Origin: Bacteroidota bacterium
Lineage (GTDB): Bacteria > Bacteroidota > Ignavibacteria > Kryptoniales > JAKASW01
NCBI GenBank assembly: GCA_021789975.1
Contig: JAJYIT010000035.1
Location: 1 to 40,420 of the forward strand
Direction of reading: 5' to 3'
Length of the DNA: 40,420 bases
The translations under genes and the position numbers were made by a program. The notes beneath the pieces are model-generated. The model saw only the letters and a list, made by a program, of their open reading frames with translations. It searched no databases and had not been told where the DNA came from. Every line of letters begins with the position of its first letter. Positions within the stretch are counted from its first letter, which is position 1. Of the stretch, positions 1 through 40,420 are shown in pieces.

Positions 1-144
1 AAGAAAGGTCATTTATTCCCTGAACGTTTTCAAACAGAGGAGGAAGCAAGAAGGAAACTCTTTGAGCACTTGGAAATATTTTACAACCGGGTACGTCGCC
101 ACTCGCCACTCGGTTACAAACCTGTCTACCGGCAGGTTCTCTAA
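1..144 (+). CDS. IS3-family transposase OrfB, C-terminal fragment (cut by window edge)
   Basis: Frame 1 reads without a stop from the first base to TAA at 142-144, giving 47 residues. The end contains ARRKLFEHLEIFYNRVRRHS followed by PLGYKP, the signature C-terminus of IS3-family (IS150/IS2-like) DDE transposases (rve core). The catalytic DDE residues would lie upstream of the window and cannot be seen. The element ends somewhere between about 145 and 265, where a GH3 glycosidase reading frame begins on the other strand. I could not identify a terminal inverted repeat with confidence. The 64-residue minus-strand ORF over the same bases is a shadow. Confidence 0.85.
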   Translation, partial: KKGHLFPERFQTEEEARRKLFEHLEIFYNRVRRHSPLGYKPVYRQVL

Positions 145-240
145 CTCCCATACGAACTCTCCTTCCGAACTCTTTGTCTGCCTTCCCTCTAACTCTCTTT
201 TGTTCATCTGTCTCCTCAGGTTTTCTCAAAAAATCCAACT

Positions 241-502
241 CCCCTGAGGCGACAAATGTCGTTATTTGACCGAGACCATTTCTTAAATGATTCCGCAGTC
301 TTGCAATGTCAGTTTTCCCCTCCTCGTTGATCAGGATGTTCTTCTTCTGATGCCAGATGGAAATCATCTGCCACACCTTCTCTTCGAGAGTCATCCTTGA
401 CAAGAGATCTGAGACACGTTTTTCCACAGCGACTGCCGAATCCTTGTACGCCAATGGAACCACTTCATTGGTCGATACACTCACCGGAAAATTGTCAGCC
501 AT
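241..502 (-). pseudogene. GH3 beta-glucosidase/xylosidase, N-terminal stub cut by the IS element
   Basis: Reading leftwards from ATG at 502, the frame gives a protein beginning MADNFPVSVSTNEV, then YKDSAVAVEKRVSDLLSRMT-LEEKVWQMISIW and later RNGLGQITTF. The block YKD-x-ERV-x-DLLSRMTLEEK is the classical start of glycoside hydrolase family 3. An in-frame TGA lies just upstream (506-508), so ATG 502 is the start. No signal peptide is seen. GH3 enzymes are usually 700-800 residues. Here the similarity fades after about 80 codons, where the IS3 element takes over; the frame stays open by chance into the IS. The rest of the gene is either left of the window beyond the IS or lost. The exact junction is uncertain (145-265). 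Confidence 0.75.
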
Positions 503-775
503 TCTTCAATACCGATTTGATTACAGTTCGCTTTCAAGCACGATTCCGCCGGCATCATAAGACCATCAACACTAAAGAGAAGCCGAGATTAACATGGTCT
601 AATGAGAGAACTCAAATGAAAGAAGCTTACATGCTACACTTCAAATCAGGTCATCGGGCTTCCGACCTCTTCACGAATGGCTATTGCCCTTCACCCCATC
701 ACTGGACTTGCACATGCGACTAATCGCTTCGTTCTTTGAAGAGACCTGCAATGCCCTTTAATCCAATTCAATTGA

Positions 776-792
776 TTCAAATATCATTTGAA
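776..792. repeat. 17-bp palindrome (7-bp arms)
   Basis: TTCAAAT and ATTTGAA flank a 3-base centre (ATC). It is followed at 788-798 by the quasi-palindrome TTGAACCGGTC. It may be an operator for a dimeric regulator, but AT-rich dyads of this size also arise by chance. Confidence 0.45.
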
Positions 793-1095
793 CCGGTCAA
801 TAATACAAATAAGTCATCTCGTTGCCAATAAAAAACTTCGAGGACTGTTGCCAAAATTTTCCAGACAGGCTGTCTACTAATATTTATTCACCGAGTTTCG
901 TGGCGAAGAATTCCAACTGAAGGTGACATTACTCTGAAATGTCTTGCCATGAACTTCTCCAACTAATCAAACACGCGGCATGATTTCCAGTAAAGGCACC
1001 GGTTGTTAGGAGAAGCATCGCTTCGATCATTCCAATCCTGCATGGAGAATATGGCTCCCGGGTGCCGCCCCAAATAATAAGGAAGAGTTATTCCC

Positions 1096-1117
1096 TTTCA
1101 AAAAAGAGTTTTTGAAA
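1096..1117. repeat. Inverted repeat upstream of moxR, perfect 9-bp arms
   Basis: TTTCAAAAA and TTTTTGAAA are separated by AGAG and end 52 bases before the moxR start. It could be an operator or a weak hairpin in the leader. It is AT-only in the stem centre and has no following T-run, so it is not a typical rho-independent terminator. Confidence 0.5.
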
Positions 1118-1169
1118 TTACTTTCTACAGTCAATTAAAGTAAGTGCAACAAGAAACGAGGTTCTTGCG

Positions 1170-2153
1170 TTGGACATTACCGCTCTTAACGAAAAGATCA
1201 AAGAAGAAAGCGCCTTTGTCGATCTGTTGATGAACGAAATCGGCAAAGTAATCGTCGGTCAAAAAGCGATGGTGGAAAGACTGGTTATCGGCCTTCTCAG
1301 CAACGGACACGTACTTTTGGAAGGAGTGCCGGGCCTCGCAAAGACACTGGCAATCAAGACGCTATCATCAGCGATGAAAGCGAAATTCCAGAGGATACAG
1401 TTTACCCCTGACCTTCTCCCGGCCGATCTCGTCGGAACCCAGATATACAACCAGAAGGATGGCAACTTTTTTATCAGAAAGGGCCCCATCTTCTCCAATT
1501 TTATATTGGCGGATGAAATAAACCGCGCACCCGCGAAAGTGCAGAGTGCACTCCTCGAAGCGATGCAGGAGAGACAGGTTACAATCGGAGAACAGACATT
1601 CAATCTCGAAGAGCCTTTCCTTGTACTGGCGACCCAGAACCCGATTGAACAAGAGGGCACATATCCATTGCCGGAGGCGCAAGTAGACAGGTTCATGCTG
1701 AAGGTGAACATATCTTATCCCGCCCGCGACGAGGAGCTGAAGATTATGAGGCAGAACGTCAACATGACGGAGGGCGCGGTTAACCCGGTCATCTCTCCAA
1801 AGGATATTCTCAAAGCGAGGGAACTCGTCCATGAGATATACATCGATGAGAAGATAGAGAAGTACATTCTCGATATAGTTTTCGCTACCCGCTCGCCGAA
1901 GGAATTCGGGCTGGACAAGCTCGCGGATTATGTAAGCTATGGGGCGTCGCCTAGAGCATCCATTAACTTAGCACTCGGTGCAAAGGCATTGGCTTTCATC
2001 AGAAGAAGAGGGTATGTAATTCCCGAAGACGTGAGAGCCATCTGTCCGGATATACTCCGGCACCGTATTGCCGTCACTTACGAAGCCGAGGCGGAAGAAA
2101 CAACGAGCGAAGATGTCATCCGTGAAATCCTGAATAAGGTGGAAGTGCCGTAA
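1170..2153 (+). CDS. moxR: MoxR-type AAA+ ATPase
   Basis: 327 residues, the normal MoxR length. Walker A GVPGLAKT is at residues 52-59, Walker B ILADEINR at 112-119, sensor 1 ATQNP at 154-158 and the arginine-finger region QVDRF at 171-175; a helical lid domain follows. MoxR ATPases act as chaperones that insert or remodel vWA-domain partners, and here the genes for three vWA partners (DUF58, BatA, BatB) follow. The start is TTG at 1170, preceded by ACGAGG eight bases upstream; no better ATG exists before Walker A. It is the first gene of the bat operon. Confidence 0.93.
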   Translation: MDITALNEKIKEESAFVDLLMNEIGKVIVGQKAMVERLVIGLLSNGHVLLEGVPGLAKTLAIKTLSSAMKAKFQRIQFTPDLLPADLVGTQIYNQKDGNFFIRKGPIFSNFILADEINRAPAKVQSALLEAMQERQVTIGEQTFNLEEPFLVLATQNPIEQEGTYPLPEAQVDRFMLKVNISYPARDEELKIMRQNVNMTEGAVNPVISPKDILKARELVHEIYIDEKIEKYILDIVFATRSPKEFGLDKLADYVSYGASPRASINLALGAKALAFIRRRGYVIPEDVRAICPDILRHRIAVTYEAEAEETTSEDVIREILNKVEVP

Positions 2154-2265
2154 GAAATTTGAAATTGTGAATTTTGAATTCTGAATCGGAACGGGTCCTC
2201 CAGTTATTTTCACTTCTGTGAATCAAGAAAACCGCACCAGTTGAGTTGCAATTCAAAATTCAGAA
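2154..2265. repeat. AT-rich inverted repeat between moxR and the DUF58 gene
   Basis: AATTTTGAAT at 2170-2179 is the exact inverse of ATTCAAAATT at 2251-2260, with about 70 bases between. The flanks carry further GAATTC/CAGAATT variants. Similar sequence recurs at about 7235-7275, at about 3236-3346 (a TTGGAAT variant) and at 39440-39610. The right arm runs up to the start of the DUF58 gene. Confidence 0.6.
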
Positions 2266-3174
2266 TTGAGAACCATTAAAGTGCTTACCAAGGATCTCCT
2301 AAAGCAGGTCAGACAAATCGAAATTCGAACTCGAGGGCTGGTCAACCAGGTCTTCTCGGGTGAATACCATTCCGTCTTCAAGGGAAGAGGGATGGAATTC
2401 TCGGAGGTGAGGGAGTACCAGTTCGGCGATGACATCAGAAACATCGACTGGAATGTCACCGCGAGATTCGGGCATCCGTTCGTAAAGATATTCGAAGAGG
2501 AGCGGGAGCTGACCGTTATCCTCATGGTGGACATGAGCGGGTCGCTGATTTTCGGAACGCTCGATAAAACGAAACAGGAAGTCGCAGCAGAAATCGCGGG
2601 GGTACTTGCCTTCTCCGCGTTGAAGAACAATGATAAAGTCGGTCTCATCCTTTTCAGCGACAAGATTGAGAAGTTTGTTCCGCCGAGGAAGGGAAAGACG
2701 CACGTCCTCAGGATCATAAGGGAAGTGCTTTCTTTCGAGCCCGCTGGCAAGGCCACCGACTTGAAGGCCGCTCTTGAGTACATGAACAACGCCATCAAGA
2801 AGAGAAGCATCGTGTTTCTCATCTCGGACTTCATGAGCCCTGAAAATGACGCCACTCCGCCTTACAAAAAAATCCTCCGTGCTGTAGGCAAGAAGCACGA
2901 TCTGATCGGAGTTGTTCTTAATGACAGGCGCGAAAAAGAGATCCCGTCCATGGGACTTGTGAAGCTTGTCGATGCTGAAACCGGAGAAGAGCGATGGATC
3001 GATACCAGCGACAGAAGAACCCGATTCCTTTTTCAGCAACTCCTGCAAAGACAGAAGGAGAATCTAAGGTCTCTCTTCATTTCAAGTCGGCTGGACAGTA
3101 TCGAGATCGAAACAGGCCAGGACTATATAACACCGCTCGTGAAATTCTTCCGACTGAGGGAAAGAAGATGGTGA
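2266..3174 (+). CDS. DUF58 domain protein with vWA fold
   Basis: 302 residues. The DUF58 signature GRGMEFSEVREYQFGDDIRN followed by IDWNVTAR occupies residues 40-67. A vWA-like domain follows with a MIDAS-type motif DMSGS at 89-93 and LISDF further on. There is no transmembrane segment, so it is probably cytoplasmic or peripheral. DUF58 proteins are the usual direct neighbours and clients of MoxR ATPases. The start is uncertain: TTG 2266 lies inside the upstream repeat, and in-frame GTG 2281 (V-L-T-K-D) fits the family start about as well. The stop overlaps the next gene's ATG (ATGGTGA). Confidence 0.9.
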   Translation: MRTIKVLTKDLLKQVRQIEIRTRGLVNQVFSGEYHSVFKGRGMEFSEVREYQFGDDIRNIDWNVTARFGHPFVKIFEEERELTVILMVDMSGSLIFGTLDKTKQEVAAEIAGVLAFSALKNNDKVGLILFSDKIEKFVPPRKGKTHVLRIIREVLSFEPAGKATDLKAALEYMNNAIKKRSIVFLISDFMSPENDATPPYKKILRAVGKKHDLIGVVLNDRREKEIPSMGLVKLVDAETGEERWIDTSDRRTRFLFQQLLQRQKENLRSLFISSRLDSIEIETGQDYITPLVKFFRLRERRW

Positions 3175-4286
3175 GGAGCAGCGGTCAGTGGCGAGAAGTC
3201 AGCGATCAGATGCGAGAAGGAAAGAAATTGAGAAGCTATGAAGTCAGGAATGGTGGAATAGTGAAATATTGGAATCATGAAATCGCCAGCGTTACCTCAA
3301 GTGGATCGGATGTTCCATTATTCTATAATTCCATAATTCCAGTATTCCTCGCTGCCTCTTTCTTCTTCCTTCTGCTTAATCCAGGCACATCTATTGCCCA
3401 GAACGTCGCCATAAGCGCCTCTACCGGAAAGACCTCCTACCTCGTCGGCGATTACATTCACTATAAGATTGAAGTAGAACACGCCAAAGGCATCACCATC
3501 GTCACGCCGTCGATCACTGACAGCCTTAAGAATGTCTTGTTAATCCAGATGCTGAAGCCCGTTACCGTCAAGAAATCCGGGAATGTAACGACTACCTTCG
3601 AATATGTTCTTTCAGGCTACGACTCCGCTTCGGTAAGCATACCCCCCGTGCCTGTGTTGTACCGGGTTGCAGGCGACACGGCGGTCAGTACGATTACGAC
3701 AAATCCCGTGGCATTCAGGATAAATTTGTTGAAGGTCATTCCGCAGGCCGGCATAAAAGATGTGAAGTCACCATTCAAGATTCCACTCAACTGGCTTTGG
3801 ATTCTACTTTGGGTGGTGATAGGTATTGTTGTGGTTACTGCAGTTTACTACCTCTACCGCCGTAAGAAGCGGAACCAGCCGCTCCCGTTTGTGCCGGTCG
3901 CGCCGAAACTGCTCCCACACGAAATTGCATTGAAAGGACTGAAAGAACTGGAGAATCAGAGACTCTGGCAGAAAGGACTGATAAAGGATTATCACTCCGC
4001 AATAACGGAGATCATCAGAAGATATTTCGAGGAGCGATTCAGTATGCCTGCCCTTGAACTCACAACTTCCGAGACAATCGATCTCCTCAGGAAGCGACAG
4101 GGTACGGAACCGATACTGGAGCTGACTCGTGACTTTCTGTCGAATGCCGACCTCGTCAAATTTGCGAAGTACGTTCCGCTCGACAATGTGAACAGCGAGA
4201 TGATGAACCAGGCGTACGAGATTGTAAATCGGACAATCCCTCCACCGGTAGTGGAAGCGAAGACAGAGACTACAAATGTTCAGTGA
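3168..4286 (+). CDS. BatD-like exported membrane protein of the bat operon
   Basis: 372 residues from ATG 3168, which overlaps the DUF58 stop and has GGAAAGAAG just upstream; a longer frame back to 2994 only shadows DUF58. Residues about 26-60 are encoded by an AT-rich inverted repeat (KYWNHEIA...FYNSIIPVF). A signal-like hydrophobic stretch follows to about residue 72 and a likely cleavage after SIAQ. Residues 79-200 look like a beta-rich periplasmic domain. One transmembrane helix (WLWILLWVVIGIVVVTAVYY) sits near 208-228, then a basic linker and a helical cytoplasmic domain. Its layout (periplasmic Ig-like part, one helix, helical tail) parallels BatD. The product name is an inference from layout and position, not from a motif. 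Confidence 0.75.
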   Translation: MVRSSGQWREVSDQMREGKKLRSYEVRNGGIVKYWNHEIASVTSSGSDVPLFYNSIIPVFLAASFFFLLLNPGTSIAQNVAISASTGKTSYLVGDYIHYKIEVEHAKGITIVTPSITDSLKNVLLIQMLKPVTVKKSGNVTTTFEYVLSGYDSASVSIPPVPVLYRVAGDTAVSTITTNPVAFRINLLKVIPQAGIKDVKSPFKIPLNWLWILLWVVIGIVVVTAVYYLYRRKKRNQPLPFVPVAPKLLPHEIALKGLKELENQRLWQKGLIKDYHSAITEIIRRYFEERFSMPALELTTSETIDLLRKRQGTEPILELTRDFLSNADLVKFAKYVPLDNVNSEMMNQAYEIVNRTIPPPVVEAKTETTNVQ

Positions 4287-5274
4287 CGTGACGTTCGCAT
4301 ACCCCTGGGTACTTTTCTTGCTCGCGGTAATCCCTGCGATGATTTTTTGGTACTGGAAGGCCGGGATGAAGAGGCAGGCTTCGGTGACTTATTCATCTCT
4401 CGGGGTCTTTCATAGTATACCCCCATCATGGAGGGAACGTCTCCGTCACGGACCGATCGTCCTGCGCTCGATCGCCGTTGCCCTTCTAATAGTGGCACTT
4501 GCCAGGCCTCAAAGTTTTTCCTCCGGGCAGGATGTGACAACCGAGGGAATTGACATTGTGCTGTGTCTCGACATGTCGGGCAGCATGACTTCCGAAGACC
4601 TGAAACCAAACCGGATCGATGTGGCAAAAGCGGTTGCCGAAAAGTTTATTGAGTCGAGACCGAACGACCGCATCGGCCTGGTAATTTTCGGTAAACAGGC
4701 ATTCACTCAATGCCCGATAACCATCGACCATCGAGTATTGTTGAAGCTGTTGAACGAAGTCAAAGTCGGCATGGTTCCTCCTGATGGCACCGCCATCGGA
4801 AATGCCATCGCCGATGCTGTGGGAAGACTGAAGGACGGACAAGCGAAGAGCAAAGTGATCGTTCTGCTGACCGACGGCGAGAATAACGCCGGCGAGATCG
4901 ACCCCCTTACAGCTGCCGAGATAGCCAAGGCCTACGGCGTCAAGGTATACACCGTCGGAGTCGGTACTAACGGCCAGGCCCCGTACCCCGTACAGACACC
5001 GTTCGGCGTTCGCTACCAGATGGTCCCGGTTCAAATCGACGAATCGCTTCTCCAGAAAATCGCAAGCATGACCGGCGGCGACTACTTCCGCGCAACGAAC
5101 AACAGGACCCTCTCTGAAATCTATAAGAAGATCGGCGAGCTGACTAAGTCGAAGATCAAGGTTACTTCATATAGGAATGCTGCAGAACTTTATCCCGATT
5201 GGCTGGACGCAGGACTCATTTTGCTGTTGCTCGAACTTGGGATGTCCAGAGTTTTCTTGAGAAGAATGGCGTGA
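4276..5274 (+). CDS. batA: BatA, membrane-anchored vWA protein
   Basis: 332 residues. An N-terminal helix (WVLFLLAVIPAMIFWYW) and a second near 62-76 anchor the protein; a C-terminal helix lies at about 315-327. The vWA domain between them has a complete MIDAS: DMSGS at 99-103, Thr in PPDGTAIG near 172 and Asp in LLTDGENN at 200. BatA proteins bind a divalent metal and act in the envelope-associated Bat complex, linked to aerotolerance and stress in Bacteroides and Leptospira. The start overlaps the preceding gene by 11 bases, suggesting translational coupling. Confidence 0.92.
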   Translation: MFSDVTFAYPWVLFLLAVIPAMIFWYWKAGMKRQASVTYSSLGVFHSIPPSWRERLRHGPIVLRSIAVALLIVALARPQSFSSGQDVTTEGIDIVLCLDMSGSMTSEDLKPNRIDVAKAVAEKFIESRPNDRIGLVIFGKQAFTQCPITIDHRVLLKLLNEVKVGMVPPDGTAIGNAIADAVGRLKDGQAKSKVIVLLTDGENNAGEIDPLTAAEIAKAYGVKVYTVGVGTNGQAPYPVQTPFGVRYQMVPVQIDESLLQKIASMTGGDYFRATNNRTLSEIYKKIGELTKSKIKVTSYRNAAELYPDWLDAGLILLLLELGMSRVFLRRMA

Positions 5275-5387
5275 AACTTCGAGCGACGGGCAAAAAACGT
5301 AAGACCGGAGAAACGACCAGCCGCTCATTACCGGCTTCAGGTCGGCAATCTGCATTTCTTAATCAAATAGGAAATTAAGTCGACACT

Positions 5388-6431
5388 ATGTTTCGATTCG
5401 CACATCCTGAATACCTTTACGGCTTGTACTCTCTGCCGGCGCTCGTGCTCCTCTTTTGGTATCTGATCAGGAGGCGCAATAGGCTTCTCGACGGGTTTGC
5501 AGAGAGAAAACTACAGGCGGTGCTGATGCCGACATACAGCAAGGCAAAGGCAATTCTCAGGTCAGGTGCCTTCATGGCGTCAATCGCTTTTCTGCTGCTC
5601 GCGGCGGCAGATCCGCAGATGGGCACAAAGATTCAGAACATAAAGGAGACCGGCATAGATGTTTATTTCCTCCTCGATGTCTCATTAAGCATGCAGGCAC
5701 AGGATACCCAGCCAAGCAGGTTGGAAAAAGCAAAGTTCGATATCTCAAGTTTGATTCACAAGTTGAGAGGCGACCGTGTCGGACTAATAGTCTTTGCCGG
5801 GGAGCCGTACATTCAATTCCCGCTTACCTCCGATTACTCCGCAGCCGACTTGTTTCTGAACGCAGCAGGCGTGAACACCGTGCCGGTCCCCGGAACCGCA
5901 ATCGCTTCCTCCATTGATCTTGCCATCAAGTCCTTCGACTGGTCGTCCAAGACAGAGAAGGTGATACTTCTCTTTTCGGATGGTGGCGACCACCAGGGCG
6001 ACGTCGATCAAGCAATCGCAGATGCTAAGGCAAAGGGAATCAAGATTTTTACTGTGGGATATGGTACAACCGCAGGCGGACCTATCCCGGTGTACAACGA
6101 CCAGGGACAGCAAATTGGGTTCAAGAAAGATGATCAGGGAAACGTAGTCGTAACAAGGCTCCATACCGAAACTCTGAAGGAGATCGCATCTTCCACAGGA
6201 GGACAATTCCTTGCGGCGTCAGATTACGGCGACGTTACCGGGATTCTGAGCGCCGATCTTTCAAAGATCAGGAGATCGGAGATAGGCGAAAAACGCGTTA
6301 CTGACTATGAGGACAGATTCTATTATTTTTTGGCCCCGGGAATTTTGTTGCTTCTAATAGAGTTCTTTATGTCGGAACGAAAATCGACACTCCTGGATAT
6401 GGTCAACAGAAAATTGCAGCTGGAGCGGTAG
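5388..6431 (+). CDS. batB: BatB, second membrane-anchored vWA protein
   Basis: 347 residues, a paralogue of the preceding BatA. Helices lie near 12-28 and 58-74 and at the C-terminus (FYYFLAPGILLLLIEFFM). The MIDAS is DVSLS at 97-101 with Thr in VPGTAIAS at 170 and Asp in LLFSDGGDH at 198; the second Gly-Ser of the usual DxSGS is changed to Leu-Ser, as is common in BatB. A 113-base gap separates it from batA. AGGAAAT lies about 12 bases before the ATG. BatA and BatB are thought to form hetero-assemblies with the TPR proteins encoded next. Confidence 0.9.
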   Translation: MFRFAHPEYLYGLYSLPALVLLFWYLIRRRNRLLDGFAERKLQAVLMPTYSKAKAILRSGAFMASIAFLLLAAADPQMGTKIQNIKETGIDVYFLLDVSLSMQAQDTQPSRLEKAKFDISSLIHKLRGDRVGLIVFAGEPYIQFPLTSDYSAADLFLNAAGVNTVPVPGTAIASSIDLAIKSFDWSSKTEKVILLFSDGGDHQGDVDQAIADAKAKGIKIFTVGYGTTAGGPIPVYNDQGQQIGFKKDDQGNVVVTRLHTETLKEIASSTGGQFLAASDYGDVTGILSADLSKIRRSEIGEKRVTDYEDRFYYFLAPGILLLLIEFFMSERKSTLLDMVNRKLQLER

Positions 6432-6434
6432 GAA

Positions 6435-7175
6435 ATGAGAACAATAAATTCAAAGCCACGGGCCTGGTTTGCAGTCATGTTTCTGTTTACAGGGACGCTA
6501 TATGCTCAGAGCTTACGCTCGTCGGTGAACAAAGGCGTCGATCTGTACAAGAAGGGCGAGTACTCAAATTCCGCAACTGAGTTCAAGAAGGGGATAGACA
6601 AGTCGCCCGATAACTTTCAAGCCAATTTCAATCTCGGAGATTCTTACTACAAAGAAGGCAATTACGATGATGCCCTCCGACAGTTTTCAAGAGCCCTTCA
6701 GCAGGCGCCAAGCGGCAGATTGAAAGCAGACGTGTACCACAATATCGGCAACTCTCTTCTGGAGCAAAAGAAAGTGAAGCCGAGCATAGATGCGTACATA
6801 AACGCACTTAAGCTGAATCCGAATGACGAATCGACCAAATACAATCTGTCTTACGCACTCGGTCTCTTGAAGAATCAGAATAAGCAGAATCAAAACAAGA
6901 ATAACCAGGACAAGAACAACCAGAATAAGAACGACAATAAACAGAACAAAAATCAAAACCAGAACAAGAATCAGCAGAATCAAAATCAAAACAATAACCG
7001 GCAAAACCAAAACAATCAGCAGCAGAACCAGCAACAGAGCCAATCGCAGCAGAATCAGATTTCCAAGCAGCAGGCGCAGGCAATTTTCGACGCGTTAAAC
7101 CATGACGAAAAAGACCTTCAAAAGCAGTTGAGAAAGATGAACAGCAAGCCGGTAAAGGTAGCAAAAGACTGGTAA
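6435..7175 (+). CDS. batC: BatC, TPR protein with a long Asn/Gln/Lys-rich tract
   Basis: 246 residues starting three bases after batB, with GGTAGGA before the ATG. Signal peptide 1-24 (cleavage after LYAQ is likely). Three TPR-like repeats span about 30-140 (FNLGDSYYKEGNYDDALRQF is one). Residues 147-210 are almost only Asn, Gln and Lys, and a short charged C-terminal segment follows. BatC is predicted to be a periplasmic TPR scaffold for BatA/BatB. The low-complexity tract is longer than I would expect; it also creates spurious open frames on the other strand. Confidence 0.87.
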   Translation: MRTINSKPRAWFAVMFLFTGTLYAQSLRSSVNKGVDLYKKGEYSNSATEFKKGIDKSPDNFQANFNLGDSYYKEGNYDDALRQFSRALQQAPSGRLKADVYHNIGNSLLEQKKVKPSIDAYINALKLNPNDESTKYNLSYALGLLKNQNKQNQNKNNQDKNNQNKNDNKQNKNQNQNKNQQNQNQNNNRQNQNNQQQNQQQSQSQQNQISKQQAQAIFDALNHDEKDLQKQLRKMNSKPVKVAKDW

Positions 7176-7214
7176 GAAATGGAAGATCGGAAGTTGAGAA
7201 GGTAAGAACTTAGG

Positions 7215-9164
7215 ATGATGAGAGGATTGGACAAAGAAATTTTGAATTGGGAATTGCGCATTTCGAATTTTGGAAAGAGGGTGGCATCACGACGCCTGGG
7301 TCTCGGCCCATTCTATGCTTTAAATAAAGCCTCTATGTTGATACTGCTGTGTCTATTCTTCTCCATTCCCGCGTTTTCACAGACTTTCACGGCGACGACC
7401 CTGAACCCCAACGTAGGCCAGAACGGCCAGTTCCAGGTTTCATTTACTTTCTCTGGACAGAATATAAACGGGTTGAAAAATTTCACACCGCCCGATTTCA
7501 AAGACTTCATGGTACTATCCGGACCGAACCAATCGACCAGCATGCAGTTTATCAATGGCGCCATGTCGGGCTCTGCGTCGTACTCATACTACCTTCAGCC
7601 TAAATCCAAAGGCAAGTTCACCATTGGCAGCGCTTCAATTGAATACAACGGCAAGACTTACCACACTCAGCCTCTCGCCATAAATGTCATCCAGGGATCA
7701 CCGAAACCACCGGTCGCAAGCGGAAGACAGAGTCCCTCCATTAATCAGGCGGATATTGGTGATAATGTATTTGTACTTGCTACGGCGGACAGGCAGAGAG
7801 TTTACCTCGGTGAGCAGGTTACTGTTACATACAAGCTCTACACGAGACTCGGTATCGGCTCTCAAATGCAGGTGGCGAAGCTCCCGTCATATCAAGGCTT
7901 CTGGGCTGAAGAGTTGAATGAGAACAACACGGTGAATTTCACAACCGAGATGTACAAGGGGAAGGAATACCAGGTGGGAACTTTGAAGAAGGTGGCACTC
8001 TTCCCTTCACAGTCGGGTGAACTTTCCGTCACTCCCCTTGTGATCGACGTACCCGTTCAGGTACAACAGCGCCGGCGGAACAGCGGGGATATATTTGATC
8101 AGTTTTTCAACGACCCGTTCTTCAACAGCATCCAGACAATTAACTACACTGCGAAATCGAACACACTCAAGATGGAGGTACTCCCGCTTCCGTCAGCAAA
8201 CGTTCCGAAGAGTTTCAACGGCGCAGTCGGCAATTATTCAATTTCCTCGCAGATCGATACCACTAACGCGATGACAAACCAGCCGATAACGTTGAAGATA
8301 AAGCTTCATGGTACAGGAAACATCCAGTTATTGAACATGCCCGAGGTCAATCTTCCTCCCGGTTTCGACACTTATCCTCCGAAAACGTCGGAGAAAATAG
8401 ACAGGAACGGTACAATATCGGGGACCAAGTCGTTCGATTACCTCGTTATCCCAAGGGCTGGAGGGAAAAAGGAAATTCCACCGATCAAGTTCTCATATTT
8501 TAACCCCGCGAGGAGCGCTTACGAGACTCTCTCGACACCTGCATACACGGTTAACATCAAGCAGGGCCCGACGAACGGAAATCAAATCGCATCGGGATTT
8601 TCGAAAGAAGAAATCAAAGTGTTGGACCAGGACATACACTATATCAAGCTCAACACGAACGACTTGCACAGAGGTACTACTCTCGCGATCTTCGATCCGA
8701 GATTCTGGTCGGCGGTCGTTGTCCCGCTGTTCGCGTTCGGAGGGCTTTTGACGTGGAAGAGACGGAACGACAAACTTGCCGGGAATATCGAACTTCTTAG
8801 GTACCGCCGTGCGGAGAAGATCGCACGAGGAAGGTTCAAGAAGGCAAAAGTCCTTATGGATGCCAACGACCAAGCCGGCTTTTATACAGAAATATCGGCG
8901 GCGATATTCGGTTATCTTGAGGATAAACTTCACATTCCAAAATCCGAAATGTCGCTGGAAAGGGCAGTGGGTGAATTGGAGAAAAGAGGAACAGAGGGAG
9001 GGCTGGTTTCCGATTTGGCGAGGCTGACGGAGAAGTGCGACTTTGCAAGATTCGCGCCCGGCGGCGACGGCAAAGCTGCGATGAACGAAATGTACGACGA
9101 TCTTACCAAAGTGGTCATCGGTATGGAAAGGACCCTGGCAACCAAGAAGCATGCAGATGCCTGA
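7215..9164 (+). CDS. batD: BatD, large exported membrane protein
   Basis: Up to 649 residues. It has a signal sequence (LILLCLFFSIPAFSQ), a long beta-rich periplasmic part (BatD family, Ig-like domains), one transmembrane helix near 496-515 (SAVVVPLFAFGGLLTW) and a helical cytoplasmic tail. The first 40 residues from ATG 7215 look unnatural (ILNWELRISNFGK) and correspond to the AT-rich repeat. ATG 7335 would begin right at the signal peptide (609 residues), although it lacks a clear ribosome site, whereas 7215 has TTAGG next to it. I keep 7215 as the outer limit. The stop overlaps batE. Confidence 0.87.
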   Translation: MMRGLDKEILNWELRISNFGKRVASRRLGLGPFYALNKASMLILLCLFFSIPAFSQTFTATTLNPNVGQNGQFQVSFTFSGQNINGLKNFTPPDFKDFMVLSGPNQSTSMQFINGAMSGSASYSYYLQPKSKGKFTIGSASIEYNGKTYHTQPLAINVIQGSPKPPVASGRQSPSINQADIGDNVFVLATADRQRVYLGEQVTVTYKLYTRLGIGSQMQVAKLPSYQGFWAEELNENNTVNFTTEMYKGKEYQVGTLKKVALFPSQSGELSVTPLVIDVPVQVQQRRRNSGDIFDQFFNDPFFNSIQTINYTAKSNTLKMEVLPLPSANVPKSFNGAVGNYSISSQIDTTNAMTNQPITLKIKLHGTGNIQLLNMPEVNLPPGFDTYPPKTSEKIDRNGTISGTKSFDYLVIPRAGGKKEIPPIKFSYFNPARSAYETLSTPAYTVNIKQGPTNGNQIASGFSKEEIKVLDQDIHYIKLNTNDLHRGTTLAIFDPRFWSAVVVPLFAFGGLLTWKRRNDKLAGNIELLRYRRAEKIARGRFKKAKVLMDANDQAGFYTEISAAIFGYLEDKLHIPKSEMSLERAVGELEKRGTEGGLVSDLARLTEKCDFARFAPGGDGKAAMNEMYDDLTKVVIGMERTLATKKHADA

Positions 9165-9963
9165 ATCACTATATCTTCTCAAGATGAGAGCTCTTCTTCT
9201 GCTCATCTTCGCATTGGCAGTCGCTTTTCCGCACCTTGCGCTGGCAGGAGAGCAATCCGCTAAGGCGAAAGCCGAGGCTTTAATGGCGGAGGGGAATAAA
9301 GATTATCAGAGTCAGAAATATGACAGTGCAGTCACTGCATATCATAAAGTTCTCGATCTCGGCTACATAGGCACATCGGTGTATTACAACATAGGTGACG
9401 CATACTACCGGGAAGGCAAATTAGGATATGCGATACTCTACTATGAAAAGGCGTTGAAGCTGTCGCCGGGTGACAACGATGTCATCCACAACCTCGAAAT
9501 CGCGAACGCGAGGACGATCGATAAGGTCAACACTCTCCCCCCCTTCTTCCTTTTCCAGTGGTGGGAAAGTTTCCTCGGGCTGTTGACTGTGAACGGTTGG
9601 ACTTACACAGCGTACATCTGTTTACTGCTTGTTCTCGGGTCGATCCTGCTGTACTTCTTCGCGAAGAGGCCGGGAGTTCAACGCGCGTCCGTGTTTTCCG
9701 GTTTCATTTCGATATTGCTTCTTGTTTTCACGGCTTCCGTTGTGGCGGTCACAGTAAATCGTGCACTCAATGTGAAGTACGGAGTTATCGTCAGTCCTGT
9801 AGTATCCGTCAAACTCTCGCCTGATCAAACCAGTAACGATGCCTTCATCGTACACGAAGGATTGAAAGTCAGGGAACTGGAACAGGTAGGCAACTGGATC
9901 GAGGTACGGCTGGCCGACGGTAAGGAGGGGTGGGTGTTGCAGAGCGAAGTGGGAACAATCTAA
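9151..9963 (+). CDS. batE: BatE, TPR and SH3-like domain membrane protein
   Basis: 270 residues. Signal-like helix at 12-32 (ALLLLIFALAVAFPHLALAG), TPR repeats about 38-115, two transmembrane helices near 148-170 and 178-202, and a C-terminal bacterial SH3-type domain (VRELEQVGNWIEVRLADGKE, then GWV). This order is that of BatE, the last member of the Bat operon. The start may be 9151, 9157 or 9184; the first two overlap the batD stop and suggest coupling. Confidence 0.87.
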   Translation: MQMPESLYLLKMRALLLLIFALAVAFPHLALAGEQSAKAKAEALMAEGNKDYQSQKYDSAVTAYHKVLDLGYIGTSVYYNIGDAYYREGKLGYAILYYEKALKLSPGDNDVIHNLEIANARTIDKVNTLPPFFLFQWWESFLGLLTVNGWTYTAYICLLLVLGSILLYFFAKRPGVQRASVFSGFISILLLVFTASVVAVTVNRALNVKYGVIVSPVVSVKLSPDQTSNDAFIVHEGLKVRELEQVGNWIEVRLADGKEGWVLQSEVGTI

Positions 9964-10000
9964 GGGGACACTCTTCGGCAGAATCCGGGGGACAGCGGGA
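9964..10000. repeat. Possible REP-like element
   Basis: GGGGACA occurs twice (about 9964-9970 and 9988-9994) around CTCTTCGGCAGAATCCGG, which contains a small CGG/CCG hairpin. It resembles GGGGACAC...CCGGGGACAG elements seen near REP-associated transposases; this is from memory of the pattern only. No transposase gene is present. Confidence 0.3.
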
Positions 10001-10066
10001 CTGAGGAGACTGGAGTTGTGGATAAGAAGATCGCCTACGATCAATTAGATGCGGAGGAGATTCGAC

Positions 10067-10421
10067 ATGCGACCGATAAAAAAGCAAAAGGGACTTCGCG
10101 ACAGCTCTTAAGAGAATCGAAGAACTTTGGAACGCCAGGCCATGGAGCAAAGAAGCGGACGAACTGGATGTACTCGCAACTCTTGTGGATCATTACGAAA
10201 ATCAGCATTTCCCTATCGATCCGCCGGATCCGGTATCGGCTATCAAGTTCAGACTCGAACAGCAGGGGCTGAAGAGATCTGACCTTATCCCACTCATCGG
10301 AATTCGGGGCAGAGTCAGTGAAGTTATGAACGAGAAGAGAACGATGACATTAAGTATGATCAGGAAGCTGCACAAAGAACTTAAGATTCGGTATGAGTCA
10401 ATGATAGAGGACGGAAAATGA
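10067..10421 (+). pseudogene. higA: HigA-family antitoxin gene broken by a +1 frameshift
   Basis: ATG 10067 opens MRPIKKQK in one frame. From 10092 the frame shifted by one base continues DFATALKRIEELWNARPWSK, then VDHYENQHFPIDPPDPVSAI and a Cro/C1-type helix-turn-helix ending RYESMIEDGK at TGA 10421. Together the two frames give a full-length HigA antitoxin (about 117 residues), so one extra G in the run GGG (about 10090-10092) separates them. Read without correction, the first frame stops after six more codons. An assembly error at a homopolymer or a real inactivating insertion are both possible. No intact HigB toxin precedes it. Confidence 0.75.
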
Positions 10422-10484
10422 AGCTGCGAGCACGGCGACATGTGGCTCGCACACGCGCTAGAGCAGCGGGGTCAGTACTTCCCT

Positions 10485-10715
10485 TCCGATGCAACGTTAC
10501 TCGCTTCCGATCGCCGGTTTGCCGCTTCGGATGTGATGTTTGCCGATGCCGATGGCTTGTTTGTCTCTGCGGATGGCATGTTCGTCAATTCCGATGGCTT
10601 GTTTGTCGTTGCGGATGGTATGTTTGTCAATTCCGACGGCTTGTTTGTCGCTGCGGATGTGATGTTTGTCAATTTTGATGGTTGGTAAGTCTATTTTGAC
10701 GGCATGTTTGCCGCT
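10485..10715. repeat. Minisatellite: 11 tandem units of 21 bp
   Basis: Eleven consecutive 21-base units follow a pattern close to (T/G)C(C/G)GATGGCNTGTTTGTC + NNT. The middle units are most alike; the first two and the tenth are degenerate. Being a multiple of three, the array keeps several frames open. On the plus strand, ATG 10440 would give a heptapeptide repeat (A/S)DG(M/L)FV(N/x) that ends in the tenth unit. There are no spacers, so this is not CRISPR. I see no ribosome site for the heptapeptide ORF and do not call it a gene. Confidence 0.9.
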
Positions 10716-10758
10716 GCCGCTGCAATTCTTATTCAAAATGGGGTTTAGAAGGATGGAG

Positions 10759-10777
10759 ACGAAGCTGAAGGCTTCGT
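10759..10777. other. Small perfect hairpin at the hicB stop
   Basis: ACGAAGC and GCTTCGT (7 bp) surround TGAAG. It touches the last bases of the minus-strand hicB frame. No T-run follows on either strand, so a terminator role is doubtful. Confidence 0.35.
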
Positions 10778-11070
10778 TACGAGCTTCGAATAAATCGGCG
10801 GAGCTGTTTCTTGTTACGAATGCGCGAGAATTGCGAAGCAGGTATTTCGAGACGTACCGTTGGCTCAGGTATTGGCTTGCGCTGATCGAACATCATTTCG
10901 AGCAGCGCTTCCCTTACCCCATGCAATTCATCGAGTGCTTTTGCCTGAGTTTTGCCGTAAGCTTTGCACCCTTTTAGCAGAGGAATCGAAGCGCAGTAGT
11001 CACCATCCTCCATTCGTTCAATGGTGACAGGATAATCTAATGACAGGTAGTATGAAATGTTCTTCTTCAT
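10777..11070 (-). CDS. HicB-like antitoxin
   Basis: 97 residues. The first 65 match the HicB partial RNase H-like fold: NISYYLSLDYPVTIERMEDG, then CASIPLLKGCKAYGKT and a helix ALDELHGVREALLEMMFD. The usual C-terminal DNA-binding part (HTH or ribbon-helix-helix) is not evident; the tail VRLEIPASQFSRIRNKKQLR is basic and may be shortened. HicB proteins bind and inhibit HicA mRNA interferases, but no HicA is recognisable beside it. Its ATG overlaps the stop of a 53-codon ORF (ATGA). Confidence 0.7.
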   Translation of the reverse strand: MKKNISYYLSLDYPVTIERMEDGDYCASIPLLKGCKAYGKTQAKALDELHGVREALLEMMFDQRKPIPEPTVRLEIPASQFSRIRNKKQLRRFIRSS

Positions 11071-11228
11071 TGTCGTTCTCCGAGTTCCTGCAAAGCATCG
11101 ATTACATCATTCACTTGATAGAATTTGACGAGGTCGTTCCTGCCGTGAGAGACAAGAGACAGGGTGCATGAGACTGATGGCCAATTCAACTCACAATTAA
11201 CCGGCACGCTTCTGGGTGTCGAACGCAT
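11067..11228 (-). CDS. Candidate 53-residue protein overlapping hicB
   Basis: From ATG 11228 the frame runs to TGA at 11069-11067, which overlaps the hicB start as ATGA, the classical coupling arrangement of toxin-antitoxin pairs. The C-terminal half (GRNDLVKFYQVNDVIDALQE, then LGERQ) looks like natural protein; the N-terminal half is less convincing and may be untranslated or degenerate. It lacks the HicA double-stranded-RNA-binding pattern. It could be the tail of a lost toxin or a small partner of HicB. I do not recognise a family. Confidence 0.35.
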   Translation of the reverse strand: MRSTPRSVPVNCELNWPSVSCTLSLVSHGRNDLVKFYQVNDVIDALQELGERQ

Positions 11229-11373
11229 CGTTTCTTCCGCAACTGGGAAATGACAGATCCGGGAGCGTGGAAAAATCGTCTTGACACCTTCCGAAGCTGA
11301 CCCCGCAAATGCTGCGAGGGCTTCGCGAGGTTGCTTCAGTATTTGTTCACGCCACCTGAGCGACTTTTGAAAA

Positions 11374-11799
11374 CTAATCCCGCTCCAGCTTCAGGCTCGC
11401 CGGCGGCAACAAAGCCCGCACTTGCTTGCGCACTCGCCTCGCCATGGCAACAGCTTCCCTGGCTTGTTTTAATGATATCGGTTCATAATCGCCAGGTTAT
11501 CGAGTGAAGATTGCGAAACCAGTCAACAGCCTCTGCTCTTCCACCGTCAGTTTTGGCCGGTGTCGCGGTGACAGCAAGCTAATTAAGAGTCCAATGTCAT
11601 GTGTCTTGCGAATATCTTCATCCTCGAATATCAAAAGTGATTTCAAGTATTTTCCGACGCACTGTTGAGTGTGAAAGCACACAGTGTCTGTCGAGCACTT
11701 CTTGCCCAGCTTTAACGTGTGGACGGCGGTGATATAATCGTTCTCTGCTTTCTCAACCCACTGCCGAATTACGTAGAGGGCCTCATCAGTCACCGGCAT
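11374..11799 (-). pseudogene. HEPN-domain (HepT-like) gene with an internal stop
   Basis: From ATG 11799, overlapping the end of the nucleotidyltransferase gene, the frame reads an HEPN protein (WVEKAENDYITAVHTLKLGK, then FHTQQCVGKYLKSLL and KTHDIGLLISLL) up to TAA at 11499-11497 after 100 codons. The same frame continues past the stop with PGDYEPISLKQAREAVAMAR and RVRKQVRALLPPASLKLERD to TAG at 11374, exactly the expected C-terminal helix of this family (usually ...RYPGDY...). The stop therefore replaces one residue, probably Tyr (TAC/TAT to TAA). The product would be 141 residues if repaired. HEPN proteins of MNT/HEPN pairs are RNases or toxins neutralised by the nucleotidyltransferase. Confidence 0.8.
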
Positions 11800-12157
11800 A
11801 CAGCACCCTGCCTTCCCGCACGGCGGGATAAGCGATAGTCCCCACTTGATTTTGTTGCCACGCAAATTCCTCGGGCGTGACCACAATTATATCCTTAGCC
11901 ACGCGAATATCGTGCAAAGCTACTCCTAATTCCACACTCTTTTCCCGCTTCGATCCTGCAACCGGCATTACCACCAGCAAATCGAAGTCGCTGTCGGGTT
12001 GGGCATCGCCGCGCGCTCGCGAACCGAAAAGAATTATCCGCTCCGGCTTGAACTTCCTCACGATCCGACTGACCATGAGTTTCAACGTGCGATTCAACTC
12101 GCGATCAGTCAACCTCTCGTTTCTATGTTTCTCTTTTCCGCTACCCACGATTACCAT
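11786..12157 (-). CDS. Minimal nucleotidyltransferase (MNT, MntA-like antitoxin)
   Basis: Up to 123 residues. The polymerase-beta-type motif GSRARGDAQPDSDFDLLV (GS-x10-DxD) is complete, with the strand RIILF before it. MNT proteins of this kind pair with HEPN toxins and, in the MntA-HepT system, transfer AMP to the toxin. Here the gene overlaps the HEPN gene by 14 bases. The start is uncertain: ATG 12157 gives 27 residues before a second ATG at 12076 that fits the family start. Neither has a strong ribosome site. Confidence 0.8.
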   Translation of the reverse strand: MVIVGSGKEKHRNERLTDRELNRTLKLMVSRIVRKFKPERIILFGSRARGDAQPDSDFDLLVVMPVAGSKREKSVELGVALHDIRVAKDIIVVTPEEFAWQQNQVGTIAYPAVREGRVLYAGD

Positions 12158-12199
12158 CGGAAAAAGTCAAGGCTTGCATTCAGGATAAACAAGAATCAT

Positions 12200-13501
12200 C
12201 TATCCTTCCATCTTGAGCTCTTTTATCTCCGGCACGAGAAGATGGAACACCAGCAGCGCAAGCAGATAAACGGTTCCTGCCAGAATGAAAAGTGAGAGAT
12301 AGCTTCCGGTGAATTGCAATATGAATCCAGCCGCCGTTGCGATCAACATTCCACCGATCGCACCTGCCATCCCGCCGAGGCCGGTTACAGAAGCAACCGC
12401 TTTCTTCGGGAACATGTCGGAAGTCGTAGTGAACAAATTTGCGGACCAGCTCTGGTGAGACGCGGCAGCAAGTCCGATCAGGAGCACAGCCCACCACTCG
12501 GAAACCGTCGATGCAAACACTATTGGAACGATAAGCACCGCACTCAAAAGCATCGTCGCCTTTCTTCCACGGTTGACGCTCCATCCTCTCTTGATCAGTG
12601 CACCGGACAACCAGCCTCCGCCGATACTCCCAACCGTCGTCATCGAATATATCACGATGAGCGGAAGACCGAGGTTCGCCAGGTCGAGATGATACCGCGA
12701 GTTCAGGAACTTCGGAAGCCAGTACAAATAGAACCACCATATCGGATCGGTCAGAAATTTTCCGGCCACAAATGCCCACGCCTGTCTGTACTTGAGAAGT
12801 TTAAGCCAGGGGACTTTTTCTGCCGCCGGCTCCGGTGGGTCACTCTGAATATAAGCTACCTCAGCTTTGCTCACGCGTTTCTGTCGCTCCGGAATCTCGA
12901 AAAACCACAACCATAGTCCCAGAGAGACAAAACCGAGCAATCCGGTGAATACGAACGCTTCGCGCCAGCTCCACGTCAGAGTTATCCACGGCACTATTAG
13001 CGGAGCGACTATGGCACCTACATTCGCTCCTGAATTGAAGAGTCCGGTTGCGTAAGCCCTCTCTTTCTTGGGGAACCATTCTGCGGTCCCTTTAATGGCT
13101 GCGGGGAAATTTCCCGACTCTCCGAGACCGAGAGCGAATCGGGCAGCTCCGAATTCAAAGACGCTTGCCGCGAGAGCGTGCGCCATCGCTGCTATGCTCC
13201 AGACTACCATCGAGACGGCATACCCGATCTTTGTCCCAACCTTATCGATGAACCTCCCGACAAACAACATCCCGATTGCGTAGGCGCCCGTGAAAGCGGT
13301 GATTATATATCCATAGTCGATCTGGCTCCAGCCCATCTGCTTCTGCAGGACCGGAGCCAGTATCCCGATGACCTGTCTGTCCACGTAGTTGATCGTGGTC
13401 GCGAAAAAAAGAAGTGCACAGATAGCCCAGCGGTATGATCCAACCGGAGTTTGCTTCGAATCATCTGCCTGCGATGTGAAGATAGTCTTATCCTTTCCCA
13501 T
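12200..13501 (-). CDS. MFS transporter of the anion:cation symporter (hexuronate, ExuT-like) family
   Basis: 433 residues, about 12 transmembrane helices. The N-terminal TTINYVDRQVIGILAPVLQK motif, GLGESGNFPAAIKGTAEWFP and FNSGANVGAIVAPLI are typical of ACS-family hexuronate, galactonate or glucarate transporters. The ribosome site GAGAGGAAT lies right before ATG 13501. It follows the homocysteine methyltransferase gene by 44 bases and may share its transcript, although the link between the two functions is not obvious. Proximity to a decayed xylanase gene fits uptake of a glucuronate-type sugar acid; the substrate is inferred from the family only. Confidence 0.85.
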   Translation of the reverse strand: MGKDKTIFTSQADDSKQTPVGSYRWAICALLFFATTINYVDRQVIGILAPVLQKQMGWSQIDYGYIITAFTGAYAIGMLFVGRFIDKVGTKIGYAVSMVVWSIAAMAHALAASVFEFGAARFALGLGESGNFPAAIKGTAEWFPKKERAYATGLFNSGANVGAIVAPLIVPWITLTWSWREAFVFTGLLGFVSLGLWLWFFEIPERQKRVSKAEVAYIQSDPPEPAAEKVPWLKLLKYRQAWAFVAGKFLTDPIWWFYLYWLPKFLNSRYHLDLANLGLPLIVIYSMTTVGSIGGGWLSGALIKRGWSVNRGRKATMLLSAVLIVPIVFASTVSEWWAVLLIGLAAASHQSWSANLFTTTSDMFPKKAVASVTGLGGMAGAIGGMLIATAAGFILQFTGSYLSLFILAGTVYLLALLVFHLLVPEIKELKMEG

Positions 13502-13545
13502 AATTCCTCTCGTCCCTGTATGTCATCTCACCACGCTGATGCGGT

Positions 13546-14430
13546 TCAATTCGATTTCAACTCCCCGACTATCGCGCGTATATGGCCGGGTGTCGTGCCG
13601 CAACATCCGCCGATTATGTTTGCACCGCAGTCGGCAAGCTCGCGCACTTTTGGAACTATATCGTGTGGGGTCTCGAGGTAAACCGTCTTTCCGTCCTTCA
13701 GCACCGGCAGGCCGGCATTTGCATGGACGAGGATAGGGGTGACCGGATCAGCTTTGCGCATTTCCTTCACGACACCAATCATCTGGTCAAAGCCGTTTCC
13801 GCAGTTTGCGCCGATTACGGACGCGCCTGCTTCCTTCGCCGCCGCAGCTGCCTCGCCAGGTGAAACACCCATCATGGTATGGTATTCTCCGTTAGCGGTG
13901 AGATCGAACGTGAATGTGCAAATTATCTCGAGACCGGTCGCCCGTCTGGCAGCACGAATGGCAATCGCAGCCTCGTCAATTGCCGACATCGTCTCCACAA
14001 CGAGAGCGTCCACCCCGCCTTTTCTAAGAGCATTCGCCTGCAATGCAAATCCATCGAACACTTCCTGTTCGGTTACCTCTCCCATCATCAGGAACTTCCC
14101 GGTAGGCCCCATTGATCCGACTACAAGGCAGCGGTCACCGGCGGCTTCCCTGGAAATCGCAGCGGCCGCTTCGTTCAGCTCGTCCGCCCTCTCCCGCACT
14201 CCATACTGTGCAAGCTTTACCGGAGATCCTCCGAAACTGTTCGTGAGTATCATATCGGCACCCGCCTCGACGTATCCTTTAGCAACGGCGAGCACGTCGC
14301 TCCGGTGTGTCACGTTCCACAATTCCGGGCAGTCTCCGGCCTGGAGTCCTTTTTCCTGTAGCATCGTTCCCCACGCTCCGTCAGAAACCAGAACGCGTCC
14401 GCTCTCCAATAATTTAAGCAATGATTTCAT
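13546..14430 (-). CDS. Homocysteine S-methyltransferase domain protein (MetH N-terminal-like)
   Basis: 294 residues from ATG 14430 (MKSLLKLLESGRVL); the frame is open further back but without family similarity. It has the homocysteine methyltransferase TIM barrel: SDGAWGTMLQ at the start, LTNSFGGSP, VGSMGPTGKF, and the zinc ligands in GANCGNG and GGCCGTTPGHI. This corresponds to the first module of cobalamin-dependent methionine synthase without the pterin and B12 domains. It could act with separately encoded B12 or pterin modules or with another methyl donor such as S-methylmethionine. It lies upstream of the MFS gene. Confidence 0.87.
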   Translation of the reverse strand: MKSLLKLLESGRVLVSDGAWGTMLQEKGLQAGDCPELWNVTHRSDVLAVAKGYVEAGADMILTNSFGGSPVKLAQYGVRERADELNEAAAAISREAAGDRCLVVGSMGPTGKFLMMGEVTEQEVFDGFALQANALRKGGVDALVVETMSAIDEAAIAIRAARRATGLEIICTFTFDLTANGEYHTMMGVSPGEAAAAAKEAGASVIGANCGNGFDQMIGVVKEMRKADPVTPILVHANAGLPVLKDGKTVYLETPHDIVPKVRELADCGANIIGGCCGTTPGHIRAIVGELKSN

Positions 14431-14576
14431 CTCTGTACCATGTTGTATCAAATCGCGACCGATAACTTGCGGACTTCGCCGCAAAAGAAGATAATCGTAT
14501 GAAACGGCCGGAACAACTCCCGACTGTCATTCGATGAAGCGGCATATGGAACTGCGTCCTGACAATATGGCACGCA

Positions 14577-15185
14577 TTACTTTTCGGCGGGATGCTCCTG
14601 CACATACTGCTGCATCCATTCCAGCGCAGGTCTCTCTGTCCCGTCAGTCCTAACGAGATACGCGTTCTGCCTCCATATTATTCCCTGAATGTATCCCCAC
14701 AGTGTTATTCCTTTCACTGCCGGGTCGTTCCAGAATATCGGGAATTGCTCCTCGTAGATCGCAAGCTGTTTGGCATCGCTTGCTTCGTTTACATCGTACT
14801 CGGAGATGTAAATCGGCAGGCCGGTAGCAGCCAGCAGTTTAAGATTTGAAGCGATTGTCTCAGGGCTGACCTTCTCCATGAAATGGCCCTGACAACCGAT
14901 GCCGTCCACCAGGTGTCTCTTCTTGAGTATGTCGATGATGTGAATATATTTCTCAGTGTTAACGCGGCTCCTGAGAATGTTGTAGTCGTTTATGAGAAGC
15001 TTCAAGTGAGGAAAAGCCGATCGGGCTTTCTGATAAGACCAGACAACCCAGTCCCAACCGGTCTTCCCGTTACCACCGATCGCGTTCTTGTAAACGGGCG
15101 GCTTCTGGATGGGTTCGTTCACAACATCGACGAAGGCGGCGTCAGGACACCTCGTTCCGGCCTCGCTTATCCATGTCTCGACCAT
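14577..15185 (-). pseudogene. GH10 endo-1,4-beta-xylanase, C-terminal two-thirds only
   Basis: 202 codons from ATG 15185 to the stop at 14577. The fragment contains the GH10 acid/base Glu in FVDVVNEP (residue 24), GGNGKTGWDWVVWSYQKAR, INDYNIL, the helix after VDGIGCQGHF, the nucleophile Glu in IYISEYDV (residue 129) and GITLWGYIQG. A GH10 barrel is 300-350 residues, so the first four or so strands are missing, and an in-frame TAA sits two codons before the ATG. There is no signal peptide on the fragment. It is therefore probably inactive despite keeping both catalytic acids. A signal-peptide fragment on the same strand 260 bases upstream may be its lost 5' end. Confidence 0.8.
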
Positions 15186-15233
15186 TTTCTTTTATGCTTT
15201 CCCGGTTTGCGCACAATTTAATCCTCAGCTAAT

Positions 15234-15440
15234 TTGCGAAGAATAAGCGGAGGTTGTAGGCCAGATAATGAGTTAAATCCAGCACAATCCAATGAACAAA
15301 AAGGTAAAGAAGATGCAGAGTTCATTACAAAGGTTGCAAAGTTTCTTTCTGATTTGGTCAGTGCTGAAGGCGGCAGATATTTGATTGACAAGATATTTGA
15401 AGGCCGCAAAAATGAACGTGAAACAGATTTTCGCGCTTAA
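15234..15440 (+). CDS. Short hypothetical ORF between the two secreted-protein fragments
   Basis: 68 residues from TTG 15234 to TAA 15440. The second half (DAEFITKVAKFLSDLVSAEG, then GRYLIDKIFEGRKNERETDF) reads like a soluble helical protein and has AT-richer codons than its surroundings. There is no clear ribosome site and I do not recognise a family. It sits exactly where the middle of the GH10 gene would be expected, so it may be inserted DNA or the tail of a truncated gene. Confidence 0.3.
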   Translation: MRRISGGCRPDNELNPAQSNEQKGKEDAEFITKVAKFLSDLVSAEGGRYLIDKIFEGRKNERETDFRA

Positions 15441-15445
15441 ACTAT

Positions 15446-15595
15446 TCAAAAGTTGTAGCTGTCATAGAAGGTCACCAGCGCATATCGGACAGGTAATCTG
15501 GATGCGGACACAGTGCCATTGACGGTGCATGTGCCGGCGCGGACCGCAAAAGGGAGCAGTGCAGAAACAAGCAGAATCAATTGAACCGGTTTAAT
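15446..15595 (-). pseudogene. 5' fragment of a secreted-protein gene (signal peptide plus start of an Ig-like domain)
   Basis: On the minus strand the frame reads IKPVQLILLVSALLPFAVRA, a clean signal peptide, then GTCTVNGTVSASRLPVRYAL and VTFYDSYNF before TGA at 15448-15446. The part after the signal peptide resembles the first strands of a carboxypeptidase-regulatory-like domain found at the start of secreted proteins in this group. No ATG precedes it; TTG 15580 or ATT 15595 would be the start. A TATATTTG box lies just upstream. The product ends after about 50 residues, so it is a stub. Confidence 0.5.
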
Positions 15596-15931
15596 GTTGC
15601 AAATATAGGGGTTTGATTGTCAAGCGAAAAGTCTTGAATAGTCACTCAAAGACAAAATTCGGCCACTTTTTTTCGCCTGATAATCACTCTAGTCAGGCTT
15701 AGGTTGGATCCAAAAGCGCAAAACCTAACCAGACGTTGTCCTCTTACCGCCAAGCATCATGTGACCCCGTTTCCTCTCATTTGAACTTTGAATTTGACTT
15801 TAAGATAGTCAGGGATTAGCTTCATAGTGGAACACATGCCGAAGTCGTGCTTCGGGAGATGCGGGGGTCAAAGTGGCCCAGACCGCACTCCTTGCAAGCG
15901 CAGCGAACCCAAATCAAAAAGGAGGGATCAA
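15596..15931. other. Intergenic region upstream of the PUR-family gene
   Basis: The left part holds TATATTTG on the minus strand, a match to the Bacteroidota -7 consensus TAnnTTTG, placed to drive the secreted-protein stub; TTGACA lies upstream but with short spacing. The quasi-palindrome TTGAACCGGTTTAA lies at 15581-15594. The right part carries the leader of the PUR-family gene with a very strong AAGGAGGGA site. No other gene is visible. Confidence 0.45.
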
Positions 15932-16159
15932 ATGGCAAAAGTTGACGGAGAGACTATAAAGGTCTCTGGTGGCCAGCGGACTTACTTCCTAGATGTGAGG
16001 GAAGCTAAGAACGGATCGAAGTATCTTGTCCTTACCGAGAGCAAGAGAAATCCGGAGGGGAAATTCGACAAGCAGAAGATCATGATCTTCAAGGACCAAT
16101 TCCCACAGATCCTTGAAGCGATTAAGAAGGTTGCGCCGGAATTCGGTATCACTGCTTAG
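15932..16159 (+). CDS. PUR-family (DUF3276) DNA/RNA-binding protein
   Basis: 75 residues from ATG 15932, chosen because AAAAAGGAGGGATCAA precedes it; a frame open back to 15827 adds only implausible sequence. The sequence VSGGQRTYFLDVREAKNGSK then YLVLTESKR and KIMIFKDQFPQILEAIKKV shows the single PUR repeat (four strands and a helix) of DUF3276 proteins from Bacteroidota and spirochaetes. Such proteins bind single-stranded nucleic acids. The neighbour is SSB, which fits a nucleic-acid role. Confidence 0.9.
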   Translation: MAKVDGETIKVSGGQRTYFLDVREAKNGSKYLVLTESKRNPEGKFDKQKIMIFKDQFPQILEAIKKVAPEFGITA

Positions 16160-16224
16160 TGCTGCACACACCTTAGCCGACGGAGGAGAGCCAATCCGAC
16201 GACGTTGGGTTTCGCCCTCTTCCG

Positions 16225-16255
16225 TTTGAAAAATATTCCATCCCCTGTTAATTTG
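16225..16255 (+). promoter_or_regulatory. Candidate Bacteroidota-type promoter for ssb
   Basis: TTTG at 16225-16228 and TTAATTTG at 16248-16255 are separated by 19 bases, close to the TTTG-N19-TAnnTTTG pattern of Bacteroidota primary sigma factors (one mismatch). A TATAAT at 16260-16265 offers an alternative -10 element. The site is about 65 bases before the ssb start. Confidence 0.4.
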
Positions 16256-16320
16256 GTTGTATAATCCGACAAAAATTGGAACACCGGCGACTTGTCGCCC
16301 GGGAGTCGAAAGGAGAGAGT

Positions 16321-16740
16321 ATGGCACGGAGCGTAAACAAAGTAACGTTAATCGGAAACCTGGGAAAGGATCCTGAACTCCGCTACGCGCCGAGCGGATC
16401 GGCCGTCGCGAGTTTCAGCCTCGCGACGAGCGAACAGTGGAAAGATCACGAAGGGAATCCGCAAGAGCGAACATCATGGCACAACATAGTGGCATGGGGC
16501 AAACTCGCAGAGATCGCCGCGGAGTACCTCAAGAAGGGCAAGAAAGTTTACATCGAAGGTAGGCTGCAATACCGCGATTACGAGGGCAAGGACGGTAACA
16601 AGAGATACGTGACCGAGATAGTTGTAAGTGACCTCGTAATGTTGGGATCTCGCCAGGATGCCGGCGGAAATGAAAAAGAGGATACAGGACCAGGACCAGC
16701 CCCCGCTGTTTCAGAAGAAAAAGACGATCTCCCGTTCTGA
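16321..16740 (+). CDS. ssb: Single-stranded DNA-binding protein
   Basis: 139 residues from ATG 16321 with GAAAGGAGAGAGT directly before it. The OB-fold starts with [20 protein letters not shown] and includes [20 protein letters not shown] and [11 protein letters not shown] Gly/Pro/acidic linker follows, and the protein ends in DDLPF, the acidic tip that recruits replication and repair partners. It binds single-stranded DNA as a tetramer. The length is somewhat short because of a short linker. Confidence 0.95.
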
Positions 16741-16741
16741 C

Positions 16742-16906
16742 ATGGATAAAGTGAAAATACACAACAACAGTGGAGCGGGCATAATATGGGTCGTAGGATG
16801 GCTGTTTACCATCGGATTTCTCAAGCTCACTTTCTGGAAGGGTGTGCTTGCCATAATCCTGTGGCCCTACTACATCGGTTCAAGCATCAGCGGATTGCTC
16901 AAATAA
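16742..16906 (+). CDS. Small two-helix membrane protein
   Basis: 54 residues from ATG 16742, one base after the ssb stop. MDKVKIHNNSGAGI is followed by hydrophobic segments IWVVGWLFTIGFLKLTFW and GVLAIILWPYYIGSSISGLL. I do not recognise a named family. The tight spacing suggests co-transcription with ssb, but no strong ribosome site is seen. The 28 residues open upstream in this frame overlap ssb and are not part of the call. Confidence 0.6.
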   Translation: MDKVKIHNNSGAGIIWVVGWLFTIGFLKLTFWKGVLAIILWPYYIGSSISGLLK

Positions 16907-16987
16907 CCTGCCAACGGCGCAGGGAGTAACAGCCCCGCCGGAATGCCGTTCGATGAGTGTAGTATACACCGAAGCACCGCTGTCGCT

Positions 16988-17752
16988 TCACTTAGCGGGC
17001 AGTTTTTGAAATTGCACGATGGTGGAATCCTTCGGGCCGACGACGTTTCTGAGTACTTCACCGAATTCCCGGAGTGCCGCGGGGCAGTTTCCTCGATAGC
17101 TTGATCCGTGCATAACGGCGAGAGTCCTCGGCACTAAGTCCCCCAGCATCTTCAATTGTTCTTCGGTGCGGTGGGTTAAGGCAATTGGATTAGTGAACAG
17201 CTTGTTCTGGTCTTCTACCAACGTCCTTCCCGCTACCCCAACGATATCCGATTCGACAAGTCCGGCAGGATTCCCACTCTGATAAAGAATGTCGGATGAG
17301 AACAGAACTCTGTTTGTCTCCTCGAAAAGGAGACCCGCATCCCAGCCATGAGGGAGATGTGGCGTTGATAGAAACCGGAAACTGAATTTCCCCGTTCCTA
17401 TCCGGTCATCGTGCAACATACCCACCACAGGTCGCACCGCAAAATCATTCATATTTATTCCCGCACATACGTCACTACAGAATGCCTGGGCTTCCGGAGC
17501 GATCTGCATCCATTCGTTCAGCGCGCCACATTCATCAGCTTCAAAGTGGCTGAAGCCGATCCACCGTAAAGTTGAAAGATCTATGAGTTTTGCAACTGAA
17601 CCGAGCACTTCCTCAAAAAGAAATCTTTGCCCCGTATGCCACAGCAAAGGCTCTTCGTCTCTTACCAGGAACTGGTTCATCTGCATATTCACTTCCGGTA
17701 AGAATGTTGATATCCGAAAAATATCTGGTGCTATCTCTCTGATCTTTTCCAT
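16988..17752 (-). CDS. Metallo-beta-lactamase-fold protein of the FprA/ODP (oxygen-sensor diiron) type
   Basis: 254 residues. The first metal motif is HFEADE (His69, Glu71, Asp73), the HxExD form of flavodiiron and ODP proteins rather than HxHxDH. His132 or His135 in TPHLPHGWD, Asp154 in FSSDIL and His215 in VMHGSSYRG complete a diiron site. There is no flavodoxin domain, so this is a stand-alone ODP-type protein, as in oxygen-sensing chemotaxis or related proteins. The gene converges on ssb and its small follower. There is no clear ribosome site. A function as oxygen sensor or reductase partner is inferred. Confidence 0.8.
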   Translation of the reverse strand: MEKIREIAPDIFRISTFLPEVNMQMNQFLVRDEEPLLWHTGQRFLFEEVLGSVAKLIDLSTLRWIGFSHFEADECGALNEWMQIAPEAQAFCSDVCAGINMNDFAVRPVVGMLHDDRIGTGKFSFRFLSTPHLPHGWDAGLLFEETNRVLFSSDILYQSGNPAGLVESDIVGVAGRTLVEDQNKLFTNPIALTHRTEEQLKMLGDLVPRTLAVMHGSSYRGNCPAALREFGEVLRNVVGPKDSTIVQFQKLPAK

Positions 17753-18185
17753 TTTTGAGTCTTGTCCATATGCCTATCTTTTTAACAACGCAGGTGTAGT
17801 TTAGATTCCACCAGAAGGTGCTAAAGTCAATGACGATCCCGGATTATGGGACGTACCCGCAAAGCCTGATAGAATTGAGAGTCAAAAGGAATGAATCGAA
17901 GGTGTCTTTATGGATTCATTGGATCATGAATTGACAAAATTGACCCGCCTGCGGATCTTCGATATTTGGAACCGTGCGAAATCCGGCGAGAACTTGGGAT
18001 GAACCCGAACGTACTATCCGATACATTCTGAACATTCCTGCAAAAGAGGGGCTTGTGCAGACGCGGGAAAACTGGCCACGGTCATACGTAAAACATAGAT
18101 TTCTGGAATGGCCAGGATTAAGTGCAGGCATCCTGACCAGCTCTTGACAACAGACATCTCCTTTTCCGATCAATCATCAAGACAC
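17753..18185. other. Intergenic region without a recognisable gene
   Basis: 433 bases upstream of the MBL-fold gene and beyond the terminator of the minus-strand block. The left end should contain the MBL gene's promoter. The remainder has short frames on both strands, including an 85-codon minus-strand frame, that look like degraded coding DNA but match nothing I know. Confidence 0.4.
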
Positions 18186-18224
18186 AAAAAAAACCCGCCC
18201 CGGTATGTCTCTACCGAGACGGGT
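18186..18224 (-). terminator. Rho-independent terminator closing the minus-strand block
   Basis: Read on the minus strand, ACCCG-TCT-CGGTA pairs with TACCG-GGG-CGGGT around GAGACA, with a three-base internal mismatch, and is followed by eight T residues. It lies about 75 bases after the stop of the small membrane protein gene and ends the 22-kb unidirectional block. Confidence 0.8.
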
Positions 18225-18298
18225 CAGTCTTAAGGAGAAGTGACTATTTATTTGAAGCTTAACTTCGCATCAATCCATCATTTGCGCAGAAGATCAGG

Positions 18299-18520
18299 TC
18301 AACTCGTCTTGTGCGGACGGAAGATGACAGAATATACAGATCCAATCACAATCAGGAGAATTCCCCACCATATTCCAAAGTGGAGGTACCCCAGCACGAC
18401 TCCGGTATGGGAAACAGGATGAACGGCATCATATACGTTCTGTGCTGCTATGATGATTCCATACATGAGAAGAAGCAGTCCGATAAAAAACCAGACGGAT
18501 ATTCTTTCAGTTCTGTCCAT
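18299..18520 (-). CDS. Small two-helix membrane protein following the symporter gene
   Basis: 73 residues: MDRTERISVWFF, a first helix (FIGLLLLMYGIIIAAQNVY), a loop with His residues (AVHPVSHTGVVLGYLHFG) and a second helix (IWWGILLIVIGSVYSVIF) with a basic tail. It starts seven bases after the symporter stop and is followed by the terminator, so it is almost surely co-transcribed with it. I do not recognise a family. A role as an accessory subunit of the symporter is inferred from position and size. Confidence 0.65.
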   Translation of the reverse strand: MDRTERISVWFFIGLLLLMYGIIIAAQNVYDAVHPVSHTGVVLGYLHFGIWWGILLIVIGSVYSVIFRPHKTS

Positions 18521-18527
18521 TTCTGAA

Positions 18528-20261
18528 TTACCAAAAGGCTATGTTTAGCGCGACAAGTACGATGAATACGATGACTGCCCAGAAAATCGGACGCTTCCAC
18601 ACCGGGAGATCACCCTCCGATGGAAGTACGGTACAACCTCTGACAAGTCCGTTCAACTCCGCCTCGGTCTTCGGCTCCGTCATATAGCTCACAACTATGG
18701 TTACGATAACCGTTATGATCCAGCACCACAGACCGCGATACATGTCGTCGGCCATCGGTTTTGCATACTTTGAAAGTGCTATAATACGCAGGGATGCCGG
18801 ATCAATTTTGGTCCAGACATACATCCCGATTGACGAGACTGTCCCGGCAAGAAGTCCCCAGAATCCGCCGGCTGCAGTTGTCCTCTTCCACAACATGCCG
18901 AGTATGACGGTGCCGAAAAGCGGTGCAATAAAAAAGCTGAAGAGTGCCTGGACATAATCCATGATGGACGCGAATTGCATGACAAGATATGCCGTACCGA
19001 TGCTGATAAAGACACCAATAATGGTCGACCATCTTCCCATCTTCAAATAGTACTCGTCCGACCGTTCTTTCTTCGCCAGCCTGACGTGAATCGGGCGATA
19101 AATATCGTACGTCCAAACGGTCGAGAAAGCCGTGACGTTGCCCGCCATGCCCGACATGAAACCTGCAATCAACGCCGTCACGCCGAGCCCGAGGAGTCCT
19201 GGGCCGGCGTACCGTGCGAGCATTAACGGAAGGACTTCGTTGTAGCTGTAAGCGCCTGTTGCATTAGCCTGTGCCTGTCCCACCAAACCCGGCATGACAG
19301 CCAACCCTATTAGTCCGGGCAGGATCACGATAAACGGGATAAACATTTTGAAACTTGCACCGATAATAGGGGCCATTTTTGCGGATCGCAAATCTTTTGC
19401 GGAAAGAAGACGCTGGACCACGAGAAAATCAGTGGCCCAGTATCCAAATGAAAGCACAAATCCCTGAGCGAAAATAATTCCTATCCAATTGATGCCCATC
19501 GGATTTGCCTGGAACGAGCCGAGCGTGCTCCAGAGATGCGTGTAATTTCCCGCTGGAAAATTCTGGTGTATTCTTGCAACGAGTCCTGTCCAGCCCCCGG
19601 TCTCGACAAGCCCGAGTACCGGAATGACCAGCGCACCGAGCCAAATCAACATGAACTGGAGCACCTCATTGAATATCGCCGACAGCAATCCACCGAGCAC
19701 GACATAAATCATCACGGTGATCGAAGACACCCAGATACTGAAGTCGATGCTCCAGCCCAGAATGACTTTCATAACCAATGCCATCGCGAACATGTTAACA
19801 CCGCTCATCAGGACGGTCATGAATGCGAACGAAACGGCCGACAGCATGCTTGTGGATTCTCCATAACGCAACTTTAGGTACCCCGGGACAGAGTGCGTCT
19901 TGCTGATATAGTAAAACGGCATCATCACGATGGCTAGAAAGAGCATGGCTGGTATTGCACCGACCCAATACCATTGTGTCGCCAGGATGCCGTATTCGTA
20001 AGCCGACGCCGCCCAACCCATGAGCTCCAGCGAGCCCAGGTTCGCCGAAAGGAAAGCAAGCCCCGCAACCCACGCGGTCATCTTTCTCCCGGCCAGGAAG
20101 AAATCCTCGCCCGTTTTGGTGAACTTCGAGAGGTAGTAGCCGATTCCGAGGACAAAAAGGAAATACAGCCCGATTATGAGGGAATCGGACCACCCAAGCG
20201 ACGGGAGAGCCATGGAACCAAATAGAACGAGGGGGACGGTCTCAGCGAAACAAAAAAGCAT
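18528..20261 (-). CDS. Sodium:solute symporter (SSS/SGLT family)
   Basis: 577 residues with about 14 predicted helices. TKTGEDFFLAGRKMTAWVAG near the N-terminus is the SSS signature region, followed by FLSANLGSLELMGWAASAYE and later FGYWATDFLVVQRLLSAKD, typical of SGLT-type sugar and inositol symporters. ATG 20261 is preceded by AAGGAGAG and lies 13 bases after the GH92 stop. Position after iol and mannosidase genes points to myo-inositol or mannose as substrate; the sequence alone does not decide. It probably couples uptake to sodium. Confidence 0.88.
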   Translation of the reverse strand: MLFCFAETVPLVLFGSMALPSLGWSDSLIIGLYFLFVLGIGYYLSKFTKTGEDFFLAGRKMTAWVAGLAFLSANLGSLELMGWAASAYEYGILATQWYWVGAIPAMLFLAIVMMPFYYISKTHSVPGYLKLRYGESTSMLSAVSFAFMTVLMSGVNMFAMALVMKVILGWSIDFSIWVSSITVMIYVVLGGLLSAIFNEVLQFMLIWLGALVIPVLGLVETGGWTGLVARIHQNFPAGNYTHLWSTLGSFQANPMGINWIGIIFAQGFVLSFGYWATDFLVVQRLLSAKDLRSAKMAPIIGASFKMFIPFIVILPGLIGLAVMPGLVGQAQANATGAYSYNEVLPLMLARYAGPGLLGLGVTALIAGFMSGMAGNVTAFSTVWTYDIYRPIHVRLAKKERSDEYYLKMGRWSTIIGVFISIGTAYLVMQFASIMDYVQALFSFFIAPLFGTVILGMLWKRTTAAGGFWGLLAGTVSSIGMYVWTKIDPASLRIIALSKYAKPMADDMYRGLWCWIITVIVTIVVSYMTEPKTEAELNGLVRGCTVLPSEGDLPVWKRPIFWAVIVFIVLVALNIAFW

Positions 20262-20274
20262 ATCTCTCCTTATC

Positions 20275-22575
20275 TCACCTGAATGTTGGAGACATTATTT
20301 TATCTCCCCATTTCGAGGAACGAGGCCCCATATTGAAGACCAGCATTCCACCTTTGACGATATCCTTGTGCAGAATCCAAGCCTGATTGAACGGTCTTCC
20401 GTCGAGAGTCGCCGACTGGATGTAGACGTTCTTGTCCGAAAGATTCTTGGCCAGTATTTCAAATTGAGCGCCATCCTCAAGGTGCAGGACAGTTTTCTTG
20501 AGGAAAGGAGAAGTAATGAGATAGTAGGGCTGACCCGCGTTCGGATAAATTCCCATCATGTGAAACGCGAGCCATGATGACATCGCTCCGGAATCGTCGT
20601 TTCCCGGAAGTCCGTCGGGCGCCGAAGTGAATCTCTTATCGATTATTTCTCTCGTACGCCGACTGCTGAGATCGGGTCTCCCGATCCAGTGATACAGGCA
20701 TGACGTAAGGAAGTCGTGTTCATTGCCAGCGTGATAATACCCGTTGTCGAAGAAAGTATCCAGCCTTTTCTCGAATGCCTTATTTCCTCCGCACTTCTTA
20801 ATCAATTCAGGAACGTTTTGCGGAACGTACAGAGAATACTCCCATGAAGTGGCCTCGTAAAAGAAACCGGACCACCAGCTTACACACAGCGGCCATTCCT
20901 CGGTCAACGGCGTGTAGCGCACGTACGTTCTGCGACGGTACTGTATGTTGCACTGAAAGCTGTCGACCCATGCACCGGATTCGTCCTTCGGCATGATGAA
21001 TCCGCGTGAGCCATGATCCTCGATGTTTCTCCAGAGATTCTTCCAATTGTTGGATTGTCTGATAAATCGCCGGTAGATGCTATAGCGTCCCAGACCCTTG
21101 GCAACCTCGGCGATGCAGAAATCATCGTAGGAATATTCCATTGTCCTTGTACCTGCGCGCACGAACTTTGTAGAGACGTATCCGAGACGGTTATAGTCCG
21201 AAAGGCCTCCTCTTCCCTCTTTGTCCTGGCCACCTCCCGGGGGGATGTTTGCATCCTTGAGCATCGCCACGAGAGCTTCATCGTAGTCGATCCCTCTGAG
21301 CTTCTTCATGTAAGCGTCTGCGATCACAACTTCAGCATTAGAGCCGCCCTGCGTCCGGCCATTACAGTTGCCGCTCCTGCCGTCAGGCAAATAGCCGTCG
21401 TGTTCATAAATATTGAGGAGCGCATTCACGATGGAGACCATGCGTGATGGATCGATAAGAGTGATAAGAGGATCGCAGCTGCGGAAGGTGTCCCAAATCG
21501 TGTAGAAGTCATCATAGTAAGGTTTGAAGGACAGCCATAGCGGATTCTCACCGGTCCTGTCTACCGGCATCAACATGGTGTGATATAATGCCGTGTAGAA
21601 CATCGTCTTCTGGTCGGGCGTCCCATCAACTACGACCCTATCGAACAGGCTTTCCCATTTATCGCGAGCCTGCTGTTCCACCTTGCTGAAGTCCCAACCT
21701 GGCACTTCGGCTCCTATGTTGTGCCCCGCCTTAAGAGAGCTGATGAAGGATATTCCTACTTTCACTCCTATCGTGTCGTTTCCACGCGAGTCAAAATAGA
21801 GAAACGCTCCAGTCTTCTCACCTGAATCGTATTGAGTCCGGATTCCAGGGGCAATTTTTTCGCCCTTCCATGTTCCATAGCCGACAAATGGGCGGTCGAA
21901 GATTGCGTAGAAATAAACGGTGTACGTGTTGCCGTTGTTCCAACCTCCGCGTATCCTGGTGTATCCGTCTAAGGAGCTGTCGGACAGTATCTGTACCTGT
22001 GATCCGACAAATTGCTGAGCCTCGCGGTAGTTCGGGACTGGTTCTTCACCGAGAAAAAATCCTGCGTCGATTTTCACTCCGGCTTTGCCGGCCTTATTGA
22101 AGATGCAGCGATAGAGTGCAACTCGTTCCGCTGCAGTAATTTCTACTTTGACGTCCCATCTCTTGAGGTTAACACTGTAATATCCGAGGCTTGCAACTTC
22201 GTCCGAACGAAGTGACGAAAGGTGTGTTGAGCTGAAATCGCCCATGAAAGGCATCAAAGATATGTTTCCATATTTCGGGCCGCCTCCAGTGCCGCTGGTG
22301 TGCACCTGGCTGAATCCCATGATCGGCACAGTGGGATCGCCAACGTATCCGCTGGTGGAGTGCAGACTACAGTCAGGTCCGGGCTTCACCATCCCGAATG
22401 GGCAGCACGGACCAACGAAAACATTTCCTCCTCCACGCGATCCTATGAGCGGATCCACGTAGCTGTAAAGATGTTGAGCTTTGCCGGTAGATGCAAGAAA
22501 GACGAGAAGGACAATTAACGTGGCACCACTTTGAGAAAGAATTTTTGCGGGCGAATAACCTGACTCCGGTTTCAT
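20275..22575 (-). CDS. GH92 alpha-mannosidase, exported
   Basis: 766 residues with a signal peptide (TLIVLLVFLASTGKAQ, about 19-34). The mature protein begins YVDPLIGSRGGGNVFVGPCC, the GH92 start, with PFGMVKPGPD, GFSQVHTSGTG and, near residue 655, GNDDSGAMSSWLAFHMMGIY, the conserved catalytic region. GH92 enzymes are calcium-dependent exo-alpha-mannosidases (mostly alpha-1,2) acting on N-glycans, yeast mannan and related mannosides. AGGGAGGT lies before ATG 22575. The gene starts 57 bases after the iolG stop and is coupled to the symporter gene. Confidence 0.92.
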   Translation of the reverse strand: MKPESGYSPAKILSQSGATLIVLLVFLASTGKAQHLYSYVDPLIGSRGGGNVFVGPCCPFGMVKPGPDCSLHSTSGYVGDPTVPIMGFSQVHTSGTGGGPKYGNISLMPFMGDFSSTHLSSLRSDEVASLGYYSVNLKRWDVKVEITAAERVALYRCIFNKAGKAGVKIDAGFFLGEEPVPNYREAQQFVGSQVQILSDSSLDGYTRIRGGWNNGNTYTVYFYAIFDRPFVGYGTWKGEKIAPGIRTQYDSGEKTGAFLYFDSRGNDTIGVKVGISFISSLKAGHNIGAEVPGWDFSKVEQQARDKWESLFDRVVVDGTPDQKTMFYTALYHTMLMPVDRTGENPLWLSFKPYYDDFYTIWDTFRSCDPLITLIDPSRMVSIVNALLNIYEHDGYLPDGRSGNCNGRTQGGSNAEVVIADAYMKKLRGIDYDEALVAMLKDANIPPGGGQDKEGRGGLSDYNRLGYVSTKFVRAGTRTMEYSYDDFCIAEVAKGLGRYSIYRRFIRQSNNWKNLWRNIEDHGSRGFIMPKDESGAWVDSFQCNIQYRRRTYVRYTPLTEEWPLCVSWWSGFFYEATSWEYSLYVPQNVPELIKKCGGNKAFEKRLDTFFDNGYYHAGNEHDFLTSCLYHWIGRPDLSSRRTREIIDKRFTSAPDGLPGNDDSGAMSSWLAFHMMGIYPNAGQPYYLITSPFLKKTVLHLEDGAQFEILAKNLSDKNVYIQSATLDGRPFNQAWILHKDIVKGGMLVFNMGPRSSKWGDKIMSPTFR

Positions 22576-22632
22576 CCGAGAGACCTCCCTCGATGCGATA
22601 CCATATATTTTCTAATTAGATGATATGCTGGT

Positions 22633-23685
22633 CTACGCGTACGGAGCAGTCTTTCTTTTGATGGCGTTCATATCCAATACCTCGGAGACTTTCACCGGCC
22701 TTTTTTTCGCGAGCGATTTCTTTGCTGCCAATCCAATCGCTATCGACAACAAACCGTCTCTCCCGCCGACAGGCACAGGACGATCTTCGGCGATGGCCCG
22801 GCAGAATTCTTTCATCTCGCTCGCATAGGCTTCGACATATCTATCCATGAAGAAGTTGAGCGGCAGAGACGAATGGACGCCGTCCCTGCTGTAGTAGTCA
22901 TGGTTATCAGGCGCATTATTATCTACTTTCACCATGCCGTTCGAGCCAAAAATTTCTACTCTTTGATCATAACCGTATACAGCCTGCCTGCTGTTATCAA
23001 TCACTCCGAAGGCGCCATTTTCAAACTTCAAAGTTATTACTGCGGTATCGACGTCGCCAGCCTGTCCTATCCTTTCATCAACCCGTACGCCTCCGAAGAC
23101 GGAAATCTCGTCGACTTCGCTTCCCACTATATATCGCGCCATGTCAAAATCGTGGATAGTCATGTCCAGGAACATTCCGCCAGACGCCGCGACATATTCA
23201 GGAGGCGGGGGAGCCGGGTCTCTCGAAGTAATCTTGAGAATATGGGGTTCTCCGATTTTCCCGCCTGTGACCATCTCCTTAATCTTTTTGAAGTTAGGAT
23301 CAAATCTCCTGTTGAAACCGACCATGAATTTTACACCCGATTCTTCAACGGCTTCAAGCGCCCTTTTTATGTCGTTCAAATCCAGCGCCACCGGCTTCTC
23401 ACAAAAGATATGCTTGCCGGCTTTCGCCGCCGCAATCACGTACTCTGCGTGTGTCTCAGTAGGTGAGCATATCAGGACGGCGTCTACATCCCGGTTCGCT
23501 ACGACGTCAATATAGTTATCTGAAACTTGCGTTATCATGTATTTATCGGCCAATTCTCGCGCCGCCGAAATATCTATGTCCACAACGGCCACAACTTCGG
23601 CCTCAGCGATTCTCTGAGCAATGGTCTCGGTATGGACTCTACCAATTCGACCCGCCCCGATAACTCCAATCCCAATCTTATCCAT
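22633..23685 (-). CDS. iolG: Inositol 2-dehydrogenase
   Basis: 350 residues, GFO/IDH/MocA family. The NAD-binding motif GVIGAGRIGRVH is at residues 7-18, the EKP motif in HIFCEKPVAL at about 92-101, and the C-terminal alpha/beta domain carries GMFLDMTIHDFDMARYI with the substrate Asp/His. It oxidises myo-inositol to 2-keto-myo-inositol (scyllo-inosose). CAGGGA precedes the ATG. It is the last gene of the iol run and follows iolE by 13 bases. Other family members oxidise other polyols; the iol context decides the call. Confidence 0.9.
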   Translation of the reverse strand: MDKIGIGVIGAGRIGRVHTETIAQRIAEAEVVAVVDIDISAARELADKYMITQVSDNYIDVVANRDVDAVLICSPTETHAEYVIAAAKAGKHIFCEKPVALDLNDIKRALEAVEESGVKFMVGFNRRFDPNFKKIKEMVTGGKIGEPHILKITSRDPAPPPPEYVAASGGMFLDMTIHDFDMARYIVGSEVDEISVFGGVRVDERIGQAGDVDTAVITLKFENGAFGVIDNSRQAVYGYDQRVEIFGSNGMVKVDNNAPDNHDYYSRDGVHSSLPLNFFMDRYVEAYASEMKEFCRAIAEDRPVPVGGRDGLLSIAIGLAAKKSLAKKRPVKVSEVLDMNAIKRKTAPYA

Positions 23686-23698
23686 AGTTCCCTGAAAG

Positions 23699-24598
23699 TT
23701 ATATTCTTAAGGTTTTGATGTAATCACGATTATGTCGAGCGCATTCTTTCGGCTCTCCCATTCCGGGCAGAACATCCTGTTCCACGACGATCCATCCGTC
23801 GTAATCGATGCGCCTCAGTTGTTTTACAACAGATGGAAAATCAACCGAGCCCTTGCCGAGTTCGCAGAACACGCCGTTCCTGACCGACTCAAAGTAGTCC
23901 CACTTTTTTTCGCGAGACAACTTTGCAATCCGGTCCTCGCAGTCTTTGAAATGGACATGCCAGATACGTCGCGAGTATTTTATGATGGCCTCGACGGGAT
24001 CACCTCCGCCGAACTTGTAATGACCTGTGTCCAAAACCAGTCCGAGCAGATCGGCATCTGTGGAATCCATCAGCGTCTCCACCTCTGCCGGAGTTTCAAC
24101 GTATCCGCCGCAATGGTGGTGGTATACCGTTCGAATGCCGGTATCTTCCTTCACGCGACTGGCAAGCTCGTTAGCACCTTCACAGAAAATTTTCCATTCT
24201 TCTTCTTTTAACCCCATATCCGGCGTAACGCGGCCGGCATTCTTTGTGCGTTCCGCTATCGTACCGTTTTCGTCCGACAGCACAATAAACGCGCCGGTTG
24301 CTCCGGTATCCCGCATCAACGTCGCGGTTTTGAGAGCCGTAGAAATCCCATCCGCATGCCTCGACTTATCTTTGAGCAGAACAGGAACAAAAGCACCAAG
24401 CAGCTTAAGACTTCTCTTATCAAGCTCTGTTTCCAGTTTACGCGGATCGGTCGGCATAAATCCCCAGTCGCCCAGCTCTGTACCGTCATACCCGGTCTCA
24501 GTCATTTCATCCAGAACTTGGACGTAACCAGGAGCCTTCCCTTCAAGCTCAAACTCGAGGACTCCCCACGAACATGGAGCGTTGGCAATCTTAATCAT
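23699..24598 (-). CDS. iolE: Inosose dehydratase
   Basis: 299 residues from ATG 24598, with AAGGAAATTCTGAG before it; ATGs up to 24637 overlap iolA and are unlikely. The start IKIANAPCSWGVLEFE is the hallmark of IolE. This is a xylose-isomerase-type TIM barrel with VYHHHCGGYVETPAEVE, LVLDTGHYKFGGGDP and WHVHFKDCE supplying metal ligands. It dehydrates scyllo-inosose to 3D-trihydroxycyclohexane-1,2-dione, the substrate of IolD. It starts one base after the iolA stop. Confidence 0.92.
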   Translation of the reverse strand: MIKIANAPCSWGVLEFELEGKAPGYVQVLDEMTETGYDGTELGDWGFMPTDPRKLETELDKRSLKLLGAFVPVLLKDKSRHADGISTALKTATLMRDTGATGAFIVLSDENGTIAERTKNAGRVTPDMGLKEEEWKIFCEGANELASRVKEDTGIRTVYHHHCGGYVETPAEVETLMDSTDADLLGLVLDTGHYKFGGGDPVEAIIKYSRRIWHVHFKDCEDRIAKLSREKKWDYFESVRNGVFCELGKGSVDFPSVVKQLRRIDYDGWIVVEQDVLPGMGEPKECARHNRDYIKTLRI

Positions 24599-24599
24599 C

Positions 24600-26069
24600 T
24601 CAGAATTTCCTTGTCCAGTCTTCATGCCAGCGTTCAATTACGACTTTCGTTTGGGTGAAAAATTCAACCGCATGTTTCGCCTGCCCATGAAGGTCTCCGA
24701 AGAACGAATCCTTCCAGCCACTAAAGGGGAAGAACGCCATGGGAGCAGGTACTCCTATGTTCACACCTATATTCCCGGCAGCCACTTCGTGTCTGAACTT
24801 TCTCGCGGCCGGACCACTCGCCGTAAAAATACACGCAGCATTTCCAAATGGACCGTCGTTTACGAACTTGATTGCATCGTCCAGCGTATCGGAATATTTA
24901 AGGTTCATGACAGGTCCGAATATCTCTGTGGTCGCCGCATCTGAGTCTTCAGGAATGTTTTCAATAATTGTCGGAAAGATATAGTTACCTTTCTCGAAGC
25001 CGTTTACTCTTTTGTTTCTTCCATCCAACAGAATGGTTGCACCTTTGCTTCTTGCCTCTTCGATTATCTTCTCAATCCGACTCTTGCTCTCTTTCGTAAT
25101 CAATGCACCCATCTCGGATTTCTCATCGAGACCGTAACAGGTTGCCTTGGACTTTGCTGCGGCAATGATTTTATCCTTGAATTTCTCTCTCGCACCACCC
25201 ACCAGGATAACGGTGGAAGCGGCAAGGCATCTCTGCCCGGCACATCCGTAAACGCTGTCGGCAATTATTTTCGGAGTAGTTTCAGTGTCGGCATCTTCCA
25301 TGACGACAAGCGGATTTTTAGCACCGCCCTGGGCCTGCACTCTTTTCCCGCTTTCGGTTCCCTTCGAGTAGACGTGGCGCGCGACTTTTGTCGAGCCTAC
25401 AAAACTCACCGCTTTTATATTCGGGTCGGTAAGGATGGCATCGACAGTTTCCTTTGCGCCGTGAATGAGGTTGAGTACACCGGGAGGCAATTTCAACTCT
25501 TCGAATAATTCGAAGATTCGGGTCATTGCACCCGGGACCTTCTCGGAGGGTTTGACGATGTAAGTATTGCCGCACGCCAGCGCATAGGGAAAAAACCAAA
25601 ACGGGATCATAACCGGAAAGTTGAATGGCGCAATGCAGGCGCCGACACCGATCGGCTGGCGAATAACAAACTCGTCAATTCCGGAAGAGATGTCCTCAGA
25701 GAATTCTCCCTGCATCATGGTCGGTATGCCGCATGCGACCTCTAAGTTCTCCACGGCTCTGACAATCTCGCCTTTCGATTCCGCCAACGTCTTGCCGCTT
25801 TCCTTCGTGCATATTGCCGCGATCTCGTCGGCGTTTTTCTCCAGGATCGCCTTCATCCCGAACAGATATTGAATTCTCTTCTCCGCGGGAACTTCTTTCC
25901 ATGTTCCGAAAGCGGCAGCAGCTTTTTCCGCCGCAATCCGAACATCATCTTTACCGCTTAATGGAACACTGCTGACAATGTCTCCTGTACCTGGATTTTC
26001 GACATCCAGATACTGTCCCGATTTTGCATCGAGCCAGATGCCCTTGATGTAATTTTTGAGTCTTGTCAT
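24600..26069 (-). CDS. iolA: Methylmalonate-semialdehyde dehydrogenase (CoA-acylating)
   Basis: 489 residues from ATG 26069 (MTRLKNYIKGIWLDAKSG); the frame is open back to 26216 but that part lies over iolD. Aldehyde dehydrogenase fold with IAPFNFPVMIPFWFFPYALA, FVGSTKVARHVYSKGTESGK and the catalytic Cys in GCAGQRCLAAS. In inositol breakdown it converts malonate semialdehyde to acetyl-CoA and CO2; in valine breakdown it converts methylmalonate semialdehyde to propionyl-CoA. Placement between iolD and iolE supports the inositol role. Confidence 0.92.
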   Translation of the reverse strand: MTRLKNYIKGIWLDAKSGQYLDVENPGTGDIVSSVPLSGKDDVRIAAEKAAAAFGTWKEVPAEKRIQYLFGMKAILEKNADEIAAICTKESGKTLAESKGEIVRAVENLEVACGIPTMMQGEFSEDISSGIDEFVIRQPIGVGACIAPFNFPVMIPFWFFPYALACGNTYIVKPSEKVPGAMTRIFELFEELKLPPGVLNLIHGAKETVDAILTDPNIKAVSFVGSTKVARHVYSKGTESGKRVQAQGGAKNPLVVMEDADTETTPKIIADSVYGCAGQRCLAASTVILVGGAREKFKDKIIAAAKSKATCYGLDEKSEMGALITKESKSRIEKIIEEARSKGATILLDGRNKRVNGFEKGNYIFPTIIENIPEDSDAATTEIFGPVMNLKYSDTLDDAIKFVNDGPFGNAACIFTASGPAARKFRHEVAAGNIGVNIGVPAPMAFFPFSGWKDSFFGDLHGQAKHAVEFFTQTKVVIERWHEDWTRKF

Positions 26070-26073
26070 ATAG

Positions 26074-27933
26074 TCACAGATAATACCTCTGTTTCTTCTT
26101 ATTCTCTTTGTAAGTTTTGTACGCTTTCCTGACAGAATCCATTTCGGACACTTCCGCGACCGCCACTTCCCACCAGGCATATCCTTGGACGTCTTTTTTC
26201 GAATCTGTCTTGACATAGATGACGGTAGTCTTGTCCGATTTCTTCGCGTCGATCAGTGCTCTATTGATCGACGATACATCTTTCGCAGTAATAACATTCG
26301 CTCCGAGACTTCGAGCGTGAGCGGCAAGGTCAACCGGAAGTACTTCACCGTCAAGCTGTCCTGTCCGATCATCCCGGTATCGGTACATGGTTCCAAACCG
26401 ATCGCTCCCGATTGAGTCTGAAAGCGCACCAATGCTACTGAAACCGCTATTGTCCAGCAGTATGATGGTTATCTTAATCCCTTCCTGAACAGCGGTGATA
26501 ATCTCATGGCTGTTCATGAGATAGCTTCCGTCTCCGACCATGACATAGATGTCGCGATCAGGACACGCCATTTTCGCACCGACGCCCGCCGCGATCTCAT
26601 AACCCATGGTCGAGTAGCCATATTCAAGATGGAAGCCTTTCGAATCGCGCGTACGCCACAACTTGTGCAAATCACCCGGCAAACTTCCGGCGGCGCAGAC
26701 AAGGACATCTTTCGGACCGGAGAAGGAATTCACAGCTCCGATGACCTCAGCCTGAGTTACCGGGAGACTCTTCCTGTCCTCATAGTACTTGCTGACCTTC
26801 CCGTCCCAGGAATTGTTGAATGTTACAGCTTTCTGGCGCCAGTTCTCATCCGTTTTGAAATCGCCGATTGAATTAATTATTTCTTCGAGACATGCCTTTG
26901 CATCACCGGCAACCGGAAGTGCAGCATGTTTGTAGGCATCGAATTCAGCAGCGTTGATATTTATGAATTTGACTTCGGGATTCTGGAAAGCCGTCTTCGA
27001 CGCTGTGGTGAAATCGGTATATCGAGTTCCTATCCCGATGATCAAGTCTGCTTCGCCGGCCATCGCGGCTGCGCCTTCGGTTCCGGTTACGCCAACGGCC
27101 CCGAGATTTTCCGGCATGTCATACGGAATCGCTCCCTTCCCTGCAAATGTTTCTGCTACCGGGATCCCTGTCAGTGATATGAACCTGCGCAAAATTTCTT
27201 CGGCGGCGCTATATATCGTACCACCACCGCTAATTATCATCGGCTTCTTGCTTTGCCGGATCCATTCGACAGCATTCGTCAATACTTGCTTATCCGGTCT
27301 TGTCCTTTGTATTGTCCATACCCTTCTTCTGAAAAGCTCAATCGGAAAATCAAACGCTTCGGTTTGAACATCCTGCGGCAGGGACAACACCACGGCACCA
27401 GTGTCTGCCGGCGACGTCAAGACTCGCATCGCCACGGGTAGAGAAGGTATAAGCTGTTCGGGACGACTGATTCTGTCCCAGTATTTTGCCACCGGCTTGA
27501 AGCAATCATTTACGGAAACATCCTGAGTCTCCGCTCTCTCCAACTGCTGCAGCACCGGTGCGACGTTTCTTCTCGCAAATATATCTCCGGGAATGAGAAG
27601 CACGGGCAACCGGTTGATCGTGGCGGCAGCTGCGCCCGTTATCATGTTCGTCGCACCCGGACCGATCGATGAAGTACAGACAAAGGTGCTCAGCCTGTTT
27701 TTCATTTTCGCGTAAGCAGCCGCGGTGTGAACCATCGATTGTTCATTGCGAGTCTGGTAATACCGGAAATCCGGATTTTGCTGAAGTGCCTGACCGATTC
27801 CTGCTACGTTGCCGTGCCCGAAAATTCCGAAGCAGCCGGCAAAGAACCTGTTCTCTACTCCGTCGCGCTCAACAAATTGATTCTTCAGAAATTTTATAGT
27901 CGCCTGCGCAACTGTTAACCGAATCGTTTCCAC
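26074..27933 (-). CDS. iolD: 3D-(3,5/4)-trihydroxycyclohexane-1,2-dione hydrolase, ThDP-dependent
   Basis: 619 residues from GTG 27933 (VETIRLTVAQATIKFL, the usual family start), seven bases after the iolC stop; GTG 27951 would overlap iolC. It has the three ThDP-enzyme domains: FGIFGHGNVAGIGQAL with Glu of RNEQSM in the PYR domain, a central domain (ISGGGTIYSAAEEILRRF), and the ThDP/Mg motif GDGSYLMNSHEIITAVQEGI-x8-LLDN in the PP domain. It opens the ring to 5-deoxy-glucuronate. Confidence 0.93.
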   Translation of the reverse strand: METIRLTVAQATIKFLKNQFVERDGVENRFFAGCFGIFGHGNVAGIGQALQQNPDFRYYQTRNEQSMVHTAAAYAKMKNRLSTFVCTSSIGPGATNMITGAAAATINRLPVLLIPGDIFARRNVAPVLQQLERAETQDVSVNDCFKPVAKYWDRISRPEQLIPSLPVAMRVLTSPADTGAVVLSLPQDVQTEAFDFPIELFRRRVWTIQRTRPDKQVLTNAVEWIRQSKKPMIISGGGTIYSAAEEILRRFISLTGIPVAETFAGKGAIPYDMPENLGAVGVTGTEGAAAMAGEADLIIGIGTRYTDFTTASKTAFQNPEVKFININAAEFDAYKHAALPVAGDAKACLEEIINSIGDFKTDENWRQKAVTFNNSWDGKVSKYYEDRKSLPVTQAEVIGAVNSFSGPKDVLVCAAGSLPGDLHKLWRTRDSKGFHLEYGYSTMGYEIAAGVGAKMACPDRDIYVMVGDGSYLMNSHEIITAVQEGIKITIILLDNSGFSSIGALSDSIGSDRFGTMYRYRDDRTGQLDGEVLPVDLAAHARSLGANVITAKDVSSINRALIDAKKSDKTTVIYVKTDSKKDVQGYAWWEVAVAEVSEMDSVRKAYKTYKENKKKQRYYL

Positions 27934-27940
27934 TTCGATC

Positions 27941-28948
27941 TTAAAATCCACCGTGTGTCTCTATGAAGTCATTTGCCTCTTGAAGTGTCGGATTGAAATT
28001 GGCACATCCATGTTTGGTGACAAGGATGGCCCCGCAAGCATTTCCAAATCGGCAGCACTTGTACCAGTCCCAACCTTGTAGGTAACCATAGATGAATCCC
28101 GCGGCAAATGCGTCTCCGGCACCGAGGACATTTACAACTTGCACAGAAAAGCCCGGTACGTCCGCAACTGTTCCGTTTTTCAGAAACGCCGACGACCCTT
28201 TGTCGCCTCTTTTCACGATAAGAGTCTCCACCCCCGTCTTGAGAATTTTCTTTATCGCCTCGTCGACGTTGCCGGTAATTTCGGGTGCGGAGATCTGCTG
28301 GTTCCTGATTTTTATCTGACGGGGATCTTTCAGCATCGTGGCTAATATTTCCTCTTCAGTGCCGATAGCCATTTTGCAATAATTCAGAAAGGCACGCGCA
28401 GTCACCCCGTAAGCTCGCGGGTCATGCCACTGGTCTGCTCTGAAATCCAGATCGAGGAGCACGGGAACACCGTTCTCAACTGCCTGTTCCGCCGCATAGA
28501 ATGCCGAGGAGCGCGAGGGCTCGACGCTCAACGCGGTAGCTGAGACTTCCAGGAGTCGGCAGCTCGCGACATTTGCCTTCATCACATCGTCTATGTCCAA
28601 TTTCGAATCGGCACAGTTGTCACGGTAGTAAACAAGCGGGAAATTGTCCGGCGGCTGTATCCCAAGAATTACGGCGCTCGTGCGAGCACCGGTCTTCACC
28701 GGAATGAATGCAGTCTCCACCCCCTCTTTCTTTAGAAAATTAAGAAGGAACTTGCCAACCATGTCATTCCCGACGGCGGTCAACAACGCGGAATTCAACC
28801 CGAGCCTTTTTGTCCCGACGGCGATGTTCAACGGCGACCCACCAACGAATGCGCCGAACTCTTTGATCTCTTCGAAGGGACTCCCGATGTTGTTGCTATA
28901 TAGGTCGATGGACGATCGGCCGTATGTTATGACGTCATATTTCTTCAT
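27941..28948 (-). CDS. iolC: 5-dehydro-2-deoxygluconokinase
   Basis: 335 residues from ATG 28948, four bases after the iolB stop. PfkB/ribokinase fold: FVGGSPLNIAVGTKRLGLNS near the N-terminus, and the catalytic-base motif VLGAGDAFAAGFIYGYLQG near the C-terminus. It phosphorylates 2-deoxy-5-keto-gluconate to the 6-phosphate. The protein has only the kinase domain, with no C-terminal DUF2090 aldolase-like domain, so the following aldolase step must be encoded elsewhere. Confidence 0.92.
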   Translation of the reverse strand: MKKYDVITYGRSSIDLYSNNIGSPFEEIKEFGAFVGGSPLNIAVGTKRLGLNSALLTAVGNDMVGKFLLNFLKKEGVETAFIPVKTGARTSAVILGIQPPDNFPLVYYRDNCADSKLDIDDVMKANVASCRLLEVSATALSVEPSRSSAFYAAEQAVENGVPVLLDLDFRADQWHDPRAYGVTARAFLNYCKMAIGTEEEILATMLKDPRQIKIRNQQISAPEITGNVDEAIKKILKTGVETLIVKRGDKGSSAFLKNGTVADVPGFSVQVVNVLGAGDAFAAGFIYGYLQGWDWYKCCRFGNACGAILVTKHGCANFNPTLQEANDFIETHGGF

Positions 28949-28952
28949 CAAA

Positions 28953-29849
28953 CTACCCGACAGAGTTCATTTCCAGCGTAACTAGCGGCAACCGTTCATC
29001 CATCTTCTTCCATGTCCCATAAATCCATTTATGATCAGGATCGTCGCTGTTAGCCAGCGACTGGTCGCTCCCTGACAGCATATTCAGATAGTATGTGTTG
29101 TATCCGTGTCCGGCCGAAACCGGGTGATAACCCCGCGGCACGAGTACGACATCATCGGTGTGTGCCTCTGCAATTTCATCAAGATTTCTGTCAGAGGTGT
29201 AAATTTTCTGCAAGGCAAACCCCTGCGGTTTGTCGAACTTGTACAAATAAATCTCTTCCAGTTTAGCTTCGACCAATTTCCCTTTTTCGTCAAATACACG
29301 GTTGTCGTGTTTATGCGCGGGGAAGGAGCTCCAATTTCCTGATGGAGTGTAGACCTCAACGCAGACAAGCCTGTGACACGATGAACCTGGAGGTAGGATG
29401 GAATTTATTTGTCGTGACGCATTATCACCGCCCCTGAGCTCGATTCCGAAATTCTGGACGTCTTCCGGCGTGATCAAAAATCCTTTGAAGCCGGCACTCC
29501 CTTCCGTGTACCCGTATGCAATGTCGAGGGTATTGCTCCGACAGGTCAGAGTAAACTCAGTGTCCGGCGGCAGGTATGCTGCATGTGGAAGGCCGCCAAA
29601 GACATTGATCCTGGCGTTTTGAGTCCCCCATTTTCCCCATTTGGACTGAATCGAGAAGACTCCTCCTAACAGGACAACGCAAAGTTCGTATTCGTCCGTG
29701 CTGTGTTTCCACTCCTCCCCCGCTCGCATCCTCCGCGCACCGAAGTTCAGGTGTGCCCAACCTGCATCATGGGCGGGGACATCTTGATATATACCGTCTG
29801 CATGATCGTCAGGATGAATGAGAACCGAGCATCTCTTATCGACTCGCAT
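28953..29849 (-). CDS. iolB: 5-deoxy-glucuronate isomerase
   Basis: 298 residues, bicupin. GEEWKHSTDEYELCVVLLGG is in the first cupin; the metal site appears in WSSFPAHKHD, the Glu of LEEIYLYKF, and GYHPVSAGHGYNTYYLN. It converts 5-deoxy-glucuronate to 2-deoxy-5-keto-gluconate. It is slightly longer than the usual 270 residues. It starts three bases after the stop of the LacI-type regulator, as the first enzyme gene of the run. Confidence 0.92.
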   Translation of the reverse strand: MRVDKRCSVLIHPDDHADGIYQDVPAHDAGWAHLNFGARRMRAGEEWKHSTDEYELCVVLLGGVFSIQSKWGKWGTQNARINVFGGLPHAAYLPPDTEFTLTCRSNTLDIAYGYTEGSAGFKGFLITPEDVQNFGIELRGGDNASRQINSILPPGSSCHRLVCVEVYTPSGNWSSFPAHKHDNRVFDEKGKLVEAKLEEIYLYKFDKPQGFALQKIYTSDRNLDEIAEAHTDDVVLVPRGYHPVSAGHGYNTYYLNMLSGSDQSLANSDDPDHKWIYGTWKKMDERLPLVTLEMNSVG

Positions 29850-29852
29850 AGC

Positions 29853-30875
29853 TTACTTGGAGGTGTGCTTGAAGACCGAGTCTCTCTCGATGATCTTGTG
29901 TTTCAGTGTCACTTTCTCGTTGAGCGGCATGGAAGAATGGTTGATTTGCTTCACCAACAGTTTTGCACCGGCCTTGCCGATTTCGTACGCAGGCATCTGC
30001 ACAGTTGTCAGCGGGATCCTGACGTACATCCCGAAGTCAATGTTATCGAATCCCATCACGGAGACCTTTTCCGGCACATCAATTTTCATTTCTGTCAGCG
30101 CATTGATCACGCCGATCGCAACCAGGTCGTTGTAACAGAACACCGCGGTCGGATGTTGTATCGTTTTCGAGAACAACTCCTTAGCCGCCTGATAGCCATC
30201 GGGAGTGTACGGCTCCACAGGAACGATATAGTTCTTTTCGATCGAGATTTTGTGATCGATCAGGGCTTGCTGGTACCCGTCGAGTCTTTTCTGACCGTGG
30301 CCGGACCATAGGGGGCCCGCCAAATGGGCGATGCGTGTGTGGCCTTTTTGTATCAGGTAGGTGACCGCATCGTAGGCCGCTTTCGTATTATCGATATCGA
30401 CGACATTGGTGGAATAGTTCGTGACTGTCCCCAGCAATACGAGCGGATAATTGTCGTTAAGAAGGTTTGACAAATACGTGAAGTTCGCTTCTTCGCTGTG
30501 CAATGGTGATATGACCAGCCCGTCGACTCTCTTGCTGACGAGCGTGTTGACTATCTCAGTCTCCCTTACCGGCGACAATTCGGAACTTCCTAATAGGACA
30601 GAGTAGCCGAGCTGAGAGCATGCATCGTAAACGCCTCTCATCAGCTTTGTAAAATACGGATTGTCGATTTCCTTTATGATCAGACCGATGCTCTTCGTTT
30701 CACGTGCCGCGAGAGATTTTGCCAGGTGACTCGGGTTGTAGTTATACTTCTTGATTATTGCCAGGATCCTGGAACGCGTCTCCCGCGAAACACCGGGCTT
30801 GTCGTTGAGAACAATTGAGACTGCCGACTTGGACACATTTGCAAGTCTCGCGATATCCGAGATTGTCATTCTCAT
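29853..30875 (-). CDS. LacI-family transcriptional regulator, likely of the iol operon
   Basis: 340 residues. Helix-turn-helix at 3-24 (TISDIARLANVSKSAVSIVL), hinge helix NPSHLAKSLAARETKS, then the periplasmic-binding-protein-like effector domain (SIGLIIKEIDNPYFTKLMRG, VSVMGFDNIDFGMYVRIPLT). As the first gene before iolB it probably senses an inositol pathway metabolite and controls this operon, possibly also glp or mannosidase genes. ATG 30875 or 30869 is the start. Most characterised iol regulators are DeoR- or RpiR-type; LacI-type control is less usual. Confidence 0.88.
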   Translation of the reverse strand: MRMTISDIARLANVSKSAVSIVLNDKPGVSRETRSRILAIIKKYNYNPSHLAKSLAARETKSIGLIIKEIDNPYFTKLMRGVYDACSQLGYSVLLGSSELSPVRETEIVNTLVSKRVDGLVISPLHSEEANFTYLSNLLNDNYPLVLLGTVTNYSTNVVDIDNTKAAYDAVTYLIQKGHTRIAHLAGPLWSGHGQKRLDGYQQALIDHKISIEKNYIVPVEPYTPDGYQAAKELFSKTIQHPTAVFCYNDLVAIGVINALTEMKIDVPEKVSVMGFDNIDFGMYVRIPLTTVQMPAYEIGKAGAKLLVKQINHSSMPLNEKVTLKHKIIERDSVFKHTSK

Positions 30876-30926
30876 TTGCTAATCGGTTCCCTGTCGCTGC
30901 GTATCGATCAACTTAGTTCAAGGGGG

Positions 30927-31652
30927 TCAGAACATCAACCTATAAGTTGCGGCTGCGATAGCGGCCCCACAGATCGGCGCCACTACCGGAATCCATGAAT
31001 ATCCCCAGTCGCTGTTACGCTTGTCCCTTATCGGAAGCACAGAGTGCATTATTCTGGGACCGAGGTCCCTTGCGGGATTTATAGCATATCCAGTGGTACC
31101 ACCCAATGAGAGACCGATGGCAAGGACAAGAAGTGAAACCGGGAGCGCATCAATTGACCCAATGCCGACGTTTGGTGCGGCAAGGCAGAGAACACCGAAA
31201 ACTAATACAAACGTACCGATCACTTCCGAAAGAAAATTGTCCATGAAGGATCGGATTGCCGGAACTGTGCAGAAGACGACGAGCTTGAGATCACGATCTT
31301 CCGTCACGTCGAAATGCTGTCGATACTGCACCCAGACCAGGAGAGCACCCATGGCAGCACCGACCGTTTGACCCAGTATATATAGCGGCACTTCTGACCA
31401 TGGAAACTTGCCAGCCAACGCAAGACCAATTGTAACTGCGGGATTGAGCTGTGCGCCGCTCATCGAGGCTACACAATAGACCCCGACAAATACTGCCATC
31501 GCCCATCCGAACGTTATTACAATCCAACCTCCGCTCCCACCTTTTGTCTTTTTCAGAACAACGTTTGCAACGACACCATCACCAAGGAGGAGAAGGAGCA
31601 TCGTTCCCAGGACTTCTCCAAGAAAACGCGTGAGTTCTCCGCGTAAGATCAA
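30927..31652 (-). CDS. glpF: Glycerol uptake facilitator (aquaglyceroporin)
   Basis: 241 residues, six helices plus two half-helices with the motifs QLNPAVTIGLA and AINPARDLGPR; the Asp after NPAR is typical of glycerol-conducting members. It carries GEVLGTMLLLLLGDGVVANV at the start. The start is TTG at 31652, overlapping the glpD stop (TTGA), with AAGGGA upstream in glpD, so translation is probably coupled. It conducts glycerol and small polyols through the inner membrane. Confidence 0.92.
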   Translation of the reverse strand: MILRGELTRFLGEVLGTMLLLLLGDGVVANVVLKKTKGGSGGWIVITFGWAMAVFVGVYCVASMSGAQLNPAVTIGLALAGKFPWSEVPLYILGQTVGAAMGALLVWVQYRQHFDVTEDRDLKLVVFCTVPAIRSFMDNFLSEVIGTFVLVFGVLCLAAPNVGIGSIDALPVSLLVLAIGLSLGGTTGYAINPARDLGPRIMHSVLPIRDKRNSDWGYSWIPVVAPICGAAIAAATYRLMF

Positions 31653-33208
31653 TTGAGAATGTATCCCTTCGCCAAATCGGAATACCGGCTTATTTGCTCA
31701 TCTTTCCAATCTTTCCCGTAATGGAGCTCTTTTGCCATCAACTCTGCGACCATCGGCGCGCCTTCGATACTCGCATTCGCGTCGAGGAATAGCGCCCGCG
31801 TTCTCCGTGCAAGGACATCCTCAACTGTCCTGGCCATCTCGTTCCGGGTGTGCCAGATTACTTCGCCTTTTAGATACGGAAGTTGGGGATGGATTTGCTC
31901 GCTGAATGCCGGGTCTTCAGAGAGGACTTTTTTTACTGAAGTCGAATCCGAACCGTAGATGGACAGGTTATCAACCTGGCATTCTTCCTCTTGCCATCCG
32001 TGTATCTTAAGATCCGCCGAGACGCTCGGTTTTTTCACGAGTCCGCCGACACCGATCGCCTGGTCAACTGCGTCTTCGCCCATTTTTCGGTAAGTTGTCC
32101 ATTTTCCCCCGGCGACCGTTACCAGACCCGATGGCGATACAAAGACGACGTGCTCACGAGATATTGCCGAAGTCTTCCTACGCCTGCTCGACTTTACGAG
32201 CGGCCGCAATCCGGCAAAGACACTCTTCACATCCTTTCGGGAAGGATCCTTAGCCATGTATCTTGCCGCATGGTGGAGAATGAATTCCACTTCTTCTTCA
32301 AGCGGTCTCGGTTCAAGCTCCGGCTTCTGCATCGGAGTGTCGGTCGTGCCAACAAGCACGCTGTCGTGCCAAGGCACGACGAACAGCACTCTTCCGTCAT
32401 CCGTCTGTGGGACCATGATGGCCGACTCTCCCGGAAGAAAGTCTTTTTCAAGCACAAGATGCACGCCTTGACTGACTTCAATCACCGCCTTTGATCCACG
32501 GTCATCCATCGCTGCAATTTGATCCGAGAAAATTCCAGTAGCGTTGATGACGACACGTGCCTTGAGTTGATACTCTTTTCCGCTTTCTTCATCGACGGCA
32601 ACCACGCCTGCAACAACACCATCATTCTTCAAAAGCCCTGTCACTCGCATATAGTTAATTGCGAAACCGCCGAAATCGAAGATAGTTTGTGCAAGGTTGA
32701 TCGCGAGCCTGGAGTCGTCGAACTGACCGTCGAAATATATGACCCCGCCGTGAAGACCTTTCGATTCGACATTTGGAATCCGATCGAGAGCCTCGTTCTT
32801 TGAGATTATTTTGGATGGCCCAAGCCCAAGTTTACCGGCGAGTAGATCGTATACTTTCAACCCCGCACCGTAGAACGGGCCGTTCCACCAATCATAACTC
32901 GGTACCACAAAAGACAGATTGTGAACGAGGTGCGGCGCGTTTTGCATAAGAAGTCCACGTTCGTGCAGCGCTTCATATACAAGCGAAATATTACCATGTT
33001 GGAGATAGCGTACACCGCCATGAATCAGCTTTGTACTCCTGCTCGAAGTACCTTTGGCAAAGTCACATTGTTCCAGGAGCAAGGTCTTATATCCTCTCGA
33101 TGCCGACTCCACTGCCGCACCCAACCCTGTAGCACCGCCTCCGATAATCAATACGTCCCAGTACCCCTTTTCGTCCTCGAGCCTTGGGATGGCCTCTCGT
33201 CTTACCAT
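31649..33208 (-). CDS. glpD: Aerobic glycerol-3-phosphate dehydrogenase
   Basis: 519 residues from ATG 33208, 10 bases after the glpK stop; the longer frame to 33247 overlaps glpK. FAD-binding IIGGGATGLGAAVESASRG, then GTSSRSTKLIHGGVRYLQHG, VINATGIFSDQI, LFVVPWHDSVLVGTTDTP and a C-terminal DAO_C domain. It oxidises glycerol 3-phosphate to dihydroxyacetone phosphate and passes electrons to quinone at the membrane. Order glpK-glpD-glpF. Confidence 0.93.
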   Translation of the reverse strand: MVRREAIPRLEDEKGYWDVLIIGGGATGLGAAVESASRGYKTLLLEQCDFAKGTSSRSTKLIHGGVRYLQHGNISLVYEALHERGLLMQNAPHLVHNLSFVVPSYDWWNGPFYGAGLKVYDLLAGKLGLGPSKIISKNEALDRIPNVESKGLHGGVIYFDGQFDDSRLAINLAQTIFDFGGFAINYMRVTGLLKNDGVVAGVVAVDEESGKEYQLKARVVINATGIFSDQIAAMDDRGSKAVIEVSQGVHLVLEKDFLPGESAIMVPQTDDGRVLFVVPWHDSVLVGTTDTPMQKPELEPRPLEEEVEFILHHAARYMAKDPSRKDVKSVFAGLRPLVKSSRRRKTSAISREHVVFVSPSGLVTVAGGKWTTYRKMGEDAVDQAIGVGGLVKKPSVSADLKIHGWQEEECQVDNLSIYGSDSTSVKKVLSEDPAFSEQIHPQLPYLKGEVIWHTRNEMARTVEDVLARRTRALFLDANASIEGAPMVAELMAKELHYGKDWKDEQISRYSDLAKGYILN

Positions 33209-33218
33209 TATGATAAAA

Positions 33219-34715
33219 TTAATTTTCTTTGGCCCAATCCTTCGCACGTCCTACCGCCCTAACCCAGTTGCGCGTTAGAGCCTTGGCGTCATCGTGATTC
33301 ATCCGCGGTACAAATTTCTGATCGACCGTCCATTGTTTGTCGATCTCTTCGATCCCTTTCCAGAATCCGACGCCGAGTCCAGCCAGATATGCCGCACCCA
33401 ACGCCGTTGTCTCGAAAATCTTCGGCCGAACAACCGGTATGCCGAGTAGGTCCGCCTGGAACTGCATCAGCGAATCGTTGACACAAGCACCTCCGTCCAC
33501 ACGCAGCTCGTTCACCTCTATTCCCGAATCGGCTTCCATAGCTTTCAGAACGTCGTAAGTCTGAAAGGCAATCGATTCCAAAGCCGCTCGTGCGATGTGT
33601 CCCTTTGTAGTCCCGCGGGTAATTCCAACGATCGTCCCTCTCGCAGACTGGTCCCAGTAAGGTGCGCCCAGCCCCGCAAACGCAGGAACGAGATATACGC
33701 CGCCATTGTCCGGCACGGTCCGGGCTAATTGTTCTACCTCCGAAGAATTACCGATAATACCCAGCCCGTCTCTCAACCATTGAACGACAGCCCCGGCGAT
33801 AAAGATGCTCCCTTCAAGCGCGTAACAAATCGTGCCGTTCAATTTCCAGGCGATCGTCGTAAGTAGATTGTTCCTGGATACAATGGGCCTATCTGCCGTG
33901 TTGAGAACCAAGAAGCCTCCTGTGCCGTATGTATTTTTCAACATCCCCGGTGTGGTGCACATCTGACCAAAGAGTGCAGCCTGCTGGTCGCCAGCAATTC
34001 CTGAAATCGGGACTGTCGTACCCAGGAATGCCGGTCCGGTCTCTCCGAAGACTTCACTTGAGGACCTCACCTCCGGCAGAACGCTTTCGGGGATATCAAT
34101 CAACTCGATGAGCTCTTTATCCCATTCCGCCGTGTGGATGTTGAAGAGCATCGTTCTGCTGGCGTTAGTCACGTCGGTGATGTGGGTTTTCCCACCGGTG
34201 AGTTTCCAGACGAGCCAACTGTCTACTGTTCCAAAGGCAATTTTGCCACTTCTCGCCGCGGCTCGCACACCTGGTACGTTGTCGAGTATCCACCGGATTT
34301 TCGTTGCGGAGAAATATGCATCTATCACCAAGCCTGTCTTAGCGCGGATTATCTCTGCCAGACCCATCTTCTTCATCTGTTCGCAATAGCCGGAAGTTCT
34401 TCGATCCTGCCAGACGATCGCATTGTAAACAGGCTCGCCGGTTTCCCGGTCCCACAAAATGGTGGTTTCCCTCTGGTTGGTTATTCCGATGCCGGATATG
34501 TCCGAACCGCTGATTCCGATTTTTGAAATAGCTTCCGTGACTACACTTGCCTGAGAAGACCAGATTTCTTTGGGATCATGCTCAACCCAGCCGGGTTTCG
34601 GATAGTACTGTCTAAATTCCTTTTGAGCGGTCGAGACCATCTTGCCGTTCCGGTCAAAGACTATCGCTCTTGAACTTGTAGTTCCCTGATCTATGGAGAT
34701 AATATAACTGCCCAT
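33219..34715 (-). CDS. glpK: Glycerol kinase
   Basis: 498 residues from ATG 34715 ([20 protein letters not shown]). FGGY-kinase features are complete: [44 protein letters not shown], and [20 protein letters not shown] followed by [12 protein letters not shown]. It phosphorylates glycerol to glycerol 3-phosphate. It is 24 bases from the stop of the upstream glycosidase gene, so it may be read from the same transcript. Confidence 0.94.
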
Positions 34716-34739
34716 CAACGAGCCATATCCAGCAGGCAG

Positions 34740-36905
34740 TTAGTTCCGCCCCGCATGCACGATGCGAATGCCATTCTTATCGCTAATAATGTTGTAAGTA
34801 CGGTTGCCGTCTCGCACATCCAGCAGTTCGCCATCGAAACCGCGAGGCTGCACATTTGAGATCAGAGTATGCGTCAGGTGGTTCGGTTGGTAACCGAAAA
34901 ATTCTCTTATGATTGTCTCGGCGAAAGAGCCGCCGTTGCTGCCGTTGTACGTCTGGCTGTGGTAGCCGAAAGTCATGAAGTCTGTAATGTGAACAGGCGC
35001 GTCATATCCCTTTCCAATAAGTTGACGCGACTGAGAGAACGGCCCTTCATAAGTAGTCCCGGTACAACGGTGAAGAAATTTTAGAGCCTGACCGTATTTG
35101 CCAAACTCACACATGACAGCCATTGTCTCTGCGGGCCAGGCACAAAAGGCGCCAATCGGCCCGTGGTCAGGTCGGTTGGACTCGGCGGCAGCCGGATCTC
35201 GCCACGAAAGTGCCCGCATCCAGTGGGCAGTCAACAACTGTGTATCGACGAAATGAAGCATCTCATTCCTGAGTCGCTGTGAAAGATCCTTCGTCAGCGT
35301 CAGACCTATTGTTGCAAAGTCGAAAATCGTGCGGACTGCAACCCGTTTTCCATTGTCATGCACACTGTACCAGTATCCTTTTCCCGGTACATGAAGCTTC
35401 ATCACTGCGGCGAGGAGACTCTTTGCCATTGAACGAAGATGTTCTGCTTTCTTCCTGTGACCCATTGCTTCCTCGACCTGTGCAGTACGCTGCATCAGCC
35501 ACACGTTCGCGGCGTTTAACGAAGCCACTTCGCCGATGTAAGTCGGCACGCACTCCAGGAGGTTTGAGGCGTCGCCGTAATTCGCGAGTGTGTGACCGGG
35601 CTTCACGAGCGACTTCCAGTGCGTCGCTATCTCGTACATGTGCTGGAGAACTGTCTTGCCATTTATCTTCTCGGACAGAAATGCCGTATCGTGCGTTACA
35701 TCCAGATAGTCATTTAGCAGAATGAAAATCGAATAGTCGTTCGCGCTGTACCATACTCCCTGCATCGATCCTGTTAGAAATTCTTCAGCGTAACCGTTGT
35801 AAATACCCTTCGACAGCCAGGAGGTCAGATATTCTTTCATCATAGCCGGGTCCAGCAGCGCAAGCGTTGTCGCCCACTCGCGTGTATCCCAGAAATACAT
35901 CATAATGCAATTACTCTCAGGCGAATTACTGATGTAGGCACGCGGGGCAACAGGAAAGCATGTGCGGTAAACACTGAGCAGAGACAAGATGCTCATGTAG
36001 TACATCCGCCGGAGATCCTTGTCGGCAGTAACCAGTACCGGCAGATGACCGGAGAAGTAAGCATTGCCGGGAGTGAACATTGCGCTCCACCGGCTCTCCC
36101 AATCGATCTTGACTGCATCAAACGCAGATGGAAAATGTGCGGCGGTTTGTGCAGCCAATTCATGCACACTTTCGTCCGCATGACCGATTATCAACACATA
36201 ATTGATCACCCTGCTGCCGTGTGGCTGGAGGGTGACTGTCCAGGTCGCCGCGCCGGAATGCTTGTTGACTGATAAATTATCCGGCGTGGTTTCAAAAGAG
36301 AAACAATTGCTCAGCCCTGCACCGGCATTTTCCAACAGGAGAGAACGGCCGCCATCGATGGATTTCGCGGAAAAGGAGACAGAATCAGCGTCTCGCGGCA
36401 TTTGCCAGCCCCAGCTCTTGTGTTCTGAGGTGTATGCCGCAAGATTTATTTCCACATGAAATATCTTTCGAGCAGAAGCGACATTTTTCAGATCGATATG
36501 GAAGAGTAAACCTCGTTTCTCATACATCATCCGCACTGCCGTTTCGATTCGGAGATCCCCCGCATGGCCTTCTCGCAAAGCCTGATAGGCGTACCACCTT
36601 GTCTCTTCGAGCTTCGGTATTTTGCCATCGACATGCATGGCGCCCGTATTGCCATTCATGAGTATCGGCGGGAAACTCAGGTTGCCGATTTGTAGGACTC
36701 CATCGACGCATTGCGAAGAGCCCTGTGTGCTGTTCAGGGCTGGATAGCATAGTAACGTCGATGCCTTCTGCCAGCTGCCGGCGAGCGCATTCAGCTTCGG
36801 TATCTTGGACTCAGGACCTTTCGCAGCAAACGCGCTTGAAAGGAAGGCAAGACTGAGAATAGATGCCAGAGTTGCAAATTTAAAAAGAGTTATAAACTTT
36901 TTCAA
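34740..36905 (-). CDS. Exported six-hairpin (alpha/alpha)6 glycosidase, family uncertain
   Basis: 721 residues from TTG 36905, supported by AGGAAG six bases upstream. Signal peptide 1-27 (LSLAFLSSAFAA). A beta-rich N-terminal domain (to about 260) is followed by a helical barrel with MYFWDTREWATTLALLDPAM, SMQGVWYSANDYSIFILLND and FCAWPAETMAVMCEFG, the layout of GH63/GH65/GH95-like enzymes. I cannot assign the family. Candidates are alpha-glucosidase, fucosidase or mannosidase types. It is between the phosphoesterase and glp genes, and probably periplasmic or secreted. Confidence 0.75.
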   Translation of the reverse strand: MKKFITLFKFATLASILSLAFLSSAFAAKGPESKIPKLNALAGSWQKASTLLCYPALNSTQGSSQCVDGVLQIGNLSFPPILMNGNTGAMHVDGKIPKLEETRWYAYQALREGHAGDLRIETAVRMMYEKRGLLFHIDLKNVASARKIFHVEINLAAYTSEHKSWGWQMPRDADSVSFSAKSIDGGRSLLLENAGAGLSNCFSFETTPDNLSVNKHSGAATWTVTLQPHGSRVINYVLIIGHADESVHELAAQTAAHFPSAFDAVKIDWESRWSAMFTPGNAYFSGHLPVLVTADKDLRRMYYMSILSLLSVYRTCFPVAPRAYISNSPESNCIMMYFWDTREWATTLALLDPAMMKEYLTSWLSKGIYNGYAEEFLTGSMQGVWYSANDYSIFILLNDYLDVTHDTAFLSEKINGKTVLQHMYEIATHWKSLVKPGHTLANYGDASNLLECVPTYIGEVASLNAANVWLMQRTAQVEEAMGHRKKAEHLRSMAKSLLAAVMKLHVPGKGYWYSVHDNGKRVAVRTIFDFATIGLTLTKDLSQRLRNEMLHFVDTQLLTAHWMRALSWRDPAAAESNRPDHGPIGAFCAWPAETMAVMCEFGKYGQALKFLHRCTGTTYEGPFSQSRQLIGKGYDAPVHITDFMTFGYHSQTYNGSNGGSFAETIIREFFGYQPNHLTHTLISNVQPRGFDGELLDVRDGNRTYNIISDKNGIRIVHAGRN

Positions 36906-37034
36906 ATTTCTTCCTGTTTCGTTACTTAGATTTGTTCTTCGAAAGGACCGGTTCCACCGCTTTGAAGCTCCGCGCGATCCATTCTCATACGGAAGGCAGA
37001 ATTCCCAGACGGTTAGATAGACCGAAGGATTTTG
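36906..37034. other. Leader region of the six-hairpin glycosidase gene
   Basis: 129 bases between the phosphoesterase stop and the TTG start. It contains GGACCGGTTCC at 36945-36955, a near-palindrome with the same ACCGGT centre as 788-798 and 15581-15594. No clear promoter boxes are visible. Confidence 0.35.
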
Positions 37035-39563
37035 TTAGCTTCCTGCCGAGTAGATCGAATATCTCGGGATCGGCATGCTAGTTCCTTTGATGGCTCGCCA
37101 GAGTATTTCATTGAATTCCCGAGGTGGGACCATATCGGCATGCGCGAAATTCCAGTGATCCATGATGGACTGTCCGTACGCACCAAGTGGATTTCTGGCG
37201 TTGATATTTATCATCGGCTTGACGACGGCGTAGCTTGCCGTATCGATGTTCATCGTGAAAGAATTGAACATTGGAGTGGCCGCGGCATCATACTGGCTCA
37301 TGGGTGGGAGGCCCAATATCAGCTCCATCGTCCTAAGCATGGATGAGGTGGTGTAAAGGGTGTTGTCGACAAAACCCCTCTTCACGTATGGGCTGATCAC
37401 CAGGCCTTCGGTTCTGTGCTCATCTACGTGGTCGGCACCGTCTTGTGCATCGTCCTCAATAACGAAAATGGCAGACTTATCCCAAATCCGGCTGTGAGAT
37501 ATCCGGTTTACAAAGAGACCAAGCGCATAATCGTTCTGTGCCACCATAGCCTGCGGAGTCCACGCTCCTTTAGTCGTCCCCCATGTATGATCGTTCGGCA
37601 AGCGAATAATGCTAAGGTGAGGTAATTTCCCCTCACGAACGAGCCGCGTGAAATCCTGATTCCATTGCTTGTACCTGTCCACATCGGAGAATTTCAGATC
37701 CCAACTGTGATACCATACATCCGTATGTCCAAACAACGCCCTTTCAAGTGGAGTGTTTGGGATCGAAGAATTGATATGAGCGAGTATAAATTTGCTGTCG
37801 TTCACTTTCGGGTATCTGCTGAGGTCCGATTCGACCATCTTTGTCGGGTACACAAATTCTCCGTAGTCCCTGAACGAGATGCCATGCCTCAGGCAATCAT
37901 TCCAGATAAAACCGGAGGCCGGGCTCGATGTCGGCACGCCGCCTTCGAAGTCATACGGCCCGCCTCGACCGCCATAATTGTTCTGCCAGCTCTTCTGAAC
38001 AAAGTCGGTCGCATAAGCAGCATCGGACCAGTTGTGACCATCCGCGCTCACTTCGGCATTCGCATAGAGATTGTCGAGCAGGACATAATCCCTCACGAGC
38101 TTATGAATGTTCGGAGTGATCTTCTCACCAAACAGTACAAGGTTCGGATCTCCATTCCCTATTTTTATGTCTCCCAGCACCTGATCGTACGTCCTGTTTT
38201 CTTTGATGAAATAGAAAACATACTTGATCGGCGATTTACCCCCGACTTTAGACGGGATGGGATTGTCGGGATCGAGAGCGGCTGTTTCCAAATCCTTCGG
38301 ACGATACGGTGTGTTCGCATATACTTCTTTTGTGTATTTGGCGAGCATCTCGTGGCCGGGAAACTTGAAGAAGGAGAGGGTCCCTATCACCATCCTGCCG
38401 ATATACCACCTGTTGTGTGAACCCTCCTTGAAGCCCGGATTCGGCTTCGATCGGTTTCCTTTCCCGTTGACGACCAGGACTGTACCATTCTTCAGCTCAA
38501 GGACCTTAGTCGGATACCAGCCGACCGGAATGAATCCGATGGGTACAGGCCTCTCAGGATCCGAGAGGTTGACCACCGCAAGATCATTGTTATCGGCATC
38601 AGCAACGAGGAGGCGCTTGCAATCAGGTGTGATGCACACTGAGTTCGGAGTCGCTCCCTCAGGTGAATCGGGATACAATGAAATGGAAATGTTCGCCAAC
38701 GCCTTATGCGTTTTGAGATTAATCATCGTGACGCTATTGTCATTCGCGTTCGCGACGAATGCCGTTTTATCATCACGCGTAACGGCTATTTCGGTCGGAT
38801 GGGTGCCGGTGGGAACTTCATACAGCAGGTTCGTGCCTTCGAATGCCTCGATCTTTTTTGAACTCCAAATGGAAACCAGGAGAGTTCCGTCTTTGAGGAA
38901 TTTGCAGGCGTAGGGCATCCCATCCAGTTTCACTACCGAGAATTTGTGAGTTTGCTGGTCATAGTAGCGGAGAGTATTATCCGCTCTAAAGACAGCGGCA
39001 AGCACATCGCCGTGCACATCTAACCCGGCGGTCCAGGCAACAGCTTTTGGATGAGGCGGCAGGAACTGAATCGTATCGGAATTCTGCAGGTGGCCGTCGA
39101 CAAGATTGAAAGTGTAGACACAATTCTGATTTCCGCCAGATACGTAAAGTTTGTTTCCGTGGAACTTTATGCCGAGCCAACTGTCTTTCAGCTTTATTGA
39201 CTGGACGACTTTGCGATTCTTGAGATCTACGAGCATGACAGTTGGTTCATCCCATCCGTCATTTGTAACCACAATGTATTTTTGTCCCGGGGAGACAGCT
39301 GCGTTAAGAGGCATCGTACTCAACTTGATGGAATGACCGGCAGGTGTGAGCCACCATCCGTTAGCGAGAAGAGTACGCCCGTTCATTTCACCTGGGGTTT
39401 GAGAGTACAGCGAGCCACAGAGGAGAAATAGCAATGGGACAGTGTAAGAAACGCTGAATCCGAATTCCGAAATCCTGAACAATTTTCGAAGCTCCAAAAT
39501 CAAATGTTGATGGGATGGAAATGAAGCAAAACAAAGAGGAACGCGGTTTCGAGACTTGGCCAT
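37035..39563 (-). CDS. Exported beta-propeller and phosphoesterase (phospholipase C-like, PF04185) protein
   Basis: 842 residues from ATG 39563. The frame is open to GTG 39671, but that overlaps the GH92 gene, and the stretch up to the signal peptide (LFRISEFGFSVSYTVPLLFL) is repeat-derived, so the true start is uncertain. After the signal peptide (ends near GSLYSQ) come YVTN/YncE-type propeller blades (GTHPTEIAVTRDDKTAFVAN, CKRLLVADADNNDLAVVNLS). An alkaline-phosphatase-superfamily phosphoesterase follows, with FYFIKENRTYDQVLG (ENRxxD metal motif), VSADGHNWSD, and IEDDAQDGADHVDEHRTEGL. This domain is shared with non-specific phospholipases C and acid phosphatases. The substrate is unknown; a phosphodiester of a glycolipid is inferred from context. 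Confidence 0.82.
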   Translation of the reverse strand: MAKSRNRVPLCFASFPSHQHLILELRKLFRISEFGFSVSYTVPLLFLLCGSLYSQTPGEMNGRTLLANGWWLTPAGHSIKLSTMPLNAAVSPGQKYIVVTNDGWDEPTVMLVDLKNRKVVQSIKLKDSWLGIKFHGNKLYVSGGNQNCVYTFNLVDGHLQNSDTIQFLPPHPKAVAWTAGLDVHGDVLAAVFRADNTLRYYDQQTHKFSVVKLDGMPYACKFLKDGTLLVSIWSSKKIEAFEGTNLLYEVPTGTHPTEIAVTRDDKTAFVANANDNSVTMINLKTHKALANISISLYPDSPEGATPNSVCITPDCKRLLVADADNNDLAVVNLSDPERPVPIGFIPVGWYPTKVLELKNGTVLVVNGKGNRSKPNPGFKEGSHNRWYIGRMVIGTLSFFKFPGHEMLAKYTKEVYANTPYRPKDLETAALDPDNPIPSKVGGKSPIKYVFYFIKENRTYDQVLGDIKIGNGDPNLVLFGEKITPNIHKLVRDYVLLDNLYANAEVSADGHNWSDAAYATDFVQKSWQNNYGGRGGPYDFEGGVPTSSPASGFIWNDCLRHGISFRDYGEFVYPTKMVESDLSRYPKVNDSKFILAHINSSIPNTPLERALFGHTDVWYHSWDLKFSDVDRYKQWNQDFTRLVREGKLPHLSIIRLPNDHTWGTTKGAWTPQAMVAQNDYALGLFVNRISHSRIWDKSAIFVIEDDAQDGADHVDEHRTEGLVISPYVKRGFVDNTLYTTSSMLRTMELILGLPPMSQYDAAATPMFNSFTMNIDTASYAVVKPMININARNPLGAYGQSIMDHWNFAHADMVPPREFNEILWRAIKGTSMPIPRYSIYSAGS

Positions 39564-39610
39564 TTGAATTTTGTTTTTGTTTAGAGTTTCGAATTTAGAG
39601 TTTATAGATT
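39440..39610. repeat. AT-rich repeat at the 5' end of the phosphoesterase gene
   Basis: CCGAATTCCGAAATCCTGAA and GAGTTTCGAATTTAGAGTTT with CATTTGAATTTTG lie either side of the proposed ATG. They are related in style to the GAATTTTGAATTC repeats near the DUF58 and batD starts. In frame they encode the FRISEFGFSV-type peptide. Confidence 0.5.
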
Positions 39611-39636
39611 GATTCCCGGTCTGTCGAGCCTGAATA

Positions 39637-40420
39637 TCACTTATATGATGGTGGTGCCTCGTTCGGTGCACTTCCCCAGCTTTTGTCGGGCATCGAACTC
39701 AAAGTGTAATCAATAGTACCGCCATGCTCGATTTCCGTAAACCACATCCAGGGCTTGCTCCACTTCTTGCCGTTGATTACGAGGCTGTGGACGTATGGCG
39801 TTCCGTCTTTCGCTCCGTGACCTATTATAGTCACCGTCCCGCTGTGCATGTGTATCTCTGCTTTGGGGAATAGCGGACTGCCGAACACGAACATCGGTGA
39901 ACCCGGCTCCTCAGGATACATCCCAAGGGCTGAGAAGATGTACCACGATGACATCTCGCCGAGGTCGTCGTTGCCGGGGAAGCCGAGAGGCTTGCTCGAA
40001 TAGAGCGTCGTCACCGCCCTTCGCACAATTTCCTGCGTCCTGTATGGCTCGCCGAAAAAGTCGAATTCCCACGGTGTCTCCAGACACGGCTCGTTGCCAA
40101 GATAACAGTACTTCGACCTTACTCCTGCATTCAACTCCGTAAAGAAATCGTCGAGGCGGCTGGCCGCCGTTTTCTCTCCCCCCATCTTCTCTGCAAGACC
40201 CTTTAAATTCCACTGAACTGCCCAGACGTATTGCGGCGCAGTCCCTTCCACGTATGCCTGGTTATGATCATAAGTAAGTACGGTGTCGGCGAATCCTTGA
40301 GTCCAGTCCCCGTTCAGTTCCTTCATCTGCAAGTAGCCGGTCGCCGGATTGTAAAGGTTCTTCCAGTCCTGAGCGTGATTAAGAAGCAACCCGGCATCCG
40401 ATTTGCGACCGAGGCTCGTT
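39637..40420 (-). CDS. GH92 alpha-mannosidase, C-terminal part (5' end beyond window)
   Basis: About 260 residues are visible; the frame is open to the window edge (...SLGRKSDAGLLLNHAQDW), so TTG 40389 is not a real start. It has the GH92 C-terminal landmarks YVEGTAPQYVWAVQWNLKGL, GNEPCLETPWEFDFFGEPYR, FPGNDDLGEMSSWYIFSALG and MYPEEPGSPMFVFGSPLFPK. It is only distantly similar to the GH92 protein at 20275-22575, so the two are paralogues with probably different linkage preferences. It stops 73 bases before the proposed phosphoesterase ATG, in the same direction. Confidence 0.92.
   Translation of the reverse strand, partial: TSLGRKSDAGLLLNHAQDWKNLYNPATGYLQMKELNGDWTQGFADTVLTYDHNQAYVEGTAPQYVWAVQWNLKGLAEKMGGEKTAASRLDDFFTELNAGVRSKYCYLGNEPCLETPWEFDFFGEPYRTQEIVRRAVTTLYSSKPLGFPGNDDLGEMSSWYIFSALGMYPEEPGSPMFVFGSPLFPKAEIHMHSGTVTIIGHGAKDGTPYVHSLVINGKKWSKPWMWFTEIEHGGTIDYTLSSMPDKSWGSAPNEAPPSYK

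Follow-up and report, generated by a model that had tools for sequence, protein, structure and literature searches.

The locus described here raises the question of what is hydrolyzed by a phosphoesterase that is fused to a beta-propeller and encoded among genes for mannosidases, glycerol use and inositol use. The window, that is, the whole stretch of 40,420 nucleotides that was analyzed, carries this gene on the minus strand. The architecture itself is common across Bacteroidota and also occurs in other phyla; NCBI names such products 'bifunctional YncE family protein/alkaline phosphatase family protein'. Its genomic context is what is new. According to the original prediction the substrate of this architecture is not established, and a literature search likewise found none assigned. 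The following features belong to the protein:

37035..39671, minus strand: propeller-phosphoesterase ORF, 878 aa counted from the furthest GTG
39399..39482, minus strand: probable signal peptide, recognized by eye (helix 7-26 in the predicted model)
38355..39347, minus strand: seven-bladed YncE-like beta-propeller (model residues 46-376; fold match to YncE 3vgz)
38184-38201, minus strand: ENRTYD with the E/N metal-site pair E491 and N492, equivalent to E23/N24 in NPC4 (E in 112/112 rows, N in 111/112)
38046..38048, minus strand: proposed nucleophile S542 (AEVSADGHNW), 112/112 rows, aligned with the S of SxPxH in the phospholipases C (PLCs) of its own genome
37587..37589, minus strand: H695 of NDH, 112/112 rows, candidate counterpart of NPC4 H264 in a gappy part of the alignment
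37413..37454, minus strand: DDAQDGADHVDEHR with the metal site D740/D741, equivalent to D299/E300 in NPC4 (111/112 rows each)

The start of the gene had been placed at position 39563, which is an in-frame ATG of this ORF, but the open frame reaches further, to 39671. Since the alignments of homologues begin only at about residue 75-80 of the 878-aa frame, the TTG at 39482, ahead of the signal peptide, is the preferred start and gives a protein of 815 aa. Judging from the signal peptide, the propeller-phosphoesterase is probably exported or secreted; the T9SS tail (Por_Secre_tail) was absent from its Pfam scan.

The proposed fusion of a beta-propeller to a PF04185 domain was confirmed. In the Pfam scan, PF04185 (Phosphoesterase) reached 41.7 bits (cut-off 23) over aa 515-789 of the ORF, a Lactonase propeller scored just over its cut-off (25.3 vs 21.7 bits), and a THOC3 propeller match stayed far under its own; a PI-PLC X domain was not among the three Pfam families matched at E 0.001. 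The NCBIfam YncE equivalog NF052280 was not reached (23.1 bits vs a cut-off of 400). In the predicted model (mean pLDDT 76.5, pTM 0.79, with most of the nucleophile loop at pLDDT <50), the propeller matches E. coli YncE (3vgz) with Z 32.3 and an rmsd of 2.6 over 294 aligned residues at ~10% identity, and a fold search with the whole model returned only propellers among the matches listed. A sequence search of the PDB gave the YVTN surface-layer propeller 1l0q as the best match and, for the catalytic part, the AcpA-type acid phosphatase 2d1g as the best-matching solved structure (E 1.5e-12 when the family profile was used, limited to profile positions 645-738). Unlike in the window protein, no phosphoesterase is fused to YncE or 1l0q, and 2d1g matches no propeller.

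The conservation of the catalytic residues was assessed in 112 rows collected by homology alone, i.e., the window protein and 111 distinct frames without motif selection. Three fragments from contig edges, two belonging to the G005 copy and one to the G003 copy, were left out because they do not span the catalytic part. E491, R493, D496, E739, D747, H748, and R753 are invariant in all rows, N492, D740, D741, and Q743 are kept in 111, and the complete core of E, N, S, H, D, and D is likewise kept in 111. The two motifs which had been named as the marks of the PF04185 catalytic domain were both found exactly, with their metal-site residues present, and on the strength of this conservation in rows picked by homology alone they are judged not to be chance. 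The distant relative L065, at 36% identity, lacks the N, D, and D, so that not every member of the family need be a metalloenzyme. In NPC4, residues equivalent to this core were needed for activity in mutants assayed on GIPC, an inositol-phosphate glycolipid (accessible part of PMC9837106). A metal-dependent phosphoesterase chemistry as in the alkaline-phosphatase superfamily is likely for the propeller-phosphoesterase.

The gene is part of a run in the order TonB receptor (on another contig), GH92, phosphoesterase, GHx721, glpK, glpD, glpF, lacI, iolBCDAEG, GH92, and symporter. Besides the phosphoesterase, the window contains:

39637..40419, minus strand: GH92 alpha-mannosidase, C-terminal part (PF07971, 2.4e-74; the contig edge cuts the gene)
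34740..36905, minus strand: GHx721, 721-aa enzyme of (alpha/alpha)6 GH94/GH78-type fold, no family by sequence
33219..34718, minus strand: glpK, glycerol kinase (TIGR01311 above cut-off)
31649..33247, minus strand: glpD-type glycerol-3-phosphate dehydrogenase (Pfam/NCBIfam; under the NCBIfam equivalog cut-offs)
30927..31652, minus strand: glpF-type channel, MIP family (Pfam/NCBIfam)
29853..30875, minus strand: LacI-family regulator (Pfam/NCBIfam)
28953..29849, minus strand: iolB (TIGR04378)
27941..28951, minus strand: iolC (TIGR04382)
26074..27951, minus strand: iolD-like TPP enzyme, named by family and position
24600..26216, minus strand: iolA/mmsA-like aldehyde dehydrogenase, named by family and position
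23699..24637, minus strand: iolE-like TIM-barrel protein, named by family and position
22633..23685, minus strand: iolG, inositol 2-dehydrogenase (TIGR04380)
20275..22575, minus strand: second GH92 alpha-mannosidase, full length
18528..20261, minus strand: sodium:solute symporter, candidate for inositol or sugar uptake

From the phosphoesterase to the symporter the genes are co-directional with neighbour gaps of at most 129 bp, and 154 bp separate the phosphoesterase from the preceding GH92 gene, the N-terminal part of which lies at the end of contig G000:C74. GH92 is a family of alpha-mannosidases, and GlpF, GlpK, GlpD and the Iol enzymes have established roles. The original prediction had placed the phosphoesterase between a mannosidase and another glycosidase. 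The upstream GH92 bears this out, but the downstream gene has no Pfam or NCBIfam family and is a glycosidase only by its modelled fold (mean pLDDT 67), which matches GH94 phosphorylases and GH78 rhamnosidases with Z 21-24; its sequence gave no relevant match in the PDB.

As in bacterial iol operons, iolB, iolC, and iolG, all above their equivalog cut-offs, lie in one run together with a regulator and with genes resembling iolD, iolA, and iolE, but here they are preceded by glp genes, a mannosidase and the phosphoesterase. The alpha-mannan loci of Bacteroidota with GH92 and GH76 (e.g., PMC9213526) share the TonB receptor and GH92 with the window run, and GH76 is present in two sister loci of the phosphoesterase; unlike those loci, the window run adds the phosphoesterase and the genes for glycerol and inositol. 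Among the scanned window genes, neither a lipase nor an inositol-monophosphatase was found. An Rfam search of the window at gathering thresholds gave no match, and scans of the locus for promoters and terminators stayed near chance level.

The answer favored here, at a confidence slightly below even, is a periplasmic PF04185/YncE-propeller phosphodiesterase that frees glycerol and inositol (phosphate) from mannosylated glycerophosphoinositol as part of a LacI-controlled run. The TonB receptor would import a mannosylated inositol-phosphate-glycerol compound, whose sugars would be trimmed in the periplasm by the GH92 mannosidases and the GH94/GH78-fold enzyme. The propeller-phosphoesterase, acting mainly as a phosphodiesterase on the polar head group, would cut the inositol-phospho-glycerol link and may also strip phosphate from the monoester. 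Glycerol would then enter by GlpF and be used via GlpK and GlpD, and inositol would enter, perhaps by the symporter, and be used via IolBCDAEG. What the enzyme cuts and on which side of the P-O bond, what the propeller does and which effector LacI has are deduced in this scheme, which suggests, as an example, the head of a membrane glycolipid as the substrate. The propeller may bind a surface polymer or lipid, as the original prediction proposed. Mannose need not be part of the same molecule as inositol and glycerol, since GH92 and GH76 occur in fungal-mannan loci too.

The original prediction had called the catalytic domain phospholipase C-like. Homology to the PLCs of the same genome extends over the domain and includes the N-terminal ENRxxD part, as a profile alignment by hhalign that set 107 family rows (98 of them used; picked by a pattern including EN and DD) against 14 PLC rows from six genes gave a probability of 98.9 and an E value of 3.2e-17 over 308 columns. 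The E-N pair, the Ser/Thr nucleophile, the D-D/E pair and a later histidine are shared with NPC4 (8hav/8haw) and bacterial PLCs. In contrast to these enzymes, the catalytic domain sits behind a fused propeller, and the segment which in NPC4 bears H79, the general acid, together with D76 as its partner is missing, as judged from spacing and profile alignment. The distance from the glutamate to the nucleophile is 52 residues in 104 of the 112 rows and reaches 58-68 in the remaining 8, vs 108-154 in the 14 PLC rows, so that the family is ~40-100 residues shorter there than the PLCs of its own genome. A DxxH between the E-N pair and the nucleophile occurs in 2/107 family rows vs 8/14 PLC rows (three of six genes), and two histidines of this segment are invariant in 5/5 aligned PLCs. 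In the strict sense, the designation is not supported, given the missing segment.

A true phospholipase C, which would split intact phosphatidylinositol or PI-mannosides into diacylglycerol and inositol-phosphate head groups, is accordingly weighed as improbable. Such an activity would fit the PF04185 homology, the second PF04185 protein found between the phosphoesterase gene and glpD in G010, G012, and G003, and the cleavage of both GIPC and phospholipids by NPC4 (PMC9837106, accessible part), but it is opposed by the missing general-acid segment and by glpK and glpF, which imply free glycerol, a product that a PLC does not give without lipases. As the scanned window genes include no lipase, freeing glycerol from a lipid that carries acyl chains would depend on enzymes encoded elsewhere.

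The cleavage of a head group, as favored above, would be linked to inositol use by a repeated DNA site. Paired CGGTTTAG half-sites, 74-78 bp apart, precede the TonB receptor of the locus in G000 and G005 and the receptor of the G011 iol locus by ~200-290 bp, and a pair lies directly before the lacI of G011. The pair is present in 3 of the 13 genomes of the genus, the same three that have iolB, and a control with the reversed pattern gave matches in 0/13. Four of the five pair matches in the 13 genomes precede a receptor or lacI; the remaining match, on G011:C67, overlaps a tRNA-Ser gene and was taken as chance, with ~0.65 chance matches expected by hand arithmetic at equal base frequencies. 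The half-site was spotted by eye in upstream DNA and then tested, so that the first sightings depend on the choice of motif, whereas the genome-wide count and the reversed control are independent of it. A scan for CG-centred palindromes revealed no site common to the loci. The LacI of the window would bind the paired site, and the run looks as if it were under this one regulator. Because glpKDF and iolBCDAEG are adjacent, which the original prediction had not mentioned, and the paired site is common to the loci, the earlier suggestion of phosphatidylinositol, glycerophosphoinositol and mannose compounds as substrates gains independent weight.

Sister loci in the genus extend the linkage to glycerol metabolism. 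In G005, the genes from GH92 through the second GH92 follow in the same order, spread over three contigs, with 95-99% identity to the window run, and G000 and G005, being near-identical at the locus, are counted as one case. Each of the 7 GlpD copies that were found in the genus lies near a second copy of the phosphoesterase (that on G005:C277 placed by synteny), which is present in 6/6 genomes with GlpD and in 0/7 without; four weak GlpD matches of 19-21 bits (G008, G001, G005:C396, G009) were not counted. One inherited clade of glpD-linked copies was rejected by the AU test (p 0.0008), with 3 changes counted on the tree, though gene conversion between the copies within a genome might also give this pattern. 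The four other genomes with a glpD-linked copy have no close GlpK (the next best FGGY kinases, 23-33% identical, are unclassified), IolB was not found in them, and GlpF was not found in the loci that were read. The full inositol reading therefore rests on G000 and G005.

With GlpD as the catabolic partner common to all glpD-linked loci, including these four genomes, the enzyme might instead hydrolyze a glycerol-phosphate polymer or decorated glycan, like a teichoic acid, and deliver glycerol-3-phosphate to GlpD, the iol genes being a separate adjacent module. The iol cluster of G011, which has neither glp genes nor a propeller-phosphoesterase beside it, would agree with such a separation. The G011 cluster contains a class II aldolase that is absent from the window iol run. 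This explanation is nevertheless very improbable, as no glycerol-3-phosphate importer was recognized among the scanned genes of the loci (part of the ORFs), glpK and glpF in the window favor glycerol as the imported product, and the run is connected with the LacI of the iol cluster through the paired site. A T9SS-tailed protein beside the G011 cluster was dropped as evidence, as it has >100 full or partial relatives in 9/13 genomes; its sequence gave no relevant match in the PDB.

In 12 of the 13 genomes, a copy of the propeller-phosphoesterase occupies a single conserved site next to dap genes and/or a BNR-repeat protein, without carbohydrate context (in G005 placed by the other flank of the site). 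This copy, together with the wide distribution of the family, whose largest neighbour cluster comprises 8/80 loci with no single conserved neighbour, and the promiscuity of PF04185 relatives such as NPC4 (accessible part of PMC9837106), would be expected of a general phosphate-scavenging phosphomonoesterase/phosphodiesterase of the periplasm, whose copy in the window run would supply phosphate without being devoted to a special substrate. Scavenging is considered unlikely, since the second copy is paired with glpD in every GlpD genome although the copies are not one clade, a common paired site is found instead of isolated expression, and linkage to phosphonate catabolism recurs elsewhere. Outside the genus, relatives of glpK, glpD, glpF, iolB, iolC, iolD, iolE, and GH76 occurred in 0/78 named loci (flanks compared, many of them short). 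Some relatives in other Bacteroidota adjoin phosphonate-catabolism genes, which is in keeping with head-group release.

Taken further, the favored release of inositol and glycerol could belong to a dedicated locus for the use of mannosylated glycerophosphoinositol, opened by the propeller-phosphoesterase to yield mannose, inositol, phosphate, and glycerol, with an actinobacterial PI-mannoside or lipomannan anchor or a GPI-like glycan as candidate sources, and the family would consist of head-group hydrolases paired with fitting catabolic genes, for inositol and glycerol here and for phosphonates elsewhere. As a whole this is possible, though rather doubtful.

The gene run thus offers the propeller-PF04185 architecture a concrete candidate substrate and ties phosphodiester cleavage to the use of inositol, glycerol, and mannose under an apparent single regulator. 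If true, it would show environmental bacteria feeding on the head groups of inositol glycolipids, and together with the phosphonate-linked relatives it would suggest a head-group-release enzyme in the turnover of organic phosphorus.

The gene under study and the enzyme gene adjoining it are read from the following features:

39671 to 37035, minus strand: open frame of 878 codons, the phosphoesterase gene
34740-36905, minus strand: GHx721, a 721-aa enzyme gene, no sequence family in Pfam or NCBIfam

The start named in the original prediction, 39563, is an in-frame ATG. Since homologue alignments begin only at about residue 75-80 of the 878-codon frame, a TTG at 39482, ahead of a probable signal peptide, is the preferred candidate for the true start. 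Residues are numbered here from the furthest start; figures in brackets give the numbering of the 815-aa model, which is 63 less. In a Pfam search, PF04185 was found above its cut-off and propeller families only weakly. NCBIfam gave matches to propeller models and to acid-phosphatase models; the short beta-propeller repeat alone exceeded its own cut-off. In the structural model the propeller is well predicted and matches E. coli YncE (Z 32.3, rmsd 2.6, 294 residues). The predicted fusion of a propeller to a PF04185 phosphoesterase was sound. This architecture is common, and no study of it was found in the literature searched. As pLDDT is below 50 across the nucleophile loop (model 476-519), the active site was read from the sequence.

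Conservation was counted on 112 rows (the window protein and 111 distinct frames) picked by BLAST homology alone, because the 107 family rows of the profile comparison (catalytic domain; window, genus and class loci, and 80 named loci) were selected by motif pattern. These 107 rows align over the whole domain (probability 98.9, E 3.2e-17) with 14 rows of PF04185 phospholipases C (PLCs), which come from only six genes in the genome of the window, most of them present twice. E491 (428), S542 (479), H695 (632), D747, H748, and R753 are invariant in 112/112 rows, and N492 (429), D740 (677), and D741 (678) are kept in 111. The single exception, a distant relative with 36% identity (L065:8864-11200, on G058:C15), lacks the metal-site N, D, and D, retains the serine and histidine, and is possibly a changed or inactive enzyme.

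In the plant PF04185 enzyme NPC4, assayed on glycosyl-inositol-phosphoryl-ceramide (GIPC), E23, N24, T158, D299, and E300 are reported as metal ligands, T158 being the proposed nucleophile; mutating these residues cripples the enzyme, as does mutation of H79 or H264 (PMC9837106). EDTA did not lower the activity, which leaves the metal need of NPC4 open (PMC9837106). By alignment, E, N and D, D of the phosphoesterase can be equated firmly with E, N and D, E of the NPC4 metal site. S542 can be assigned with good confidence as counterpart of the NPC4 nucleophile (SxxGH versus SxPxH), and H695 tentatively as that of H264. The spacing between glutamate and nucleophile is 52 residues in 104 of the 112 rows and 58-68 in the remaining 8, compared with 108-154 in the PLC rows. 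In NPC4 this stretch holds H79 and D76; it is missing from the window's family, and protonation of the leaving group must therefore differ from that in NPC4. With segment and spacing so different, the description as phospholipase C-like is not supported in the strict sense. The mode of action would be that of a PF04185 phosphoesterase, which should not carry the name phospholipase C.

An exported phosphoesterase using S542 and a metal site is very probable. Because the protein has a probable signal peptide and no T9SS tail was found on it, the exported enzyme would reside in the periplasm. There S542 would attack the phosphorus, with the metal held at E491, N492, D740, and D741, and water would then resolve the phospho-serine. 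From a diester substrate one alcohol would be freed.

From the contig edge, the minus strand carries GH92 (C-terminal part), the phosphoesterase, GHx721, glpK, glpD, glpF, and lacI, followed by iolB, iolC, iolD-like, iolA-like, iolE-like, and iolG genes, a second GH92 and a sodium symporter. Downstream of the phosphoesterase no intergenic gap exceeds 129 bp, and neighbouring genes often overlap; the next gap, behind the symporter, measures 775 bp. In its lacI-iolB part (28953-30875) the iol cluster is without a class II aldolase (PF01116), which the genus member G011 has between lacI and iolB (L176:10517-11437). The GHx721 model (mean pLDDT 67) matches GH94 phosphorylases (570-606 residues, Z ~21-23) and GH78 rhamnosidases (Z up to 23.9), which makes a carbohydrate-active (alpha/alpha)6 enzyme probable. 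Of 245 genomes of the class, 10 contain GHx721; six of these 10 belong to the 13 genus genomes, G002 having a fragment. Relatives of GHx721 adjoin GH92 genes at four loci, and at one locus a GH38 gene.

The upstream end of the locus lies on contig C74 of the window's own genome (G000), with genes for a TonB receptor and a T9SS-tailed protein (86% and 95% identical, respectively, to their counterparts in the genus member G005) and a GH92 start. In G005, the gene order from the receptor to the second GH92 is identical across contigs C166, C149, and C277, with 95-99% identity to the window from the first GH92 onward; the joins between these contigs, and of C74 to the window, were inferred by synteny. 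GH92 and phosphoesterase share one frame of 1276 codons in G005, cut by the contig end (L048:6947-10774), whereas in the window they are separate frames with a 35-bp overlap; either a small indel or faulty assembly would explain the difference. Elsewhere in the window, positions 1170-9963 hold a run of MoxR, DUF58, vWA, TPR, and BatD genes, an ordinary aerotolerance-type (Bat) operon, and 10480-10731 holds imperfect 21-nt direct repeats in eight overlapping register copies.

Two CGGTTTAG sites, 76 bp apart, were found upstream of the TonB receptor in both G000 and G005, where the receptor-upstream DNA matches only in parts of 48 bp (77%) and 33 bp. A TTGACA hexamer immediately precedes the first site, within the 48-bp part. 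G011 has a LacI 79% identical and the same iol cluster, without adjoining glp genes; here one pair, 74 bp apart, precedes lacI and another, 78 bp apart, is located about 0.3 kb before the cluster's receptor. Searching the 13 genomes for the pair gave five matches in three genomes (G000 one, G005 one, G011 three), the same 3/13 that have iolB, and the reversed-pattern control matched in 0/13. One of the five matches overlaps with a tRNA-Ser gene and was put down to chance. We infer that the LacI of the iol cluster may control the phosphoesterase-bearing run via this candidate pair.

Across the genus, a phosphoesterase copy occupies a conserved site in 12 of 13 genomes, the exception being G012 (84% complete). 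The site adjoins dap genes and/or a BNR-repeat protein; the G005 contig shows the other flank only. A second copy occurs in G000, G002, G003, G005 (two), G010, and G012, and the seven clear GlpD copies detected with the window GlpD in the 13 genomes lie exactly in these six, each in the vicinity of a second copy, the other seven genomes having neither. On one contig, GlpD and second copy are 0.04-4.8 kb apart; on G005:C277 the link is by synteny, and in G003 the glpD contig carries only the last codons of the phosphoesterase gene. The split would arise by chance in 1 of 1716 cases assuming independent genomes; these genomes are not independent. A single clade of second copies is rejected (AU test, p 0.0008 with all seven copies and 0.0023 when the G002 copy is left out; three changes on the tree). 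Unless gene conversion between copies misleads, linkage to glpD was therefore established or renewed repeatedly. Against a simple story count the restriction, among the 13 genomes, of a close GlpK to G000 and G005 and of IolB to G000, G005, and G011, as well as a glpD of G005:C29 split by an in-frame stop (L058:11672-13228), a pseudogene or a sequencing error. GH76 adjoins the phosphoesterase in two other loci, in G010 (Pfam) and G003 (79% identical to that of G010), and an additional PF04185 protein lies between phosphoesterase and glpD in G010, G012, and G003. A third, distant paralogue (L074:8810-11485, on G000:C73) adjoins a DeoC-type aldolase and a GCV_H/Fer4/NrfD cluster that includes a sensor kinase and a sigma-54 regulator; G001 shows this set of clusters too.

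As GlpF and GlpK accompany the phosphoesterase in the window, the imported product would more likely be free glycerol. Inositol phosphate would then be left over and could be dephosphorylated at the same site. The alternative cut would yield glycerol-3-phosphate and inositol, in keeping with the four genomes that have no close GlpK. Since mannosidases lie at both ends of the run, the head group is likely mannosylated. The GH76 of the sister loci brings to mind lipomannan, from which a mycobacterial GH76 releases the PIM anchor (PMC11233589). Yeast mannan would account for GH92 and GH76 as well. The substrate idea first drawn from the flanking glycosidases is better grounded as a mannosylated inositol-phosphate-glycerol compound, to which the glp, iol, and GH92 genes of the run point. 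An inositol-phosphate-glycerol substrate has about an even chance of being correct, and its origin from a PI-mannoside or GPI-type compound is possible but rather doubtful.

In a scan of named genomes at least 588 relatives were found and the best 80 kept. These 80 are mostly from Bacteroidota, with one each from Blastocatellia, Sumerlaeota, Planctomycetota, and Verrucomicrobia, and two belong to the window's genus (G009:C297, G012:C5). The flanks available for the other 78, many of them short, contain no relatives of glpK, glpD, glpF, iolB, iolC, iolD, iolE, GH76, or GHx721. Six loci have weak IolA-, IolG- or LacI-like matches (25-28% identity), one has an S-methyltransferase, and L146 has a GH92. 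The commonest neighbour cluster among the best 80 is a TonB receptor (8 loci). A TIGR03276-like phosphonate-degradation HD protein occurs in five loci (L141: 195 against a cut-off of 215), a PhnX-like protein in four (L141: 191 against 219) and a TIGR03364 FAD enzyme in three (above cut-off in the two scanned); DUF5690 proteins adjoin the phosphonate genes in some. The relatives adjoining phosphonate genes (L130, L136, L140, L141, L117, L150; genomes G533, G320, G388, G358, G524) come from Bacteroidota and one Verrucomicrobia record.

Among 395 Bacteroidota genomes, 16 match TIGR03276 at E 1e-20, seven of them above the family cut-off, and 13 of the 16 contain the phosphoesterase family. The two genes are 0.2-3.2 kb apart in five of these 13 (four genera) and apart in the other eight. 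From genome sizes and copy numbers we estimate that chance would place about 0.08 such pairs within 7 kb of each other. Three of the five close pairs involve a divergent longer phosphoesterase member. FAD enzymes in AEP clusters convert N-methyl-aminoethylphosphonate (PMC12366243, PMC10574752). For the phosphonate-linked relatives, a phosphonate ester would be a plausible substrate. This linkage, which goes beyond the original prediction, supports head-group release as the general work of the family.
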